From Tardiphaga robiniae (GTDB lineage Bacteria > Pseudomonadota > Alphaproteobacteria > Rhizobiales > Xanthobacteraceae), in the NCBI RefSeq assembly GCF_001618955.1, contig NZ_LVYV01000023.1:62001-126000 (forward strand): 64,000 nt of DNA. The letters are read 5' to 3'. Below the pieces are notes generated by a model, which was not told the origin of the DNA, searched no databases, and saw only the letters and a program-made list of their open reading frames with translations. Within the stretch, counting starts at the first letter, position 1. Every line of letters starts with the position of its first letter. Made by a program: the position numbers and the translations under genes. Positions 1 through 64,000 of the stretch are shown piece after piece.

Positions 1-774
1 ATGACCGTCGATCGGGCCGACATAATAGAAGCCGAGTTCTTCGAACAGCGTGCCGCCGTTGACCATGAAGCCGCGCGAATATTCTTCGACGCGCTCGGCA
101 CGGTCGGCGATCAGCTTCGGCAGATGCTTGCCGAGCTGCTTGGCGGCATCGCGCAGCGAGCGGTAGGTCTTGCCCGAATACATGCGCGACAGATAGGCCG
201 ACATGGCGCCGACCGGCGGCGCGATCGACATGTCATTGTCGTTGAGGATGACGATGAGGCGGGAATTCATCGCGCCGGCGTTGTTCATGGCTTCATAAGC
301 CATGCCGGCCGACATCGAACCGTCACCGATCACGGCGATAACGTTGTTCTTGCCGCCGGAGAGGTCGCGGGCAACCGCCATGCCGAGGCCGGCGGAGATC
401 GAGGTCGAGGAATGTGCGGCGCCGAACGGATCGTATTCGCTCTCGCTGCGCTTGGTGAAGCCGGACAGGCCACCGGCGGTGCGGAGCGTACGGATGCGGT
501 CGCGGCGACCGGTGAGGATCTTGTGCGGATAGGCCTGATGGCCGACGTCCCAGATGATGCGGTCGCGCGGCGTATCGAAGACGTAGTGGAGGGCGGTGGT
601 CAGTTCGACAACGCCGAGACCGGCGCCGAAGTGGCCGCCGGTGACGGACACCGCATCGATGGTCTCCTGACGAAGCTCGTCGGCAACCTGACGAACCCGC
701 TCGATCTTCAGCTTCCGGAGATCTGCCGGAGTCTTGATGGTATCGAGCAGCGGTGTCTTACTAAAATCGGTCAC
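1..774 (-). CDS. dxs: 1-deoxy-D-xylulose-5-phosphate synthase, N-terminal part (runs off the window)
   Basis: This is the first 258 codons of DXS, the thiamine-diphosphate enzyme that condenses pyruvate and glyceraldehyde 3-phosphate in the first step of the non-mevalonate isoprenoid pathway. Translation from a GTG at 774 begins [16 protein letters not shown] and runs through the DXS N-terminal helix and the thiamine-diphosphate site, visible as [13 protein letters not shown] followed by ILNDNDMSI. The frame is open to the window edge, so the gene is cut by the window and not broken. An in-frame ATG is missing near the conserved start, which supports GTG. It lies downstream of the HDAC-like gene and xseB on the same strand, a familiar order in alphaproteobacteria. 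Family assignment is secure. Confidence 0.96.
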
Positions 775-1117
775 GGCACTATTCCAATTTTACATGTCCG
801 GGACTGCGTCTGGCATCGGAGCCGTCGCGTTTCCGCGCGCCCACCGGACAACCGCAGCCTCCAGAACCGGGAAGCCTGTTTCGAGGCCTTATAATGGGCT
901 TCGATTTTTCAGTGTGATATCTAACATGCTTGGCGGCGACTTCATCTGATCATTTTTGCCAGATGAATGAAGCGCTTATCTACGTTAACGGCCGGCGTTT
1001 CAGCCTGCTCGTCAGCGCATAGTCCTAGTCCCTTTACACCAAAGCGATGGCCAAAGCCAACCGCCGTGCCTGCGGGGGTGGCAGCACAATGGCGCTATGG
1101 ACATTCGCGCGGTGTGC
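775..1117. other. Intergenic stretch upstream of dxs
   Basis: No convincing gene is seen in these 343 bases. They lie between the end of the membrane hydrolase gene and the dxs start, and probably carry the dxs promoter and leader. Short open frames on both strands here have no recognisable family and arginine-rich, shadow-like composition. Confidence 0.5.
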
Positions 1118-2470
1118 CTAGCCGATGCGCCGGGCGACCGGTTCCGTCTCATGGGAACCCGTGTGGGTGGGGCTCTTGGCGCCCAAATCGAGCTTTTTCC
1201 ATGCGTTTTCGCGGGTGGTGGGGGGGCCATCGACCAACGCCAAAGTTGTAGCCGGCTGACTGACACGCCCCCTGAGAGGCACAGGTCCGCAAACGATCAT
1301 GAAGAAATCGTAGGCATGCGGCCGCTCATTGGCCATGACGAACTGGAAGTGCACCCGGAAGAACTTCCAGCGGAACCGGTTGTAATGTTCCGGGCGGATG
1401 ATTTCGCGGAACCGGACGGGGACGATGGTTGGATTCCGCCGGGCCGGGCCAGCGTCGATCCCGTGACCGGCGATTGGATCGAACGGGAAGAAGTTCATGA
1501 CGTCCTTGCGGGATTGGCAGTCGATCCAGTCGATGGAAGGCTCCACGGCCAGCAGCCGCAAATTGTCGCGAAAGCCTTGCGCGACTCTATGGAAGCCGAC
1601 GATCGGCATATTGCCGCCGAGCGTCAGCAGCACGACACGAGGGCCGTGGCTGCCGAGTTCCGGATCGAGCTTCAGCGCACGGGCGAGGATTTCGGAGCCA
1701 AGGAACGACCCGGAGCTGTGACCGACCAGCACGATTTCCTGCGCTTTGGTAGACTTGGCGACCTGGACCAGATGCTGCGCGAAGCGGTCGATCCGGGCGT
1801 CCCAGTCCGGCCGGTTGCCGTGGGAAAACTGCCAGGTGAAGATCGTGTCGGCCATCAGATAGAGCAGATAGGTGTGCTTTTCGGTGTATTTCAGCAACGT
1901 GCCGAGCACGGCCACAAACACCGCCACAGCGCCGCAGCCCACCAGAAATCCGTGTATTCCAAGCGCCTGCAGCCCTAACACGAACAGCCAGGCGATGCCC
2001 GCCGACCAGATCGCTCCGTTGAGCAGCAGGACGTGGGGCCAGCTGATGAAGGTGGCGAAGCGCCAATGCGCCTTCCAGAACCGGCCCATCGTGCCGGAGA
2101 AGACGAGGCCCCAATAGATGGCGATGGCGTGGATGAGCGTGCGCCAGATCGGCACGGCCAGATCGCGCTGGATCATATCTTCCCAGCGCAGGAAGTCGTA
2201 ATCGGTCGTGGTCTGCCAGCCGTCGCCGGAGGTTTCGATGCGCCAGGAGGCCGATTCATGCGCGAATTCGCCGTCCGTATGGCCCTTCGGCCGGCTGACC
2301 GAGGTCGTCAGACCATAAAGGCGGCCGAACTTGCGCAGTTCGGTCCGAAACATGCGGTAATACTGCGAGAGTCCCCGCGGATCGTATCCCTGCACATAGA
2401 TGACATGACGGTGCTGGACGCGCACGCTGGTTCCCCGGACTGACGGCGGACTATAAACAGGCCGCGCCAT
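1118..2470 (-). CDS. Membrane-associated alpha/beta-hydrolase-like protein of unknown function
   Basis: A 450-residue protein with hydrophobic segments at roughly residues 110-125 and 140-193, followed by a soluble domain that carries the nucleophile elbow GHSSGS at residues 250-255 (serine 252 would be the nucleophile). The N-terminus has HVIYVQGYDPRG, an alpha/beta-hydrolase first-strand and oxyanion-type segment. Together these point to a lipase/esterase-like fold interrupted by a membrane insertion. No substrate can be named. The gene sits between xseB and dxs on the same strand, but nothing in it suggests an isoprenoid role. The C-terminal 50 residues are low in hydrophobicity and look poorly conserved. 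Confidence 0.8.
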   Translation of the reverse strand: MARPVYSPPSVRGTSVRVQHRHVIYVQGYDPRGLSQYYRMFRTELRKFGRLYGLTTSVSRPKGHTDGEFAHESASWRIETSGDGWQTTTDYDFLRWEDMIQRDLAVPIWRTLIHAIAIYWGLVFSGTMGRFWKAHWRFATFISWPHVLLLNGAIWSAGIAWLFVLGLQALGIHGFLVGCGAVAVFVAVLGTLLKYTEKHTYLLYLMADTIFTWQFSHGNRPDWDARIDRFAQHLVQVAKSTKAQEIVLVGHSSGSFLGSEILARALKLDPELGSHGPRVVLLTLGGNMPIVGFHRVAQGFRDNLRLLAVEPSIDWIDCQSRKDVMNFFPFDPIAGHGIDAGPARRNPTIVPVRFREIIRPEHYNRFRWKFFRVHFQFVMANERPHAYDFFMIVCGPVPLRGRVSQPATTLALVDGPPTTRENAWKKLDLGAKSPTHTGSHETEPVARRIG

Positions 2471-2526
2471 GCGCCAAGCGCTAATTCGGCCGCGGGGTGG
2501 TGCGAGGTCTCAGCCCGCGCGATTTC

Positions 2527-2778
2527 CTACTGGACGTCCAGCGGTTCGGTGCCGATCGCTTTGCCGTTCGAATCCGTGGTGATTTTGTCCACGCGCGCTT
2601 CGGCCTGACGCAGCAATTCGTCGCAGCGCCGTTTCAGCGCCTCGCCACGCTCATAGATGGCGACCGACTCTTCCAGCGGCACCTTGCCGTCTTCGAGGCG
2701 CTTCACGATCGATTCCAGTTCTTCGATCGCGGTCTCAAACGTCAGCTTCTTGACGTCAGCATGGGTGTTCTCGGCCAT
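2527..2778 (-). CDS. xseB: Exodeoxyribonuclease VII small subunit
   Basis: An 83-residue protein starting MAENTHADVKKLTFETA. It shows the XseB pattern of a short helical protein with FETAIEELESIVKRLEDG, the LEESVAIYERGEAL segment and a CDELLRQAEARV helix. XseB binds XseA to form exonuclease VII, which degrades single-stranded DNA in DNA repair. The ATG at 2778 matches the family N-terminus; an open frame extends 13 codons upstream but carries no family sequence. xseA is not in the window, which is normal for this lineage where xseB travels with dxs. Confidence 0.95.
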   Translation of the reverse strand: MAENTHADVKKLTFETAIEELESIVKRLEDGKVPLEESVAIYERGEALKRRCDELLRQAEARVDKITTDSNGKAIGTEPLDVQ

Positions 2779-2870
2779 TCGGTTTCCCGTGTGCGCATTT
2801 TGGAAGGACGGAGTCAAAGATATGTTTGAGGGCGTATTGTGGCGGGTACGTTTTGCGACCTGCGCCCCTT

Positions 2871-3806
2871 TCAGCGCGATGCCCCCATCAGCGCAGAAAC
2901 ATGGGCTGCGGCCGATTCTTTCAAGCCCTGCAGATCATAACCACCCTCGAGTACCGAGACAATGCGGCCACCGGCGGTGCTGTCGGCGAGATCCATCAGC
3001 TTGCGCGTCACCCAGCCGAAATCCTCGGCGTCCAGATTGAGCGACGCGAGCGGATCGCGGCGATGCGCATCGAAGCCTGCGGAGATGATCAGCAGTTCCG
3101 GTGCGAATTTCTGCAATTGCGGGAGGATGAGATTGTCGAAGGCAGAGCGAAATTTTGCACTGCCGTCGCCGTCATGCAGCGGTGCATTGACGACCGTGTC
3201 GTGCTCACCGCGCTCCTGGGATGCGCCGGTGCCGGGAAACAGAGGCATCTGATGTGTCGAGCAATACATCACCGTAGGGTCGGCCCAGAAAATGTCCTGC
3301 GTGCCATTGCCATGGTGGACGTCGAAATCCACGACGGCCGCACGGGTAATGCCGTAGGTGCGCTGCGCATACCGCGCTGCAATCGCGGCCTGATCGAAAA
3401 AGCAGAAGCCCATCGGTTTGTTGTGCTCGGCGTGATGGCCGGGCGGGCGCGTCGCGACAAAGGCATTGCTGTGCTCGCCTTTCATGACTGCGTCGGTCGC
3501 CGCGATTGCGCCGCCGACGCCGCGCATCACGGCTTCCCAGGTGCCGGGGGACATCGACGTGTCGCCGTCGAGATAGACGAGGCCGCTACTCGGCGCAACG
3601 TGGCGCAATTCGTCGATGTAGTGATTGTCATGGCACAGGCTGACCACTTCGAGATCGCCCTTCGGCGCTTCGCTCCGCACCAGCGCGTTGAAACGGTCTT
3701 CGCTGAGTGCCTGCGCCACCGCGCGCATACGGTCGGGGCGTTCGGGATGACCGGGCGGGGTGAGGTGATCGAGCGAGGCCGGATGGCTCAGGAGAAGTGT
3801 CGTCAT
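2871..3806 (-). CDS. Histone deacetylase family protein (acetylpolyamine amidohydrolase / HDAC-like)
   Basis: A 311-residue zinc amidohydrolase of the arginase/deacetylase fold. Visible motifs are the proton-relay histidine pair in RPPGHHAEHNKPMGFCFFD, the zinc ligands in DFDVHHGNGTQD, the SAGFDAHRRDP loop and the EGGYDL tyrosine near the C-terminus. Bacterial members remove acetyl groups from polyamines or other small molecules, so the true substrate is open. I chose the ATG at 3806 (MTTLLLSHPASLDHLTPPGHPERPDR), where the family begins; an earlier start at 3821 would add five residues. It heads the minus-strand run HDAC-like, xseB, hydrolase, dxs. Confidence 0.93.
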   Translation of the reverse strand: MTTLLLSHPASLDHLTPPGHPERPDRMRAVAQALSEDRFNALVRSEAPKGDLEVVSLCHDNHYIDELRHVAPSSGLVYLDGDTSMSPGTWEAVMRGVGGAIAATDAVMKGEHSNAFVATRPPGHHAEHNKPMGFCFFDQAAIAARYAQRTYGITRAAVVDFDVHHGNGTQDIFWADPTVMYCSTHQMPLFPGTGASQERGEHDTVVNAPLHDGDGSAKFRSAFDNLILPQLQKFAPELLIISAGFDAHRRDPLASLNLDAEDFGWVTRKLMDLADSTAGGRIVSVLEGGYDLQGLKESAAAHVSALMGASR

Positions 3807-4156
3807 GCAAATGGTCCGCAAGCGTGGGGTGCGCTGGTATGATGGGACGATAACCTAGCTGGTCGGGTCAGGTTCCGATAGAGGGACATCGCCGGTGCAG
3901 TTCTCGCGCACGACCGATTCACGGCGATTCATCGATGCGGCGCGACTGCGCAGAATTGAAACGCGCATGAAGCGTCGGCGGCTATCAATAGGGACAACAG
4001 CATTCTTCAGAGATGGTACACGTATCAATGCCGTCCGAATTCTGCAGCTGCGCGCGCATATGTGCAGGCGACGGTTGAAAGTGGAGGCCGTTGAATTTCA
4101 TGACGATCATGGACGGATCGGCAAGTGCATGTTGAATATGGCGGCGCTCTTTCTTT

Positions 4157-4349
4157 CCCTCCCTCAAGCGGCGGAGCCGCGCCGTGGGGAGGGTGGATCG
4201 ACCGCATCAGCGGTCGAGACGGGTGGGGTGTTGCAATAGGCGACGCTCTCACGTGGGGCACCCCACCCCGGCCTCCACTTCAGCGACGCTGCGCATCGCC
4301 TCGTTCGGCCGACCCTCCCCACTGCGCGGCTTCGCCGCTTGAGGGAGGG
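4157..4349. repeat. Long imperfect palindrome (dispersed repeat type 1)
   Basis: The left arm at 4157-4194 begins CCCTCCCTCAAGCGGCGGAG and the right arm at 4312-4349 is its reverse complement with few differences, ending GCTTGAGGGAGGG. Inside lies a second inverted pair built on GGTGGGGTG and CACCCCACC. The 193-base unit could fold into a long cruciform or hairpin and resembles the bulk dispersed repeats of Bradyrhizobium-type genomes. Confidence 0.8.
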
Positions 4350-5003
4350 ATATCGCGAACGCCTGCGCGTCTCAGCGTCTTCAACCGTCAAACAGCCACT
4401 GCTCTTCAGACATGCGTCATCGCCCCCATTGTTTGCGGCGCGGGGGCGCCGTCGTCTCTTGCATTCCTAGCCCCTTGTGAGAGGGCGTGCGGAACGCCAG
4501 GTGCCCGTTGCACCCTTGGGCCTGATGCCGACGCGGTCTTCCGCAAGAGTAATGCATCAGGACTTTCGGAGGCGCCGAGCGATTGCCCGACGTTCCGCAT
4601 ACGGTGTTTTTTCGGTTGCTTGCGCTTCGCCATGGCGAACGATCCGATCACCAAAATTACAGTCCCAAGGCGAAGGGACAGGGTGCCTCAAGCGAGTAAG
4701 CCGAACGCGTTTTGACTTGGTCGTCCGTCGCGTGATCTGCAGGTTTCTTCCACCCGAAGGCAAACCGTGCCGCCTGTCCCAGTGGTATCCTGACCACAGA
4801 CGATCCGGCCTGCCCGAAGACAGCCGTCACCCATGAACCGCGTAACGCCGCATCTTCGGCGTCCACCGCATCCCACCCCGCGAACGTGACGATCGCGATC
4901 GCCCCTCTCGGTGGGTCAGGACAAAGAGGAATATAAACCTGATGGGGATGTTGTCAACGAGAGATAGGAAAAAATGTTCGGGCGCTGTCTTGCCGCCCCA
5001 AAC

Positions 5004-5157
5004 TGTCATTCCGGGGCGCGGCCGGCACTTGCCGGACGCGAACCTCAGCCACTCCACTTGGAGTGGCAGGGAATCCCGACCTGTTCAGTGCAGAACACTT
5101 CGAGATTCCGGGCTCATGCCGGCCCGCTGCGCGGTCCGTCCCGCCCCGGAATGACGA
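5004..5157. repeat. Inverted dispersed repeat (TCATTCCGGGGCG type)
   Basis: The 13-base arm TCATTCCGGGGCG at 5006-5018 recurs exactly inverted as CGCCCCGGAATGA at 5142-5154. The interior contains the GATTCCGGGCTCATG-like segment common in repeats of this family. It lies just downstream of the nucleotidase stop and might act as its transcription end, though there is no thymine run. Confidence 0.8.
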
Positions 5158-5203
5158 GCCATGATGATTCCGGAATGACAGCTTAGGGCAGACAGTCGTT
5201 CCG

Positions 5204-6844
5204 CTAATCCACCCGCGCAATCCGCCCCAGCGGCATCGGCGACACCGGGCTGTTGGCCTTCATGTAAGCGTTCAGCGCATCGACATCATAGACGCCGACC
5301 AGCGGCTGCTGGCCCTCTTTCAATACCGTGAAGCCATCGCCGCCGACGGCCAGAAAGCCGTTCACGGTGACGCGATAGTTGGCCGTGAGATCGATCACCT
5401 TGCCATCCAGCATCATGCGCCCGGGTGGAACGCGCTGGCCGGCGGCTGCGCTGTTATCCCAGGCGTAGCTGAAGCCTTTCGAGACCTGCAGGATGCGCGG
5501 CCGGCTCGGGGTGTTCCATTGCTGCTCGAGCATCGCCTTGATCTGCGCACCTGTGAGCGTCAGCGTCACCAGCTGGTTGCGGAACGGCTGTGCTGCGAAA
5601 ACGTCGCCATAGGTCACGCTGCCGTCAGCGGACCTCACGATGTCGGCGCGGATGCCGCCGGGATTGGTGAAGGCGATCACGGCGGCGCCGAGATTGCCGG
5701 CCGATGTCGCAGCGAGATGTGCGTCGGCGATGATATCGCCAAGTGGGCTTTCGCCGGTCGTCATGTCGGGCATGCGCGACAGCGTTGCGGTGACCGATCC
5801 GGCGGGGCGACGGGCAATCGGCGCGGCTACCTTGTCATAGGCGGCGAGCAAGGCGGTCTGCGCGGGATCGGCGGGATAGGTCGCCGTGCGCACGATGACA
5901 TTGTCGGCCTTGGCGCTGATGACATCGCGCGTTGTACGGTCGAGCTTGAGGTCGATGGTGGTGACCAGCGTGCCATATTTGTCGCCCGAGGTGACGAGCC
6001 GTCCGTCGATCTGGCACGTATAGGCGCGGTGGGTGTGACCACTGACCACGACATCGACCGCCTTATCGAACTTCTTCACAATATCGACGATTGGTCCGGA
6101 AATGCCCGGGCATTCATTGTAGTCGCCGGTGGGGAAGCCACCTTCATGGATCAGCACCACGATGGCCTCGACGCCTTTGGCCTTCAGTTCGGGCACCAGT
6201 GCGTTGACGGTGTCTGCCTCGTCCCTGAATTCGAGACCGGCAATGCCGGGCGGCGCGACGAGGCCGGGCGTACCTTTCAGCGTCAGCCCGATGAAGGCGA
6301 CGGGAATGCCGTCGAATGTCTTGATCTGATAGGACGGCAGCAGCGGTTTGCCGGTCTTGGTATCGATGGTCGAGGCGGCGAGATAGTTGAACGTCGCGCC
6401 AGCAAACGGATGCGGGCCCTGACAGCCGTCGACGGGATGGCAGCCGCCGGTCTGCATGCGTAGCAGCTCCTCGCGGCCTTCATCGAATTCGTGATTGCCG
6501 ACCGAGGCGATCTCAAGGCCCATCATCGACAGTGCTTCGATGGTCGGTTCGTCATGAAACAGCGCGGAGAGAAACGGGCTGGCGCCGATCAGGTCGCCGG
6601 CGGCCACGAACACGCTGTTCGTCTTGTCGGCGCGGAGCTGCTTCACCAGCGTCGCCATATGCTCGGCACCGCCGGCGGGCACGGTGATCTTCTTCGTCCT
6701 GTCGGCGGGATCGTCGATGGTGATGCCGCCGGGGGCAGGGCGCAGATTGCCGTGGAAGTCGTTGATGGCGAGGACGGTGACGTCGACCGAAGGGGGGGAT
6801 TGAGCGTAAACACTCGTTGAGCCCAGTAAGCAGGCTGCGATCAT
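5204..6844 (-). CDS. Secreted bifunctional metallophosphatase/5'-nucleotidase (UshA/YfkN family)
   Basis: A 546-residue exported metallophosphoesterase. After a short hydrophobic leader (MIAACLLGSTSVYAQS) come the dimetal motifs INDFHGNLRP, GDLIGASPFLS, GNHEFDEGREE and SGHTHRAYTC, then a C-terminal 5'-nucleotidase domain with NPGGIRADI. It should release phosphate from nucleotides or related esters in the periplasm. The frame stays open to 7048, but those extra 68 codons run through a dispersed repeat (6861-6938) and carry no family sequence, so I start at 6844. That start leaves an unusually uncharged signal peptide, so the original 5' end may have been altered by the repeat. Confidence 0.87.
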   Translation of the reverse strand: MIAACLLGSTSVYAQSPPSVDVTVLAINDFHGNLRPAPGGITIDDPADRTKKITVPAGGAEHMATLVKQLRADKTNSVFVAAGDLIGASPFLSALFHDEPTIEALSMMGLEIASVGNHEFDEGREELLRMQTGGCHPVDGCQGPHPFAGATFNYLAASTIDTKTGKPLLPSYQIKTFDGIPVAFIGLTLKGTPGLVAPPGIAGLEFRDEADTVNALVPELKAKGVEAIVVLIHEGGFPTGDYNECPGISGPIVDIVKKFDKAVDVVVSGHTHRAYTCQIDGRLVTSGDKYGTLVTTIDLKLDRTTRDVISAKADNVIVRTATYPADPAQTALLAAYDKVAAPIARRPAGSVTATLSRMPDMTTGESPLGDIIADAHLAATSAGNLGAAVIAFTNPGGIRADIVRSADGSVTYGDVFAAQPFRNQLVTLTLTGAQIKAMLEQQWNTPSRPRILQVSKGFSYAWDNSAAAGQRVPPGRMMLDGKVIDLTANYRVTVNGFLAVGGDGFTVLKEGQQPLVGVYDVDALNAYMKANSPVSPMPLGRIARVD

Positions 6845-6860
6845 TGCACGTGCGGCTGTC

Positions 6861-6938
6861 CTAACCTCTCCCCGCCCTTTGCGGGGAGAGGTCGACGGGC
6901 GAAGCGCAGCGAAGCCGGTCGGGTGAGGGGCAGGGCAC
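6861..6938 (-). repeat. Dispersed palindromic repeat, copy A (inverted relative to copy B)
   Basis: Read on the minus strand, this copy runs GTGCCCTGCCCCTCACCCGAC, through CGTCGACCTCTCCCCGC, to GCGGGGAGAGGTTAG. It matches copy B at 7066-7166 in both end segments and order. The CCTCTCCCCGC and GCGGGGAGAGG parts can pair as a hairpin. It lies against the likely start of the nucleotidase gene. Confidence 0.8.
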
Positions 6939-7065
6939 GATGTCAGCAATTCCGGAAGATCCCTCGGGTCGGATGTCCGCAACTTTCGCTGCGATAAGTA
7001 GTCATTCATGCCGTTGTCGTTTGACGTGACAGCGACACGATAGCTCACAATTGCGTTGACGACAG

Positions 7066-7166
7066 TGCCATGCCCCTCACCCGACCTTCATGCGCTGCGC
7101 GCCTGAACGTCGACCTCTCCCCGCCTAGCGAAGCTGCGCTTCGCACGGGAACGGGGAGAGGTTAAG
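7066..7166 (+). repeat. Dispersed palindromic repeat, copy B
   Basis: This copy runs GTGCCATGCCCCTCACCCGAC, then CGTCGACCTCTCCCCGC, and ends ACGGGGAGAGGTTAAG. Copies A and B face each other across about 127 bases that hold the first codons of the extended nucleotidase frame. It lies just beyond the 3' end of the enoyl-CoA hydratase gene, so it may also form its transcript end. Confidence 0.8.
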
Positions 7167-7180
7167 AAAGCGCAGAATCA

Positions 7181-7945
7181 TCACCCCTTCTTGCGCGCGA
7201 AGAACGCCTTGAAAGCCGCAATCGCCTCCTGCGACTTCATGCGTTCGCCGAACAGATGGCTTTCCTGATCGATGCGCCGCGTGAGATCCTCGGGCGGGAG
7301 TTTCAGCAGCCGGCGCGAGATCGCCACGGCTTCGGCGGGCAGGGCGCAGATTTCGCGGGCGACCTTGCGCGCCTCGACTTCGGTATGGCCGGGCGCAACG
7401 ACTTCATTGACGAAGCCGGCGGCCTTGCCGTCCTCCGCATCCATGGCGCGGCCCATCACCAGCGCCGCGAAGGCGCGCTGATGGCCCATGGTGCGCGGAA
7501 ACAGCAGGCTGGATGCGCCTTCCGGCACCAGGCCGAGATGGATGAAGGGCGTCTTGAAGGTTGCCGTGGTCGAGGCCAGCACATAATCGCAGTGAAACAG
7601 CATCGTGGTGCCGATGCCGATGGCGATGCCGTCGACAGCCGCGATGATCGGCTTGGTATTTTGGGCCAGCGAATAGAGAAACTTGATGGCATTGGAGGAA
7701 CGGAATTCGGGGGCTTTCGGTTCGGTGCCGTCTTTCAGAAAATCCTGCAGGTCATTGCCCGCGGTGAAGGCGCCGGAGCCGCCGGTGATGATCATGCAGC
7801 GGATATCGGGATTGTTCTGCGCGGTGTCGATCGCATCCGACATGGCGCGATACATGTCCTGCGTCAGCGCGTTCTTCTTTTCCGGCCGGCGCAGCGTGAT
7901 CACGCGCGTGGCCTCTTCGTCGGTCACGATCAGATGTTCGGTCAT
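7181..7945 (-). CDS. Enoyl-CoA hydratase/isomerase family protein
   Basis: A 254-residue crotonase-fold protein. The oxyanion-hole segment AFTAGNDLQDFL and the second motif CDYVLASTTATFKTPF, then LGLVPEGASSLLFPRTMG, are visible. Only the glutamate in VPEGASS is at a usual catalytic place, and this loop resembles delta3,delta2-enoyl-CoA isomerases and PaaG-like members more than classical hydratases. It probably acts in fatty acid or aromatic acyl-CoA breakdown together with the acyl-CoA dehydrogenase upstream on the same strand, about 107 bases away. Confidence 0.88.
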   Translation of the reverse strand: MTEHLIVTDEEATRVITLRRPEKKNALTQDMYRAMSDAIDTAQNNPDIRCMIITGGSGAFTAGNDLQDFLKDGTEPKAPEFRSSNAIKFLYSLAQNTKPIIAAVDGIAIGIGTTMLFHCDYVLASTTATFKTPFIHLGLVPEGASSLLFPRTMGHQRAFAALVMGRAMDAEDGKAAGFVNEVVAPGHTEVEARKVAREICALPAEAVAISRRLLKLPPEDLTRRIDQESHLFGERMKSQEAIAAFKAFFARKKG

Positions 7946-8052
7946 GTCAATTCCCTGGCATAGCCCATAGCGCCCCGCAAAAAGCGCGGTTGGCGCGTTT
8001 CCTCCGCCGGATATTACATCAATCCGCTGCGGCCGATATGGTGGGCGATGGC

Positions 8053-9834
8053 TTATGCCAGCAAAACGGCATCGGCCGACATCACGGATTCACTGGAGTC
8101 CATCACGGTGCGCTCAAGAGAACCCGCCTGCACCGCAACATTCTCGGCGAAGAACCGCGCCACCGTGACATAACGCGTCGCATCGCTGCCGCCGTCGATG
8201 TCGCGCGCTGCAAGCGCCTCGTTGGCCAGCATGCAGCCGCCGAGCGCGGAGCCGAACAGCCGCAGATAGGGCGTGGCGCCGGACAGTGCGTCGTTCGGCG
8301 CCGAGGCCAGCTTCTCCAGCAGCCACTTGCTCGAACGCTCCAGCGAGCCGAGTGCGTCGCGGAGTTTTGCGCCGGTGGTGCCGAAGGCGGGATCGTTGGA
8401 TGCCTCGACGCGCGACACGATGCCGCCAAGTTCGTCAAGCAGCGCCCACACGGCTTCGCCGCCTGATGCCGCGAGTTTTCGCGTGACGAGATCGATCGAC
8501 TGGATACCGTTGGTGCCTTCATAGATCGCCGTGATGCGCGCATCGCGGTAGTGCTGCGCCGCGCCGGTCTCCTCGATAAAGCCCATACCGCCATGGATCT
8601 GCACACCCAATGACGTCACTTCATTGCCGATATCGGTCGAGAAGGCCTTGGCGATCGGCGTCAGCAATGCGCCGCGCGCGGCCGCTTCGGTGCGCACCTT
8701 GGCGTCGGGCGAACGCGCGGAGATATCGAGCGCCACGGCGGTGGCGTAGCAGATCGTGCGCGCAGCCGCGGTCATGACGCGCATTTGCATCAGCATGCGC
8801 TTGACGTCGGGATGCACGATGATCGGATCCATGCCGGCCGTCTTGCTGCCGATGCCGCGGCCCTGCTTGCGTTCCTGCGCGAAGGCCAGTGCCTGCTGAT
8901 AGGCGCGGTCGGCGATGCCGACGCCTTCAAGGCCGACGCCGAGCCGGGCCTGGTTCATCATCGTGAACATGCACAGCATGCCGCGGTTCTCTTCGCCGAT
9001 CAGGTAGCCGATCGCGCCGCCCTTGTCGCCCATGGTCATGGTGCAGGTGGGGGAGGCGTGCATGCCGAGCTTGTGCTCGACGCCGGAGGCATGGATGTCG
9101 TTACGCTCGCCGAGCGAGCCATCGGCATTGACCAGAAATTTCGGAATCAGGAACAGCGAGATGCCCTTGGTGCCAGCGGGTGCATCGGGCAATCGCGCAA
9201 GCACGAAATGCACGATGTTGTCGGTCATGTCGTGATCGCCATAGGTGATGAAGATCTTGGTGCCGGAGATGCGATAGCTGCCATCGGCCTGGCGCTCGGC
9301 GCGCGAGCGCAGCGCGCCGACATCGGAGCCGGCCTGCGGCTCGGTGAGCTGCATGGTGCCGGTCCATTCGCCGGTGACCAGCTTCTCCAGATAGATCTTT
9401 TTCAGCTCGTCGCTGCCATGGGCATCGAGTGCTTCGATGGCGGAGAGTGTCAGTAGCGGGCAGAGGCCGAAAGCGATGTTCGACGCGCTCCAGATCTCGG
9501 TGCAGGCGGCATTGATCGCCAGCGGCAGGCCCTGGCCGCCGAAGGCCTCGGGGCCGGAGACGCCGTTCCAGCCGGCGGCGGTCCAGCGCGCGTAGGCATC
9601 GGGCCAGCCGGGGGCGGTGGTGACCTTGTTGTCGGCAAGCTTGATACCGTTCTTGTCGCCTACGGTATTGAGCGGCGCCAACACGTCACTGGCAAAGCGG
9701 CCGGCTTCTTCGAGCACGGCAGCGGTCATGTCGGCGTCGAAATCGCCGTAATGGCCGGCTTTCAGGGCCGCCTGCAGGCCGGCGCCATGATTCAGGGCCA
9801 GCAGCATGTCGTTGATCGGTGCTCGGTAGGTCAT
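8053..9834 (-). CDS. Acyl-CoA dehydrogenase with long C-terminal domain (DmdC/FadE-like)
   Basis: A 593-residue FAD enzyme that oxidises an acyl-CoA to the 2-enoyl-CoA. Domains in order are the helical N-terminus, the beta domain with MQLTEPQAGSDVGALRS and FITYGDHDM, the C-terminal helical domain with MGFIEETGAAQHYRDARI and YEGTNGIQSIDLVTRK, and a further 130-residue C-terminal extension. The EGTNGIQ segment carries the catalytic glutamate position. Such long members occur in beta-oxidation and in dimethylsulfoniopropionate breakdown, and the substrate here is unknown. The ATG at 9834 (MTYRAPINDML) matches the family start. Confidence 0.92.
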   Translation of the reverse strand: MTYRAPINDMLLALNHGAGLQAALKAGHYGDFDADMTAAVLEEAGRFASDVLAPLNTVGDKNGIKLADNKVTTAPGWPDAYARWTAAGWNGVSGPEAFGGQGLPLAINAACTEIWSASNIAFGLCPLLTLSAIEALDAHGSDELKKIYLEKLVTGEWTGTMQLTEPQAGSDVGALRSRAERQADGSYRISGTKIFITYGDHDMTDNIVHFVLARLPDAPAGTKGISLFLIPKFLVNADGSLGERNDIHASGVEHKLGMHASPTCTMTMGDKGGAIGYLIGEENRGMLCMFTMMNQARLGVGLEGVGIADRAYQQALAFAQERKQGRGIGSKTAGMDPIIVHPDVKRMLMQMRVMTAAARTICYATAVALDISARSPDAKVRTEAAARGALLTPIAKAFSTDIGNEVTSLGVQIHGGMGFIEETGAAQHYRDARITAIYEGTNGIQSIDLVTRKLAASGGEAVWALLDELGGIVSRVEASNDPAFGTTGAKLRDALGSLERSSKWLLEKLASAPNDALSGATPYLRLFGSALGGCMLANEALAARDIDGGSDATRYVTVARFFAENVAVQAGSLERTVMDSSESVMSADAVLLA

Positions 9835-9942
9835 GGCATCTCGCTCCCAGAAATTCTTTGGGTACACTTTTCAGCTTTCCGCCGTCTTCCCACGAAACGG
9901 GCGGCCCCTCAACACGCCAAAGGGCGCATCCGGGGCCCGCTG

Positions 9943-10003
9943 TGGCTGGGGTGGGAAGCTTCGAACCTTCGTATGAGGAAGCGAAATCCGCCAACTTCTC
10001 CAG
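9943..10003 (-). pseudogene. Degenerate 3' half of a glutamine-type tRNA
   Basis: On the minus strand the sequence ends GAAGGTTCGAAGCTTCC followed by CACCCCAGCCA. From memory this resembles the 3' half of alphaproteobacterial tRNA-Gln (GGCGGATT anticodon-stem side, CATACG, GGTTCGAA, then CACCCCAGCCA). The matching 5' acceptor strand (TGGGGTG) is not found upstream, the T-stem has mismatches, and the anticodon loop reads TTTCGCT instead of TTTTGAT. It therefore looks like a decayed tRNA copy, possibly an old attachment site, and not a working tRNA. Confidence 0.5.
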
Positions 10004-10051
10004 CATTATCAATGGCTATCCTGAAGGTGACTTGTGCGATACGAGACATTC

Positions 10052-10435
10052 ATGTTGACGCGGATCAAAGGCTGGGCACGACACATCAAGACGGACACGC
10101 ATGCCGTCTATCTCGCCGCGCGCGATCCGCGGGTGCCATGGTTTGCGAAAGTTCTCGCTATCGCTGTCGCCGCCTATGCGCTGTCGCCGATCGATCTCAT
10201 TCCGGACTTCGTCCCGATCCTCGGCTATCTCGACGACCTGATCATCGTGCCGCTGGGTATCTGGCTCGTGGTGGCGCTGGTCCCGGGCGAGGTGATGGCC
10301 GAGTACCGGATCAAGGCGCGGGAGGCTGCAGAACGCCCGACCAGCAGGTCGGGCATGATCGCCATCATCGTATTGTGGCTCGCTAGCGCACTCCTGATCG
10401 GGTGGCTCGGCTATCGCTACTGGATGCGGACCTGA
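10052..10435 (+). CDS. YkvA/DUF1232 family membrane protein
   Basis: A 127-residue protein with the DUF1232 signature ALSPIDLIPDFVPILGYLDD inside its first membrane region, a second hydrophobic stretch (LIIVPLGIWLVVALVPG) and a C-terminal membrane helix before RYWMRT. The family is widespread in bacteria and its role is unknown. I use the ATG at 10052; an ATG six codons earlier (10034) is possible. It stands alone on the plus strand and converges with the TonB receptor gene, with only 13 bases between them. Confidence 0.88.
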   Translation: MLTRIKGWARHIKTDTHAVYLAARDPRVPWFAKVLAIAVAAYALSPIDLIPDFVPILGYLDDLIIVPLGIWLVVALVPGEVMAEYRIKAREAAERPTSRSGMIAIIVLWLASALLIGWLGYRYWMRT

Positions 10436-10448
10436 TCGCCCACACCCG

Positions 10449-12866
10449 TCAGAACCTGACTTTCACACCCGCATAGAAGGCACGCGGCCGCGCCGGGCTG
10501 ACCGAACGTGCGTCTGTGAACTGAGCGCCGCCATTGGCAAAATTCGGCACCGAGTCGGTCTCGAAGAACGTCCCGTATGTCGAATAGCGTCGGTCGAGGA
10601 TGTTGTCGACGCGGGCGAAGACCTGCACGGATTTGTCGATCTGATACGACGCGTGGGCATTGAACACGGTATAGGCTTCAAGTTTCGGCGCCTGGTTGGA
10701 ATCGTCGCCGACGAAATACTGGCTGCTGACGAACAGCGCATCAGCCCCGACCTTGAAGGCATCAGTCAGCGCATAATCGAACCCGGCCTTGACGCGGTGA
10801 CGCGGGATCGCCGGGATCTGGTTGCCAGGCAGGATCTGGACGTTGCCGTCGTCATCCTTGAACGGGCTGTTCGATCCGATCGCGAGCGGATCGAGGAAGC
10901 GCGCATCGACGAAGGCATAGCTGGCGTAGAGCTGCAGGGTCGGCGCGCGCAGTGTGATTTCTGCCTCGATGCCCTGCCGGCGCGTCGAGCCGACGTTCTG
11001 GAAATAGCCGTAGCCTTGCAGCACCGGGCTCGGGATCGCGAGAATGTCATCGGTGTTGGTGGCGCGGAAGGCGCCGAGCTTCCAGCCCAGCGTGCCGACA
11101 TTCAGCTCTTTGGTGCCACGCAGGCCAGCTTCTATCGTATGCGAAACCACCTGCTTGAGCGGCGGGTCGGAAATCAGGAAGGCACCGACGATGCAGGGAT
11201 TGGCGGGGTCGGCACAGCCGAGTTCCAGCGGGGTCGGCGCGCGGTTTGCTTCCGAATAGCCGGCATAGGCGGTCAGTTCGGGCGTGATCTTGTAGGTACC
11301 GCCGATGATCGGATTGAAACGGTTGAAAGTGTGGTCACCGTTGAGCGCGGTGCCGATCTGATCCTCGAGCACGATCTGCGCCGTGTTGAAGCGACCGCCG
11401 CCGGTGATCGAAAATGCATTGGTCACATCGAACGTATCGAGCGCGTAAATGCCGCCATAGCGATTGGTGGTACGCAACGACACCGGGCCGATCGCGATCG
11501 GATCGCCGGACTGACCGAGGGAAATCCCGCTGCCGGTGACGACGTAATCCGGGCCGATCGTGCCGAGTTCGGCGCTGGCCGTGAAGTGACTGGCGCTGGA
11601 CGAATAGCTGGCGCCCACGACAAAGCGGTTGTTATGGCCGAACAGCTGATCGGTATTGGTCGCCTGCAGGGAGCCGCCCACCGTGGTCGAGCGCGTCGAG
11701 GTACGATCATTCTCGCCAAGAACGGCGCCGGGCGCGAAGGGATTGGCAATTTGCGCGCCGTTGAGGCCGTTGGCCGGCGTGTCGTCATTGCCGAAGCACA
11801 AGAGGGTCGGATCTTCGCAGGGCTGGGTGCCGGTCGGATTGCCATCCTGGGTCTTGTTCCGGAAGAATCTCAGATGCGCCGCCGCCTCCACCGTCCAGGT
11901 CGGCGTCGCCTCGACCTTTCCAGTGAAATTGAGATAGCCGACCCGGTTATTCGAGGTTTGCGGCGTCGTATAGGTGGCGCCATAATTCTGCTGCAGCAGT
12001 TCGACCGGAACGGTCGCCGAGGCGCCAAACTTGTTGTTGGCGACGCCCATATTGAGGTGAAGCTCGCTGCTATCGCTGCGATAGCCAACATCGCCATAGA
12101 AGCGTCGGACGTCCGATGTCGCGAAGTTGCGGAAGCCCTTGTCATGCAGGCCTTCGAGCGCGCCATAGACGGCGAAGCCCTCGACCTGCTTGCCCCATTG
12201 CGCCGACCCCTGGATGCGGCCGAACGAGCCGCCCATCGTGCTGAGCTCGGCTCCCTGATAGTTGAAACCGTCCTTCATCTGGATGTTGACCGCGCCGCCC
12301 AGCGCGTTGAGGCCGAAAGCGGGATTATTGGTGACCACGCTGACCGAGCGGATCGCCGCGGTCGGGATCAGGTCCCAATTGACGGTGTCGCCGAATGCCT
12401 CGTTGATACGCACGCCATTCTGATAGACCGCGAGCCCCTGCGGCGTACCAGCCACCGGCGACGCCACGAAGCCGCGAAATTGCAGATCGGGCTGGAAGGG
12501 ATTGCCCGCGACTTCGTTGATCAGAATGCCGGGCACTTGCTGCTGCAGCGCATCAGTGACGTTCAGGGAATTGGCACGTTCGATCGCGCGGGCATCGACA
12601 TAATTGATACTCGCCGTGACCTTGTCGACGTCGATGCCGGAACGCGACGTCGGCGTGGTCGGATAGACGTAGACCGTACGCGGCCGCTCGGCGACCCGCT
12701 GGGTGGCCTGACGCCGGGGGCCGCGTTTGCTGGCGGTGGCAGGGGCGGACACCACCACCGGAGGCAGCACCTGCGGCTCTCCAGGCGGACTTTGTGCAAA
12801 AACCGTTTCGGAAACCGGTAGAAGACCCGTCGACAGCGAAGCTACGACCAGCACTCTTACGCGCAT
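10449..12866 (-). CDS. lutH: TonB-dependent outer-membrane receptor, likely lanthanophore/lanthanide receptor (LutH-like)
   Basis: An 805-residue outer-membrane receptor. It has a signal peptide (MRVRVLVVASLSTGLLPVSE, cut after VFAQ), a plug domain with GVRINEAFGDTVNWDLIP and GLNALGGAVNIQMK, and a long beta-barrel ending in YAGVKVRF with the C-terminal phenylalanine of outer-membrane proteins. TonB receptors carry metal chelates across the outer membrane using TonB energy. Its placement beside the two-component pair and the ABC operon of a XoxF cluster matches the lut receptor described in Methylobacterium. Substrate is inferred from context only. The open frame extends 29 codons upstream but the signal peptide fixes the start at 12866. 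Confidence 0.85.
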   Translation of the reverse strand: MRVRVLVVASLSTGLLPVSETVFAQSPPGEPQVLPPVVVSAPATASKRGPRRQATQRVAERPRTVYVYPTTPTSRSGIDVDKVTASINYVDARAIERANSLNVTDALQQQVPGILINEVAGNPFQPDLQFRGFVASPVAGTPQGLAVYQNGVRINEAFGDTVNWDLIPTAAIRSVSVVTNNPAFGLNALGGAVNIQMKDGFNYQGAELSTMGGSFGRIQGSAQWGKQVEGFAVYGALEGLHDKGFRNFATSDVRRFYGDVGYRSDSSELHLNMGVANNKFGASATVPVELLQQNYGATYTTPQTSNNRVGYLNFTGKVEATPTWTVEAAAHLRFFRNKTQDGNPTGTQPCEDPTLLCFGNDDTPANGLNGAQIANPFAPGAVLGENDRTSTRSTTVGGSLQATNTDQLFGHNNRFVVGASYSSSASHFTASAELGTIGPDYVVTGSGISLGQSGDPIAIGPVSLRTTNRYGGIYALDTFDVTNAFSITGGGRFNTAQIVLEDQIGTALNGDHTFNRFNPIIGGTYKITPELTAYAGYSEANRAPTPLELGCADPANPCIVGAFLISDPPLKQVVSHTIEAGLRGTKELNVGTLGWKLGAFRATNTDDILAIPSPVLQGYGYFQNVGSTRRQGIEAEITLRAPTLQLYASYAFVDARFLDPLAIGSNSPFKDDDGNVQILPGNQIPAIPRHRVKAGFDYALTDAFKVGADALFVSSQYFVGDDSNQAPKLEAYTVFNAHASYQIDKSVQVFARVDNILDRRYSTYGTFFETDSVPNFANGGAQFTDARSVSPARPRAFYAGVKVRF

Positions 12867-12972
12867 CTGTTTCACCCCATTCCGCGTCGGCGCTCTGATG
12901 GCACCGTTCGGTAGCGTGATACTAGCGAGTATGAGAGGCTGCGCTATCTGCAAATGTCGAAATCCGTCTCAG

Positions 12973-14400
12973 TTATTTTCCCGATAAAGTCGGGACAAAT
13001 TCCCGATCGCGCGTAACAGGCGCATTTGGCAGCGGCTCCGTCACGGGAATGATGGCCTCGACAGTCACACCGTCCACATCAGATCTGACCGTGAGCGTCC
13101 CGCCCAGGGCCCAGACCCGCTCTCTCATGCCGACCAGACCAAAGCCGCCATTGCGATCAGGATCGAGGCCGCGGCCATTGTCACGCACGCGGACCAGTAC
13201 ATTGTCATATTCAGGCTTCGTCGCCGTTCCCATCACCGGTTCGATCACCACGCTCACGGCAGAGGCTTGCGCGTGGCGGAACACATTGGTGAGTGCCTCC
13301 TGAACGACACGATAGGCGGTGAGCTCGGCGACCTCACCAAGGGGAGCAAGCGTCGGCGATATCAGGCTCTCGATCATGACCTCGGGATGGGATTCGCGCC
13401 AGAGACGCAGCAAGACCGCAACGGCACCGGACAAGCCGAGATCCGTCAGCCCGACCGGTCGCAATCGCTCAAGAATGCGGCGATTGAACTGCTGCAGGAC
13501 ATCGACCTGCGCCAGAATGGCAGTGCCATGCTTCGACAAGGCACCTGTGCCCGACGGATCGTGATCGGCGAGACGCATCACCGCGCCTGCATGAGCGCGC
13601 AGGGCGAACAGATACGGCCCGAACTCATCATGCAGTTCGCGTGCGATATCCTTGCGCTCGATATCCTGCAGCGAGACGGCCCGTTGGGCCAGACGCCGCC
13701 GGTCCTCGAGCACATCGCCCAATGTCGCAGCGAGATGATTGAGCCGAATGCAGAGGGCGGCGAGTTCCGGTGCTCCCGTCGGGGCGACGCGTGCCTGATA
13801 GTTCCCCGCTTCGATATCGACCATGGCCTGCGACAATGCATCGAGCGGCGCCAGCGCCCGCCTGACGACCAGGCTCGTGACGACGAACAGCACCATTGCA
13901 ACGATCAGACTGAGTGTCAGCTGGGTGACGATGCCATCCCATATCTCCCGCATCTCGTCATCGGGATGCGAGGTGATCAGCAGCGTCAGCTGTTTCCCGC
14001 CAATCGTCACCGACACCGACTCCGATATCCTCTCGGGATGGATCAATGACACGAACCACGATGGTGGAGAACCTGCACCTTCGCCTCGATCCTGACCGTC
14101 ACTCTTCGGGGACGGCATGTTCCCATCGCTTTGCCTGACAATACTGACATGTCGCAATCGATTCAGATCGGCGACAATTTTATCAAGCCGCGCATTCGGA
14201 TCCTGCGCTTCGCTCAGGCCGGTTCCGATACTTTCGATGACTTCGCGTGTCAGCCGGATAACGCTCTGGTCTTCGGCCTGGACGCGCGGGCCAGCTTCCA
14301 GCGCGAGCCGCGCGACATTGGCGACCAGGCCAAGAGCGAGCACGAGCGCTACCAGGAGATTGATCCGCGCGCGCAGCGAAAGATTCTGCCACATGACCAT
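12973..14400 (-). CDS. Sensor histidine kinase, NarL/UhpB type (HisKA_3)
   Basis: A 475-residue membrane kinase with helices at about 13-33 and 161-180 flanking a roughly 125-residue periplasmic sensor region, a HAMP linker (181-235), the HisKA_3 dimerisation segment DIERKDIARELHDEFGPYL with phosphoryl histidine 257, and an ATPase domain with QEALTNVFRHAQAS and DNGRGLDPDRNGGFGLVGMR. It should phosphorylate the LuxR-type regulator encoded divergently 200 bases away. The layout recalls the FlhS/FlhR pair that controls formaldehyde oxidation in Paracoccus. The ligand is unknown; methanol, formaldehyde or lanthanide are candidates from context. Confidence 0.92.
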   Translation of the reverse strand: MVMWQNLSLRARINLLVALVLALGLVANVARLALEAGPRVQAEDQSVIRLTREVIESIGTGLSEAQDPNARLDKIVADLNRLRHVSIVRQSDGNMPSPKSDGQDRGEGAGSPPSWFVSLIHPERISESVSVTIGGKQLTLLITSHPDDEMREIWDGIVTQLTLSLIVAMVLFVVTSLVVRRALAPLDALSQAMVDIEAGNYQARVAPTGAPELAALCIRLNHLAATLGDVLEDRRRLAQRAVSLQDIERKDIARELHDEFGPYLFALRAHAGAVMRLADHDPSGTGALSKHGTAILAQVDVLQQFNRRILERLRPVGLTDLGLSGAVAVLLRLWRESHPEVMIESLISPTLAPLGEVAELTAYRVVQEALTNVFRHAQASAVSVVIEPVMGTATKPEYDNVLVRVRDNGRGLDPDRNGGFGLVGMRERVWALGGTLTVRSDVDGVTVEAIIPVTEPLPNAPVTRDREFVPTLSGK

Positions 14401-14600
14401 GCTTTCACTCGCATCTCGCCTGCATGCCGCGACTATGAACTTGACAGCGAAATTCGACGGCGATCATATCGGATCGAGGCGACCTTCGATTGTCAATCAT
14501 GTCACTCCAAAGGCGCGGGGCTGATGCAGCGCAGCAATCGAGGAGCAGGTCGAGACCTGCTGACAGAGTTTCTTGCCGACAGAGTTTACGGGGTTAACCC

Positions 14601-15221
14601 ATGCGTGTTCTGATCGTCGATGATCACCCCATCGTCACATCGGGCTGCCGCGCTGTGTTCGCGGACGATCCGGAGATCGAACTGCTGGAAGCGTCCGATG
14701 CAGCCAGTGGGGAGCAGGTTTTCCTGACCGGAGATCCCGATATCTGCATCATCGACATCAATCTGCCGACGGTTTCCGGATACGAACTGGCGCGGCGCAT
14801 CCTGCTGCGCGACGACACGATGCGCATCATCATGTTCAGCATGAATGACGACCCGATCTTCGCGGCCCGTGCGATCGAGAGTGGCGCCAAGGGCTATGTC
14901 TCCAAGACCGGCGACCCACACGATCTCCTGGAGGCAGTCTATGAGGTTGCGCGCGGCGGCGTGTATCTCCCACCGGCAATGGCGCGAAGCCTCGCTTTTG
15001 CCGGTCCTGCGCTGACGCAAAGCCCGCTGTCGAAGCTGAATTCGCGCGAGATGGAGATCCTGCGACTGCTCGGTGCCGGCAAGAGCCTCGCCGAGATTGC
15101 ATGGATGGTTCACGCCTCCTACAAGACGGTCGCCAATACATCGTCACTCATGCGGCAAAAGCTCGGCGTCCGCAGCTCGGTCGAACTGGTGCGCTTCGCC
15201 ATCGAGCGTGGCATCGCCTGA
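14601..15221 (+). CDS. LuxR/NarL-family response regulator
   Basis: A 206-residue regulator with a receiver domain (DDHPIV acidic pair, phospho-acceptor aspartate 52 in CIIDINLPTVSGYE, lysine 102 in YVSKTG) and a C-terminal LuxR helix-turn-helix (LNSREMEILRLLGAGKSLAEI, then SYKTVANTSSLMRQKLGV). It is divergent from its likely kinase and is followed 72 bases later by the S-formylglutathione hydrolase gene. It probably activates the surrounding methanol/formaldehyde genes. Atypical for the family, the recognition region reads YKTVANTSS where SxKTVxxH is usual. Confidence 0.92.
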   Translation: MRVLIVDDHPIVTSGCRAVFADDPEIELLEASDAASGEQVFLTGDPDICIIDINLPTVSGYELARRILLRDDTMRIIMFSMNDDPIFAARAIESGAKGYVSKTGDPHDLLEAVYEVARGGVYLPPAMARSLAFAGPALTQSPLSKLNSREMEILRLLGAGKSLAEIAWMVHASYKTVANTSSLMRQKLGVRSSVELVRFAIERGIA

Positions 15222-15292
15222 CCGGGCGTCCCTGACCAGACATCACCCGTTTCGGCGATGTCGCATCGCTGCCGCACCCAACCTGTAAAGTC

Positions 15293-16138
15293 ATGACCAT
15301 GCAGACAGTTTCGCTCAACCGATCATATGGCGGCACACAGGGTGTCTACAAACACGCCAGTCGCGCGACCGGAACTGACATGACGTTCTCGGTCTATGTG
15401 CCGCCGCATCAGGACGGCGTCAGGCTGCCCGTGGTCTGGTATCTCTCGGGCCTCACCTGCACCCACGCCAATGTCACCGAAAAAGGCGACTTTCGCGCCG
15501 CATGTGCCGAATTGGGGCTGATCTTCATTGCGCCGGACACCAGCCCGCGCGGCGCCGATGTTCCCGGTGACGCCAACAATGCCTATGACTTCGGGCTGGG
15601 CGCCGGCTTTTATGTCGATGCCACCCAGGAGCCGTATGCGCGCAACTATCGCATGTGGAGTTATGTGACCGAGGAGCTGCCGCAGCTCGTGGCCGATCAA
15701 TTCCCGATCGATAGCAATCGTCAGTCGATTCTCGGCCATTCCATGGGCGGGCATGGCGCGCTGACCATTGCGCTGCGTCATCCCGATCGCTACCGCGCGG
15801 CCAGCGCTTTCGCTCCGATCGTGGCGCCGTCGCAGGTGCCGTGGGGGATCAAGGCGCTGCGCGGCTATCTCGGCGACGACAAAGCGGCGTGGCGAAAGCA
15901 CGATGCGGTTGCCCTGATCGAGGACGGCGCGCGATTCCCCGAATTACTGGTTGATCAGGGCGACGCCGACAATTTTCTGGCCGAACAATTGCGGCCTGAA
16001 CTGCTGCAGAGCGCTTGTACAAAGGCCGGCATTCCGCTGACGCTACGCCACCAGCCCGGCTACGATCACAGCTACTATTTCATCTCGACCTTCATGGCCG
16101 ATCATCTGCGCTGGCACGCGGCGCGGCTCAAAGGGTGA
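15293..16138 (+). CDS. fghA: S-formylglutathione hydrolase
   Basis: A 281-residue alpha/beta-hydrolase of the esterase D family that cleaves S-formylglutathione to formate and glutathione. Visible are SGLTCTHANVTEKGDFR, the nucleophile motif GHSMGGHGA with serine 150, aspartate 226 in DQGDADNFL and histidine 259 in PGYDHSYYF. It completes the glutathione formaldehyde pathway whose earlier steps (gfa and the class III dehydrogenase) lie 17 kb downstream in the same C1 region. Start may be the ATG at 15293 or 15299. Confidence 0.95.
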   Translation: MTMQTVSLNRSYGGTQGVYKHASRATGTDMTFSVYVPPHQDGVRLPVVWYLSGLTCTHANVTEKGDFRAACAELGLIFIAPDTSPRGADVPGDANNAYDFGLGAGFYVDATQEPYARNYRMWSYVTEELPQLVADQFPIDSNRQSILGHSMGGHGALTIALRHPDRYRAASAFAPIVAPSQVPWGIKALRGYLGDDKAAWRKHDAVALIEDGARFPELLVDQGDADNFLAEQLRPELLQSACTKAGIPLTLRHQPGYDHSYYFISTFMADHLRWHAARLKG

Positions 16139-16151
16139 GTTGCGGCTCGCA

Positions 16152-16664
16152 CTACTGCGGCTGCGGGGCACCGTAATTCGGTGCGAGCAGGCGGTTGCGC
16201 ACCAGATAGCTCGTCGCGCGCGACCAGCTTTCATCGGTATTGCCGCGCAGGTCAGCGCTCATTGTGGCGACCAGCCGCCCGGTGTGAACATTTCGCAGGG
16301 TGATGTTCATATTGAGGATCAGGTTCGAGACCTTCTGTACGAGCCCCGTAATGACGAGGTCGGCACCGATCTGCTGCGCGAGCTGTACGTCACAGCCGCC
16401 GCATGCCTGCAAGTTCCGGCCTTGCGCCGCAACATTGAGGGATGACATGTCCAGCAGCTCGAAACGGCCGGACTGCTTCATCTCCTCGCGAAGCTGGTCG
16501 GCAGCATGGAGCAGTCTTGCCTGCTCGTCGCTGCGGCGTCCCTTCACCTCGCCTTCGAGGCTCGTATCCACCCATTCGAAATTGAACACCGCCACTTTGG
16601 GCGCTGCGGCCTGAGCCGTCGCTGTCATCATCAGTAACAGCACGGTGATCGATAGGGCTCTCAT
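16152..16664 (-). CDS. Exported DUF2380/DUF3280-like protein of unknown function
   Basis: A 170-residue exported protein: signal peptide MRALSITVLLLMMTATAQA, then KVAVFNFEWVDTSLEG, a strand typical of CsgG/TolB-like or DUF2380 lipoprotein-domain proteins, and a middle NLQACGGCDVQLAQQIGADL with a CGGC pair. The CGGC and the GADLVITGLVQKVS segment are characteristic of small periplasmic proteins found with quinoprotein dehydrogenase clusters. It is convergent with fghA (13 bases apart) and divergent from the ABC binding protein gene. Function unknown; a periplasmic sensor or assembly factor is possible. Confidence 0.75.
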   Translation of the reverse strand: MRALSITVLLLMMTATAQAAAPKVAVFNFEWVDTSLEGEVKGRRSDEQARLLHAADQLREEMKQSGRFELLDMSSLNVAAQGRNLQACGGCDVQLAQQIGADLVITGLVQKVSNLILNMNITLRNVHTGRLVATMSADLRGNTDESWSRATSYLVRNRLLAPNYGAPQPQ

Positions 16665-16794
16665 CGCGGACCTCGCATCATTAAAATGCAACGCGTCGGC
16701 AGAATCCGAGGTTGCAAGCTACGATAATTGGTTCATGTTTCAAGCACGAGACCCTTCACCGGCGCCAAGCCGGGAAGGAGTAGCCGGAGGGAAC

Positions 16795-17976
16795 ATGATA
16801 CGGTGGTTGATCGGCGCGATCAGTCTCTGCGCCGTGACGTCGTCTGCGCTGGCGGCCGAACCGCTGATGATTAGCATCGGTTATCTCGGTCAGGCCGGCA
16901 TCAAGGCAACTCTTTCGCTGGTCGAATTACCGTCCGAGAACGATGGCATCGCCGGCGCGCGGCTCGCCATCGAGGACAACAACACCACGGGCAGGTTCCT
17001 GAAGCAGCAGTTCGGGCTGGAAGAGGTCCGTGTGAAGGGGGGCGACGATGTCGCCGGAGCCGCGCGCAATCTCGCTGGCCGCAATACCTTCATCATTGCC
17101 GACCTGCCACCCGATGCATTGCTGCAGGCGGCCGACGCGGTGCGTGATCGCGGCGGCATCCTGTTCAATGTGGGGGCCGCGGACGATCGGCTGCGCGAAG
17201 CCGACTGCCGTGCCAATGTGATCCATATTGCGCCGACGCGATCGATGCTGGCGGATGCACTGGCGCAGTATCTGGTGTGGAAGCAGTGGAAACGCTGGCT
17301 GCTCGTGGTCGGCTCGCATGACGACGATCGGCTTGAAGCCGACGCCTATCGCCGGGCCGCCGCCCGGTTCGGCGCAAAGATCGTGCAGGAACGTGTCTTC
17401 GAGGATACTGGCGGCGCACGGCGTACCGATAGCGGCGTCACACTGATCCAGCGCCAGATCCCGGTCTTCACACAACAGGCTCCGGCCTATGATGTCATGA
17501 TCGCCGCCGACGAGAGCGAGGTCTTCGCCTCCTATTTGCCGTATCGCACCTGGGATCCGCGGCCGGTCGCGGGATCGGCGGGTCTGGTGCCGACCAGTTG
17601 GCATGCTGCACAGGATCAATGGGGCGCCGTGCAGATCCAGAACCGCTTCACCAAACTGAATGCGCGCCGCATGACAGCCCGCGACATGCAGGCCTGGCTC
17701 GCGACCCGCATGATCGGCGAAGCCGCGTCCCGCACGAATTCGGGCGATGGCAAAGCCATTCTGGCGTTTCTGAAGTCGCCCGATTTCTCCATCGCGGGCT
17801 TCAAGGGTCAGCGGCTCACGATCCGCGACTGGAACCTGCAGCTACGCCAGCCGATCCTGCTGGTCGACGGGCGCATGGTGGTTTCGGTCTCGCCGCAGGA
17901 CGGCTTCCTGCATCAGGTCTCGGAGCTCGACACGCTCGGTATAGATCGTCCGGAAAGCAAATGCAGGCTGCAATGA
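16795..17976 (+). CDS. lutA: Periplasmic binding protein of a quinoprotein-associated (lut-like) ABC transporter
   Basis: A 393-residue exported protein with signal peptide MIRWLIGAISLCAVTSSALA and a branched-chain-type periplasmic binding fold (ISIGYLGQAGIK, GARLAIEDNNTTGRFL, AADAVRDRGGILFNVGA). This family is seen beside PQQ-dependent dehydrogenases and corresponds to the binding component of the lanthanide transport (lut) cluster. A GGAGG precedes the ATG at 16795 by five bases, deciding the start over an earlier in-frame codon at 16645. It opens a run of five genes joined by 4-base overlaps. Lanthanide binding is inferred from family and context. Confidence 0.85.
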   Translation: MIRWLIGAISLCAVTSSALAAEPLMISIGYLGQAGIKATLSLVELPSENDGIAGARLAIEDNNTTGRFLKQQFGLEEVRVKGGDDVAGAARNLAGRNTFIIADLPPDALLQAADAVRDRGGILFNVGAADDRLREADCRANVIHIAPTRSMLADALAQYLVWKQWKRWLLVVGSHDDDRLEADAYRRAAARFGAKIVQERVFEDTGGARRTDSGVTLIQRQIPVFTQQAPAYDVMIAADESEVFASYLPYRTWDPRPVAGSAGLVPTSWHAAQDQWGAVQIQNRFTKLNARRMTARDMQAWLATRMIGEAASRTNSGDGKAILAFLKSPDFSIAGFKGQRLTIRDWNLQLRQPILLVDGRMVVSVSPQDGFLHQVSELDTLGIDRPESKCRLQ

Positions 17977-18965
17977 TGATGAACAGATCGAAGATGCTGT
18001 GTCGTGTCTGGCTGTGTGGAGCGGCGACGTGGCTTGTAACAGCAGCGCCTGCATCGGCCTTTCTCGCTTATGTGTCGAACGAGAAGAGCAACACGGTTTC
18101 GGTGATCGACACTGATAGCTGGACCGTCACCGCGACCATCAAGGTCGGTCAGCGTCCGCGCGGTATCGAACTGACGCGCGATGGCAAATCGGTACTTGTC
18201 GCGGTCGGCGACGACGACACCATTCAGATCATCGACGTTGCCAGTCAGAAGGTGGTCGACTCGCTGCCATCCGGTCCCGACCCCGAGCTTTTCACCCAGG
18301 ATGCCGCCGGCAAGATTCTCTATGTCGCCAATGAGAACGACAACACGGTGACCGTGATCGATCTCGAAAAACGCGTGCGCATTGGCGACGTGCAGGTCGG
18401 TGTCGAGCCCGAAGGCATGGCGATCAGCCCCGATGGTAAGATCCTGATCAACACGTCCGAAACTACCAATATGGCGCATTTCATCGACACCGCGACGCGC
18501 GAGATCGTGGCCAATGTCCTGGTCGACGCGCGCCCGCGCTTCGCCGAATTCAAGCGCGACGGTTCGGAACTGTGGGTGTCGTCCGAGATCGGCGGCACCG
18601 TGTCCGTAATCGATCCCGCCAAGCGGGTCGTGACCGACAAGATCGAGTTCAATATTCCCGGTCTGCGGCGCGAAGCCATTCAGCCGGTCGGCATCGGCAT
18701 GACCCGGGATGCCAAAACCGCCTTCATCGCGCTCGGCCCCGCCAACCGGATCGCGATCGTCGATGCGGCGACCCATAAAGTGATCAAGTATCTTCTGGTG
18801 GGCCAGCGGGTCTGGCACATGGCGTTTACTCCCGACGAGAAATATCTGCTGGTCACCAACGGCGTCTCCAACGATGTCTCGGTCATCGACGTCGCGGCGC
18901 AGAAAGTCATCAAGACCATTCAGGTCGGCGAATTGCCCTGGGGCGTCGCGATGGCACGGCCATGA
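17973..18965 (+). CDS. Periplasmic YVTN-type beta-propeller protein, PQQ-dependent catabolism associated
   Basis: About 330 residues with a signal peptide (WLVTAAPASAFLAY) and at least seven repeats of the YVTN/YncE type, such as AYVSNEKSNTVSVIDTDSW, LYVANENDNTVTVIDLEKR and LWVSSEIGGTVSVIDPAKR. The protein should form a single beta-propeller in the periplasm. Homologues accompany PQQ dehydrogenase and lut gene sets, but the biochemical role is unknown. The start overlaps the stop of the binding-protein gene in an ATGA junction at 17973; other ATGs at 17961, 17976 and 17979 are in frame. Confidence 0.88.
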   Translation: MMMNRSKMLCRVWLCGAATWLVTAAPASAFLAYVSNEKSNTVSVIDTDSWTVTATIKVGQRPRGIELTRDGKSVLVAVGDDDTIQIIDVASQKVVDSLPSGPDPELFTQDAAGKILYVANENDNTVTVIDLEKRVRIGDVQVGVEPEGMAISPDGKILINTSETTNMAHFIDTATREIVANVLVDARPRFAEFKRDGSELWVSSEIGGTVSVIDPAKRVVTDKIEFNIPGLRREAIQPVGIGMTRDAKTAFIALGPANRIAIVDAATHKVIKYLLVGQRVWHMAFTPDEKYLLVTNGVSNDVSVIDVAAQKVIKTIQVGELPWGVAMARP

Positions 18966-19783
18966 CCACAATCGACACATCGCGCCCTGAACAGCTCGCG
19001 CACGACGCGCCGGAGCCAATTGACGCGCCGGCGATCACACCCGCTCTGTCGGTCGCAGGCATCAGCCATTGCTATGGTCGTCGGCAGGCGCTCTCGGACG
19101 TCTCCTTCAATGTCGCGCCGGCGAGTTTCACGGCTCTGCTCGGCCTCAATGGCGCGGGCAAGAGTACGCTGATTGCGCTGATCACCCGGCTGTTCGGCAT
19201 TCAAACCGGACGGATCAGCGTATTCGGCCACGACATCAGCGATGCGCCGAGCGATGCCTTGCGGCTGCTTGGCGTGGTGTTTCAGCCACGTACGCTCGAT
19301 CTCGATCTGTCTGTCATGCAGAACCTGCTCTATCATGCCGCGCTGCAGGGCATCGCGCGGCGCGAGGCCCGGCTGCGCGGCGAAGAGGTGATTGCACGCA
19401 TCGGTCTTGCCGACCGGGTGAACAGCCGGGTGCGCGATCTCTCCGGCGGACAGATGCGACGTCTCGAGATCGCCCGCGCACTGCTGCACCGGCCGCGGCT
19501 GCTGTTGCTGGATGAAGCGACCGTTGGCCTCGATGTGCAGGCGCGCGCCGATATTCTTGCGCATGTTCGAATGCTGGTCGCGGAACAAGGCATCGGCGTG
19601 CTGTGGGCAACACATCTGTTTGACGAGATCACCGCCAGCGACGATCTCGTCGTGTTGCATCACGGCCATGTGCTTGCACGCGGTTCCGTGACGCAGATTC
19701 TGAAAGAAACCGGCGCGCCCAATTTCGACATGGCTTTCCGGGGCATGACCGAGGCGGCCGACCGGCGCGGGAGGTCATCGTGA
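18962..19783 (+). CDS. lutE: ABC transporter ATP-binding protein (lut/PQQ-associated)
   Basis: A 273-residue ABC ATPase. It shows Walker A GLNGAGKST (about residues 61-69), the signature LSGGQMRRLEIARALL, Walker B LLLLDEATVGLD and the switch histidine in WATHLFDE. The first 30 residues are an uncharged proline-rich extension. It overlaps the propeller gene and the permease gene by ATGA and GTGA junctions, so translation is coupled. It should energise the permease that follows; lanthanide complex transport, or another quinoprotein-related cargo, is inferred from context. Confidence 0.88.
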   Translation: MTTIDTSRPEQLAHDAPEPIDAPAITPALSVAGISHCYGRRQALSDVSFNVAPASFTALLGLNGAGKSTLIALITRLFGIQTGRISVFGHDISDAPSDALRLLGVVFQPRTLDLDLSVMQNLLYHAALQGIARREARLRGEEVIARIGLADRVNSRVRDLSGGQMRRLEIARALLHRPRLLLLDEATVGLDVQARADILAHVRMLVAEQGIGVLWATHLFDEITASDDLVVLHHGHVLARGSVTQILKETGAPNFDMAFRGMTEAADRRGRSS

Positions 19784-20628
19784 GTACGACATTCCTCACG
19801 GATGAACATCGCAAGCTGGGTTTCGGCAACTATGTCACCTGCCTCAACGGCATCCTGTGGCGGGAGGCGTTGCGCTTCCTGCATCAGCGCGAACGTTTCG
19901 TTTCGGCGCTGGTGCGTCCGCTGGTCTGGCTGTTTATTTTCGCCGCCGGCTTTCGGCAGGTGCTGGGTATCTCGATCATCCCGCCTTACGAGACCTATAT
20001 TCTCTATGAGGTCTATATCGCGCCCGGTCTGATCGCGATGATCCAACTGTTCAATGGCATGCAGTCCTCGTTGTCGATGGTCTATGACCGCGAGATGGGG
20101 AATATGCGGACGCTTCTGGTCAGCCCGCTGCCGCGCTGGTTCCTGTTGATATGCAAATTGCTGGCCGGGACCGTCGTCTCCCTGCTGCAGGTCTATGCGT
20201 TTCTCCTGATCGCGTGGTTCTGGGACATCGCTCCGCCGCTCATTGGCTATCTCACTGTTCTGCCGGCACTGATCCTGTCCGGATTGATGCTGGGATCGCT
20301 GGGCATGCTGATCTCGTCGCGCATCAAGCAACTGGAGAATTTTGCGGGGGTCATGAACTTCGTGATCTTCCCGATGTTCTTTGCGTCGTCCGCGCTCTAT
20401 CCTTTGTGGCGCGTGCAGGAGGGCAGCCCGATGCTCTATTATCTCTGCCTGTTCAATCCCTTCACCCATGCGGTCGAACTGATCCGCTTCGCGCTCTATG
20501 ACAAGGTCAATTGGGTCTCCCTTGCCGTTGTCGCAGGCTGTACCGCCGTCTTCACGATCGGTGCAATCATTGCTTACGATCCCGGCCGCGGCTTCGCCCG
20601 CCGGGCACCAGCCGGGGGTGAGACATGA
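19780..20628 (+). CDS. lutF: ABC-2 type transporter permease (PedC/LutF-like)
   Basis: A 282-residue membrane protein with about six hydrophobic helices and the ABC-2 permease pattern: REALRFLHQRERF amphipathic start, YEVYIAPGLIAMIQLFNGMQ, MRTLLVSPLPRWFLLICKLL and FASSALYPLWRV. It starts with GTG in a GTGA overlap with the ATPase gene. Members of this family accompany quinoprotein ethanol and methanol dehydrogenases. ABC-2 permeases are usually exporters or extractors, so the direction of transport is an open point despite the presence of a binding protein. Confidence 0.88.
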   Translation: MSTTFLTDEHRKLGFGNYVTCLNGILWREALRFLHQRERFVSALVRPLVWLFIFAAGFRQVLGISIIPPYETYILYEVYIAPGLIAMIQLFNGMQSSLSMVYDREMGNMRTLLVSPLPRWFLLICKLLAGTVVSLLQVYAFLLIAWFWDIAPPLIGYLTVLPALILSGLMLGSLGMLISSRIKQLENFAGVMNFVIFPMFFASSALYPLWRVQEGSPMLYYLCLFNPFTHAVELIRFALYDKVNWVSLAVVAGCTAVFTIGAIIAYDPGRGFARRAPAGGET

Positions 20629-21233
20629 ACGGATCGATCGGCATCATCACAGCACTCTTGTTGATCTGGTCGGGCACTGCGCAGGCCGCCGATCCGCGTT
20701 ATCCCGACTGGCCGTGCATTCAGGCCAAGGTGCCGGAAATCTCCCTGGCTGCCGTCTGGGCCGGACCGTCGATCGACGATGTCTCCAGCGCCTGGAAGGA
20801 CGACGCCCAGGTCAGCGCGCTTGTAGAACGTCTGGCGACACGGCGCGTACCTGTTGAGGAAGCACAGAAGGCGATCACGGACTTTCTCTCGCAATCGCCG
20901 GACAAGGCCAGGGCAGGAAAACTGATCTTCGCCGGGCTGTTCGACAGCTTGAACGCGCAGCGCGCGACGGTGCTGGCCGGTCTCGAACGCGTCACGCGCA
21001 AGCAGCGCGAAGCGGCCGATCGGGTCCGCGCCGACACGGCCATGCTGCAGACACTGCAGAACGCGTCGCCACCCGATCAGGCGAAGATCGACGAACTCAA
21101 TAACAAGCTGCTATGGGAAGCCCGCATCTTCGACGACCGGCGCCGCGTCGTCACCTTCGTCTGCGAGGTGCCGACGCTGATCGACCAGCGTCTGTTCGCG
21201 CTCAGCCGCACCATCCAGCAGGAGATGGAATAA
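20625..21233 (+). CDS. Exported coiled-coil-like protein in the lut-like operon
   Basis: A 202-residue exported protein, signal peptide MNGSIGIITALLLIWSGTAQA, mature start ADPRYPDWPCIQAKVPEIS. The rest is highly helical and charged (VTRKQREAADRVRADTAML, DELNNKLLWEARIFDDRRR). The mature part has two cysteines (WPCIQ and FVCEV). It ends the five-gene overlapping operon. It likely corresponds to the exported protein placed after the permease in lut clusters; function unknown. Confidence 0.75.
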   Translation: MNGSIGIITALLLIWSGTAQAADPRYPDWPCIQAKVPEISLAAVWAGPSIDDVSSAWKDDAQVSALVERLATRRVPVEEAQKAITDFLSQSPDKARAGKLIFAGLFDSLNAQRATVLAGLERVTRKQREAADRVRADTAMLQTLQNASPPDQAKIDELNNKLLWEARIFDDRRRVVTFVCEVPTLIDQRLFALSRTIQQEME

Positions 21234-21272
21234 TATCGCGTGCAGGGCGTGTGCTCATATGTCCAGCAAGCT

Positions 21273-22628
21273 TCAAAAGCCTGCGGCGACGATGGCGTGC
21301 AGCAGCTTCGCGTTGCTATAGCCAATATCTTCGCGCGTTAATCCCATGCGCAAGATCACCAATTTGCGCGAGGGAATGATCGCGATCACCTGACGGAGGT
21401 GACCCTGCAACATAAACGTGTCGGCGGGGAGATCGAATCCTTGGCCCCGGGCCAACCAAAGCTGTCCACGACCATAGACGGGGCCTTGGCCCTCATCGGA
21501 CGCTGGCACAGGTGAGCGCATATAGTCGACAAAGCCCGCCGGCAAAAGCTGTTGGCCGTTCCATTTCCCGCCCAATCGCAAAAACTCGCCGAAGCGCGCC
21601 CAATCGTGCGCGTTGGCGTAGAGGAAGCCTTCGCCGAGAAACGTGCCGGCCTCATCGGCTTCGATAACGGCGCTATTCATGCCCAAAGGGTTGAACAGCC
21701 GCTCGCGCGGATAAGACAGAGCCCCCTCGCCAATCGCGTTCTGCCACAGTCGCGTCAGCAGGACGGACTCGCCGGACGAATAGTGGAATTTGGTTCCCGG
21801 TGAGGCGACGAGCCTTCGATCCCTCGCGAAAGCCGCCGCATCCCGCACGAGATACTCCATGCGCCCCGGGTCGGTGACAATTCCTCGGTCTTCGTTCCAT
21901 TCCAATCCGCCGGACATGGCCATCAGATCAGCGACCGAGATCTCCGCACGCAAGTCCCCTGCCCATTGCAGAAACAACTTCTTCTGATCGAGCGAAAGTG
22001 TGCCGTCCTTGATGGCCATGCCAACCAGAGCGGCCGTGACGCTCTTGGTCATCGACCAACCCAGCAAGGGCGTCGACGCGGTGAAGCCCTGGCCATAGGT
22101 TTCGGCGACGATGCGCCCGTCGTGAACGACAACGATGGCGCGCATGCCCGGTCCCTGCAGAACCGGATCGTTCAGCGCCGCCTGCAAACGTGCATTGTCG
22201 GATAATTGCGCCTTCTCGCCGGCCGGCCAAAGCGCGTTGGCCTCTGTCGTAGGTGAGGGTTGCAGCGCGGCAGGATGGTCCCAAGATTCGCCATTCGAGA
22301 CGTTGGTGCAGCCCCGTCCCTCGACATATTGGGCGTGACGTTTGGCGAAAAGACCGAAAAGACTGGAGTCGACGCTGTGGTCGATGGCGCTGACGTCGAT
22401 TTTCATGAGGCGGAAGATCGGATGTCCGAGGGCCAGCAGGTCGGTGCGCAAGATCGCATCCGCTTCGCGTTTGGCCATGAATACGTTCGAGCAGATGGTC
22501 TTCGCCGCAGCAGCGGAGGCGAGCTGTAGTTCGTCTTGATGGGCGATGACGATCCAACCGCCGAGCCCCAGTATCGCCAAGGCCAAAACACCGACGACGA
22601 AACCGAAAAGCCTGAGCGCCCAATGCAT
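21273..22628 (-). CDS. Serine hydrolase, class C beta-lactamase fold (6-aminohexanoate-dimer-hydrolase-like)
   Basis: A 451-residue protein with an N-terminal membrane anchor (LFGFVVGVLALAILGLGGWIV) and a penicillin-binding-protein-like domain. It has the SxxK motif in GWSMTKSVTAAL, the YxS motif in FHYSSGES and a GHLRQ segment in place of the KTG box. Likely an esterase or amide hydrolase in the periplasm. It interrupts the C1 gene group on the opposite strand and has no obvious link to methanol oxidation, so it may be a passenger. Confidence 0.85.
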   Translation of the reverse strand: MHWALRLFGFVVGVLALAILGLGGWIVIAHQDELQLASAAAAKTICSNVFMAKREADAILRTDLLALGHPIFRLMKIDVSAIDHSVDSSLFGLFAKRHAQYVEGRGCTNVSNGESWDHPAALQPSPTTEANALWPAGEKAQLSDNARLQAALNDPVLQGPGMRAIVVVHDGRIVAETYGQGFTASTPLLGWSMTKSVTAALVGMAIKDGTLSLDQKKLFLQWAGDLRAEISVADLMAMSGGLEWNEDRGIVTDPGRMEYLVRDAAAFARDRRLVASPGTKFHYSSGESVLLTRLWQNAIGEGALSYPRERLFNPLGMNSAVIEADEAGTFLGEGFLYANAHDWARFGEFLRLGGKWNGQQLLPAGFVDYMRSPVPASDEGQGPVYGRGQLWLARGQGFDLPADTFMLQGHLRQVIAIIPSRKLVILRMGLTREDIGYSNAKLLHAIVAAGF

Positions 22629-22692
22629 GATTGCCTATCTCAGCCAAGGGGATTCTTTTTACCATGGCGCGGAAGATGGTTCTGAGCACGGC

Positions 22693-23253
22693 CTAATTCG
22701 CCGGCGGCCGCGGTTCAGGTTGCGCATCCGCCAGCGGTAGATCCTCCAGCTCCCAACCATCGCTGCCTTCCGGATACCAAACGATGTTGCTGTAGCCGTA
22801 GGACAGCGCACGCTTTGCGGCATTCCAGGACATCCAGCAATTAGCCTGACAATAAATCACCAGAAGCGCAGCACGGTTGCCGGCCGATGCGCGCGCGAGA
22901 CCCTCCTGCAGATAGGCCTCGGTCTCGGCGGCCAGCCTACCGTAGCCGGTGTCGGGCAGCCACAGGCTGCCTGGAATGTTGTGCCGCGGCTTGTCGCGCC
23001 AGACTGTTTCCGGCGGCAGATTGGCCGGCTTCGGCGGACGCGGCATGACATCAATGAAAGTGCCACGTTTGTCGCGCCAGATCGCCTCCGCGTCTTTCGT
23101 CGTGATGACGCGTCCGCCTTTCAGCGTTGCCGGCACCGGCGCGCGATAGTTGTCGGTGCGATAGTCATCGGACTCGGGGACGATATCCTGGGCCCGGGCC
23201 GTCGTGACCATCACTAATGCCATCGTGAGAAGGATGGCGTAACGCATGGTCAC
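22693..23253 (-). CDS. PQQ-dependent catabolism-associated CxxxCW protein (rhodanese-like)
   Basis: A 186-residue exported protein with signal peptide ending TTARA, a rhodanese-like core (KDAEAIWRDKRGTFIDVMPR, HNIPGSLWLP) and the motif YCQANCWMSWNAAKRA carrying cysteines 135 and 139 and tryptophan 140. The family is found almost only beside PQQ dehydrogenase genes. A rhodanese-like fold with a vicinal cysteine motif suggests periplasmic thiol or sulfur chemistry, but no reaction is established. The gene overlaps the XoxJ-like gene upstream by a GTGA junction (start GTG 23253, alternative ATG 23247). Confidence 0.88.
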   Translation of the reverse strand: MTMRYAILLTMALVMVTTARAQDIVPESDDYRTDNYRAPVPATLKGGRVITTKDAEAIWRDKRGTFIDVMPRPPKPANLPPETVWRDKPRHNIPGSLWLPDTGYGRLAAETEAYLQEGLARASAGNRAALLVIYCQANCWMSWNAAKRALSYGYSNIVWYPEGSDGWELEDLPLADAQPEPRPPAN

Positions 23254-24146
23254 GGCGACTTGGCTGCCGCCTCCGGCCCGATCGGACGATTGTTCTCATC
23301 GAGAATGGGAACGCCGAAATCGAGCAGGACCTTGTTGATGGCCGGCTGGTTTTCCTGAATCAGCCGGTTGAGCTGCCGCTTCCAATTCTGATCCGCGGAG
23401 CGCACGCCCATGCCGATGCGATAGACGAGGCGGGGGCCCGTGGTTTCCTTGACCAGCGGCGTGACATGAAGCGGAGGATTAGCGTTCTTGGCGTAGAAGC
23501 CCGCCATGGGCCCCCACAGAATCGCAGCGTCGATATCGCCGGATGTGAGGTCCTTGATCATGGCCAGTGCCGATGAATCAATGCGGGTATCGATCACCAA
23601 CGGATAGGGCTTCGCATTCACCATCAGGCCGTTGACCGCCATATTGGTGGCCGGCGGCGTCCCTGCCACGATGCCGATATGCTTGCTCTTCAACCTGGCG
23701 TCATCCAGCGTCGTGACGTCATCGAGACCGGCGCCGGTCTTCGACACCAGGGCATAGGCCGTCCGGTAATACGGATTGGTGCCCTGGACGAGGTCGTCGC
23801 CCTGCGGGAAGCCCATGATGACATCGCAACGATGCGCGCCGAGAGTCATGCGAACGAAGCCCGTCGCCTGCGGGAAATAGACGTAATCGAGCTTCTTCTG
23901 CAGTTTGGCTGCGAACAGCTCGGCGAGCTTGTTCTCCAACCCCTCGCCCTTCTCATTCGAGAACGGCATGTTACGCGGATCGGCGCAAACACGCAGCGAC
24001 TGCGGATCGACCAGCTCGATCGAGAGATCGTCGGTCGCAGCAGTCTGGCCAAGCGCGGTGCATATGCCCTCAAGCAACAGCGCACTCGCAAAGAGCGACG
24101 TGAGTAGCGCGCGACGTGTTCCGGATCGTTCCGCTCGGTGCTGCAT
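23250..24146 (-). CDS. xoxJ: XoxJ/MoxJ-like periplasmic binding protein associated with quinoprotein dehydrogenase
   Basis: A 298-residue exported protein with a signal peptide (ALLTSLFASALLLEG) and a solute-binding fold: LRVCADPRNMPFSNEKGEGL is the hallmark of the quinoprotein-dehydrogenase-associated binding family (MoxJ/XoxJ), followed by DVIMGFPQGDDLVQGTNPYY. XoxJ is thought to help activate the lanthanide methanol dehydrogenase, and MxaJ does so for the calcium enzyme. Here the gene is 6 kb from xoxF and on the opposite strand, coupled to the CxxxCW gene. It is divergent from the metallohydrolase gene, sharing a promoter region of about 150 bases. Confidence 0.9.
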   Translation of the reverse strand: MQHRAERSGTRRALLTSLFASALLLEGICTALGQTAATDDLSIELVDPQSLRVCADPRNMPFSNEKGEGLENKLAELFAAKLQKKLDYVYFPQATGFVRMTLGAHRCDVIMGFPQGDDLVQGTNPYYRTAYALVSKTGAGLDDVTTLDDARLKSKHIGIVAGTPPATNMAVNGLMVNAKPYPLVIDTRIDSSALAMIKDLTSGDIDAAILWGPMAGFYAKNANPPLHVTPLVKETTGPRLVYRIGMGVRSADQNWKRQLNRLIQENQPAINKVLLDFGVPILDENNRPIGPEAAAKSP

Positions 24147-24302
24147 GCGCTACCTGCCGTTCACATTTGATGGGTGACACGACAAAAACCTAGGCCTCTC
24201 GTTTTAAGCGTGCAAGATGCAATGGGGCGCTTCCGATGTTGCGCCGCACTTTCCGGGTGATTGCAGAATCGCTGCTTGCCCCGGAGTGATATGGAGATGC
24301 AA

Positions 24303-25229
24303 ATGACATCTCGCTTTGCGATGCATGTAGCGCTCATCATGCTGGCAATGCTCGCATCTGCTCGCGCGCAACAACAGACTTTGGCGATCAGTGAAATCGC
24401 GCCGGGCGTCTTCATGCATCAGGGGCGCATCGCCTTGATGTCGTCGGACAATGACGGCGCCATCGCCAATATCGGCTTCGTGATCGGCGATCGGGCGGTT
24501 GCCGTGATCGACACCGGGGGCAGCGTGCGGGAAGGGCGACAATTGCTGGCTTCCATTCGCGCGCATACAGACAAGCCCATTCGTTACGTCATCAACACCC
24601 ATGGTCACCCCGATCATATGTTCGGCAACGCCGCCTTCGTCGCTGACGGAACCGAGTTCGTCGGCCATATGAGGCTGCCGCAGGCATTGGCCGTACGCGG
24701 GCAGTATTATCTCGACGCATTCAGGCGCAGCATGGGCGACGCACTGATCGATGACGTCCGTATCGTACCGCCAACCCGGCTCGTCGATGGAGAACTCGTC
24801 CTCGATCTTGGCGGGCGCACACTTGTCGTGAAGGCGTGGCCTACCGCCCATAGCGATAGTGATGTCACGGTATTCGACGCGGTGACGAAGACGTTGTTCG
24901 CTGGAGATCTGGTCTTTCTCCGCCATATTCCGGTGCTCGATGGCAGCATCCAGGCGTGGCTCAAGCTGCTGGACGATCTCGCAGCGCTGCCGGCCGAACG
25001 CGTCGTTCCCGGCCATGGTCCAGTGAGCATTTGGCCGCAAGCCCTCGCCGCTGAACGCCGGTATCTCGAAACACTCGCGTCCGGTATCCGGAAGGACGTC
25101 ATCGATGGCAAACCGATCGCGGTAGCCACGAAACACGCGGCAGAAGCCGAACGCGGCAAATGGGAGCTTTTTGACGACTATAACGTCCGCAACGCAACTG
25201 CAGCATACTCACAATTTGAATGGGAATGA
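24303..25229 (+). CDS. Quinoprotein relay system zinc metallohydrolase (metallo-beta-lactamase fold)
   Basis: A 308-residue exported metallo-beta-lactamase-fold protein. Signal peptide MTSRFAMHVALIMLAMLASA, then the metal motif THGHPDHMFGN with histidines 100, 102 and 105 and aspartate 104, the later ligand HSDSDV and DLVFLRHIPVLDG, and VPGHGP near the end. It belongs to the group found next to SoxYZ-like carriers in PQQ dehydrogenase clusters; the substrate is unknown. GGAG lies six bases before the ATG at 24303; ATG 24291 has a closer GGAG and is an alternative. Confidence 0.88.
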   Translation: MTSRFAMHVALIMLAMLASARAQQQTLAISEIAPGVFMHQGRIALMSSDNDGAIANIGFVIGDRAVAVIDTGGSVREGRQLLASIRAHTDKPIRYVINTHGHPDHMFGNAAFVADGTEFVGHMRLPQALAVRGQYYLDAFRRSMGDALIDDVRIVPPTRLVDGELVLDLGGRTLVVKAWPTAHSDSDVTVFDAVTKTLFAGDLVFLRHIPVLDGSIQAWLKLLDDLAALPAERVVPGHGPVSIWPQALAAERRYLETLASGIRKDVIDGKPIAVATKHAAEAERGKWELFDDYNVRNATAAYSQFEWE

Positions 25230-25284
25230 CCGCCGGTTGGGTTAGTATCAAGCGCGTCGCTTCTTCCCTTGCGAGGGCCGTGCC

Positions 25285-26115
25285 ATGCCGGAATTTGCAA
25301 TCCGCAGCGTCTGTGCCGCCATCCTGCTGAGCGCCGTACTCAGTCCGCATTCTGTGTCCGCGGCCGGTCCGGAGCCTTACGATCCATGGCCGGGGCTGGT
25401 GCAGGATATTTTCGACAGCCGACCGATGGAAGACGGCAGCAACCTGATCGCACTCGAGATGCCGACGCGCGCGGAGGATGCTGCCATCGTGCCGGTGACG
25501 TTGCGCCTCAAGCCGACATTTGACGCGCGCCCGCGGGTGGTGACGATCACGCTGGTGATCGACCAGAACCCGGCGCCCATGGCCGCGAAATTCAAGCTCG
25601 GGGCCGACGCAAACGTCTCGGAGATTTCCACCCGTGTTCGAATCAACAATTACACCAACGTCCATGCCGTCGCGGAGACCAGTGACGGCAAACTCCATGT
25701 GGTGCAAACCTATGTGAAGGCATCCGGTGGCTGCTCTGCGCCTGCGGCGAAGAATGCCGAAGAGGCCAAGGGCCGGTTGGGCCAGATGCGCTATAGGGAG
25801 TTTGCTGGAGCGCAAAACGAGGAAAAAAGCGGTACGCGCGAGGCGCAGGTCATGATCGGCCACCCCAATAATTCCGGCCTGCAGATGGATCAGGTCTCGC
25901 AACTCTATATTCCGGCCCTCTATGTCGATCGGCTTCAGCTATGGCAGGACAACAGCCCGGTCCTGTCGGTGGAGGGCGGCATCTCGATCTCCGAAGACCC
26001 GAATATTCGATTCACTTACGTCTCAAATGGCGCAAAGACGTTCCGCGCCGAGGCCAAGGACACCGATGGGCATCAATTCAGGCATGAGTGGAAGGTCGAC
26101 GGTTCCGGCATGTAA
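25285..26115 (+). CDS. Quinoprotein dehydrogenase-associated SoxYZ-like carrier protein
   Basis: A 276-residue exported protein with a SoxY-like N-terminal half and a SoxZ-like C-terminal half fused in one chain. The SoxY half carries KASGGCSAP with cysteine 150, at the position of the carrier cysteine of SoxY. The SoxZ half holds MIGHPNNSGLQMD and DTDGHQFRHEWKV. In sulfur oxidisers SoxYZ carries sulfur intermediates on that cysteine; no other sox genes are present, so its cargo here is unknown. It follows the metallohydrolase by 55 bases and probably shares its transcript. Confidence 0.9.
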   Translation: MPEFAIRSVCAAILLSAVLSPHSVSAAGPEPYDPWPGLVQDIFDSRPMEDGSNLIALEMPTRAEDAAIVPVTLRLKPTFDARPRVVTITLVIDQNPAPMAAKFKLGADANVSEISTRVRINNYTNVHAVAETSDGKLHVVQTYVKASGGCSAPAAKNAEEAKGRLGQMRYREFAGAQNEEKSGTREAQVMIGHPNNSGLQMDQVSQLYIPALYVDRLQLWQDNSPVLSVEGGISISEDPNIRFTYVSNGAKTFRAEAKDTDGHQFRHEWKVDGSGM

Positions 26116-26147
26116 TGCAGCGCATCGTGCAACTGGCAGACTAACCG

Positions 26148-26489
26148 CTAGAAGCAGCGCACTTCAGCCTCGGCCTGGGCGCGCCTGACGTCATTGATGG
26201 CGCTGGTGGCCTGTTCCGAGGTTCGGAACTGGGCGCTCAGATTGCCGCGCACCTGCGACATGCTCAGCGCCGTTTCCGCCGTGATGTAGCGGGTATAGGG
26301 CACCAGCGACGCCACGACATCGATCGAGCATGAGCATTGTTCGATCGATTGTCGGGTCTCGCCATTCGCTTTCATGCAGCCAAACACATATTCGGCGCGG
26401 GCGGAGGTTGGATAGTCGTTGACCTCCGCCGCCCTTGCCGACCCCGACAAAACGGTAACGGCCGCAAACGCGACGAGATATCCTGTCAT
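26148..26489 (-). CDS. Small exported cysteine-containing protein, unknown function
   Basis: A 113-residue protein with signal peptide MTGYLVAFAAVTVLSGSARA. The mature part has cysteines in FGCMKANGE and EQCSCSIDVVAS and a final CF. It is convergent with the SoxYZ-like gene (32 bases apart). Similar short cysteine-bearing exported proteins occur in XoxF regions; no function is recognised. A helical hairpin held by disulfides is possible. Confidence 0.7.
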   Translation of the reverse strand: MTGYLVAFAAVTVLSGSARAAEVNDYPTSARAEYVFGCMKANGETRQSIEQCSCSIDVVASLVPYTRYITAETALSMSQVRGNLSAQFRTSEQATSAINDVRRAQAEAEVRCF

Positions 26490-26592
26490 TCGATCGGGTC
26501 CCACGAGAGCCTCGCAAAGCTGGCGAAGACGACTGGCAAACTATACTAAGAAAACGAAACGGCTCAATAAGCCGAACAGATATGGAGAGGAC

Positions 26593-26949
26593 ATGTCACG
26601 CGCATCTCTATCGATGGCTGTCATACTGCTGCTCATCGCAGGCCATACTCATGCCCAGGGCAAAGCCGGCAAGGGCATCCGGCTCTGGAACCTGACGACA
26701 TCGACCATGACCGGGTTCCAGCTATCCCCGGCTGGAAAGCAGCAATGGAGCGCCAATCTGACATTGGCGGACAAGGATAAGGAAGTCGATCACGACGAGC
26801 GGCTGCGCATCACGGGGATAGAGCCCGGCAGTTACGACGCCAAGGTCAGCTATTCCGAGGCGCGCCAGTGCGTGGTCAGGAATATCGAGATCAAGGCCGA
26901 TGCGGTATTCTCGATTGCGGACAAGGACCTGCAGGACTGCAACAAGTAA
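26593..26949 (+). CDS. Small exported protein in the quinoprotein cluster, unknown function
   Basis: A 118-residue protein with signal peptide MSRASLSMAVILLLIAGHTHA and a beta-rich mature domain (GIRLWNLTTSTMTGFQLSP, LRITGIEPGSYDAKVSYSEA, QCVVRNIEIKADAVFSIAD). A GGAGAGG lies close before the ATG at 26593. It resembles small periplasmic proteins next to PQQ/XoxF genes and may have a single disulfide (two cysteines near the C-terminus). No function is assigned. Confidence 0.72.
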   Translation: MSRASLSMAVILLLIAGHTHAQGKAGKGIRLWNLTTSTMTGFQLSPAGKQQWSANLTLADKDKEVDHDERLRITGIEPGSYDAKVSYSEARQCVVRNIEIKADAVFSIADKDLQDCNK

Positions 26950-26952
26950 CGA

Positions 26953-27162
26953 TCATGCCTTGTCATGGCTATGCGGATATTCGCAGCGCCACTTCACCGC
27001 GGTCCATTTCGGGTGTTCGCCGATCCACTGGGCGATGTAGGGCGGCGCTGCCATGGCGCATTGATGCAGCGAGAAGTCTGCCGTGAACGACAGGTTCCGC
27101 TCTTCGCAGGTGTTCGGCGACATTACCGCGCAGACTGTCAGGACCAGATTGATCATATTCAT
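26953..27162 (-). CDS. Small conserved protein, unknown function
   Basis: A 69-residue protein, MNMINLVLTVCAVMSPNTC at the N-terminus, with four cysteines and the tail KWTAVKWRCEYPHSHDKA. It resembles a family of short proteins in alphaproteobacteria that begin with a weak signal-like segment and keep CEE and QCAM cysteines. It is convergent with the gene at 26593 (four bases apart). Real coding status is likely but not certain. Confidence 0.6.
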   Translation of the reverse strand: MNMINLVLTVCAVMSPNTCEERNLSFTADFSLHQCAMAAPPYIAQWIGEHPKWTAVKWRCEYPHSHDKA

Positions 27163-27241
27163 GTCGGCATCCCAGATCGTTCACCGGACGATAACATCTG
27201 AAATACGCGCCCGTCAGCGCGAAGTTTCGGCGATTTCCAGG

Positions 27242-28114
27242 CTAAAAATTGATCCCGTAAACCAGACGGGCCTGGTGACGTTCGAAATTGACCAGATCCA
27301 GCGTCGATCCCGGCACCTCGGAGCGGCCCCACACTTGCGTGCTCCAGCTTGCAGTCAGCCGTGATCGGTCCGAAAGCTGGACATAGGCGGTTGGCCCGAC
27401 GAACAGCGCCTGACCGGCCAGTTCGCCAAGGCCGATCCCTTCATATCGGCGCATATAGCGCGCTTCGCCGCCGAGAAGGATGCCGGGGCGCACCTGCATC
27501 ATGACGCCGAGCGCCGCTCCGATGCTCGCCTCGCGTTCCCGCGTTCCGGTATCGACATAGCGCGTCCATTCCGGCTGATAGATCAGATTGAGTGCCGCAA
27601 CAGCGACGTCAGGGACGATTTCTCGATCGAAGGCCAGCGTCAGCCCTGTGCCGTAGCTCCTGATCCGCGCTGCGCTCGTTTCGTCGATCCCGTTGAACTG
27701 CGTCTCGATCGCGAGCGTCATGCCGACGGGGGTCGTCTCGCGATCAAGAAATCTGTAGCGAAAATCCAGCGATGCCCCCTGCCAGGCGAGCGTGCGCTGA
27801 TCGGCGAGCCCGGGAACACCAACGATCCGATGGGCTGCGAAACTGCTCCCGATCTCGATGCGAATGTCCTTGGCGGGAACGAACTCCAGTTCGAATTCCT
27901 GCTCGCCCGCGCGATAGCGACCGCTGGATTTCCCGAACCGCCCGGTCGTCTCGTTCTGGAATTCCCGCTCGCCCACCCGGCCGATGTCGCTGCCGATCAT
28001 GAATCCGAAAATATGCTCGGTATCGATGTCACCGGCCTGTGCGCGCGGCACGGCCAGCATGCAGAATGCAAGAACCGCCGCGTAGACTATCCTGACGCCG
28101 CGCTGCACCTGCAT
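27242..28114 (-). CDS. Outer-membrane beta-barrel protein, unknown substrate
   Basis: A 290-residue exported protein: signal peptide RIVYAAVLAFCMLAVPRAQA, then alternating amphipathic strands and a C-terminal RLVYGINF ending in phenylalanine, as expected for an outer-membrane barrel. No TonB box or plug domain is seen, so it is a passive porin-like or structural barrel. It may serve the methanol/lanthanide locus by position only. Confidence 0.72.
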   Translation of the reverse strand: MQVQRGVRIVYAAVLAFCMLAVPRAQAGDIDTEHIFGFMIGSDIGRVGEREFQNETTGRFGKSSGRYRAGEQEFELEFVPAKDIRIEIGSSFAAHRIVGVPGLADQRTLAWQGASLDFRYRFLDRETTPVGMTLAIETQFNGIDETSAARIRSYGTGLTLAFDREIVPDVAVAALNLIYQPEWTRYVDTGTREREASIGAALGVMMQVRPGILLGGEARYMRRYEGIGLGELAGQALFVGPTAYVQLSDRSRLTASWSTQVWGRSEVPGSTLDLVNFERHQARLVYGINF

Positions 28115-28288
28115 CCAATCCTGTCATCGAAGAGAGACGTATATAGAGATAATGCACCGCGCGAGCCTAGCCGAAATTGGCTCAGCCGCGAAGACGTCCT
28201 GCGATTGACTTGAACATCGCACCAGGATCGGTTGCTATACGCACGCGGGGCGCGCCGTTAGTGCCAATAGTCAGGGAAGGATACGTCC

Positions 28289-28597
28289 ATGGCGAGACTC
28301 CTGGTCCTCTACAAAACACCGAAGAATCCCGAAGCCTTCGACAAATATTATCGATCCGTACATATCCCGCTGGCGAAGAAGGTTCCGGGGCTGAAACACT
28401 ATGGCGTCAGCACAGGGGCCGTCACAACGCCGACGGGAGACAGCGACATTCATCTGGTCGCCGCGCTGGATTTCGAAACGGTTGCGGCGCTCAAGCTGGG
28501 CCTCGCCTCGCCGGAGGGGCAGGCTGCAGCAGGCGACCTCGCGAATTTTGCGGATGGCGGCGTAGATCTCCTGATTTTCGATACGAAGGACGCCTGA
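28289..28597 (+). CDS. EthD-family protein
   Basis: A 102-residue alpha/beta-barrel ferredoxin-like protein of the EthD family: ARLLVLYKTPKNPEAFDKYY, HIPLAKKVPGLKHYGVS, then a C-terminal DGGVDLLIFDTKD. Family members include proteins needed by the ethyl tert-butyl ether P450 system and aromatic or quinone-related isomerases and dimerising accessory proteins. It stands near pqqA, convergent with it; a role in cofactor or quinone chemistry is only a guess. Confidence 0.85.
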   Translation: MARLLVLYKTPKNPEAFDKYYRSVHIPLAKKVPGLKHYGVSTGAVTTPTGDSDIHLVAALDFETVAALKLGLASPEGQAAAGDLANFADGGVDLLIFDTKDA

Positions 28598-28684
28598 CAG
28601 CGGCAACGCGCGTTCAGCGGCCTCTGCCCGGCTCACAAACCGTAGTCTGCGAGCCGGGAGAGATCGATCAAGACGATCAATCTG

Positions 28685-28765
28685 TCACTTACGGGCCGCG
28701 CAGGCGTACATGTTGATTTCCATGCCGACCTGCACTTCCACGATCTTCGGAGTTTTCCAACTCAT
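28685..28765 (-). CDS. pqqA: PQQ precursor peptide PqqA
   Basis: A 26-codon gene whose product MSWKTPKIVEVQVGMEINMY plus ACAARK matches the PqqA pattern. The conserved EINMY segment provides the glutamate (residue 17) and tyrosine (residue 21) that PqqE cross-links to build pyrroloquinoline quinone, the cofactor of XoxF. GAGGAG lies eight bases before the ATG. The gene is too short for usual gene finders. No pqqB, C, D or E follows; the next gene on this strand is more than 500 bases downstream in another group. It sits downstream of the AraC regulator on the same strand. Confidence 0.95.
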   Translation of the reverse strand: MSWKTPKIVEVQVGMEINMYACAARK

Positions 28766-28885
28766 CTTGGTCTCCTCAGAGTTTGCGCGATGATTGCGCC
28801 GTCCGACGATAAGCAGTGAGGCGACGTCTTTCAACTTAACTCCTCAGGTTGCAGCGCGAAATGTGCACGTGCAACCGAAGTGAAA

Positions 28886-29863
28886 CTACACTTCCTCGGC
28901 GAGAGCGGGGCGCTGATGGCCGTGATGCGCTTTGTGAATCGCGGATGGAGCCACGCCAAAATATTTCCGGAACACGCGACTGAAGTGCGAGGAACTTGAG
29001 AAGCCCCAGGAAAACGCGACGTCCGTGATCGTCTTTCCGTTCTGCGCTTCCAGTTCCTGCCGGCAATTCTGCAGCCGCGCCTGCCAGATATAGTCGCTGA
29101 CAGTTATCCCTCGGTCGCTGAACAGCATATGCAGATAACGTTTGGTGCAATGCAGTGCGGTCGAAATCTGATCGATGCTGAGCTCGGGGTCACGCAAATG
29201 TTCCCGAATGAAACCCTGCGCACGGACATACATGGCTTCCGGCCCGACACGATCAAGCGTCATGTCGACTTCTCGCAGCGGCAACAGCAACAGATCAATC
29301 AGTGAATCCGCGACACCGATGGCACTGTTTGGCGATAGTCTGGCGGCTTCGCTGAAGGCGGCCTGTACAAATTCGTGCGCAATGCGCCCGGTACCGGCGC
29401 GGGCCGACAGCTTACAGGCGGTCAGATTTCCCGCACCGAGGCCGCGCTCATGTAGCAACTCCTTGGGCACGATCACGACGTCATGGCGTGTAAAGGCCGG
29501 GCTGACGATGGTATGTGGACACGACACGTCATAGACGAGGCAATCCCCGGGCCCGATATCGATCCGACGACTGTCCTGTTCGAAATGCGAGACGCCATAA
29601 GTTTGAAACACAATCTTCACGTATGGATGGTCGCTTTGCCTAATTCGCGGGGCAGCGTGGCCAATTCGGTGTTGACTCGCCTCGATCTGACACAATTTCA
29701 GCCGCGAAACCGATGTGCAGTTGATCAGCCCATCGAATGTGGATGCTTCCAGCGGATCGATGTCAAATCGCCCGCACAGATCGGTCAGGGCATCTGACCA
29801 AACCTGGATCTGCCTCGTCGGCGTCAATCCGGATGTGCTGAGAGAACTAAGCGTATCGGACAT
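28886..29863 (-). CDS. AraC-family transcriptional regulator
   Basis: A 325-residue regulator with an N-terminal AraC-binding-like domain (KIVFQTYGVSHFEQDSRRID, IGPGDCLVYDVSCPHT) and a C-terminal double helix-turn-helix (ELSIDQISTALHCTKRYLHML, ITDVAFSWGFSSSSHFSRVF, RKYFGVAPSAIHKAH). It lies between pqqA (same strand, 120 bases downstream) and xoxF (divergent, 445 bases away), so it is a good candidate to control PQQ precursor and/or methanol dehydrogenase expression. The inducer is unknown. Confidence 0.9.
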   Translation of the reverse strand: MSDTLSSLSTSGLTPTRQIQVWSDALTDLCGRFDIDPLEASTFDGLINCTSVSRLKLCQIEASQHRIGHAAPRIRQSDHPYVKIVFQTYGVSHFEQDSRRIDIGPGDCLVYDVSCPHTIVSPAFTRHDVVIVPKELLHERGLGAGNLTACKLSARAGTGRIAHEFVQAAFSEAARLSPNSAIGVADSLIDLLLLPLREVDMTLDRVGPEAMYVRAQGFIREHLRDPELSIDQISTALHCTKRYLHMLFSDRGITVSDYIWQARLQNCRQELEAQNGKTITDVAFSWGFSSSSHFSRVFRKYFGVAPSAIHKAHHGHQRPALAEEV

Positions 29864-30308
29864 GAACAGTTCACCGATGAAAGACCGTCACGCAACAATT
29901 GGTCACGAGACGAAACTATACTTACAGAACGAAGCACATATCGAACGAAGCGCATATGGAATAATGTGCGATACAATATGTAAAGGCACGGCCCGCAGCT
30001 CGTGAATCGTGGTCGGAGTAACTGGATTCTCCTTGTTAATCCTCTAACTCGATACCAGCCCCGTCAAGTGAAACATCACCCTTGGCGCGGTGCGGCGATC
30101 CGTGTGCAGTGCGAAAGGCGCTGGCTTTCCAGATCCCGTTCAGATCTCTCGTTCCCGCACGAGAAAATTATCTTGCACAGGTTCTCTGTCGAGCAAGCCT
30201 GCTTCGCTCTTGGGCAAGTATGCAGCAGCGGATCTTGCTACTCATAGATACCAAAATGAAGCTGGGCCGCTTGACGAGACCCGGCATTATGTCTGGGAGG
30301 ACATCACG
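29864..30308. other. Divergent regulatory region between araC-type gene and xoxF
   Basis: A 445-base gene-free stretch that must carry the promoters of the AraC regulator and of xoxF. It is more AT-rich near 29880-30000 than the flanking genes. I could not pick one promoter with confidence. An in-frame upstream extension of xoxF (from 30090) covers part of it but lacks a signal peptide, and a GGGAGG stands just before the ATG at 30309. Confidence 0.55.
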
Positions 30309-32114
30309 ATGCGTAAGGTGCTGCTTGCGACCTGTCTTGGCACAATGGCGGCCTCTGCCGCAGGCGTTGCCATCGCCAATGATGAACTGACCAAGATGTC
30401 GGCAAACCCGAAAGACTGGGTGATGCCGGCAGGCGACTACGCCAATACGCGCTATTCGAAGCTGAACCAGATCACGGCGGCTAATGTCGGCAAGCTGCAG
30501 GTGGCGTGGACCTTCTCTACCGGTGTTCTGCGCGGCCACGAAGGCGGCCCGCTGATCATCGGCAACATGATGTATGTACATACGCCGTTCCCGAACAAGG
30601 TCTACGCAATGGACCTGTCGCAGGAGAACAAGATCGTCTGGAAGTATGAACCGAAGCAGGATCCGAACGTCATTCCGGTGATGTGCTGCGACACTGTCAA
30701 TCGCGGCGTTGCCTATGCCGATGGCAAGATCTTCCTGCACCAGGCCGATACCACGCTGGTCGCGCTCGACGCCAAGACCGGCAAGGAAGTTTGGACCGTC
30801 AAGAACGGCGACCCTGGCAAGGGTGCAACGGGCACGTCGTCCCCGCTCGTGGTCAAGGACAAGGTCCTGATCGGCATCTCGGGCGGCGAATTCGGCGTTC
30901 AATGCCACATGACCGCCTATGACCTGAAGACAGGCAAGCTGGCATGGCGAGCCTTCTCAGAAGGACCGGACGACCAGATCATGGTCGATCCGGAAAAGAC
31001 CATGGCGCTGGGCAAGCCGGTCGGCAAGGATTCCAGCCTGAAGACTTGGCAGGGCGATCAGTGGAAAATCGGCGGCGGCTGCACCTGGGGCTGGACCTCC
31101 TACGATCCGGAACTGAATCTCGTCTATTACGGCTCGGGCAATCCCTCGACCTGGAATCCGAAGCAACGGCCGGGCGACAACAAGTGGTCGATGACCGTCT
31201 TTGCGCGCGATGCCGACACAGGCATGGCCAAGTGGGTCTATCAGATGACGCCGCATGACGAATGGGACTATGACGGCGTCAACGAAATGATCCTTAGTGA
31301 TCAGCAGATGAACGGCCAAAATCGTAAGCTGCTGACGCATTTCGATCGTAACGGTCTCGCTTACACCATGGACCGTGTCACCGGTGAATTGCTGGTTGCC
31401 GAAAAATACGATCCGAAGGTGAACTGGACCACCGGTGTCGACATGAATAAGTCGTCGCCGACCTATGGCCGCCCGAAAGTGGTCGATCAGTACTCGACCG
31501 AGAAGCAAGGTGAAGACGTCAACACCAAGGGCGTCTGTCCGGCGGCACTCGGCACCAAGGATCAGCAACCCGCGGCCTATTCGCCGGATACCCAGCTGTT
31601 CTATGTGCCGACCAACCATGTCTGCATGGACTATGAGCCGTTCAAGGTGAACTACACCGCCGGCCAGCCTTATGTGGGTGCAACGCTGTCGATGTACCCG
31701 CCTCCGGGCGAAACCCATATGGGCAACTTCATTGCCTGGGACAACAAGACCGGCAAGATCGTCTGGTCGAACAAGGAACAGTTCTCGGTCTGGTCGGGAG
31801 CGCTCGCCACCGCCGGCGGCGTGGTGTTCTACGGGACGCTGGAAGGCTACCTGAAGGCGGTCGACGCCAAGACGGGTAAGGAACTCTACAAGTTCAAGAC
31901 TCCGTCCGGCATCATCGGCAACGTCACCACCTACGAAAACAATGGCCGGCAGTATATCGCCGTCCTGTCAGGCGTCGGCGGTTGGGCCGGCATCGGTCTC
32001 GCAGCGGGTCTGACGGATCCGACTGCCGGTCTCGGTGCCGTCGGTGGTTACGCAGCCCTGACCAACTATACCGCACTCGGCGGCGCGCTGACGGTCTTTG
32101 CACTCCCACAGTGA
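30309..32114 (+). CDS. xoxF: Lanthanide-dependent methanol dehydrogenase XoxF
   Basis: A 601-residue periplasmic PQQ enzyme oxidising methanol to formaldehyde (and possibly formate), passing electrons to cytochrome XoxG. Signal peptide [19 protein letters not shown], then an eight-bladed propeller. Adjacent cysteines 126-127 (VMCCDTVN) form the ring disulfide next to PQQ. The motif [13 protein letters not shown] gives catalytic aspartate 320 and, two residues on, aspartate 322, the extra lanthanide ligand that MxaF lacks (alanine there). The tail ALTVFALPQ is typical. No small subunit MxaI gene is present. A terminator hairpin follows. Confidence 0.97.
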
Positions 32115-32129
32115 ACTGACGCATCAGTC

Positions 32130-32166
32130 ACCGGCGCATGGCTTCGTCCATGCGCCGGTCTTTTCT
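32130..32166 (+). terminator. Hairpin terminator between xoxF and xoxG
   Basis: An 11-base perfect stem ACCGGCGCATG (32130-32140) with CATGCGCCGGT (32149-32159), loop of eight, followed by CTTTTCT. This fits a factor-independent terminator that would trim or attenuate transcription from xoxF into xoxG. It contains the ATG codons that an automatic start call for xoxG would use. Confidence 0.85.
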
Positions 32167-32191
32167 GAAATCGCATGCCGAGGACAAGCTA

Positions 32192-32713
32192 TTGCGTCAC
32201 ATCTGGTCTGTCATTGCCACGATCGTTGTCGTGGCCTCTGGGAATACAAGCTTCGCCGAGAGTGCCGGCGATCCGAAAGCCGTCAAATCCGAAGACGGCA
32301 AGTATCTGGACAAGGAGGGCAATCCGACCTTCAACGTTGCCGCCGATGGCACCATCGACTGGTACACATATTCGGGTTACCGGCGCTATCACTCGGAATG
32401 TCACGTTTGTCATGGCCCCGATGGGATGGGATCGACCTACGCGCCGGCGCTGAAGGACTCGCTGAAAACGATGAGCTATGGCGACTTCCTCGGCGTTGTC
32501 GCCAGCGGTCGCAAGAATGTCAGCACGTCGCAGGAAAGCGTCATGCCGGCCTTTGGCGATAATACCAATGTCGCCTGCTACATGGACGATCTCTACGTCT
32601 ATCTGCGAGCGCGCGCCAATGATGCAGTCGGCCGCGTCCGCCCGGGCAAGCGCGAGGAAAAGCCCGCAGCCTATACCGAAGCCGAGAGCGCCTGCATGGG
32701 GAAACCGAACTGA
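32192..32713 (+). CDS. xoxG: XoxG-like cytochrome c, electron acceptor of XoxF
   Basis: A 173-residue exported c-type cytochrome. Starting at the TTG at 32192, it has signal peptide MRHIWSVIATIVVVASGNTS (cut after FAES region), haem motif CHVCH (cysteines 70 and 73, histidine 74) and a likely axial methionine 118 in VMPAFGDN. It would accept electrons from XoxF. GAGGA stands eight bases before the TTG. In-frame ATGs at 32138 and 32150 lie inside the terminator stem and would put a charged segment before the signal peptide, so I reject them. Confidence 0.9.
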   Translation: MRHIWSVIATIVVVASGNTSFAESAGDPKAVKSEDGKYLDKEGNPTFNVAADGTIDWYTYSGYRRYHSECHVCHGPDGMGSTYAPALKDSLKTMSYGDFLGVVASGRKNVSTSQESVMPAFGDNTNVACYMDDLYVYLRARANDAVGRVRPGKREEKPAAYTEAESACMGKPN

Positions 32714-32799
32714 TGCGGATCACGAGCGAGCCGCTGACCTGCAATCCCGGATGACGCAGGCTCGGACGACACAGGGCCAGATGACGCAAGATCAAATGA

Positions 32800-33924
<1,125 letters not shown>

Positions 33925-34000
33925 ATGCAAGCTGCAACACCAGAGTGCCAATGCAACAATGCTTCACACAAGTGACGCATCATACCAGGAGGATAGACTG

Positions 34001-34564
34001 ATGACTGTTCATATCCACCCGTCCGTTGACGGCGGTATCAAACAAGGTTCAGGCCATTTTGCCGGCGGAACGCTGGTCTGCAAATGCAGCGACAAACCGG
34101 TCAAGGTCGGCGTCAAGGGCGACGTCGCTCATAATCACGCCTGCGGCTGCACCAAGTGCTGGAAGCCGAGCGGCGCGACGTTCTCTGTCGTCGCGGTGGT
34201 TCCGCGCGAAAACGTCACCGTACTGCAAAACGGCGACAAGCTGCGCATCGTCGATCAGGCCGCAACCATTCAGCGCCATGCTTGCACCGGATGCGGCACC
34301 CACATGTTCGGCCGCATCGAGAACAAGGGACATGCGTTCTATGGCCTCGACTTCATTCATCCCGAATTGTTCGAAGAATCCGGCTCGGCCGCACCGGGCT
34401 TTGCCGCCTTCGTCTCGTCGGTGATTGAATCCGGCGTGAAGCCGAGCGACATGACCGCCATACGGTCGCGCCTCAAGGAACTGGGACTCGAGCCTTATGA
34501 TTGCCTTTCGCCTGCGCTGATGGATGTCCTCGCCAATCACGTGGCAACGGCCAAAGCGGCCTGA
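34001..34564 (+). CDS. gfa: S-(hydroxymethyl)glutathione synthase (glutathione-dependent formaldehyde-activating enzyme)
   Basis: A 187-residue zinc protein that speeds the joining of formaldehyde and glutathione. Zinc and structural cysteines are seen in [24 protein letters not shown] and [14 protein letters not shown]. With adhC and fghA it gives the full formaldehyde-to-formate route. AGGAGG stands eight bases before the ATG at 34001, deciding the start over 33959. A strong palindrome follows the stop. Confidence 0.95.
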
Positions 34565-34586
34565 GTCAACACGGCATATGAGCATC

Positions 34587-34614
34587 CGCCGGTGGCGACA
34601 TGTCGCCACCGGCG
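34587..34614 (+). terminator. Palindromic terminator after gfa
   Basis: A perfect 28-base palindrome: CGCCGGTGGCGACA at 34587-34600 and TGTCGCCACCGGCG at 34601-34614. It lies 22 bases after the gfa stop. The thymine content afterwards (TTGCTATTAG) is modest, so it may act as a terminator or as a 3' stabilising hairpin that ends the C1 block. Confidence 0.7.
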
Positions 34615-35345
34615 TTGCTATTAGTAGATTTGCTCCGGCATGGGGCTTCGACTTGGTGGGTCACCCCGTATAATCGCGCTTCGGCCTCGCTGCGATCGGC
34701 CCGCTGCTTTGTGCGACAATACTCACAGCATTGACTGCACGAAGAAGGATAGCCCGTAAGGGCTCGCCCCTTCGCTTTCACTGGGCACAGTGTGCGGACG
34801 TCCCACCGATCATGCCACGTGACACGCTGCAGAACCCGCCTTCGAGGTCGCAATTGGCGAGATCGCGTTGGCCACTTCGTCTCAGCCGAAGCGACCGCGG
34901 GTACGGAGGCGGTTCGCAGGAACCTCTTCGGAAAGGCAGCGACCTCATGGGAGGTACCCATGCACTGAGCCGCTCGTACAATCCCGTCAGGATCTGTTCG
35001 ACGGCCCACGGCTTATTGTTGTCGTGCGAGGACATCTTGCGACGGTTCGGCTGTAACGAAGGTCATCCCTCACCAACTCTGCCAACTGGCCTGCAGAATG
35101 TCAGGATTGAGCGACAGCAAGGTCCCTACCTCGCGATTAAATTGACGCCACGATTGTCCAACAAGGTCGCCGGTATATGAGCTTCAGGCTCAAAGAGTGA
35201 GCATTTGTCGAACGCTTCGGCTTCCTAATTGAGCAAAAAAACGCGTTTCGGCAAATCCAAAGAACAGCGGCGGTTTTTCCTAATTTACCCGAAGATGAGG
35301 CACGGCTAGCTTTCGTTCAGAGCGGCAGAGAAGAGGTTTGACTTA
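34615..35345. other. Gene-free 0.7 kb between the C1 block and the next ABC operon
   Basis: I see no supportable gene. Open frames on both strands have no recognised family and mixed, cysteine- and arginine-rich composition. The last 150 bases are AT-richer and should contain the promoter of the ABC operon that starts at 35346. The stretch could be a decayed gene or an island boundary. Confidence 0.5.
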
Positions 35346-36449
35346 GTGCATGGAAGCCTGGTCCCGATGGCATCGACATCATCCTCTGCGAGCGATGCAG
35401 TAAAGCTGCATGCTCAGGGTATCTGCAAATTTTACGATGCCACGGCAGCGCTGAATCCGATCGAACTTAAAATCTTCACCGGCGAACTGCTCACACTTCT
35501 TGGACCGTCGGGCTCCGGCAAGACGACGCTACTGCAGCTCATCTCGGGCCTTGTTAAGCCGAGCAGCGGTCGGCTGATCATCGACGGCCGCGATCAGACC
35601 GATCTAGAGCCCTATAAGCGCGATATCGGCGTCGTGTTTCAGAACTACTCGCTCTTCCCGCATCTGACGGTGCAGGAGAACATCGCATTTCCGCTGCAGA
35701 TGCGCGGGCAATCGGACCGGGCGTCCGCAACGCAGGTTGCCGGTGCGCTCGACATGGTCGGGCTTGAAAAGTTCGGCAAGCGCTTTCCGCACGAATTGTC
35801 AGGCGGCCAGCAGCAGCGCGTCGCGCTGGCTCGATGCCTTGTCTATAAGCCGTCGCTGATCTTGATGGATGAATCGCTCTCGGCGCTCGACCGCAAGCTC
35901 CGCGAGGCCATGCAAGTCGAGATCAAGCGGATCCATCGGGAGACTGGCTCGACGATCGTTTTCGTGACTCACGATCAGGAGGAGGCGCTCGCGCTGTCCG
36001 ATCGCATCTGTCTGATGAATGATGGCGCGATCGAGCAGCTCGGAACGCCGCTCGAACTGTATGACAAGCCGAAGAGTATTTTCGCGGCGACATTCATCGG
36101 GACGTCGAATGTCATCAGTGGCGAAATGGTAAATGCGACGCAGATCCGGTCGGACATCAGCGACGGGCTGATCGATATCGGAGGCACGCCCAAGAATGCG
36201 ACTCCCGGTCGAGCCTGCAGCGTTGCGATCCGGCCCGAATATGTCCGCATCGGTGACAGCGGGACGGGCCTTCTGGACGGCACGATCATCGAGCAGATTT
36301 ATGCCGGCTCCGAGACGCGCATGATGGTCGAGCTGCCGCATGGCTCGGTCTTCACGGTCCGTGTTCCCGGCGGGGCACAGCGCGGTCGGTTGGGCGAGCG
36401 CGTCTCGTTAGTGTGGGATTCCCAGCATATTCGCATCCTCGAGAGCTAG
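35346..36449 (+). CDS. PotA-type ABC transporter ATP-binding protein
   Basis: A 367-residue ATPase of the spermidine/putrescine (PotA) and ferric/thiamine group: Walker A GPSGSGKTTLLQLI, signature LSGGQQQRVALARCL, Walker B LILMDESLSALD, then a TOBE domain (SVAIRPEYVRIGDSG, YAGSETRMMVELPHG). Note DES in Walker B where DEP is commoner. It would power the fused permease at 38981 with the binding protein at 36504. GTG at 35346 has GAGG nine bases upstream; ATG 35367 is the alternative. Confidence 0.92.
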   Translation: MHGSLVPMASTSSSASDAVKLHAQGICKFYDATAALNPIELKIFTGELLTLLGPSGSGKTTLLQLISGLVKPSSGRLIIDGRDQTDLEPYKRDIGVVFQNYSLFPHLTVQENIAFPLQMRGQSDRASATQVAGALDMVGLEKFGKRFPHELSGGQQQRVALARCLVYKPSLILMDESLSALDRKLREAMQVEIKRIHRETGSTIVFVTHDQEEALALSDRICLMNDGAIEQLGTPLELYDKPKSIFAATFIGTSNVISGEMVNATQIRSDISDGLIDIGGTPKNATPGRACSVAIRPEYVRIGDSGTGLLDGTIIEQIYAGSETRMMVELPHGSVFTVRVPGGAQRGRLGERVSLVWDSQHIRILES

Positions 36450-36503
36450 CCTACCAGGACGCCGCCCATCTTTTCATCCGAGTCGATCATCAAGGAACAC
36501 CTC

Positions 36504-37568
36504 ATGAAGCGCACCACGTTGAACCGACGCACGCTCATTAAGGCCACCGTCCTCGGAGGTAGCGCGCTGGCGATGCCGTCAATCCTGACAAAGTCAGGAT
36601 TTGCGGCCGAGTCTCTCACCGTCGCGGATGTCGGAGGCGCGGCCGGCGACGCGATTCGTGTGGCCTTCTGTGAGCCGTTCAAGAAGGAAACCGGCGTTCA
36701 GGTCGTCAATGTCGCGCATGACCCGGATCCCGTCACGCAGTTCAAGCTGATGGTCGATACGAAGACCTATCTCTGGGACGCCTGCATGATGATCCCGGAT
36801 TACATCTTCCGCCTTCAGGAGGGAAAGAACTATATCGCACCGCTTGATCTGAAGGACGAAACCGGAGACATGGTCCCAGGCATGCTGACCGAGAACTGGC
36901 TCGGCTTCTCCGTGTTCGGCATTCTCATGGCCTACAATACCGAGAAGTTCGGCGACAACGGTCCGAAGAGCTGGCCCGATTTCTTCAACTCCGAAAAATT
37001 CGTCGGCCGGCGTGGCTTCTATCGCGCGGGCTGGGGCTCGCTGGAAATGGCGTTGCTGGCAGATGGCGTCGCGCCTGACAAGCTCTACCCGATCGACGTC
37101 GATCGCGCGTTCAGGTCGCTCGAGAAGATTAAGAAGAACGTGTCGGTCTGGTGGACCAGCGGCGCGCATAATACCCAGATACTGCAGAGCGGGGAGGTCG
37201 ACATGGCCGATACCTGGTCGGCGCGCGTGTATAGTGCGATCCAGGGCGGCGCGAAGCTCACACCCGTCTGGCAGGGACTGTATTCGGTGGATGGCTGGGC
37301 CATGCCGATCAATGGCCCCAAACAGTCGCTGGCCAAGGAATTCATCCGCTTCTGCATGCGTCCGGACCGGCAAGCCGCCTATTCGAATCTGGTGGCGAAT
37401 GGCCCGACCAACAAAAAGGCGTTCGACTCGATCGCGCCGGAGCGCGCGAAGATTCTTGCGACCAATCCGGCGAACTTCGCCGGTCTCGTGCCCCTGGATC
37501 CGCGCTGGTGGTCGCAATCCAATAGGCAGATGGTCAAGAAGCGCATGGACGAATGGCTGCTCACCTGA
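36504..37568 (+). CDS. PotD-like ABC transporter substrate-binding protein
   Basis: A 354-residue exported binding protein. The N-terminus MKRTTLNRRTLIKATVLGGS with ALAMPS has a twin-arginine-like pattern (NRRTLIK). The mature domain shows polyamine-type binding features: GDAIRVAFCEPFKKETGV, FSVFGILMAYNTEKFGDNGP, MADTWSARVYSAIQGGAK, AKEFIRFCMRPDRQAAY. The substrate is unknown; neighbours suggest a compound opened by a flavin monooxygenase. It is 54 bases after the ATPase gene. Confidence 0.9.
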   Translation: MKRTTLNRRTLIKATVLGGSALAMPSILTKSGFAAESLTVADVGGAAGDAIRVAFCEPFKKETGVQVVNVAHDPDPVTQFKLMVDTKTYLWDACMMIPDYIFRLQEGKNYIAPLDLKDETGDMVPGMLTENWLGFSVFGILMAYNTEKFGDNGPKSWPDFFNSEKFVGRRGFYRAGWGSLEMALLADGVAPDKLYPIDVDRAFRSLEKIKKNVSVWWTSGAHNTQILQSGEVDMADTWSARVYSAIQGGAKLTPVWQGLYSVDGWAMPINGPKQSLAKEFIRFCMRPDRQAAYSNLVANGPTNKKAFDSIAPERAKILATNPANFAGLVPLDPRWWSQSNRQMVKKRMDEWLLT

Positions 37569-37624
37569 GCCGAGCTCGCCGCAACGTCCAACCTCGCTAG
37601 TGTGAATTCGAACTGGTACTGACG

Positions 37625-38959
37625 ATGACATCAAAAAAGCAGATCGTTCTATCGGCGCTTGTCCATCCGCATGGGATCTACAAGGGCGCCTGGCGGCATC
37701 CAGACGCCGAGGCCGATCGCGTCAATGATGTCGAATACTACAAGAAGGTCGCGCAACTCTGCGAGCGTGGTTTGCTCGACCTCTTTTTTATCGCCGATAC
37801 ACCTGCGGCGCGCACCGACAATCTCGACATCTGGACACGATCGCCGCTGTTCCAGAACGTGATGGAGCCAGTGACACTGCTTGCAGCGCTGGCCGGCGCG
37901 ACGTCACGGATCGGCCTCGGGGCGACGGTCTCGACCAGCTTCTTCGAACCCTACAATATCGCTCGGCAGTTCGCGTCGCTCGATCACATCACAGGCGGAC
38001 GCGCCGCCTGGAACGTGGTGACGTCGGCCAATGACTATGCGGCCCGCAATTTCGGCCTCGACCGGTTACCGCCGCATGGCGAGCGCTATGCTAAAGCGCG
38101 CGAATGCCTCGAACTCGTGAAGTCCTATTGGGACACCTGGGATCAGGATGCGTTTGTCTTCGACAAGGAGAAGGCGATCTATTTCGATCCCAAGAAGTTT
38201 CACACCGTCGATCACAAGGGCGCATATTTCACGGTGCATGGCGGCCTCAATATCGCGCGACCGCCGCAGGGGCATCCTGTGATCATCCAGGCTGGCGCAT
38301 CGGAGAGCGGCAAGGAGCTCGCCGCGCAGACCGCCGAAATCGTATTCGGGACAGGCGCCGAGCCTGAGGCTGCCAAGGCGTTCTACAGCGATCTCAAGGG
38401 CCGGATGCCGAAATTCGGCCGAGATGAATCGCAGCTCTTCATTCTGTCCGGATTGAGCACGGTGATTGGCCGGACCCGCGAAGAAGCGAAGGAAAAATTT
38501 GAATATCTGCAGTCGCTGGTTCCGGTCGAAGTGAAGGTCATGGCGCTCAGCAACGATCTGGAGGTCAATCTGCTCGATCTGCCGCTGGACGAGCCGGTGC
38601 CCGTCGATCGCATTCCGGCCTCGTCCAATCTGCACCAGGCCTATTTCAATCAGATCGCGGACATGATCCGCGGCCAGAAGCTCACGCTGCGCGAGATGGC
38701 CAATAAATATACCAGGGGATCGAAGGCCATGTGCGCCACGGCCAACGAAGTAGCTGACTTCATGGAGAGCTGGATCGAGCAGCGCTGCTGCGATGGCTTC
38801 ATGCTGTCGCCTGCAGTTGTTCCGGGCTCGCTGAAGGAGTTCATTGATGAGGTCGTGCCGGTCCTTCAGGAGCGCGGCATCTACAAGACGGCTTACAAGG
38901 GGAAGACTCTGAGAGAGAATCTCGGGCTCTATCCCGTCGCCAACAAGAATTCGCTGTAG
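37625..38959 (+). CDS. LLM-class FMN-dependent monooxygenase (NtaA/SnaA/DszA family)
   Basis: A 444-residue bacterial-luciferase-like oxygenase. It has the family opening SALVHPHGIYKGAWRHPDA, the segment RAAWNVVTSANDYAARNFGL with the flavin-site asparagine and tyrosine, the HGGLNIARPPQGHPVIIQAG segment and a long C-terminal cap. These enzymes use FMNH2 supplied by a separate reductase to attack nitrilotriacetate, sulfur heterocycles, alkanesulfonates or similar compounds. The flavin reductase at 44587 is the likely partner. It is set within the ABC genes, so its substrate is probably what the transporter imports. Confidence 0.92.
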   Translation: MTSKKQIVLSALVHPHGIYKGAWRHPDAEADRVNDVEYYKKVAQLCERGLLDLFFIADTPAARTDNLDIWTRSPLFQNVMEPVTLLAALAGATSRIGLGATVSTSFFEPYNIARQFASLDHITGGRAAWNVVTSANDYAARNFGLDRLPPHGERYAKARECLELVKSYWDTWDQDAFVFDKEKAIYFDPKKFHTVDHKGAYFTVHGGLNIARPPQGHPVIIQAGASESGKELAAQTAEIVFGTGAEPEAAKAFYSDLKGRMPKFGRDESQLFILSGLSTVIGRTREEAKEKFEYLQSLVPVEVKVMALSNDLEVNLLDLPLDEPVPVDRIPASSNLHQAYFNQIADMIRGQKLTLREMANKYTRGSKAMCATANEVADFMESWIEQRCCDGFMLSPAVVPGSLKEFIDEVVPVLQERGIYKTAYKGKTLRENLGLYPVANKNSL

Positions 38960-38980
38960 CAGACAGCGATCGGGGGGGAC

Positions 38981-40747
38981 GTGACGTCGTTAGACCTATC
39001 TTCAGCAGTCCTTCCGGTGAAGGGGAAGCCGAGCTTTCGTTTCGGACCTATTTGGCTCGCCTTGCCAGGCGTGGCATTCCTGCTGATCTTCTTCCTGTGG
39101 CCAACGCTGCACATACTCGTGTCGGCCATATGGGGAGGCGACAGCGGCTTCTCGTTGAAGGCGCTGCTGGCGGTCTTCACATCGCCGTCCTACAGCCGCG
39201 TGATGACGACCACGTTCACCGTCGCCATCCAGGTGACGGCGCTTTGCGTGCTGATCAGCTATCCGTTGGCCTACTGGCTAAGCCGGCATTCGGCGAGGCG
39301 CCAGCGATTGATGATGATGCTGATCCTGCTGCCATTCTGGACCAGCGCTCTGGTCAAGAACTTTGCGTGGCTCGTCTTGTTCGGCCGGAACAGCAGTTTT
39401 GCGCAGCTCATCATGTCGATGGGCGGAGCCGGCGATCGGCTGCTGTTCAACAAGACGGTCGTGCTGTTCGGCATCGTACACACGCTGGTGCCGCTTTGCG
39501 TTATCGCAATGATGCCGACGCTGAACCAAGTCAACAAATCGCTGCTCTCGGCTGCGACGACGCTGGGCGCGAGTCCGACGCAGGCATTCTGGCAGATCTT
39601 TCTTCCGCTTTCGATGCGCGGTGTAGCGACCGCCGGCCTGATGATTTTCATCACGTCGCTCGGCTTTTTCATCACCCCGTCGCTGCTCGGCAGCCCGCGC
39701 GAGACGATGGTGGGGCAGCTGATCATCGAGCAGATTAACGAATTGCAGAATCTTCAGCAAGGGAGCGCGTTCGGTGTGATCCTGCTCGCCGGAGCGATCA
39801 TCGCAGTGGTGCTGTTTGACCGCGTATTCGGTCTTTCGGGCATGGCGGGCGGCAGTGGGCAATCGCAGCCGGACAGCCCTGTCCGTCGCTTTGGCCTCTG
39901 GCTCGCCGGCCGCATCGGCGACATCTTCGACCCGGTGGCGCGCAGCTATCGTAATACGTTTCGTGGACTGCCGGGATCCCGCCTGCTGGGATTGTACAGT
40001 GTGCTCGTGATCGCCATCCTGCTCGTCCCCGTGATTGCGATCATCCCGATGGCGTTTACGAGCGGGAGCTTCCTTGCCTTTCCGCCGCCTGGCTTTAGTC
40101 TTCGCTGGTTCGACACTTATTTCGCGTCGCCGATCTGGATGGCTGCCACCGCCCGGTCGTTCGGAATCGGCGTGGCTTGCGCGGCGCTGACGATCGTGGT
40201 GGCGGGGACCGTTGCCTTTGCGGTTGTCCGCTCGGGAAGCAGACTGGCGGGCGCCATCTTTATCTTCTTCATGTCGCCGATGATCGTGCCGCATCTCGTC
40301 ATCTCGATAGGCCTGTTCTACCTGTTCGCGCAGATGTCGCTGATCGCGACGGATGTCGGCCTCGTGCTCGGCCACAGCGTGATCGCGACGCCCGTCGTCT
40401 TCATCATCGTCCTGTCGACCCTGCGTGGGCATGACTGGCGGCTGGATGACGCGGCGCTCACGCTCGGGGCCTCACCTCACAAAGCATTTTTCAGGATCAC
40501 TCTGCCACTGATCAGCGGTGGCATCGTTGGGGGGCTGATCACGGCATTCCTCATCTCCTTCGAGGAGTTGACGATCGCGCTCTTCATTGGCGGTGGTCTG
40601 ATCACGACGCTCCCCAAACAGCTTTGGAGCGACATCTTCCTCCAGATCACCCCGACCTTGGCAGCTGCGTCAGTTGTCGTGCTGGGCGTTGTGACGGTGC
40701 TGTTCCTGCTGATGGAGGTCATCAGCTATTGGCGAAAGCCGGCTTGA
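38981..40747 (+). CDS. Fused ABC transporter permease (PotB-PotC-like in one chain)
   Basis: A 588-residue membrane protein holding two complete binding-protein-dependent permease domains. The EAA loops are AATTLGASPTQAFWQIFLPL in the first half and DAALTLGASPHKAFFRITLP in the second. About 12 hydrophobic helices are visible with a soluble linker near residues 290-330. Usually PotB and PotC are separate proteins; here they are joined, so the transporter would contain one permease chain and an ATPase dimer. It starts with GTG at 38981, 21 bases after the oxygenase gene. Confidence 0.9.
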   Translation: MTSLDLSSAVLPVKGKPSFRFGPIWLALPGVAFLLIFFLWPTLHILVSAIWGGDSGFSLKALLAVFTSPSYSRVMTTTFTVAIQVTALCVLISYPLAYWLSRHSARRQRLMMMLILLPFWTSALVKNFAWLVLFGRNSSFAQLIMSMGGAGDRLLFNKTVVLFGIVHTLVPLCVIAMMPTLNQVNKSLLSAATTLGASPTQAFWQIFLPLSMRGVATAGLMIFITSLGFFITPSLLGSPRETMVGQLIIEQINELQNLQQGSAFGVILLAGAIIAVVLFDRVFGLSGMAGGSGQSQPDSPVRRFGLWLAGRIGDIFDPVARSYRNTFRGLPGSRLLGLYSVLVIAILLVPVIAIIPMAFTSGSFLAFPPPGFSLRWFDTYFASPIWMAATARSFGIGVACAALTIVVAGTVAFAVVRSGSRLAGAIFIFFMSPMIVPHLVISIGLFYLFAQMSLIATDVGLVLGHSVIATPVVFIIVLSTLRGHDWRLDDAALTLGASPHKAFFRITLPLISGGIVGGLITAFLISFEELTIALFIGGGLITTLPKQLWSDIFLQITPTLAAASVVVLGVVTVLFLLMEVISYWRKPA

Positions 40748-40884
40748 CCGCGCCCATCGGGACAGGTGTATAAAAAGCGAGCATCGGATCGCGGAAGCCC
40801 GGATGCGAGCGTCCGGGCTTGCTTGGAAAACACTCGCATCGACATGGCGGCCCGTAACGCCGACGGCAAGATCGCGGGTCCGCA

Positions 40885-41838
40885 ATGCGTTTTACGTTGA
40901 GACAGCTGGAGTATTTCGTGGCTGCCGGGGAGACGGGCAGCATTACGCTGGCGTCCGAACGCATCAGCATATCGCAGCCGTCGATCTCGACCGCCATCTC
41001 ACACCTTGAGAAAGAGCTGGGCGTCCAACTGTTCGTCCGGCATCACGCGCTCGGTCTGTCGCTGACGCCGGCCGGGCGGAGTCTGCTCCGGGAAGCGAAG
41101 AACGTGCTCAATCAGGCCGAGCAACTCTATTCGGTCGCCTCCGATGTCGACGGGCAGGTTCGTGGCCAGATCACGGTTGGCTGTCTGGTGACACTGGCGC
41201 CGATGGTCATGCCGGAACTGGCGCATTCGTTCACCACCGCATTTCCGGATACCCAGATCAGGCATATCGAGCTCAACCAGGAGCAACTTCTCGAAGGGCT
41301 GCGCTGTGCCGAGATCGATGTCGTCATCACTTACGACCTGCAGTTGCCATCGGGGATCGCATTCACGCCGCTGGCCCAGCTGCCAGTGCATGTCGTGGTC
41401 AGCGAAAACCACAGATTTGCAGCCAGATCGGCCGTATCGCTTGCCGAGCTCATCGACGAGCCGTTGCTGCTGCTGGATCTCCCGCTAAGCCGCGAATATT
41501 TCCTCGCTTTATTCATGGGCGAGGGGTTCGAGCCGCGCATCGGCGGACGTTCAGCATATCAGGATGTCATTCGCACGATGGTTGCGAATGGCTATGGCTA
41601 TACGCTGGCCAATGTGAGGCCGAGGTCCGATACGGCGCTCGACGGCAGGAAGGTCGTTCGGGTGAAGCTCGTCGGTGAATACCGCCCGATGGTGATCGGC
41701 GTCGCGACACTGGCGCAACTGACCAAGTCGCGCCTGATCGAAACGTTTCAGGCGCATTGCCAGGCGCTGATTTCCGAGGACTACATACCCGGTATGGTGG
41801 CCCCCGGCGTCGATCATCCGGTATCCGGAAAGAAGTGA
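40885..41838 (+). CDS. LysR-family transcriptional regulator
   Basis: A 317-residue regulator with an N-terminal winged helix (FTLRQLEYFVAAGETGSITL, SISQPSISTAISHLEKELG) and a LysR substrate domain (GQITVGCLVTLAPMVMPELA, EIDVVITYDLQLPSGI). It follows the transporter permease by 137 bases in the same direction and probably controls the island. The effector is unknown. Confidence 0.93.
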   Translation: MRFTLRQLEYFVAAGETGSITLASERISISQPSISTAISHLEKELGVQLFVRHHALGLSLTPAGRSLLREAKNVLNQAEQLYSVASDVDGQVRGQITVGCLVTLAPMVMPELAHSFTTAFPDTQIRHIELNQEQLLEGLRCAEIDVVITYDLQLPSGIAFTPLAQLPVHVVVSENHRFAARSAVSLAELIDEPLLLLDLPLSREYFLALFMGEGFEPRIGGRSAYQDVIRTMVANGYGYTLANVRPRSDTALDGRKVVRVKLVGEYRPMVIGVATLAQLTKSRLIETFQAHCQALISEDYIPGMVAPGVDHPVSGKK

Positions 41839-42178
41839 GCAGGGCGCGCCGGTTTGCGCCGACCCTGCCTGGTTCAGGATCAATGCTGCCGACTATGCAG
41901 GCATGCCTCGGAAAAGTGGAAGGCGCCCTTCGCGAAAGCGAATTAGGCCGAAACCGGCAGGTTCAGTAAGCTCAATCACAAGTCCAGCGTATCCGCCGAG
42001 CAGCGTTCGAACCGCATCATTCAGATGTGACGACGAACGTCCGGTCTTCGGTGCGTGCCGTTGGGTCGCGTCTTCACAGCGTCGATCAACTTTGGCGCGT
42101 CGAAGCCAGAGCCTCGACAGACGATCGTCGCAGCCCGCGGCGGTGCGCAGCATATGTTTCGCAAATCGGAGACAGTCA
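41839..42178. other. Intergenic stretch before the class II aldolase gene
   Basis: No gene is supported in these 340 bases. A longer open frame from 41903 reads into the aldolase-fold gene but its first 90 residues are arginine- and serine-rich with no family match, and no ribosome binding site sits at its start. Confidence 0.5.
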
Positions 42179-42925
42179 TTGACCACCGAACCGAATGATT
42201 CCAACGAACGCCAGCTGAGAATTGACCTCGCGGCTGCCTTCCGCCTGTTTGCAAGGCTGGGCATGCACGAGGCCGTCGCCAATCATTTCAGCGCGGCGGT
42301 GTCGAGCGATGGTCGCAAATTCCTGATGAATCCGAAGTGGCGACACTTCTCGCGGATCAAGGCCAGCGATCTCGTGTTGTTCGATCTCGATGCAGATGGC
42401 TCGTTCGGAGGTCAGGCATCCGTAGATCCGACCGCGTGGTCGATCCACAGCCAGATGCACAGCCTGCTTCCGCAGGCGCGCGTCGTGCTGCATCTGCATC
42501 CGCCCTTCGTCACGACCATTGCCACTCTGGCCAATCCTGACATCAAACCGATTGACCAGAACACGGCGCGCTATTTCAATCGTGTCGCTTTGGATGCCGC
42601 ATATTCCGGAATGGCCGACAGCGAACAGGAGGGCGCGCGTCTGGCAAAGCTGCTAGGCAACCGCTCGCGCCTGATGATGGGAAATCATGGCGTGATGATT
42701 GCTGCGAGAACGGTCGGCGAGGCGTTTGACGACATGTACACCATCGAGCGTGCGTGCCAGACCCTGGTGCAGGCCTATGCCACCGGTCAGCCATTGAACG
42801 TGCTGCCCGACGATATCGCCGAACGCACCGCGCACGACTGGGAAGGTCTCACCGATTTTTCCGAAGCGCACTTCGCCGAAATGAAAAAGCTGCTCGATGC
42901 GGAAGACCCGTCCTACGCGCATTGA
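42179..42925 (+). CDS. Class II aldolase/adducin-domain protein
   Basis: A 248-residue protein of the class II aldolase fold with metal histidines in VLHLHPPFVTTIA, the first-shell region HEAVANHFSAAVS and the MGNHGVMIAARTVGEAFDD motif. Members cleave or isomerise sugar-like or hydroxy-acid compounds, or decarboxylate. The start is a TTG at 42179 with GGAG seven bases upstream, where the family N-terminus begins. Its substrate is unknown; it could process the product of the monooxygenases around it. Confidence 0.88.
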   Translation: MTTEPNDSNERQLRIDLAAAFRLFARLGMHEAVANHFSAAVSSDGRKFLMNPKWRHFSRIKASDLVLFDLDADGSFGGQASVDPTAWSIHSQMHSLLPQARVVLHLHPPFVTTIATLANPDIKPIDQNTARYFNRVALDAAYSGMADSEQEGARLAKLLGNRSRLMMGNHGVMIAARTVGEAFDDMYTIERACQTLVQAYATGQPLNVLPDDIAERTAHDWEGLTDFSEAHFAEMKKLLDAEDPSYAH

Positions 42926-43090
42926 GTGTTCGTCGTCATGCGTCGATCGGCGCGCGGATCTTTCACATCGGCCGAGCCTAAGCACTGGGAAGCCAAATGA
43001 TAATGTTCGCGTGCTGGTGCGTTGCTTCAACATCGATGCGGGGATGATCCGGCCGTGGAGCGTTTCGGACGGTCAGAAGTGGATACAGGG

Positions 43091-44368
43091 ATGTCGATCG
43101 AGCGCGTAGACACGATTGTGGTGGGCGGAGGCCAGGCTGGTCTCGCCATGAGCGAACATCTGGGCATGGCGGGCGTGCCGCATTTGGTGCTCGAACGACA
43201 TCGGATTGCCGACCGCTGGCGGACCGCCAGATGGGATTCGCTGGTAGCCAACGGCCCCGCATGGCACGATCGCTTTCCGGGGATGGAATTTCCCGGTGCG
43301 CATCCCGACTCGTTTCCCGGCAAGGAAAGCGTCGCGGATTATTTCGTGTCCTATGCCGAAATGATCGCTGCGCCAGTACGCTGCGGCGTCGATGTGACAT
43401 CGGTCGAACGAATGGCCGGTCAGCCGGGGTTCATGGTCAGGACCTCCGCGGGCAATTTCGAAGCGATGAACGTGGTCGCGGCGACCGGGCCGTTTCAGGT
43501 GCCCGTCATTCCGCAGATCGTTCCGCAACGCGCAGGAATCATCCAGCTGCATTCCAACGACTATCGCAATCCCGGCCAGTTGCCGGAAGGCGCCGTCCTG
43601 GTCGTTGGCGCAGGCTCGTCCGGCGGCCAGATTGCCGACGAATTGCTGCGTGCGGGCAGGCGCGTCCATCTGTCGGTCGGGCCGCACGAACGTCCGCCGC
43701 GGGCCTATCGCGGCCGCGACTTCTGCTGGTGGCTCGGCGTGCTCGGAAAATGGGACCTGGAAACGAAGCAGCCGGGCACCGAGCACGTCACGATTGCGGT
43801 GAGCGGCGCGCGTGGCGGCCAAACCGTCGATTTCCGGCGACTGGCGGCCGAAGGCATGCATCTCGTCGGTTCGACGGTAACGTATGATCAGGGCAAGGTG
43901 CTGTTCGCGAACGACCTCGCCGACAACATCGCCCTGGGCGATGCATCCTACAGAAGCTTGCTGGACGAGGCCGATGCCTATATCGCGCGGTTCGGGCTTG
44001 ACTTGCCGCCTGAACCGGACGCGCGCATCGTCAGGCCCGATCCCAACTGTGTGACCGATCCGGTGCGCGAACTGGATCTTGCAGCAACCGGCATCACATC
44101 GATTGTCTGGGCCACGGGTTTTGCCACCGACTATAGCTGGCTGAAAGTCGATGCATTCGACACGATGGGCAAGCCGAGGCACCAGCGCGGCGTGTCTTCC
44201 GAACCCGGGATCTATTTTCTGGGACTTCCCTGGCAGTCGCGCCGGGGGTCTGCATTCATCTGGGGCGTCTGGCATGATGCGAAGCATCTGGCGGACCGCA
44301 TCTCCACACAGCGGCGCTACACCGATTACGATACGTCGGCGCGACGCGCGGTCAGGCATGCAAGCTAG
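43091..44368 (+). CDS. Flavin-containing monooxygenase-like NAD(P)/FAD protein
   Basis: A 425-residue oxidoreductase with the FAD-binding motif VVGGGQAGLAMSEHL near the N-terminus, the FMO-type RWRTARWDSLVANGPAWHDR and FPGKESVADYFVSYA segments, and a second nucleotide motif VVGAGSSGGQIADELLRAG for NADPH. It resembles CzcO/FMO-type proteins that oxygenate soft nucleophiles (N or S) or ketones. ATG 43091 is the family start; a longer frame from 43022 is unsupported. Confidence 0.9.
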   Translation: MSIERVDTIVVGGGQAGLAMSEHLGMAGVPHLVLERHRIADRWRTARWDSLVANGPAWHDRFPGMEFPGAHPDSFPGKESVADYFVSYAEMIAAPVRCGVDVTSVERMAGQPGFMVRTSAGNFEAMNVVAATGPFQVPVIPQIVPQRAGIIQLHSNDYRNPGQLPEGAVLVVGAGSSGGQIADELLRAGRRVHLSVGPHERPPRAYRGRDFCWWLGVLGKWDLETKQPGTEHVTIAVSGARGGQTVDFRRLAAEGMHLVGSTVTYDQGKVLFANDLADNIALGDASYRSLLDEADAYIARFGLDLPPEPDARIVRPDPNCVTDPVRELDLAATGITSIVWATGFATDYSWLKVDAFDTMGKPRHQRGVSSEPGIYFLGLPWQSRRGSAFIWGVWHDAKHLADRISTQRRYTDYDTSARRAVRHAS

Positions 44369-44586
44369 TCCGTACTGGCAGGTTCCGGAGCAGGTTCGTC
44401 CCAGTGTCGACAGGGCTCGCGGTTCAGGCCCTGGCGGGGCCAGAATGGCTCATGGAGATCGTCGGTACGGCAGTGATTCCGGAATAGGCGAGGAGCCGGG
44501 CGCCGTCCACGCGCGCTTCTCGACATGATCGATTAGCGAGTAGTCCGGTCACGGCACGCATTTGTCTTACGCGCTGACGACCAACG

Positions 44587-45126
44587 TCAGCTTGCGTTGC
44601 AACCGGATGCCGGGGCCGATCGCGGGGCGATGGGCACGGCAGACCGATAGGCGCGGTTCGCGTAGATCAGAGGCGATCCTTCTGTGGCGAGCGCAACGTC
44701 CTGGACTTCGCCGAAGAAAACGTAGTGGGTACCGATCTTCTTCCACGAGGACAGGGTGCAGCTGAAGGCGACCAGTCCATCGACGACACGGGGAGAGCCA
44801 TTGACGTCGGGAACCCATGTCGCGCACGAGAATTTGTCGCCGTCTCCGGTGGTCCATCGCTTCGCAAAACAGTCCGAAATGCCGGATTGATCGTCCCGCA
44901 GCAGGTTGACGCAGAACACGCCATTCACCTTGATCGCCTGGGCGGTCGCACTGGTCTCGTTGATGCAGACGAGCAAGGTCGGCTGCGGCGTGTCGGCCGA
45001 GACGGACGACATTGCCGATACCGTCGCGCCCTGGCGGCCAGCTGTGCCATCCGTCGTTACGATACTGACAGTGCAGGCCGCAGTGCTCATGCCGGCCAAG
45101 AACTGATCGCGCAGTGCCATGGTCAT
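44587..45126 (-). CDS. Flavin reductase family protein (FMN reductase partner)
   Basis: A 179-residue split-barrel FMN-binding protein (MSTAACTVSIVTTDGTAGRQ, ATVSAMSSVSADTPQPTLLV, NGVFCVNLLRDDQ, HYVFFGEVQDVAL). Such NAD(P)H:flavin reductases feed FMNH2 to LLM-class oxygenases like the one at 37625. It is on the opposite strand at the end of the island, divergent from the next ABC system. ATG at 45126 or 45120 starts it. Confidence 0.92.
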   Translation of the reverse strand: MTMALRDQFLAGMSTAACTVSIVTTDGTAGRQGATVSAMSSVSADTPQPTLLVCINETSATAQAIKVNGVFCVNLLRDDQSGISDCFAKRWTTGDGDKFSCATWVPDVNGSPRVVDGLVAFSCTLSSWKKIGTHYVFFGEVQDVALATEGSPLIYANRAYRSAVPIAPRSAPASGCNAS

Positions 45127-45678
45127 GGACCTCTAAGGAGCTGACCGCTCGGAGCGAGCGGTATCCCTTCACGAGCACCCTTGAGCGGGCTCGCCGCCGA
45201 TCCGCGGATGCGTATCTTGCTCTCCAGCTTTGCCCAACCCATGACTGCGATAAATTATCGGTTTTGAGAACGATGCTTCTGATTTTCAAAAGTGCCAAGT
45301 TGCGCGGCAGCCAAAGGGCGTTTTTGCCGGTGCATTTCTCATCGTGAATTGCAGAAGCCAATGCAACCACACAGTGGTCGCTGGTCGTTTTTGTGCGCGC
45401 GAGTGCCACCGATCATCTTTACATCTGACCTATCGATGTACACGGCGGAGCCGATGGCTCGACGCCGCTTCTGGCGCGCAGCCGACATTCGGCAAATAAG
45501 ATCTGTTTGGTAAGAGCCCTGCCGTCGCCCATTAATGTGGCAGCTCTGCCTAAACCGTGGGAGCGGACGATCCAAATTATTGTACGTCCCGGGACAAGCT
45601 TTCTGCGCGCAGGGGGGCATAGGCTTCTTCGAGGTTAGGAACATGGTTAGGCCATGACAACGTCGAAGGAGCGATCGA
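45127..45678. other. Regulatory intergenic region between flavin reductase and amide-type ABC operon
   Basis: A 552-base divergent region with no supportable gene. It should hold the promoters of the flavin reductase (leftward) and of the transporter operon (rightward). I saw no clear conserved sites. Confidence 0.5.
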
Positions 45679-46599
45679 ATGGTCAAGTTGCATTTTGCTG
45701 ACATCCGTAGGCTTTGGCCTGAAACGGGCGCGATGATTGGATGGCGCGCGGCGGCAGTGGGCGCGCTATTGGCGGTTGGTACCTTTGTTCCGATGTCCGC
45801 GCAGGCTGCCGTGCCGGTGGCTTGCGCCGAGTTGCAGGCGAAATATCCGGACTGGAAAGGCAAGACACTCGTCAACGCCATTAATCCGCATACACCGGGC
45901 TATGAATCGATCGATCCCAAGGATCCCAACAAATATATCGGTTTCGATATCGATCTCGGTGAGCAGATCGGCGAATGCCTTGGCTTCAAGCTGACCTACA
46001 AGGCTGTGACCTTCGCGGCCTTGCTGACCACGCTGGCATCGGGCCAGGCCGACATCGTGATTTCCGACATCTATGCCACCGAGGAGCGCGCCAAGGCGGC
46101 CGACTTCATCACCTATTCCAAGGTGTTCGACGGCGTGCTGGTCGCCAAGGGTAATCCCAAGAAGATCACCGGTATCAACACCTCGCTGTGCGGCACGGCT
46201 GCGGCGGAAAACACCGGCTATGTCGAAGTGCCGCTGATTCAGGCGTTGGGGCCGGAATGCAAGAAGGAAGGCAAGGCGGAGCCGACCATCCAGCTCTATG
46301 ACAACAATGCCAACTGCATCCAGGCGATCCTTGCCGGCCGCGCTGATACCTATATCAACGACGTCAACACCGTCGACAACGCGGTGAAGGCCTATCCGGA
46401 CAAGCTCGAGAAGGCGGTTGCGGTGACGATCCCCTATCAGGTCGGCATCGCCGTGCCGAAGGACAAGTCCAAGTTCCGCGATGCGGTGAAGGCCGCACTC
46501 ACCGAGATCTACAAGTCCGGTGATCAGCTCGCACTGCTGAAGAAGTGGAAACTCGATCCGGAAAACCTGATGGAGCCCGGCCTGCTAACGGTGAAGTAA
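45679..46599 (+). CDS. Polar amino-acid-type ABC transporter substrate-binding protein
   Basis: A 306-residue exported binding protein of family 3: signal segment WRAAAVGALLAVGTFVPMSA with cut near QAA, KYIGFDIDLGEQIGECLGF, ASGQADIVISDIYATEERAK, LLKKWKLDPENL. It has four cysteines in the mature part, unusual for this family. Together with the fused permease-ATPase at 46651 it would import a small amide or amino compound, which the amidase-type enzymes downstream would split. Confidence 0.92.
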   Translation: MVKLHFADIRRLWPETGAMIGWRAAAVGALLAVGTFVPMSAQAAVPVACAELQAKYPDWKGKTLVNAINPHTPGYESIDPKDPNKYIGFDIDLGEQIGECLGFKLTYKAVTFAALLTTLASGQADIVISDIYATEERAKAADFITYSKVFDGVLVAKGNPKKITGINTSLCGTAAAENTGYVEVPLIQALGPECKKEGKAEPTIQLYDNNANCIQAILAGRADTYINDVNTVDNAVKAYPDKLEKAVAVTIPYQVGIAVPKDKSKFRDAVKAALTEIYKSGDQLALLKKWKLDPENLMEPGLLTVK

Positions 46600-46650
46600 C
46601 GCCCCCGCCCGCAAGCAAGGATCACTCTTACGTAAGGGCTTTCTGCCTCC

Positions 46651-48261
46651 ATGGAGCTGTTCCTCCACTATCTCAGCATGCCGTATATGATCGAGGGCAT
46701 CCAGGCGACCTTGCAGGTCACCGCCCTCGGTCTGTGCGGCGGGCTGATCCTCGGCCTGATCCTGGCATGGATGCAACTCAGCAGGTTCAAGCCGCTGGCA
46801 TCCTTCGCCCGGGTCTATGCCGTGATCTTTCGCGGCACCCCGCTGATCCTGCAGATGGTGTTTGCCTATAACGCCCTGCCGCAGATCGGCATCAAGCTTC
46901 CCGCCATTCTCGCCGCCGGTCTGGCGCTGGCTTGCAACGAAGCGCCGTTCATCGCCGAGATGCTGCGCTCCGGCGTACTGGGTGTCGATCGCGGTCAGGT
47001 GGTGGCCGGCCAGGCGCTCGGCATGACCCCGGGCGTCCTGATGCGCCGGATCATCGCGCCGCAGGCGATCCGGTCGATGATCCCCGCTTTCGGCAACGAA
47101 GCGGTCAGCGCGCTGAAGAACTCGTCGCTGGCCTCCGTCATCGCCGTGCAGGAGCTGACGCTGCGCTCGACCCAGCTGGCGTCCTCGACCTTCGATTTCT
47201 TCTCGATCTTCTTCGCGTCGGGTCTGATCTATCTGCTGCTCACAGCGGCGATCGCCGGCATCCAACTGCTTCTGGAATGGAAGTTCGACCTCGATCGCAC
47301 GACCAGGCAGAACCAGTTCATGCGCTTCATGCCGTGGTATCGCGCGCCTGGCAGCGACGATCCGCTGGCGCCGCAGGTCGACATGCCGCCGGAAATCCTG
47401 CCCGACGGCGGCATTGCGGAATTACCGCCGCCGCGGATGCGGCCAGAACGCGGCGATCCCATCAAACGCGCCGAGATGCTGGCGCGCAACAATGTCGCCG
47501 TCGAGGTCTCCGATCTCCGCAAGAGCTACGACAGGAACGTGGTGCTTGACGGCGTCGACATCACAGTCAGGATCGGTGAAGTGATCGCGCTGCTCGGACC
47601 AAGTGGCTCCGGCAAGAGCACGCTGCTCCGCTGTATCAACAATCTCGAACTGTGGAACGGCGGCGCTATCAAGGTCGCCGGCCGCCAGCTCGGCTTCAAC
47701 GCGCATGGCAAGCCGCTGTCGCCGCGTTTGCTCGCGAATGCCCGCGCCGAGGTCGGCGTTGGCATGGTGTTCCAGCAGTTCAACCTGTTCGGCCACCTCA
47801 CGGCCAAGGAGAACATCGCTGGCCCGCTGCGCTGGGTGCACGGCGTGGCGCGCGCCGATGCCGAGCGCCGTGCCGATGAACTCCTGGCGCGCGTCGGTCT
47901 CAGCCACCGCGCCGATGCGCTGCCGCGGCATCTGTCCGGCGGCCAGCAACAGCGCGTTGCCATCGCCCGGGCCATCGCGCCCAATCCAAGCGTGCTGTTG
48001 CTGGACGAGCCGACTTCAGCGCTCGATCCCGAACTGGTCAATGAAGTGCTCGAAGTGATCCGCAGGCTCGCCGTCGAGGACGGTCTGACCATGATCATCT
48101 CGACGCATCAGCTCCGCTTTGCCAGCGAAGTGGCCGACCGTGTGGTGCTGCTCGCCGGAGGCGCGATCATCGAGGAAGGCCCAGCCAGTGAAGTCCTGAC
48201 CAATCCGCGCAATCCCGTCGCGCAGCGTTTCCTCAATGCGATGGAGGCGGAAGTCTCGTGA
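46651..48261 (+). CDS. Fused amino-acid ABC transporter permease and ATPase
   Basis: A 536-residue protein joining an HisM/GlnP-type permease (residues about 1-220; EAA loop AGQALGMTPGVLMRRIIAPQ) through a 60-residue linker to a GlnQ-type ATPase (Walker A LGPSGSGKSTLLRC, signature LSGGQQQRVAIARAIAP, Walker B VLLLDEPTSALDP, switch ISTHQLRFA). These are normally separate genes. The fusion keeps all needed motifs. It follows the binding protein by 51 bases. Confidence 0.93.
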   Translation: MELFLHYLSMPYMIEGIQATLQVTALGLCGGLILGLILAWMQLSRFKPLASFARVYAVIFRGTPLILQMVFAYNALPQIGIKLPAILAAGLALACNEAPFIAEMLRSGVLGVDRGQVVAGQALGMTPGVLMRRIIAPQAIRSMIPAFGNEAVSALKNSSLASVIAVQELTLRSTQLASSTFDFFSIFFASGLIYLLLTAAIAGIQLLLEWKFDLDRTTRQNQFMRFMPWYRAPGSDDPLAPQVDMPPEILPDGGIAELPPPRMRPERGDPIKRAEMLARNNVAVEVSDLRKSYDRNVVLDGVDITVRIGEVIALLGPSGSGKSTLLRCINNLELWNGGAIKVAGRQLGFNAHGKPLSPRLLANARAEVGVGMVFQQFNLFGHLTAKENIAGPLRWVHGVARADAERRADELLARVGLSHRADALPRHLSGGQQQRVAIARAIAPNPSVLLLDEPTSALDPELVNEVLEVIRRLAVEDGLTMIISTHQLRFASEVADRVVLLAGGAIIEEGPASEVLTNPRNPVAQRFLNAMEAEVS

Positions 48262-48306
48262 TCGTTACGCGTCGCAAGTTTGTTCAATGTCTATGAGGGC
48301 CTCAGC

Positions 48307-49548
48307 ATGAAGCATCATCTTCTTCCGGTGTCGCCGAAGACCGTTCACTGGGGCTATTTCAGCAAAGTGGTCACGCCCGCGCTGACGCTGAAGTCGGGCG
48401 ACCGTGCTACCATCGAAACGCTGACGCATCATGCCAATGACGATTACGAGCGCATGATCGAAGGCGATCCCGGCGCCGAGAGCGTGTTCAAATGGACCCG
48501 CGAGCACAAGGCCGTCGTCCGCCGCGGCTCTGGCCCGACGGAAGGTCCGTTCATCCGCGGCTCAGGCGAAGGCGTCGGCGTGCATCTGCTCACCGGGCCG
48601 GTGGCGATCGAAGGCGCGGAGCCGGGCGATGTACTGGAAGTGCGTATTCTTGACGTGCGCCCGCGGCCGGCCTGCAAGGCCTGTTATGCCGGCAAGTGCT
48701 TCGGCTCCAACGTCGCCGCGAATTGGGGCTTCCACTATCACGACCTGATCGAGGAACCGAAGCCGCGCGAGGTCGTGACGATCTTCGAGCTCGATACATC
48801 GGGCGAGCCGTTTGCCAAGGCAGTCTATAATTATGTCTGGATGCCGCAGACCGATCCCGATGGCATCCTGCATCCGACCATCGATTATCCCGGCGTGTGC
48901 GTCGATCACGCGACCATCAGGAAACGCGAAAACATTCTTCCCAACGTCAGGGTGCCGGCACGGCTGCATTTCGGCACCATGGGCCTCGCGCCATCCGAGG
49001 AGGATTTCGTGTCGTCGATCCCGCCGAGCTACACCGGCGGCAATATCGACGACTGGCGGGTCGGCAAGGGCGCCAAGATGTTCTATCCCGTGGCGGTGCC
49101 CGGCGCGTTCTTCTCGGTCGGCGATCCTCATGCCGCGCAGGGCGACAGCGAGCTCGGCGGCACGGCCATCGAGACCTCGCTGACCGGCGATTTCGAGTTC
49201 ATCCTGCACAAGCATCGCGACCTCGGCGGTACGCCCCTCGAAGGCCTGACGCATCCGATGCTGGAAACCGCCGATGCCTGGTCGGTCTACGGCTTCACCT
49301 TCCCGAATTATCTCGCCGAACTCGGCGCCAATGCGCAGCTCGACGTCGCCAATCATTCCAGCCTCGATCGGGCTATGCGCGATGCGTTCCGCAAGCTCAG
49401 GCGTTTCCTGATGACGGTGCACAAGATGAGTGAAGATGAGGCGATCTCGCTGATGTCGGTCGGTGCGGATTTCGGGGTGACGCAAGTGGTCGATGCCAAT
49501 TGGGGCGTCCATGGCACAATCCGCAAGAACGTCTTCCGCTGCGACTAA
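48307..49548 (+). CDS. fmdA: Acetamidase/formamidase family protein
   Basis: A 413-residue hydrolase of the FmdA/AmdA family that releases ammonia from formamide, acetamide or similar short amides. The family motif GDPHAAQGDSELGGTAIE is clear, preceded by IPPSYTGGNIDDWRVGKGAK and followed by AISLMSVGADFGVTQVVDAN. The start at 48307 (MKHHLLPVSP) has GAGGG upstream; an earlier in-frame start at 48280 is less likely. It is 45 bases after the transporter fusion gene. Confidence 0.93.
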   Translation: MKHHLLPVSPKTVHWGYFSKVVTPALTLKSGDRATIETLTHHANDDYERMIEGDPGAESVFKWTREHKAVVRRGSGPTEGPFIRGSGEGVGVHLLTGPVAIEGAEPGDVLEVRILDVRPRPACKACYAGKCFGSNVAANWGFHYHDLIEEPKPREVVTIFELDTSGEPFAKAVYNYVWMPQTDPDGILHPTIDYPGVCVDHATIRKRENILPNVRVPARLHFGTMGLAPSEEDFVSSIPPSYTGGNIDDWRVGKGAKMFYPVAVPGAFFSVGDPHAAQGDSELGGTAIETSLTGDFEFILHKHRDLGGTPLEGLTHPMLETADAWSVYGFTFPNYLAELGANAQLDVANHSSLDRAMRDAFRKLRRFLMTVHKMSEDEAISLMSVGADFGVTQVVDANWGVHGTIRKNVFRCD

Positions 49549-49676
49549 GCGGATGAAATTGCACTGAATTCGGCTATGAGGATGGTGGCGCGGTGATTGG
49601 GGAGGTTGCAGGGCAGGGCGCTGCGTCCTTCGGGATGGCACGGAGGTTGCTTCGCTTCGGCTATGAAGGTCGATGC

Positions 49677-52037
49677 ATGAGCCTCCGTCCGTTCACCAGT
49701 GAATCCTACTCTGAAGACGACCGCCCCGAAGCATGGCGCGACGTCCTGAGTTCGATTGGCCTGCAGCCGACGGCTGCGACGACCACGCATCACGGCCACG
49801 CCACCGCAGTTCGTCGCACCTTCGAAGGTATTGCACTGGCCAAATTATCTGCCGGCGCACAGGCGATCTCGCCGCTGTCGGATCTGGCCAGCGACCATCC
49901 CCTGGTGTTGCTGCCGCTAGAGGACGGTGTCGGCCTGAAGACAGTCGCCGGACATCAGATCGTCGCCGTCGGGCATCTGCTGTTGCTGCCGCGCAAAGGG
50001 GACTGGAGCGTCGCATTCCAGCGCGACATGCGCGCGGTGGTGCTCTCGGTGACGTCCGATCCGCTGCACAGCCGCCGCGCCAGTGCACCTGCCATCGCCG
50101 ATGTCCAGATCGTAGGCCCCGGCGGCTTCGGCGATGTGTTCGCGCGTATGATGGAACAGGCAGCCCGCAACCTCGAAACATTGTCCGATGCCGAATGGTT
50201 GGCGATCGCACAAAGTCTTGCCGATCTGTTGCCGACCTTTACACGCCAATTGGCCGAGCCGACGGCTGATCTCAACAGCGGCACGGCGACCAAGGCTGCG
50301 ACCTTGCATCGGCTGTGCCAGACCATCGAGCGACGCCTCGACGATGCGGATCTGACGCCGGCCAAGGTGGCGCAGGCCGAGGGCATCTCCGAACGTTATC
50401 TGCAGAAACTGTTCGAAGGCACCGGCAGCAGCTTTACGCATTACCTGCGCGAACGCCGGCTGCAGCGCACCTGGGCCGATCTGTCGAATCCGTCCGAGGC
50501 GCATCACTCGATTTCCGAGATTGCCTTTCGTGCTGGCTTCAATGACTCCGCGCATTTCAGTCGCACGTTCCGTCACCGCTTCGGCCTGTCGCCGCGCGAA
50601 TTCCGCCAGAATGAAGCTGAGCGCTTGACGGCGTCGGCGATGGCGGCGGGACAACGCGGCTGGCCGCAGGAAGCGCTGGCGCAGTTGCGCAGCCAGCACG
50701 GGCCGTCGACCGCGGGGAAGATTGCGAAGCCGGAGCCGGCCGAGACGATCACGCACGGCATCGCGGATGCTTCGAAGAATCAGCGGCACCATCATCTCGC
50801 CGCCGATGCATCTCGCGTGCACTGGGGCTATTTCAGCCGCTCGTTGCCGCCGCAGATCGAGATCAATTCCGGCGACACGATCACCATCGAAACACTGACG
50901 CAGCACGCATCCGACGATCCCGAGCGGATGATCAAGGGCGATATCGGCGCTGAGAGCGTGTTCCGCTGGACGCGCGATCAGAAGAATGTCGATCGCCGCG
51001 GGGCCGGTCCGATGGACGCCTCGATCTATGGCCGCGGTGCGGGCGAGGGCTTTGGCGTTCACATTTGCACCGGGCCGGTGGCGATCAGGGACGCGCAGCC
51101 CGGCGACGTGCTTGAAATCCGCATCCTCGACATCGTGCCGCGCGCCAGTCGAAATCCGGATTTCGACGGTCAGGTTTTCGGCAGTAGCGTCGCGGCGTGG
51201 TGGGGCTATCACTACAAGGAATTTCTCGCCGAGCAGAATGCGCGCGAGGCGGTGACGATCTACGAAATTCTCGATCACGACGACGTGCCGTATGCGCGCG
51301 CGCTCTATTCGTATCGCTGGGAGCCGCAGACCGATCCGTTCGGCACCGTGCACAATACCTACGACTATCCTGGCATTCCGATTACGCCGGCCTCGGTGCG
51401 GCGTCGGCATGACGTGCTCGACGGCATTCGCATTCCGCTGCGCCCGCATTTCGGTGTCATTGCCGTAGCGCCGCGCGAGGCCGATCTCGTCGATTCAGTG
51501 CCGCCAGCCTATTTTGGCGGTAATCTCGACAATTGGCGGCTCGGCAAGGGATCGACGGTCTATCTACCGGTGTCGGTGCCCGGCGCATTGCTGTCGGTCG
51601 GCGATCCCCATGCCGCGCAGGGCGACGGCGAACTCGGCGGCACGGCGATCGAATGTTCGATGACCGGAACCTTCGAGGTGATCTTGCACAAGAAGGGCAA
51701 TCTCGCCGGCCAGGCGTTCGCCGATCTCACTTATCCGCTGATCGAGACCGAGAGTGACTGGGTGTTGATGGGCTTCAGCCATCCGAACTATCTCGCTGAA
51801 TTCGGCGCCAAGGGGCAGAGCGAGGTCTACGCGACCTCGTCGCTCGATCTCGCGATGAAGGACGCCTTTCGCAAGATGCGGCGTTTCCTGATGAACATCA
51901 AAGGTCTCACCGAAGACGAAGCGATCGCGTTGATGTCAGTCGCGGTCGACTTTGGCGTGACGCAGGTCGTCGATGGCAATTGGGGCGTCCATGCCATTCT
52001 GAGCAAGCGGGTGTTCGACCACACGTCAAAATCATAA
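49677..52037 (+). CDS. AraC-type regulator fused to an acetamidase/formamidase domain
   Basis: A 786-residue two-part protein. Residues 1-320 are an AraC regulator: an AraC-binding-like domain (LPLEDGVGLKTVAGHQIVAV, LLLLPRKGDW) and a double helix-turn-helix (AQAEGISERYLQKLFEGTGS, ISEIAFRAGFNDSAHFSRTF, RHRFGLSPREFRQNE). Residues about 370-786 are a full acetamidase/formamidase domain with GDPHAAQGDGELGGTAIE, a close relative of the neighbouring enzyme. The join near residues 320-370 is a low-complexity linker with no stop or frameshift. The enzyme half may act as an amide sensor or remain catalytic. ATG 49677 matches the regulator start. Confidence 0.93.
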   Translation: MSLRPFTSESYSEDDRPEAWRDVLSSIGLQPTAATTTHHGHATAVRRTFEGIALAKLSAGAQAISPLSDLASDHPLVLLPLEDGVGLKTVAGHQIVAVGHLLLLPRKGDWSVAFQRDMRAVVLSVTSDPLHSRRASAPAIADVQIVGPGGFGDVFARMMEQAARNLETLSDAEWLAIAQSLADLLPTFTRQLAEPTADLNSGTATKAATLHRLCQTIERRLDDADLTPAKVAQAEGISERYLQKLFEGTGSSFTHYLRERRLQRTWADLSNPSEAHHSISEIAFRAGFNDSAHFSRTFRHRFGLSPREFRQNEAERLTASAMAAGQRGWPQEALAQLRSQHGPSTAGKIAKPEPAETITHGIADASKNQRHHHLAADASRVHWGYFSRSLPPQIEINSGDTITIETLTQHASDDPERMIKGDIGAESVFRWTRDQKNVDRRGAGPMDASIYGRGAGEGFGVHICTGPVAIRDAQPGDVLEIRILDIVPRASRNPDFDGQVFGSSVAAWWGYHYKEFLAEQNAREAVTIYEILDHDDVPYARALYSYRWEPQTDPFGTVHNTYDYPGIPITPASVRRRHDVLDGIRIPLRPHFGVIAVAPREADLVDSVPPAYFGGNLDNWRLGKGSTVYLPVSVPGALLSVGDPHAAQGDGELGGTAIECSMTGTFEVILHKKGNLAGQAFADLTYPLIETESDWVLMGFSHPNYLAEFGAKGQSEVYATSSLDLAMKDAFRKMRRFLMNIKGLTEDEAIALMSVAVDFGVTQVVDGNWGVHAILSKRVFDHTSKS

Positions 52038-52055
52038 GGTCCAGGAGACGCGCTG

Positions 52056-52442
52056 TTGCAATTTCACATGATCTCCGGCGGGCCGAAGCCGGTCGCGCCG
52101 TTCAGCCATGCTGTGGAGACCGATGGCTTCGTGTTCGTCACCGGGCAGATGCCAGACACGCCGGCAATGCCGGGCGTGCTGCCCGATGGCATCGTGGCAC
52201 AGACCGAAGCGGTGATGGAAAATCTGCGCGTGGTGCTCAAGGGGCTCGAGCTGGGCTTCGAGCACATCACCATGACCCGGATCTATCTCACCGAGTTCAA
52301 GCGCGACTACGTGGCGATGAACGAAACCTATCGCAGCTATTTTCCGCCGGATCGCCTGCCGGCGCGGACCTGTGTCGGCGTCACGGGCCTCGCTTATGAC
52401 GCTCTGATCGAAATCGACCTGGTTTGTCGACGGCCCACATAA
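52056..52442 (+). CDS. RidA family protein (reactive intermediate deaminase-like)
   Basis: A 128-residue protein of the RidA/YjgF/UK114 group: FSHAVETDGFVFVTGQMPDT, VMENLRVVLKGLELGFEHIT, RIYLTEFKRDYVAMNETY, and RLPARTCVGVTGLAYDALIE with the substrate-site arginine in PARTCV. These deaminate enamines/imines or clear side products of amine metabolism. Start TTG 52056 with GGAGA seven bases upstream; ATG 52068 is the alternative. It closes the operon with the amidase fusion. Confidence 0.92.
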   Translation: MQFHMISGGPKPVAPFSHAVETDGFVFVTGQMPDTPAMPGVLPDGIVAQTEAVMENLRVVLKGLELGFEHITMTRIYLTEFKRDYVAMNETYRSYFPPDRLPARTCVGVTGLAYDALIEIDLVCRRPT

Positions 52443-52467
52443 TGGTCGGTGCAAAGAGATGGAAAAC

Positions 52468-52968
52468 CTAGTTCGCCTTTTCGATCAGGCTTTCCAGCAG
52501 GCGCTTCAGGTCGGCCGTTGCCTTGTTGCCGTAGTTCTCGGCGATATGGGCTTCCTGGCTCAGCGCCAGCGAGTTCAGCCGCTGGGTCAGTGTCTTGCCG
52601 CGGTCGGAAATGAACATCACCACCTTGCGGCGGTCGTCGGGGTCCTGCACCCGGTAGACCAGCGCATCAGACACCATGCGATCGACCATCTTGGTAAGGG
52701 TCGGATGATTCAGCAGAACCGCATCGGCGAGGTCGCCCATGGAGTGGCCCTTGCCGTCGGACAGCACTTTCAGAATGCGCCACTGCTCGACCGGCACGCC
52801 TTCCTTCTTGAAGCGCGCATCGAGCTGGCGATTAATCTCCCGGTTCGCCTGCGCCAGCAGATAAGCGAGGTGTTCGGTGATGGGCGTGCTCGGCGTTCTG
52901 GCCACGGTTGGGAAACTTTGCTGGAAGAGGTGATGAATATTAGGCGACTTTGCCTGATCCATATGCAC
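52468..52968 (-). CDS. MarR-family transcriptional regulator
   Basis: A 166-residue winged-helix regulator: ITEHLAYLLAQANREINRQL dimer helix, VEQWRILKVLSDGKGHSMGD, LNHPTLTKMVDRMVSDALV, VYRVQDPDDRRKVVMFIS wing. It is divergent from the AmiC-like gene, and a perfect 12-base palindrome sits between them. Likely represses its own gene and the amidase/Liv operon. Start GTG 52968 or ATG 52962. Confidence 0.93.
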   Translation of the reverse strand: MHMDQAKSPNIHHLFQQSFPTVARTPSTPITEHLAYLLAQANREINRQLDARFKKEGVPVEQWRILKVLSDGKGHSMGDLADAVLLNHPTLTKMVDRMVSDALVYRVQDPDDRRKVVMFISDRGKTLTQRLNSLALSQEAHIAENYGNKATADLKRLLESLIEKAN

Positions 52969-52976
52969 GGGAATTG

Positions 52977-52988
52977 TTGAATATTCAA
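52977..52988. promoter_or_regulatory. Candidate MarR operator palindrome
   Basis: TTGAATATTCAA is a perfect 12-base palindrome, placed nine bases before the MarR start in a 110-base AT-rich divergent promoter. Position and symmetry fit an operator bound by the MarR dimer, repressing both directions. No experimental support is visible. Confidence 0.55.
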
Positions 52989-53078
52989 TATTTTCCTCTA
53001 CGATATTTTCTTTCGCACGATTTTACTGTCGATAAATTGATGCCGCACCGCCGCTGACAACGTCGAAAGGAGAGCGAC

Positions 53079-54260
53079 ATGCTCTCATCACTGCAGATTG
53101 CAACGACCGGTGCGCTGCCGATGCCGGCGCCTTGGTTGCTGAAGGGCTTTCAGGACAGCGGGGGAGGCCGTGACGCGATTGCACGTCCCGATCTGTTTCC
53201 GCGGCGTCGCAATCGCGAAAAGCTGCGCGTCGTCAATTTTATCGGCTTGTCCGGCCCGGCCGGGATCTGGGGCCTGGCGGGCACCAATAGCATGATGCTC
53301 GCGGCTTCGGAGATCAATCGGCGCGGCGGCATTCTTGGGCGCGAGATCGAGCCGGTGTTTCATGACGCCGGCGGCGATATCGATGGCGTTGTCCGCACGG
53401 CAGCCGACATGATCGCGGCTGGTGATGTCGATGTCATCATGGGCTCGCATATCAGCGCGGTCCGCGTCGCGCTGCGCAAGGTGATTGCCGGGCGCGTGCC
53501 CTATATCTACACGCCTGTCTATGAAGGCGGAGAACGCACGCCTGGCGTGATGGCGATCGGCGAGACGCCGCGCGATCAGTCACGCCCGGCCATCGAATGG
53601 CTGGCGAGTGAAAAGAAAGCGGCGCGCTGGTATCTGATCGGCAGCGATTACGTTTGGCCGTGGCTGGCCCACAAGGCCACCAAGACATACATCGCCGGCG
53701 CCGGAGGGCGCGTGGTCGGTGAGGAATTCGTTGCGCTTGGCGAGCAGAATCACGATGCCCAGATCGCCCGTATCCGGGCCGCCAAGCCGGACGTCGTGGT
53801 CATCTCGCTGATCGGCACCGACAGCATCGTGTTTAACCGTGCCTTCGCTGAACATGGTCTCTCGTCGAAGGTTCTCCGACTGGCGGGGGCCATGGATGAA
53901 ACGCTGCTGCTCGGCATGGGCGCGGATAGCTCCGAGGGGCTCTATTGTGCATCGGGCTATTTCGTCGACCGTGCGTCGGCGGCGAATGATGCATTCCGTG
54001 CGCAATATGAAGCATCGTTCGGACGCTGTGCGCCTGTGCCGGGATCGGTCGCGCAGTCGAACTACGAGGGGCTTCGGTTTCTCGAATCCGTGGCGACCAA
54101 GGCGGGCTCATTCGACGTCCGGCCGATGCTGAACGCGGCGTCCAGCGTGGCCTATCACGGCGCCCGCGGTGAGATCAGCATGCGCGGCGGGCGGGCGAAA
54201 ATGCCGATCTATCTTGCCGAAGCAGACGGTCTGGATTTCAGGCTCATCCGGACATTCTAG
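53079..54260 (+). CDS. AmiC-like amide/urea receptor, no signal peptide
   Basis: A 393-residue protein of the periplasmic-binding-protein type 1 fold (VVNFIGLSGPAGIWGLAGTN, GGILGREIEPVFHDAGGDID, YTPVYEGGERTPGVMAIGET), near the length and pattern of AmiC/FmdD short-chain amide receptors. The N-terminus MLSSLQIATTGALPMPAPWL is followed by charged sequence (RRRNREKLR) and lacks a signal peptide. In Pseudomonas AmiC is a cytoplasmic amide sensor, so this could be a sensor and not a transport component; the Liv system has its own exported binding protein at 56842. Confidence 0.85.
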   Translation: MLSSLQIATTGALPMPAPWLLKGFQDSGGGRDAIARPDLFPRRRNREKLRVVNFIGLSGPAGIWGLAGTNSMMLAASEINRRGGILGREIEPVFHDAGGDIDGVVRTAADMIAAGDVDVIMGSHISAVRVALRKVIAGRVPYIYTPVYEGGERTPGVMAIGETPRDQSRPAIEWLASEKKAARWYLIGSDYVWPWLAHKATKTYIAGAGGRVVGEEFVALGEQNHDAQIARIRAAKPDVVVISLIGTDSIVFNRAFAEHGLSSKVLRLAGAMDETLLLGMGADSSEGLYCASGYFVDRASAANDAFRAQYEASFGRCAPVPGSVAQSNYEGLRFLESVATKAGSFDVRPMLNAASSVAYHGARGEISMRGGRAKMPIYLAEADGLDFRLIRTF

Positions 54261-54429
54261 GTCAGTCGCAGATGACCCGATCGGGACGATCCCGAAAAAT
54301 AATACTTGAAAAGGAAAATATTTCTCTTTCTAATGATGCGCGAAAGGCGACACCGTCGTCGCCTTGACGGCGTGGGCATCCCGAAGAAATGCCGCGCCGG
54401 TTGCATCGTGGATATCAGGAGAAATCATC

Positions 54430-55944
54430 GTGGCCGTTTCACTTCCCACTCCCGATCAACTCCTCGCCGTCGCCGACCAGTGCGGCCTCGCGCTGTCCGA
54501 TGAGGACGTCACCTCGTTCCGGGCGCTGATGCAGGGATCGGTCGATGCCTACAACGTCGTGGCGGCGATGCCCGACGAAGTGCCCGAGGTGAAATATCCG
54601 CGTACGCCTGGCTATCGGCCCGCGCCGGAAGAGAACACGCGCAACGCCTGGTATCGCAAGTCGGTGGTGAAGGGTGCGCCCAGCGGCAAGCTCAAGGGCA
54701 AGACCGTCGCGCTGAAGGACAACATCATGCTGGCCGGCGTGCCGATGATGAACGGCTCCTCCACGCTGGAAGGCTATGTGCCGGATTTCGACGCCACCAT
54801 CGTCACGCGCATGCTGGACGCGGGCGCCGAGATCATGGGCAAGGTGCATTGCGAATCCTTCTGCATGTCCGGCGGCAGCCACACCAATTCGACGGGCAAC
54901 GTGCATAACCCGCACAAGATGGGCTATTCCGCCGGCGGGTCGTCGTCCGGCAGTGCCGTTGTCGTGGCGCTTGGCGAAGTCGACATGGCAATCGGCGGCG
55001 ATCAGGGTGGCTCGATCCGCATGCCGTCGTCCTTCTCGGGCACCTATGGCATGAAGCCGACCTGGGGTCTGGTGCCTTATACAGGCATTATGCCGATCGA
55101 GATATTCGTCGATCACACCGGCCCGATGACATCCAACGTCGCCGACAATGCGCTGCTGCTGGAAGTGCTTGCCGGCGATGACGGCTATGATCCGCGGATC
55201 AAGTCGCCGGAAGTGCCGGAATACACCAAGGCACTTGGCGTCGGCGTCAAGGGCATGAAGATCGCCATCGTCAAGGAAGGCTTCGAGCAGCTCGGCGCCG
55301 AGGACGCGGTCAATCGCAGCGTTCGCGAAGCCGCCAAGCGTTTCGCCGATCTCGGCGCGACCGTGGAGACGATCTCGATCCCGATGCATCTCACCGCGGC
55401 GGCGGTCTGGACCCCAATCGGCACCGAAGGCATGACCCAGACCATGATGGTGGGCGACGGCTATGGCCTCAGCCGGTCCGATCTCTATTCGACCTCGCTG
55501 ATGGACGCCCATCGTGGCTGGCGCGGGCAGGCGGACTCGCTGTCCGAAACCACCAAGCTGCTGCTGCTGTTCGGCACCTATATCAACAATAATTTCGGCC
55601 CTCGTTTTTACGGCAAGGCACTGAACATCTCGCGTCGCGTCACGGCTGCCTATGACAAGGCGCTGGCGAGCTATGATCTGTTGCTGATGCCGACCACGCC
55701 GATGAAGGCAACGCCGCTGCCGGCGCCCGGCGCGCCGCGTGAAGAAGTCGTCGGCCGCGCCTTCGAAATGATCTCCAACACCTCGCCCTTCGACATTTCG
55801 CATCATCCGGCGATGTCGATCCCCTGCGGCATGGTTGATGGTCTGCCCGTCGGACTGATGCTGGTTGGCAAGCATTTCGACGAGATGACCATCTATCGCG
55901 CCGCGCACGCCTTCGAGCAGTGCGGCGACTGGAAGTCGATGTGA
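54430..55944 (+). CDS. Amidase (amidase signature family)
   Basis: A 504-residue amidase that hydrolyses an amide to acid and ammonia. The serine-serine-lysine triad is visible: lysine 96 in VALKDNIML, serine 171 in AGGSSSGSAVV and serine 195 in GGDQGGSIRMPSS. Further conserved is FSGTYGMKPTWGLVPYTG. Start is the GTG at 54430 with AGGAG eight bases upstream; the frame extends to 54364 without support. It precedes the Liv-type transporter genes, so the pair imports and splits an amide. Confidence 0.94.
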   Translation: MAVSLPTPDQLLAVADQCGLALSDEDVTSFRALMQGSVDAYNVVAAMPDEVPEVKYPRTPGYRPAPEENTRNAWYRKSVVKGAPSGKLKGKTVALKDNIMLAGVPMMNGSSTLEGYVPDFDATIVTRMLDAGAEIMGKVHCESFCMSGGSHTNSTGNVHNPHKMGYSAGGSSSGSAVVVALGEVDMAIGGDQGGSIRMPSSFSGTYGMKPTWGLVPYTGIMPIEIFVDHTGPMTSNVADNALLLEVLAGDDGYDPRIKSPEVPEYTKALGVGVKGMKIAIVKEGFEQLGAEDAVNRSVREAAKRFADLGATVETISIPMHLTAAAVWTPIGTEGMTQTMMVGDGYGLSRSDLYSTSLMDAHRGWRGQADSLSETTKLLLLFGTYINNNFGPRFYGKALNISRRVTAAYDKALASYDLLLMPTTPMKATPLPAPGAPREEVVGRAFEMISNTSPFDISHHPAMSIPCGMVDGLPVGLMLVGKHFDEMTIYRAAHAFEQCGDWKSM

Positions 55945-55979
55945 GGCATCCATGCAGAAGCGAGGATCGGTGATCACGC

Positions 55980-56837
55980 ATGGATAATCTGATCATGGCG
56001 GTCTTCGAGATCGCCAGTTTCGGGGCGATCGTCGTGCTGGTCGTGCTGGGGCTGGGGATCATCGCCAGCATGATGGGCATCTTCAATTTCGCGCAGGGCG
56101 AGTTCGTTCTACTCGGGGCCTATGTCACCTACATTGTTCACACCGCGGGTTTGCCGGTGTGGCTCGGTATGATTGCGGCGCCATTTGTCGTCGGCGCGTT
56201 AGGCTTCGTGCTGGAACGCCTCATCGTCCGGCGATTCTATGCCGCGCCGATCGTCGCCATGCTCGGCACCTATGCGCTTGGGTTGATCATCCGCGAGATC
56301 GTGCGTGGCCTGATCGGCGGGCTGTATCTCTCGGTACCGGAGCCGGTCGGCGGTTCGGTGACCATCGGCGGCATGCATTTCTCAACCTGGCGTCTGGTGA
56401 TCATCGTGATCACCGCGCTGGTGATGGCAGGGAGCTATCTGCTTCTGGCGCGCACCGCGTTCGGCCTGCGCATCCGCGCTTCGCTGGAGAACCCGGCGCT
56501 GGCGCGGGCCTCCGGCATTTCGACCAACGCAATCTATGGCGCAACCTTCGCCTTTGGTGCCGCGCTCGCAGGTCTGGCTGGCGCGCTGATCGTGCCGGTG
56601 TTCACGCTGTTCGCCGATCTCGGCATCCGCTTTCTGATTCAGGGCTTCGTCGCTGTCATGGTCGGTGGCATCGGCTCCTTTGCCGGCCCGGTCGCTGGCG
56701 CAGGCCTGATCGGCACGCTGAGTGCGGCGCTGCCCTGGGTCATCTCGCCCGTTATCGCCGATGTCGCCGTATTCGTGCTCGCCATCATCTTCATCAAATT
56801 CCGGCCGCAGGGCCTTGTTGCAGGAAAAGGGGTTTAG
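55980..56837 (+). CDS. Branched-chain/urea-type ABC transporter permease (LivH-like)
   Basis: A 285-residue permease with about eight hydrophobic helices, LivH family features LGLGIIASMMGIFNFAQGEF, the EAA-like RIRASLENPALARASGIS and FVAVMVGGIGSFAGPVAGAG. It acts with the LivM-like protein at 58134 and ATPases at 59168 and 59895. It is 35 bases after the amidase gene. Confidence 0.94.
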   Translation: MDNLIMAVFEIASFGAIVVLVVLGLGIIASMMGIFNFAQGEFVLLGAYVTYIVHTAGLPVWLGMIAAPFVVGALGFVLERLIVRRFYAAPIVAMLGTYALGLIIREIVRGLIGGLYLSVPEPVGGSVTIGGMHFSTWRLVIIVITALVMAGSYLLLARTAFGLRIRASLENPALARASGISTNAIYGATFAFGAALAGLAGALIVPVFTLFADLGIRFLIQGFVAVMVGGIGSFAGPVAGAGLIGTLSAALPWVISPVIADVAVFVLAIIFIKFRPQGLVAGKGV

Positions 56838-56841
56838 TCCG

Positions 56842-58062
56842 ATGTCACGTGACGCCAACAATCTCAGCCGCCGCCGCTTTCTCGGCAACTTCGCCTTTGC
56901 TTCGACGGCCATCGCCACCGGTGTCGGCAGCTGGGTCATCCCCGCAGGCTGGGCCAACGCGGCAGCCGGACCGATCAAGGTCGGTGTCGGTACCGATCTG
57001 ACCGGGCCGATGGGCTATGCCGGCAATGCTGACGCCAATGTGGCCAGGATGGTGATCAAGGACATCAACGATGCCGGCGGTCTGCTTGGCCGGCCGCTGG
57101 AACTGTATATCGAGGACACTGCGTCCAATGAATCCGTCGCGGTCGGCAATGTGCGTAAGCTGATCCAGCGCGAGAAGGTCGATCTGGTCATCGGCGGTAT
57201 CACCTCGTCGATGCGTAACGCCATCAAGGACGTCATCGTCTCCCGCGGGAAGACGCTCTATATCTATCCGCAACTCTATGAAGGCAAGGAATGCACGCCC
57301 TATCTGTTCTGCACCGGGCCGACCCCGGCGCAGCAATGCGATGAATTCATTCCCTGGCTGATCAAGAATGGCGGCAAGAAATTTGCGCTGCCCAGTGCCA
57401 ATTACGTCTGGCCGCATACGTTAAACGTCTATGCGCGCAAGGTGATCGAGGCCAATGGCGGCGAGGTCGTGTTCGAGGAGTACTATCCGCTCGACCAGAT
57501 CGATTTTTCGTCGACAGTGAACCGCATCATTTCGAACAAGGTCGATGTCGTCTTCAACACCGTCATTCCGCCAGGTGTCGGGCCGTTCTTCAAGCAGCTC
57601 TCCGAAGCGGGCTTCCTCAAGAATGGCGGGCGGCTCGCCTGCGTCTACTATGACGAGAACACGCTGAGCATCAATCAGCCGGCCGAGATCGAGGGCCTCG
57701 CGAGCTGCCTCGATTACTTCAAGGCGCTGACGCCGGAAGATCCGTTCAGCGCCAAACTCCAGGCTGCCTACGAAAAACAGTTTCCGGGCAATTTCCTGTT
57801 CGCGGCTGGCAGCGCCGCGACCGGCACCTATCGCGGCCTGAAACTGTGGGAGGCGGCCGTCAAGGAAGCCGGCAGTGTCGATCGTGATGCAGTTGCCAAG
57901 GCGCTAGACCATGCCAAGATCGCCGAAGGCCCGGGCGGCCCGGCCGAGATGGTCCCCGGTCAGCGGCACTGCAAGATGAAGATGTATACGGCGGTGGCCA
58001 AGGGCGGCAAATATGAGGTCGTCGCGCGCAGCGCCGGTCTCGTCGATCCCAAGGAATGCTGA
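56842..58062 (+). CDS. Urea/amide-type ABC transporter substrate-binding protein (Tat-exported)
   Basis: A 406-residue binding protein of the UrtA/AmiC/FmdD type. The N-terminus has a twin-arginine motif (LSRRRFLGNFAFASTAIATG), so export goes through Tat. The mature protein shows IKVGVGTDLTGPMGYAGNAD, AGGLLGRPLELYIEDTASNE and IYPQLYEGKECTPYLFCTGP. ATG 56842 follows livH by four bases. A terminator-like hairpin lies after its stop. Confidence 0.94.
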   Translation: MSRDANNLSRRRFLGNFAFASTAIATGVGSWVIPAGWANAAAGPIKVGVGTDLTGPMGYAGNADANVARMVIKDINDAGGLLGRPLELYIEDTASNESVAVGNVRKLIQREKVDLVIGGITSSMRNAIKDVIVSRGKTLYIYPQLYEGKECTPYLFCTGPTPAQQCDEFIPWLIKNGGKKFALPSANYVWPHTLNVYARKVIEANGGEVVFEEYYPLDQIDFSSTVNRIISNKVDVVFNTVIPPGVGPFFKQLSEAGFLKNGGRLACVYYDENTLSINQPAEIEGLASCLDYFKALTPEDPFSAKLQAAYEKQFPGNFLFAAGSAATGTYRGLKLWEAAVKEAGSVDRDAVAKALDHAKIAEGPGGPAEMVPGQRHCKMKMYTAVAKGGKYEVVARSAGLVDPKEC

Positions 58063-58081
58063 GCCGATAGTTCTAACCTCA

Positions 58082-58113
58082 CGGGAGTGACCGATATCAC
58101 TCCCGCTTCTCTT
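58082..58113 (+). terminator. Intra-operon hairpin after the binding-protein gene
   Basis: Stem CGGGAGTGA (58082-58090) with TCACTCCCG (58097-58105), loop CCGATA, followed by CTTCTCTTTCTC. It lies between the binding-protein gene and the livM-like gene. Such hairpins often make the binding protein transcript more abundant than the membrane components. Confidence 0.75.
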
Positions 58114-58133
58114 TCTCTCATGCCGGCGACCTG

Positions 58134-59165
58134 ATGACCGAGACGACGCCACTCTCTGCCGTATCTCTGACGCGAGGCATCAGCGCATCGCGCCAATGGC
58201 GCGTGCTGCCGATGATCGAGATCGCAGTGCTGGTCATCGGCCTGCTGCTGCCGCTGGTGCTGCAGGACTATCTCACCGTCTATGCCACGCGCGTGCTGAT
58301 CCTCTGCCTGTTCGCGCTGTCATTCGACCTGGTCTGGGGCCATGCCGGCATCATGAGTTTCGGCCAGGCCGTGTTCTTCGGCTCTGCCGGGTATGGCGTG
58401 GCGCTGCTGGCGCGCGATCTCGGCATTACCTCGATGCTGCTGGTGTTGCCTGCGGGAGTGCTGATCGGCTTCGCCTTCGCCCTGCTGCTCGGCGGCTTTC
58501 TGCTGCTTGGTCGCCATCCCGCCAGCGTGATTTTCGTGGCCCTGGGCACGCTGACCGGCTCCTATGCCTGCGATCGCCTGGCGCGGGGGTGGTATTATCT
58601 CGGCGGCCAGAACGGCATTCCCTCGATTCCGCCGATGACAATCGGCAGCTATGAGCTCACAGAGGGACCTGCCTATTACTACACGGCCATCGGCTTTCTG
58701 ATCGTGGTCTATCTGCTCTGTCGTTTCCTGATGCGCTCGCAATTCGGCCTCGCGCTGGCCGGCCTGCGCGAGAACGAACAGCGCATCGCCTTCTTTGGCT
58801 ACAAGGTGCAGCACCTCAAGGCGATCATCTTCTCGCTCAGTGGCGCCATCGCCGGGCTCGCCGGCAGCCTCTATGCGTTCCACGAAGGCTTCGTCTGGCC
58901 CAACATGCTGGGCGTCGTGATTTCCACCCAGGTGGTGCTCTATGTGCTGTTCGGCGGCTCCGGCACACTGATAGGCGCCGTGATCGGCACGGTCGTCATT
59001 GAGGCCGTCAGCTTCTGGCTGTCGAACAGCTATCAGGACATCTGGCCGATCATTCTTGGCGTATTGCTGCTGCTGGTCATCCTGTTCCGGCCCGCAGGAC
59101 TGGTCAGCCTGTTGTTGTCAGAGCGCGAGCGCGTCGGCAGCTTCGGCCGTCCGGGGAAGCGATAG
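58134..59165 (+). CDS. Branched-chain/urea-type ABC transporter permease (LivM-like)
   Basis: A 343-residue permease with about ten hydrophobic helices and the LivM pattern ALSFDLVWGHAGIMSFGQAV, LALAGLRENEQRIAFFGYKV, LYVLFGGSGTLIGAVIGTVV. It partners the LivH-like permease. Its stop is two bases before the start of the LivG-like gene. Confidence 0.94.
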   Translation: MTETTPLSAVSLTRGISASRQWRVLPMIEIAVLVIGLLLPLVLQDYLTVYATRVLILCLFALSFDLVWGHAGIMSFGQAVFFGSAGYGVALLARDLGITSMLLVLPAGVLIGFAFALLLGGFLLLGRHPASVIFVALGTLTGSYACDRLARGWYYLGGQNGIPSIPPMTIGSYELTEGPAYYYTAIGFLIVVYLLCRFLMRSQFGLALAGLRENEQRIAFFGYKVQHLKAIIFSLSGAIAGLAGSLYAFHEGFVWPNMLGVVISTQVVLYVLFGGSGTLIGAVIGTVVIEAVSFWLSNSYQDIWPIILGVLLLLVILFRPAGLVSLLLSERERVGSFGRPGKR

Positions 59166-59167
59166 TC

Positions 59168-59902
59168 ATGGCGCTTCTGGAAGCAAGAGGCCTCATCAAG
59201 ATATTCGGCAAGCTCACGGCGCTGAACGGCGCGGACCTGACCATCGCCCACAATGAGTTTCACGGACTGATAGGTCCCAATGGTTCCGGCAAGAGCACGC
59301 TGATGAAATGTATCGCCGGTGCAGAGACGCCGACGCAAGGCACGGTTACATTTGCTGGTCGCGATATCACGCAGGCTTCGCCGGCGGAGCGCGCCCGTGC
59401 CGGTATGAGCCTGAAATTCCAGATCACCAGCGTGCTGCCGGCGCTGACGCTGTACGACAACATCCTGCTGGCACTGCAGGCGCAGACGTCGCTGCTCAAT
59501 CTGGCGCTGTCGCGCACCCGCGGCGTGCTGCATGACAAGGTAATGGCGATGCTGGAGCAGTTCCGCCTCGTCGATCGCGCCCACGAGCCGGCATCCGCTC
59601 TGTCGCACGGGCAGCAGCAATGGCTTGAGATCGCCATGGCGCTGGCGCCCGAGCCGAAGCTCCTGCTGCTCGATGAGCCGACCGGCGGCATGAGCCTGGA
59701 AGAGCGCCGCGTCACCGGCGAATTGTTGCAGCCGATCAAGGCGCGCTGTTCGCTCGTCATCGTCGAGCACGATCTCGATTTCATCCGCGATATCTGCGAC
59801 CGCCTCACGGTGCTGGATCAGGGCCAGATCCTGCAGACCGGCTCGGTGCAGCATGTGCAGTCGTGCCCCAGGGTCCAGGAGGTCTATCTCCGCCGTGCCT
59901 GA
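59168..59902 (+). CDS. LivG-like ABC transporter ATP-binding protein
   Basis: A 244-residue ATPase: Walker A IGPNGSGKSTLMKCIAG, an altered signature ALSHGQQQWLEIAMALAPEP (SHGQQQ, as usual in the urea/branched-chain type LivG), Walker B LLLLDEPTGGMS and switch histidine in IVEHDLDF. Starts ATG 59168 directly after the livM-like stop and overlaps the livF-like gene. Confidence 0.94.
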   Translation: MALLEARGLIKIFGKLTALNGADLTIAHNEFHGLIGPNGSGKSTLMKCIAGAETPTQGTVTFAGRDITQASPAERARAGMSLKFQITSVLPALTLYDNILLALQAQTSLLNLALSRTRGVLHDKVMAMLEQFRLVDRAHEPASALSHGQQQWLEIAMALAPEPKLLLLDEPTGGMSLEERRVTGELLQPIKARCSLVIVEHDLDFIRDICDRLTVLDQGQILQTGSVQHVQSCPRVQEVYLRRA

Positions 59903-60596
59903 CGATAAATTCCTCGATATCCAGTCGCTGGATGCCGGTTACGGCCGCAGCCAGGTGCTGTTCGGCGTTACGCTCAGCGTGCCGTGGCGCGGCGGCGTGG
60001 CCATTCTCGGCCGCAACGGCGCCGGCAAAACTACGTTGATGAAGGCTATTGTCGGCGAGTTGCCGGTGCTCGGCGGTGCGGTGAGCCTCGATGGCCGCGA
60101 TGTCGGCAAACTGCCGACCGAGCAGCGTATCCGTCGCGGCGTCGGCTATGTCCCGCAGGAACATTCGGTGTTCGCGAAACTGTCGGTGCGGGACAATCTC
60201 GCCGTCGGCGCGCTGACCAATCGCGACAGCGGGGCAGTCAACCGCGTGCTGGAGATTTTCCCCAAGCTCGGCCAGCGGCTCGACCAGTTTGCCGGCACGC
60301 TGTCCGGCGGTGAGCGCAAGATGCTGGCGATCGGACGCGCCATGCTGTCCGACCCCAAAATCTTGCTGCTGGATGAGCCGACTGAGGGCGTCTGGATCGG
60401 TGTCATCGAGGAAATTACCGAGCGCCTGATCCTGCTGGCGAAGGACATTGCCGTCGTCATCGTCGAACAGCATCTCGATCTCGCGCTTCGCGTCGCGAGC
60501 CGCGCTTACGTGCTGGATCGCGGCCGGGTAGCGCTGACAGGTTCGGCCGGCGAGATTCGCGACGATCCAAGATTATTGCAGTATTTGGCGCCTTAG
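59895..60596 (+). CDS. LivF-like ABC transporter ATP-binding protein
   Basis: A 233-residue ATPase: Walker A LGRNGAGKTTLMKAIVGELP, signature LSGGERKMLAIGRAMLSDPK, Walker B ILLLDEPTEGVW and VIVEQHLDLALRVASRAYVL. The Walker B next residues read TEGVWIGVIEEI where TEGLAP is common. The GTG start at 59895 overlaps the livG-like stop by eight bases. It ends the amide transporter operon. Confidence 0.93.
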   Translation: MPDDKFLDIQSLDAGYGRSQVLFGVTLSVPWRGGVAILGRNGAGKTTLMKAIVGELPVLGGAVSLDGRDVGKLPTEQRIRRGVGYVPQEHSVFAKLSVRDNLAVGALTNRDSGAVNRVLEIFPKLGQRLDQFAGTLSGGERKMLAIGRAMLSDPKILLLDEPTEGVWIGVIEEITERLILLAKDIAVVIVEQHLDLALRVASRAYVLDRGRVALTGSAGEIRDDPRLLQYLAP

Positions 60597-60654
60597 AGCC
60601 AAGCGAGATCGTTGGCACCTACCTCTTTGCAGCTCTCGCTTCAGGGTGAATTAT

Positions 60655-60678
60655 GTCCGCTTTTGGCCCAAAGCGGAC
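60655..60678 (+). terminator. Hairpin after the Liv operon (possible dispersed repeat)
   Basis: Perfect stem GTCCGCTTT (60655-60663) with AAAGCGGAC (60670-60678), loop TGGCCC. It lies 59 bases after the LivF-like stop. There is no thymine run. The GTCCGCTTTTGGCCCAAAG sequence resembles a common short repeat in this bacterial family, so it may be a repeat that serves as a 3' end. Confidence 0.55.
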
Positions 60679-60757
60679 GCTTCTGATCCGGAAGTCCGGC
60701 CTTACTGAGTGTTCGAGGTCGCCTTTCGGAATGCCGGATTCCAGGCGGCGCATTTAT

Positions 60758-61300
60758 TCAGAGGTTTAAAGTGACATCATAAATTCCGTGATCTTCTGTG
60801 TCGGCCATGACTTCGAAACCCAGCTCTCTACACATTTGAAGCATGATCGTGTTTTCGCGCATGATTTGGCCAACGATCTGTTTAAGCCCTTCGGAGCGGG
60901 AATACTCAATAATCAACTGCATCAAAGCCCAACCGAGCCCTCTGCCTTTGAGGTCCGATTGAAGGAGGATGGCATATTCACCGGAAACGCCGTCGTCTTT
61001 ACGATGCATCCTGACGACGCCAAGTGGCTCCTGGCTCGCCTCATCGAATGCGATGAATGCCATGGCCTTAGCGTAATCAATCTGCGTCAAGCTTACGAGA
61101 AACGGGTGGGAGAATTCTTTGATGGCACCAAAGAAGCGAAGCCTGCGATCCTCTTTATTAACGTGGGAGAGAAGCGTCAGAACCGAAGGTTCATCCGCCG
61201 CCGTGATCGGCCGCGTAAAAATTCTCCAGTCAGAATTGAGAACGAGATGTCGCTCCCATTCGACCGGGTAAGGACGAGTTGATCCACCGACCGCGTTCAT
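60758..61300 (-). CDS. GNAT-family N-acetyltransferase
   Basis: A 180-residue acetyltransferase with RIFTRPITAADEPSVLTLLS, LGVVRMHRKDDGVSGEYAIL and the acetyl-CoA loop LKGRGLGWALMQLIIEY. It resembles the GNAT domain of protein lysine acetyltransferases of the Pat group (acetylating acyl-CoA synthetases). Its neighbours acetate kinase and phosphoketolase would raise acetyl phosphate/acetyl-CoA, which makes a regulatory protein acetylation role plausible but unproved. Confidence 0.88.
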   Translation of the reverse strand: MNAVGGSTRPYPVEWERHLVLNSDWRIFTRPITAADEPSVLTLLSHVNKEDRRLRFFGAIKEFSHPFLVSLTQIDYAKAMAFIAFDEASQEPLGVVRMHRKDDGVSGEYAILLQSDLKGRGLGWALMQLIIEYSRSEGLKQIVGQIMRENTIMLQMCRELGFEVMADTEDHGIYDVTLNL

Positions 61301-61325
61301 GTGTGGCTCGTGGCTTGATCCTGCA

Positions 61326-61550
61326 TTAAATGCCGCCCTGTAGCTTGGCAGAGAGCATCCTCAAAATACCTTCGTAAGTGGTAACCATCTTCTTATGCCG
61401 ATCGATTGTCTCGGCCGTTATGTCCTGCCAGTCGCCACCGGTGGCGCGCTTGCCGATTTGCAATTCGCCAGCTTTCATAGGCGACATGTGCTCGTGGCAT
61501 TCGTCCAGAGCTTCCCTGATGCCATGTGCGCATGTTTCAAGATTTATCAT
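61326..61550 (-). CDS. Small helical protein, unknown function
   Basis: A 74-residue protein, MINLETCAHGIREALDECHE with HMSPMKAGELQIGKRA next, ending LRMLSAKLQGGI. It is mostly helical and charged, with two cysteines (CAHG and DECHE). No family is recognised. It lies between acetate kinase and the GNAT gene on the same strand. The frame extends upstream to 61679, but ATG 61550 gives a normal-looking start. Confidence 0.6.
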   Translation of the reverse strand: MINLETCAHGIREALDECHEHMSPMKAGELQIGKRATGGDWQDITAETIDRHKKMVTTYEGILRMLSAKLQGGI

Positions 61551-61636
61551 GGGTGCCTCGTGGCTATTATATGGTGCAGGCGGGTAACAAAGCCTATTGA
61601 ATGTTTCTATGTCGTTTGAAGCAGATGGCGGATTTC

Positions 61637-62836
61637 CTAGGCCGAATCGGAGCCGCACTCCGCCAAGTTCCTCACGCAATGACGCGCGATTACTAACTCC
61701 TCGTTCGTCGGAATGATCCTTATTTCAATACTGCTATCCCTAGTGCTGATGCACGCGGATCCCGCTTTGTTTGCGTCTGCATCGAGGGCGAGACCTAACC
61801 AGCTCAACTGCTCGCAAACGCGCCGTCGAATTTCCTGTGCGTGCTCGCCAATCCCACCGGTGAAGATCAGGCAATCCAGACCATGGAGACTGTTGACCAT
61901 CATCGCCGATTGTCTGGCGATAGAATCCACGAACAGATCGATGGCTTCGGAGGCATACGGGCTTTCACTTGCGAGCAGTGCTCGTATGTCGCCTGATAGT
62001 CCCGACACTCCAAGCAGCCCGGAGTCTCGATAGAGCAGGTCTTCGAGGTCGGTTGCCGACATTCCACGCTGTTGTTGCAGATAGAGGAGCACGCCGGGAT
62101 CAATGGCGCCGCAGCGGGTCGCCATCACCAAGCCGTCGAGCGGCGTGAAACCCATTGTGGTGTCGATACTGGCGCCATCGCGCATGGCGCATAGACTGGC
62201 GCCGCTGCCCAGATGTGCGACAACGCATCGTTTCTCGCCGGCAGATGGTGAGAGTTCCTGGAGTCGTCCGGCAATGAACTCGAACGACAGTCCATGAAAT
62301 CCGTAACGGCGGATGCCGGTGTCATGAATCTGGCGTGGAATGGCAAAGCGGGTGGCGGAGGCGGGAAGTGAGTGGTGGAACGCCGTGTCGAAGCAGGCAA
62401 CCTGGGGCAGTTCCGGCCGTTCGGTCATGATCGCACGTATCGGCGATAGACAGCGTGGCTGATGCAGTGGCGCCATCAGTGTCAGCTTTTCAAGCTCATT
62501 GACTATCGATCCCGTCAATCGGACCGGCGTTGCGAAGGCCAATCCGCCATGCACCACGCGATGACCAACTGCAATCAGATCGTCACTGGCAAGATAGCCA
62601 TCGACCCAGTTCAACGCATCGAGCAGCAGCTCTTCTCCGTGGCGGTCTGCGACCTTGCGATGCCGATCATAGAGAATGGCTCCATCGGTCTCCTTGATCG
62701 TCAGGCGCGGTTCGACCTCGTGTTCGTCCAGACTCCCTCGGCAGAGCAATCTCGGCTCCCCATCCGATGCGATATCGAATAGCGCAAGCTTGATGCTTGA
62801 AGAGCCGGAGTTCACGACAAGGACGGCATCTGGCAT
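61637..62836 (-). CDS. ackA: Acetate kinase
   Basis: A 399-residue acetate kinase converting acetyl phosphate and ADP to acetate and ATP. It shows LVVNSGSSSIKLALFD, the GHRVVHGGLAF signature, CFDTAFHHSLP, RRYGFHGLSFEFIA, HLGSGASLCAMRDG and FTGGIGEHAQEIRR. It lies ten bases downstream of phosphoketolase on the same strand, so the two form a phosphoketolase-acetate kinase route that makes ATP from sugar phosphates. Confidence 0.97.
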   Translation of the reverse strand: MPDAVLVVNSGSSSIKLALFDIASDGEPRLLCRGSLDEHEVEPRLTIKETDGAILYDRHRKVADRHGEELLLDALNWVDGYLASDDLIAVGHRVVHGGLAFATPVRLTGSIVNELEKLTLMAPLHQPRCLSPIRAIMTERPELPQVACFDTAFHHSLPASATRFAIPRQIHDTGIRRYGFHGLSFEFIAGRLQELSPSAGEKRCVVAHLGSGASLCAMRDGASIDTTMGFTPLDGLVMATRCGAIDPGVLLYLQQQRGMSATDLEDLLYRDSGLLGVSGLSGDIRALLASESPYASEAIDLFVDSIARQSAMMVNSLHGLDCLIFTGGIGEHAQEIRRRVCEQLSWLGLALDADANKAGSACISTRDSSIEIRIIPTNEELVIARHCVRNLAECGSDSA

Positions 62837-62845
62837 TGTTTGTCC

Positions 62846-64000
62846 TCAGTCGACGGTGTGCTTGGTGAAGCGGTCTGGCCAGCTCCAATCGCGAATCTGC
62901 GGCATGTCTTCGCCATGGGCGCGCACATAAGTTGTGTGCTCAAGCAGCTTGTCGCGAAACTGCTGCTTGATCGCCGCCGCTGTGATGCCGAGGCCAGGAA
63001 CGCGTTCGATGACGTCGATGGCGAGATGGAAGCGGTCGAGCCGGTTCAGCACCACCATGTCGAACGGCGTGGTCGTCGTCCCTTCCTCCTCGAAGCCATG
63101 TACATGCATGCCGGCATGGTTGGCGCGGCTGTAGGTCAGGCGGTGGATCAGGTTGGGATAACCGTGAAAGGCGAAGATCACCGGCTTGTCCCGGGTGAAC
63201 ATGCCATCAAAGTCGCGGTCATCCAGTCCGTGCGGGTGCTGCGTCTTGGGTTGCAGCGTCATCAAATCTACGATGTTGACGACGCGGATCTTCAAGCCGG
63301 GTACGGCTTGCCGCAGTAAGTCCACTGCGGCCATGGTTTCCAAGGTAGGCACGTCGCCACAACAGGCCATTACGACATCCGGTTCGCTGCCTGTGTCTTC
63401 GGTGCCAGCCCATGGCCAGATACCGATTCCGGCATCGCAATGGGTCGCAGCATTGTCCATGCTCAGCCATTGCGGCGACGGCTGCTTGCCGGCAACGATG
63501 ACGTTGATGCGGTCGTAAGTACGCAGCACGTGATCGGTGATCCAGAGCAGAGTGTTGGCGTCCGGCGGAAAGTAGATCCGGACGATATCGGCCTTCTTGT
63601 TGGCGACCAGATCGACAAAGCCCGGATCCTGGTGACTGAAGCCATTATGGTCCTGGCGCCAGACATGGGATGTGAGGAGATAGTTCAGGGAGGCAACGGG
63701 ACGTCTCCAGGGCAGCGTCCGGGATACTTTCAACCACTTTGCGTGCTGATTGAACATCGAGTCGACGATATGGATAAAGGCCTCATAGCAGGACATCAGC
63801 CCGTGGCGGCCGGTCAGCAGATAGCCTTCCAGCCAGCCCTGACATAGATGCTCGCTAAGCACTTCCATCACGCGGCCGTCCTGGGCGAGATGGACATCGT
63901 AAGGTTCGATGCCCTCCATCCAGACGCGCTCAGTCACGTCGAATACCGCGTCTAGCCGGTTCGACGCCGTCTCGTCGGGACCCATGATGCGAAAATTGCG
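62846..64000 (-). CDS. xfp: Xylulose-5-phosphate/fructose-6-phosphate phosphoketolase, C-terminal part (runs off the window)
   Basis: The last 384 residues of phosphoketolase, a thiamine-diphosphate enzyme that splits xylulose 5-phosphate (or fructose 6-phosphate) with phosphate into acetyl phosphate and an aldose phosphate. The frame is open to the window edge and begins [20 protein letters not shown]. Further motifs are [36 protein letters not shown] and [14 protein letters not shown] at the end. The N-terminal half is outside the window. It supplies acetyl phosphate to the acetate kinase next to it. Confidence 0.96.

Follow-up and report, generated by a model that had tools for sequence, protein, structure and literature searches.

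An AraC-type regulator joined to an FmdA/AmdA amidase domain in Tardiphaga robiniae, a candidate activator of the neighbouring transporter-amidase operon

Proteins that unite an enzyme with a transcription factor are few and much studied. In the acetamidase operon of Mycobacterium smegmatis, an amide-inducible enzyme of the FmdA/AmdA family is accompanied by a transporter and several separate regulator proteins, and FeaR-type proteins end after their helix-turn-helix region. According to the accessible portion of PMC6978683, PutA and BirA are "trigger enzymes" in which an enzyme and a repressor reside in one protein that controls genes of its own pathway. The accessible portion of PMC10781810 describes the formamidase (FmdA) operon of Methylophilus methylotrophus as induced by formamide and urea and repressed by ammonia, and FmdA-family operons with amide transporters as known; in that portion, no enzyme-fused regulator is mentioned for the M. 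methylotrophus operon, and its transporter is not stated to be of the family-3 type.

Here we describe a locus in the window, a 64,000-nucleotide stretch of Tardiphaga robiniae DNA, in which an AraC-type regulator and an amidase domain share one reading frame next to a transporter of the family-3 type. Like PutA and BirA, the fusion has enzyme and DNA-binding domains in one polypeptide; those proteins have other folds and demonstrated enzyme activity and repression, whereas enzyme activity and DNA binding of the fusion are predictions from sequence. Its AraC half has the same order as FeaR and related AraC_binding_2 regulators, sensor and then double helix-turn-helix, and unlike the separate M. 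smegmatis regulators it is fused to an amidase domain. The genes and domains of the locus are the following.

45679-46599, + strand: solute-binding protein, family 3 (SBP_bac_3; Pfam, 95 bits)
46651-48261, + strand: ABC transporter, permease and ATPase in a single protein (Pfam BPD_transp_1 and ABC_tran)
48307-49548, + strand: stand-alone amidase AmdS, 413 residues, FmdA_AmdA family (Pfam, 107.7 bits)
49677-52037, + strand: fusion gene, 786 residues, AraC-type regulator plus FmdA/AmdA amidase domain (open frame, Pfam, PDB alignment)
49785-50234, + strand: AraC_binding_2 sensor domain of the fusion, residues 37-186 (Pfam, 29.7 bits; cut-off 27)
50370-50609, + strand: double helix-turn-helix HTH_18, residues 232-311 (Pfam, 77.8 bits; cut-off 33.6)
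50637-50786, + strand: linker (residues 321-370), which contains RGWP at 50655-50666 (residues 327-330)
50772-52019, + strand: FmdA/AmdA amidase domain, residues 366-781 (592 bits to 3b9t)
51600-51632, + strand: amidase signature GDPHAAQGDGE
52056-52442, + strand: Rid-family protein, 128 residues (Pfam Ribonuc_L-PSP, 91.9 bits)

The first-pass annotation of this DNA had reported an uninterrupted frame encoding a full AraC regulator followed by a complete amidase domain, and this was borne out: translation of 49677-52037 (+ strand) passes through 786 codons without a stop. The regulator half has the DNA-binding domain of about 100 residues with two helix-turn-helix motifs that characterizes the AraC/XylS family, matching MarA, Rob and AraC chains in the PDB, and an N-terminal ligand domain whose AraC_binding_2 match is weak, only just above the Pfam cut-off (29.7 versus 27 bits). 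The best NCBIfam match of this half is the FeaR model at 111 bits, below its cut-off of 199. The second half matches the FmdA_AmdA profile (PF03069) with 104.6 bits against a cut-off of 27, carries the acidic and histidine signature residues of that family and the motif GDPHAAQGDGELGGTAIE, and aligns over residues 366-781 with 3b9t (592 bits). This closest solved structure is a stand-alone member of the same family, with a Tat signal by its title and a histidine where the fusion has Gln409. With 60.7 bits, the fusion falls below the equivalog cut-off of 500 of the NCBIfam formamidase model NF045496. The stand-alone paralogue placed directly upstream by the same annotation is AmdS, 57% identical to the fusion over residues 368-780. 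A DNA-binding and an enzyme domain in one protein, within an operon of the same pathway, is the architecture of a trigger enzyme; public annotation names the protein either "acetamidase/formamidase family protein" or "AraC family transcriptional regulator". The frame has an alternative start, GTG 49593 (814 residues), and ATG 49677 is favoured because a conserved sigma-54 promoter lies between them at 49636-49651. The linker spans about 50 residues, with pLDDT below 50 over residues 322-367. A structure prediction of the whole fusion reached a mean pLDDT of 70.9 and a pTM of 0.50, with poor stretches within the amidase domain, too poor a model for a reading of the domain arrangement.

To follow the domain pair in other genomes, as the first-pass annotation had suggested, we kept the best 80 of 105 relatives from a scan of genome contigs. 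One of them, L029, at 99%, places the window's genome near Tardiphaga. All 80 loci match the fusion over nearly the full protein length; 75 hold it as an intact single closed frame, and 67 have all six operon parts. In three loci the frame runs off the contig (L091, L098 and L101), and in two MAGs it contains a stop (L092 at about residue 641, L108 at about residue 181). Contig ends account for missing operon parts in L038, L045, L084, L091, L098, L101 and on the upstream side of L036; the Rid gene is missing from L036, L037 and L094-L096, and L106 and L107 carry the fusion with none of its operon neighbours. A missed stop or frameshift at the linker, or absence of the domain pair from all relatives, would have spoken against the first-pass annotation; the linker reads through without interruption in relatives, and many of them carry the pair. 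Such fusions had been called rare, a term to be used with care: the fusion is carried by 10 of 17 genomes of the same genus, excluding the window's own, by one of 19 others from the family, by none of 24 from the order, and by 4 of 385 class-sample and 8 of 398 phylum-sample genomes (the window's own genome and some repeats included in the last two counts). One of these fusion-bearing genomes, G614, comes from another class. At least 80% of the fusion is present in 16 of 19 matching plasmid records from Alpha- and Betaproteobacteria (hosts include Rhizobium, Neorhizobium, Caballeronia, Paraburkholderia, Variovorax, Novosphingobium and Sinorhizobium, among others), 11 of the 19 being fetched for detailed comparison; plasmid record H2 is not independent of genome G100, because record length and match coordinates are the same. 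The pair also occurs in Bradyrhizobium and Rhodopseudomonas records. All eight distant fusions that we scanned have the same Pfam architecture, with the sensor domain below its cut-off of 27 bits in two (G100, 26.9 bits; G383, 20.7 bits). The joined gene recurs in many soil and root bacteria and therefore looks genuine: the fusion is a true, conserved regulator-amidase protein in one polypeptide, beside an amidase paralogue.

Sigma-54 promoters have the consensus TGGCACG-N4-TTGCW and require RpoN together with an enhancer-binding protein. The intergenic stretch before the fusion contains such a site, which matches this consensus without a mismatch at a short distance from the start.

49636-49651, + strand: sigma-54 (-24/-12) type promoter TGGCACGGAGGTTGCT, 0 mismatches, 25 bases before the fusion ATG

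Taken in the window alone the pattern is not significant, since 16 of 100 shuffles matched and a shorter version has an expected count of 0.16. Across the 80 loci, a site within 90 bases of the start has 0 mismatches in 33 and one in 42, is weaker in three (2 mismatches in Ancylobacter L094-L096) and is absent from L106 and L107 (4 mismatches); the sequence from the amidase stop codon up to the site shows little conservation. The genome holds 10 perfect sites, versus 0 for a reversed control. Eight other frames downstream of perfect sites were scanned and include uricase, a dicarboxylate symporter, isochorismatase, an amidohydrolase and solute-binding proteins of families 5 and 8, a set that fits with nitrogen and carbon scavenging. 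All four Burkholderiales plasmids fetched (L205, L206, L208 and L209) have the site with one mismatch. It is absent (4-5 mismatches) before the fusion in all seven non-Burkholderiales plasmids fetched, as well as in L144 and several others, and nitrogen control is therefore not universal among fusion loci. An unfused araC gene in G306 is preceded by a site with at most one mismatch, whose score is equalled or exceeded by 6 of 2000 random 360-base segments. We rejected a sigma-54 site before the first gene of the operon, as at least 2 mismatches were found in all 74 stretches. The counterpart site in Bradyrhizobium sp. DOA9, TGGCACAGAGGTTGC, does not appear in the main-text site table, within the accessible portion of the RpoN study PMC13207237. 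Neither the sigma-54 promoter nor the 28-base motif described next was part of the first-pass annotation.

When the sequences preceding the solute-binding protein gene were aligned for 23 loci, a conserved block emerged; the elements of this region are the following.

45529-45556, + strand: possible weaker second operator copy, 44 bases upstream of the first (block conserved among aligned close relatives)
45573-45600, + strand: predicted 28-base operator preceding the transporter-amidase operon (40.5-bit matrix score)
45620-45625, + strand: TAGGCT, conserved -10-like element (by eye in alignments)

A 28-base matrix was built from 21 loci of close relatives without the window's own sequence, leaving out L149 for the window scan and L149 and L144 for a scan of 18 further loci. 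Within the 64-kb window, the matrix scores 40.5 bits at 45573-45600 and 7.4 bits at the next best position. The operator core has a single exact match in the 6.36-Mb genome, so that the protein looks like a single-target regulator; with 2 mismatches allowed, four more matches appear, equal to the total of the reversed control. Promoters upstream of 45679 and of 48307 had both been proposed as targets: the first has the predicted operator, and none stood out before the second. In each of the 72 loci scanned, the best match of the whole locus lies at most 260 bases upstream of the solute-binding protein gene. Twenty of these loci had contributed to the 21-locus matrix, and the remainder are relatives.

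Among the 18 loci outside the matrix, the best score was reached by 0 of 60 shuffles in L143, L145, L146, L147, L181 and L185, by one in L148 and L183, by two in L178 and L151, and by three in L150. Several of these sites lie next to the fusion or to amidase genes: in the gap that separates a stand-alone amidase from the divergent fusion (Met inferred at 8143) in L143, where a divergent amidase frame starts, some 150 bases ahead of the fusion, in L146, immediately before the fusion in L148, before a short amidase and two other genes in L145, and near an amidase and a luciferase-type oxygenase gene in L185. Others precede an ABC cluster (L147) or a Rieske oxygenase gene (L183) or lie between MFS and SDR genes (L181). 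No operator stands out in L106, L107, L179, L180, L182, L184 and L186, where 15-60 of 60 shuffles did as well; L106 and L107 carry the fusion, and L179, L180 and L182 are unfused. The sites in L178 and L183 count as weak. On the plasmids, the best match falls at the promoter of transporter or amidase genes in 9 of 11, usually some 100 bases ahead of the start (L203-L207, L209, L210 and L213) and in L212 in a divergent gap; it was not found in L208 and L211. Singly these plasmid matches are weak, with 0-4 of 40 shuffles reaching the best score. L203 and L213 are near copies of each other. The pooled consensus of 31 sites is CAAnTttTTGTGCGCcCncgGACAAGnn, with 23.9 bits. Two contacts one helical turn apart would fit an AraC-type site, and the TAGGCT or TAAGCT element about 20 bases past the operator would fit the promoter of an activator. 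We regard 45573-45600 as a candidate operator at which the fusion protein may bind DNA.

Weighing promoter, operator and gene content together, we lean towards a reading in which the fusion is a locally acting, sigma-54-gated activator of AraC type for an amide uptake and hydrolysis operon, tuned by a captured amidase domain. In this genus, the fusion would be transcribed from its own sigma-54 promoter and would therefore be expected to be produced under a shortage of fixed nitrogen. The fusion protein would bind the 28-base operator before the first gene and most likely activate the operon for solute-binding protein, ABC transporter, AmdS, the fusion itself and the Rid protein, so that the cell would import an amide-type nitrogen compound, split it and take the ammonia. 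The AraC domain, the amidase domain or both could sense this compound. The fused amidase domain would bind, and probably also hydrolyse, the same class of compound and thus tune the regulator, by reporting occupancy or by clearing inducer near the regulator as a built-in brake. DNA binding at the motif, activation, nitrogen limitation, an amide substrate, catalysis and cross-talk between the domains are all things we infer from sequence; the wiring, promoter and operator, is better supported than the trigger-enzyme part. A bolder version would make the fusion one of a widespread family of trigger enzymes: its amidase domain, changed at two positions that stand-alone enzymes conserve, would sense or remove the amide and in this way control the AraC half at one operon promoter, with sigma-54 gating synthesis. 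We put this version forward tentatively, as possible and rather unlikely. The presumed amide substrate is suggested by the enzyme family. It would fit with the nitrile hydratase genes that the operon adjoins in Caballeronia L205, and Rut-like enzymes beside the amidase in L185 would suit a wider set of nitrogen compounds. Some unfused or distant loci have Rut-like and Rieske oxygenase genes as neighbours, which makes the amide less certain.

How the two halves evolve bears on whether they communicate. Median dN/dS over 276 pairs from 24 chosen loci of the 80, values that are rough because synonymous sites are near saturation, was 0.31 for the sensor and 0.16 for the helix-turn-helix region; the linker reached 0.56, and the amidase had 0.13 in its fused form and 0.10 as stand-alone AmdS. 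By this measure both halves of the fusion are under purifying selection, the amidase as strictly as an enzyme, and because the AraC ligand domain is itself constrained, the amidase need not be the sensor. The first-pass annotation had suggested a trigger enzyme, in which amide occupancy or turnover in the amidase domain could control DNA binding; the constraint on the ligand domain tempers this proposal, as do the unfused AraC relatives beside related amidases. The halves might simply lie side by side for joint production of a regulator and a second amidase isoform, with no signalling, a possibility that we take seriously and still think unlikely. A flexible, fast-evolving linker (dN/dS 0.56; pLDDT below 50), a constraint on the amidase near that on the stand-alone enzyme (0.13 versus 0.10), as expected of a working enzyme, and unfused AraC relatives that adjoin related amidases would all be natural under such an arrangement; less so are the presence of a second amidase in the operon already, the fused domain's own fixed residues, Gln409 and Leu630, and the retention of the linker motif RG-x-P. 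This motif lies about 15 residues past the helix-turn-helix region, reads RGWP in the main group and RGRP, RGWP, RGKP or RGLP outside it, and is present in the fusions of all 11 plasmids.

The two fixed residues of the fused domain are encoded at the following positions.

50901-50903, + strand: codon of Gln409
51564-51566, + strand: codon of Leu630

In a residue contrast that left out rows of fewer than 381 residues, exact duplicates, L092_FUS and the stand-alone L108, all 89 fused rows had Gln at position 409, where all 95 stand-alone rows had His. At position 630, every one of the 89 fused rows had Leu, and the 95 stand-alone rows had Tyr in 94 cases and Phe in one. When plasmids and short amidases were added, Gln409 was found in 33 of 34 and Leu630 in 34 of 34 fused rows, with His409 in 36 of 36 and Tyr630 in 35 of 36 stand-alone rows; the sole exception among the fused rows, Novosphingobium L210, keeps His409. 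Gln409 and Leu630 have been retained through wide divergence of the fusions, although each may have arisen by one substitution, given the common ancestry of the fused domains. The change from His409 to Gln could mean weakened catalysis, and the contrast at both positions is what one would expect of a catalytically impaired, enzyme-derived sensor that relays amide binding to the AraC half. We find such a sensor doubtful, because Asp618, Asp643, His645, Asp650 and Glu652 are invariant in all fused rows examined (with Glu659, they are invariant across the 89 fused and 95 stand-alone rows) and because L210 retains the histidine. In alignments, other solved family members also include some with Leu at 630 and some that lack His at 409, so that neither residue proves lost activity.

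A weak second copy of the motif, 44-45 bases upstream in the same orientation, could suggest that the amidase domain is an oligomerization scaffold through which AraC halves grip two operator copies, and a fungal formamidase is described as a homotetramer in a title in the reference list of PMC10781810, within its accessible portion. The scaffold is nevertheless improbable: the copy is weak outside close relatives, ranking second among the offsets tested in the diverse set behind a reverse-oriented one at +49, and conservation of the active-site signature would be left unexplained. We rejected a clear second operator copy, the signal being weak. A sequencing artefact, a missed stop or frameshift joining two genes, is so improbable that we reject it, for the stops in 2 of the 80 loci (L092 and L108) and the plasmid annotation that splits the frame in L207 stand against 75 intact loci from many independent assemblies and against fusions in other families and Betaproteobacteria.

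Trees, built by quick searches with SH-aLRT support only, bear on how the regulator acquired its amidase domain. In a tree of 55 amidase domains (L092_FUS, L108 and L091 left out), the 23 fused domains fall on one side of a branch with an SH-aLRT of 98. A 70-row tree with plasmids, which also omits six long-branch distant rows (L023-L028), places 34 fused domains in one clade against 36 stand-alone ones, with an SH-aLRT of 99. The nearest relatives of the fused domains are 3b9t-like stand-alone enzymes and not the neighbouring AmdS; the upstream paralogue as a direct source is unsupported, as the fused clade lies outside the AmdS clade. These trees suggest that an AraC-type regulator probably captured a C-terminal FmdA/AmdA domain once. 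Unfused AraC relatives were found in G401, G262, G432, G306, G442 and G757. The unfused araC follows directly after a short amidase in G757 and a truncated amidase in G442, shares a contig with an amidase about 18 kb away in G401, and is on a separate contig from the amidase in G432 and G306; in G262, no amidase was seen at the cut-off used. Because unfused relatives adjoin related amidases, the regulator lineage can exist without the amidase domain. The AraC tree (L101, L108 and L092 left out) places the five unfused rows inside the fused group, where their neighbours are L145 and L147 (2 changes; long branches), and a single fusion therefore requires a later loss, or else there were several gains. 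One fusion and one loss would be the simplest account, and several gains may have occurred.

The first-pass annotation considered this an undescribed regulatory design, which held within the literature searched, a body that lacked most subscription journals and in which we found no regulator fused to an FmdA-family domain; we claim nothing beyond it. With a predicted operator, a sigma-54 promoter and unfused relatives available, modulation of an attached regulator by an enzyme domain is directly testable here. Together, these data suggest an apparently undescribed link between the sensing and the use of a nitrogen source. If the domains communicate, the fusion would provide a natural design for an amide biosensor, and if the trigger-enzyme reading is true, one molecule would combine a nitrogen-status gate, substrate sensing and substrate removal.

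In the fusion of an AraC-type regulator with an amidase domain, an RG-x-P motif is retained in the linker (window 50655-50666; distant loci L143-L148; plasmid loci L203-L213), and the rest of the linker is fast-evolving. Some lineages carry the variant RGRP, which resembles the core of an AT-hook. Stops were found in the fusion frame of two loci from MAGs (L092 and L108). The annotation of Rhizobium johnstonii plasmid pRlX5 (L207 5565-7974) splits the fusion into two frames, a hypothetical protein and an acetamidase. A Bradyrhizobium-type operon is present (73%) in L053. The title of this record, Frankia sp. RB7, may be incorrect, or its assembly may be mixed.

Two further groups of genes were noted in the window:

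53079-60596, downstream of the operon: second amide-type gene cluster, comprising a Peripla_BP_6 protein, a signature amidase (PRK07235, 809 bits against 545), branched-chain/urea-type permeases, a further binding protein and two ATPases
61637-63985, minus strand: adjacent acetate kinase and phosphoketolase (XFP) genes

Judged by eye, the Peripla_BP_6 protein has no obvious signal peptide and appears AmiC-like. Its gene and that of the signature amidase adjoin the operon only in L029-L031 among the best 80 of 105 relatives (L029-L108).

Gene neighbours were also recorded in distant loci. In genome G306, the following genes, all below NCBIfam cut-offs, lie next to the short amidase (L185 281-3490):

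luciferase-type monooxygenase, closest to RutA
isochorismatase-type hydrolase, closest to RutB or biuret hydrolase
amidohydrolase

In two other distant genomes (L145 4077-5282 and L183 5617-6840), genes for a Rieske ring-hydroxylating oxygenase and a TauD-type dioxygenase adjoin the short amidase and araC genes, and predicted operator sites precede some of these genes. On a Caballeronia plasmid (L205 1-1557), genes for nitrile hydratase beta and for a GTP-binding protein adjoin the operon. This neighbourhood suggests a route from nitrile through amide to acid.
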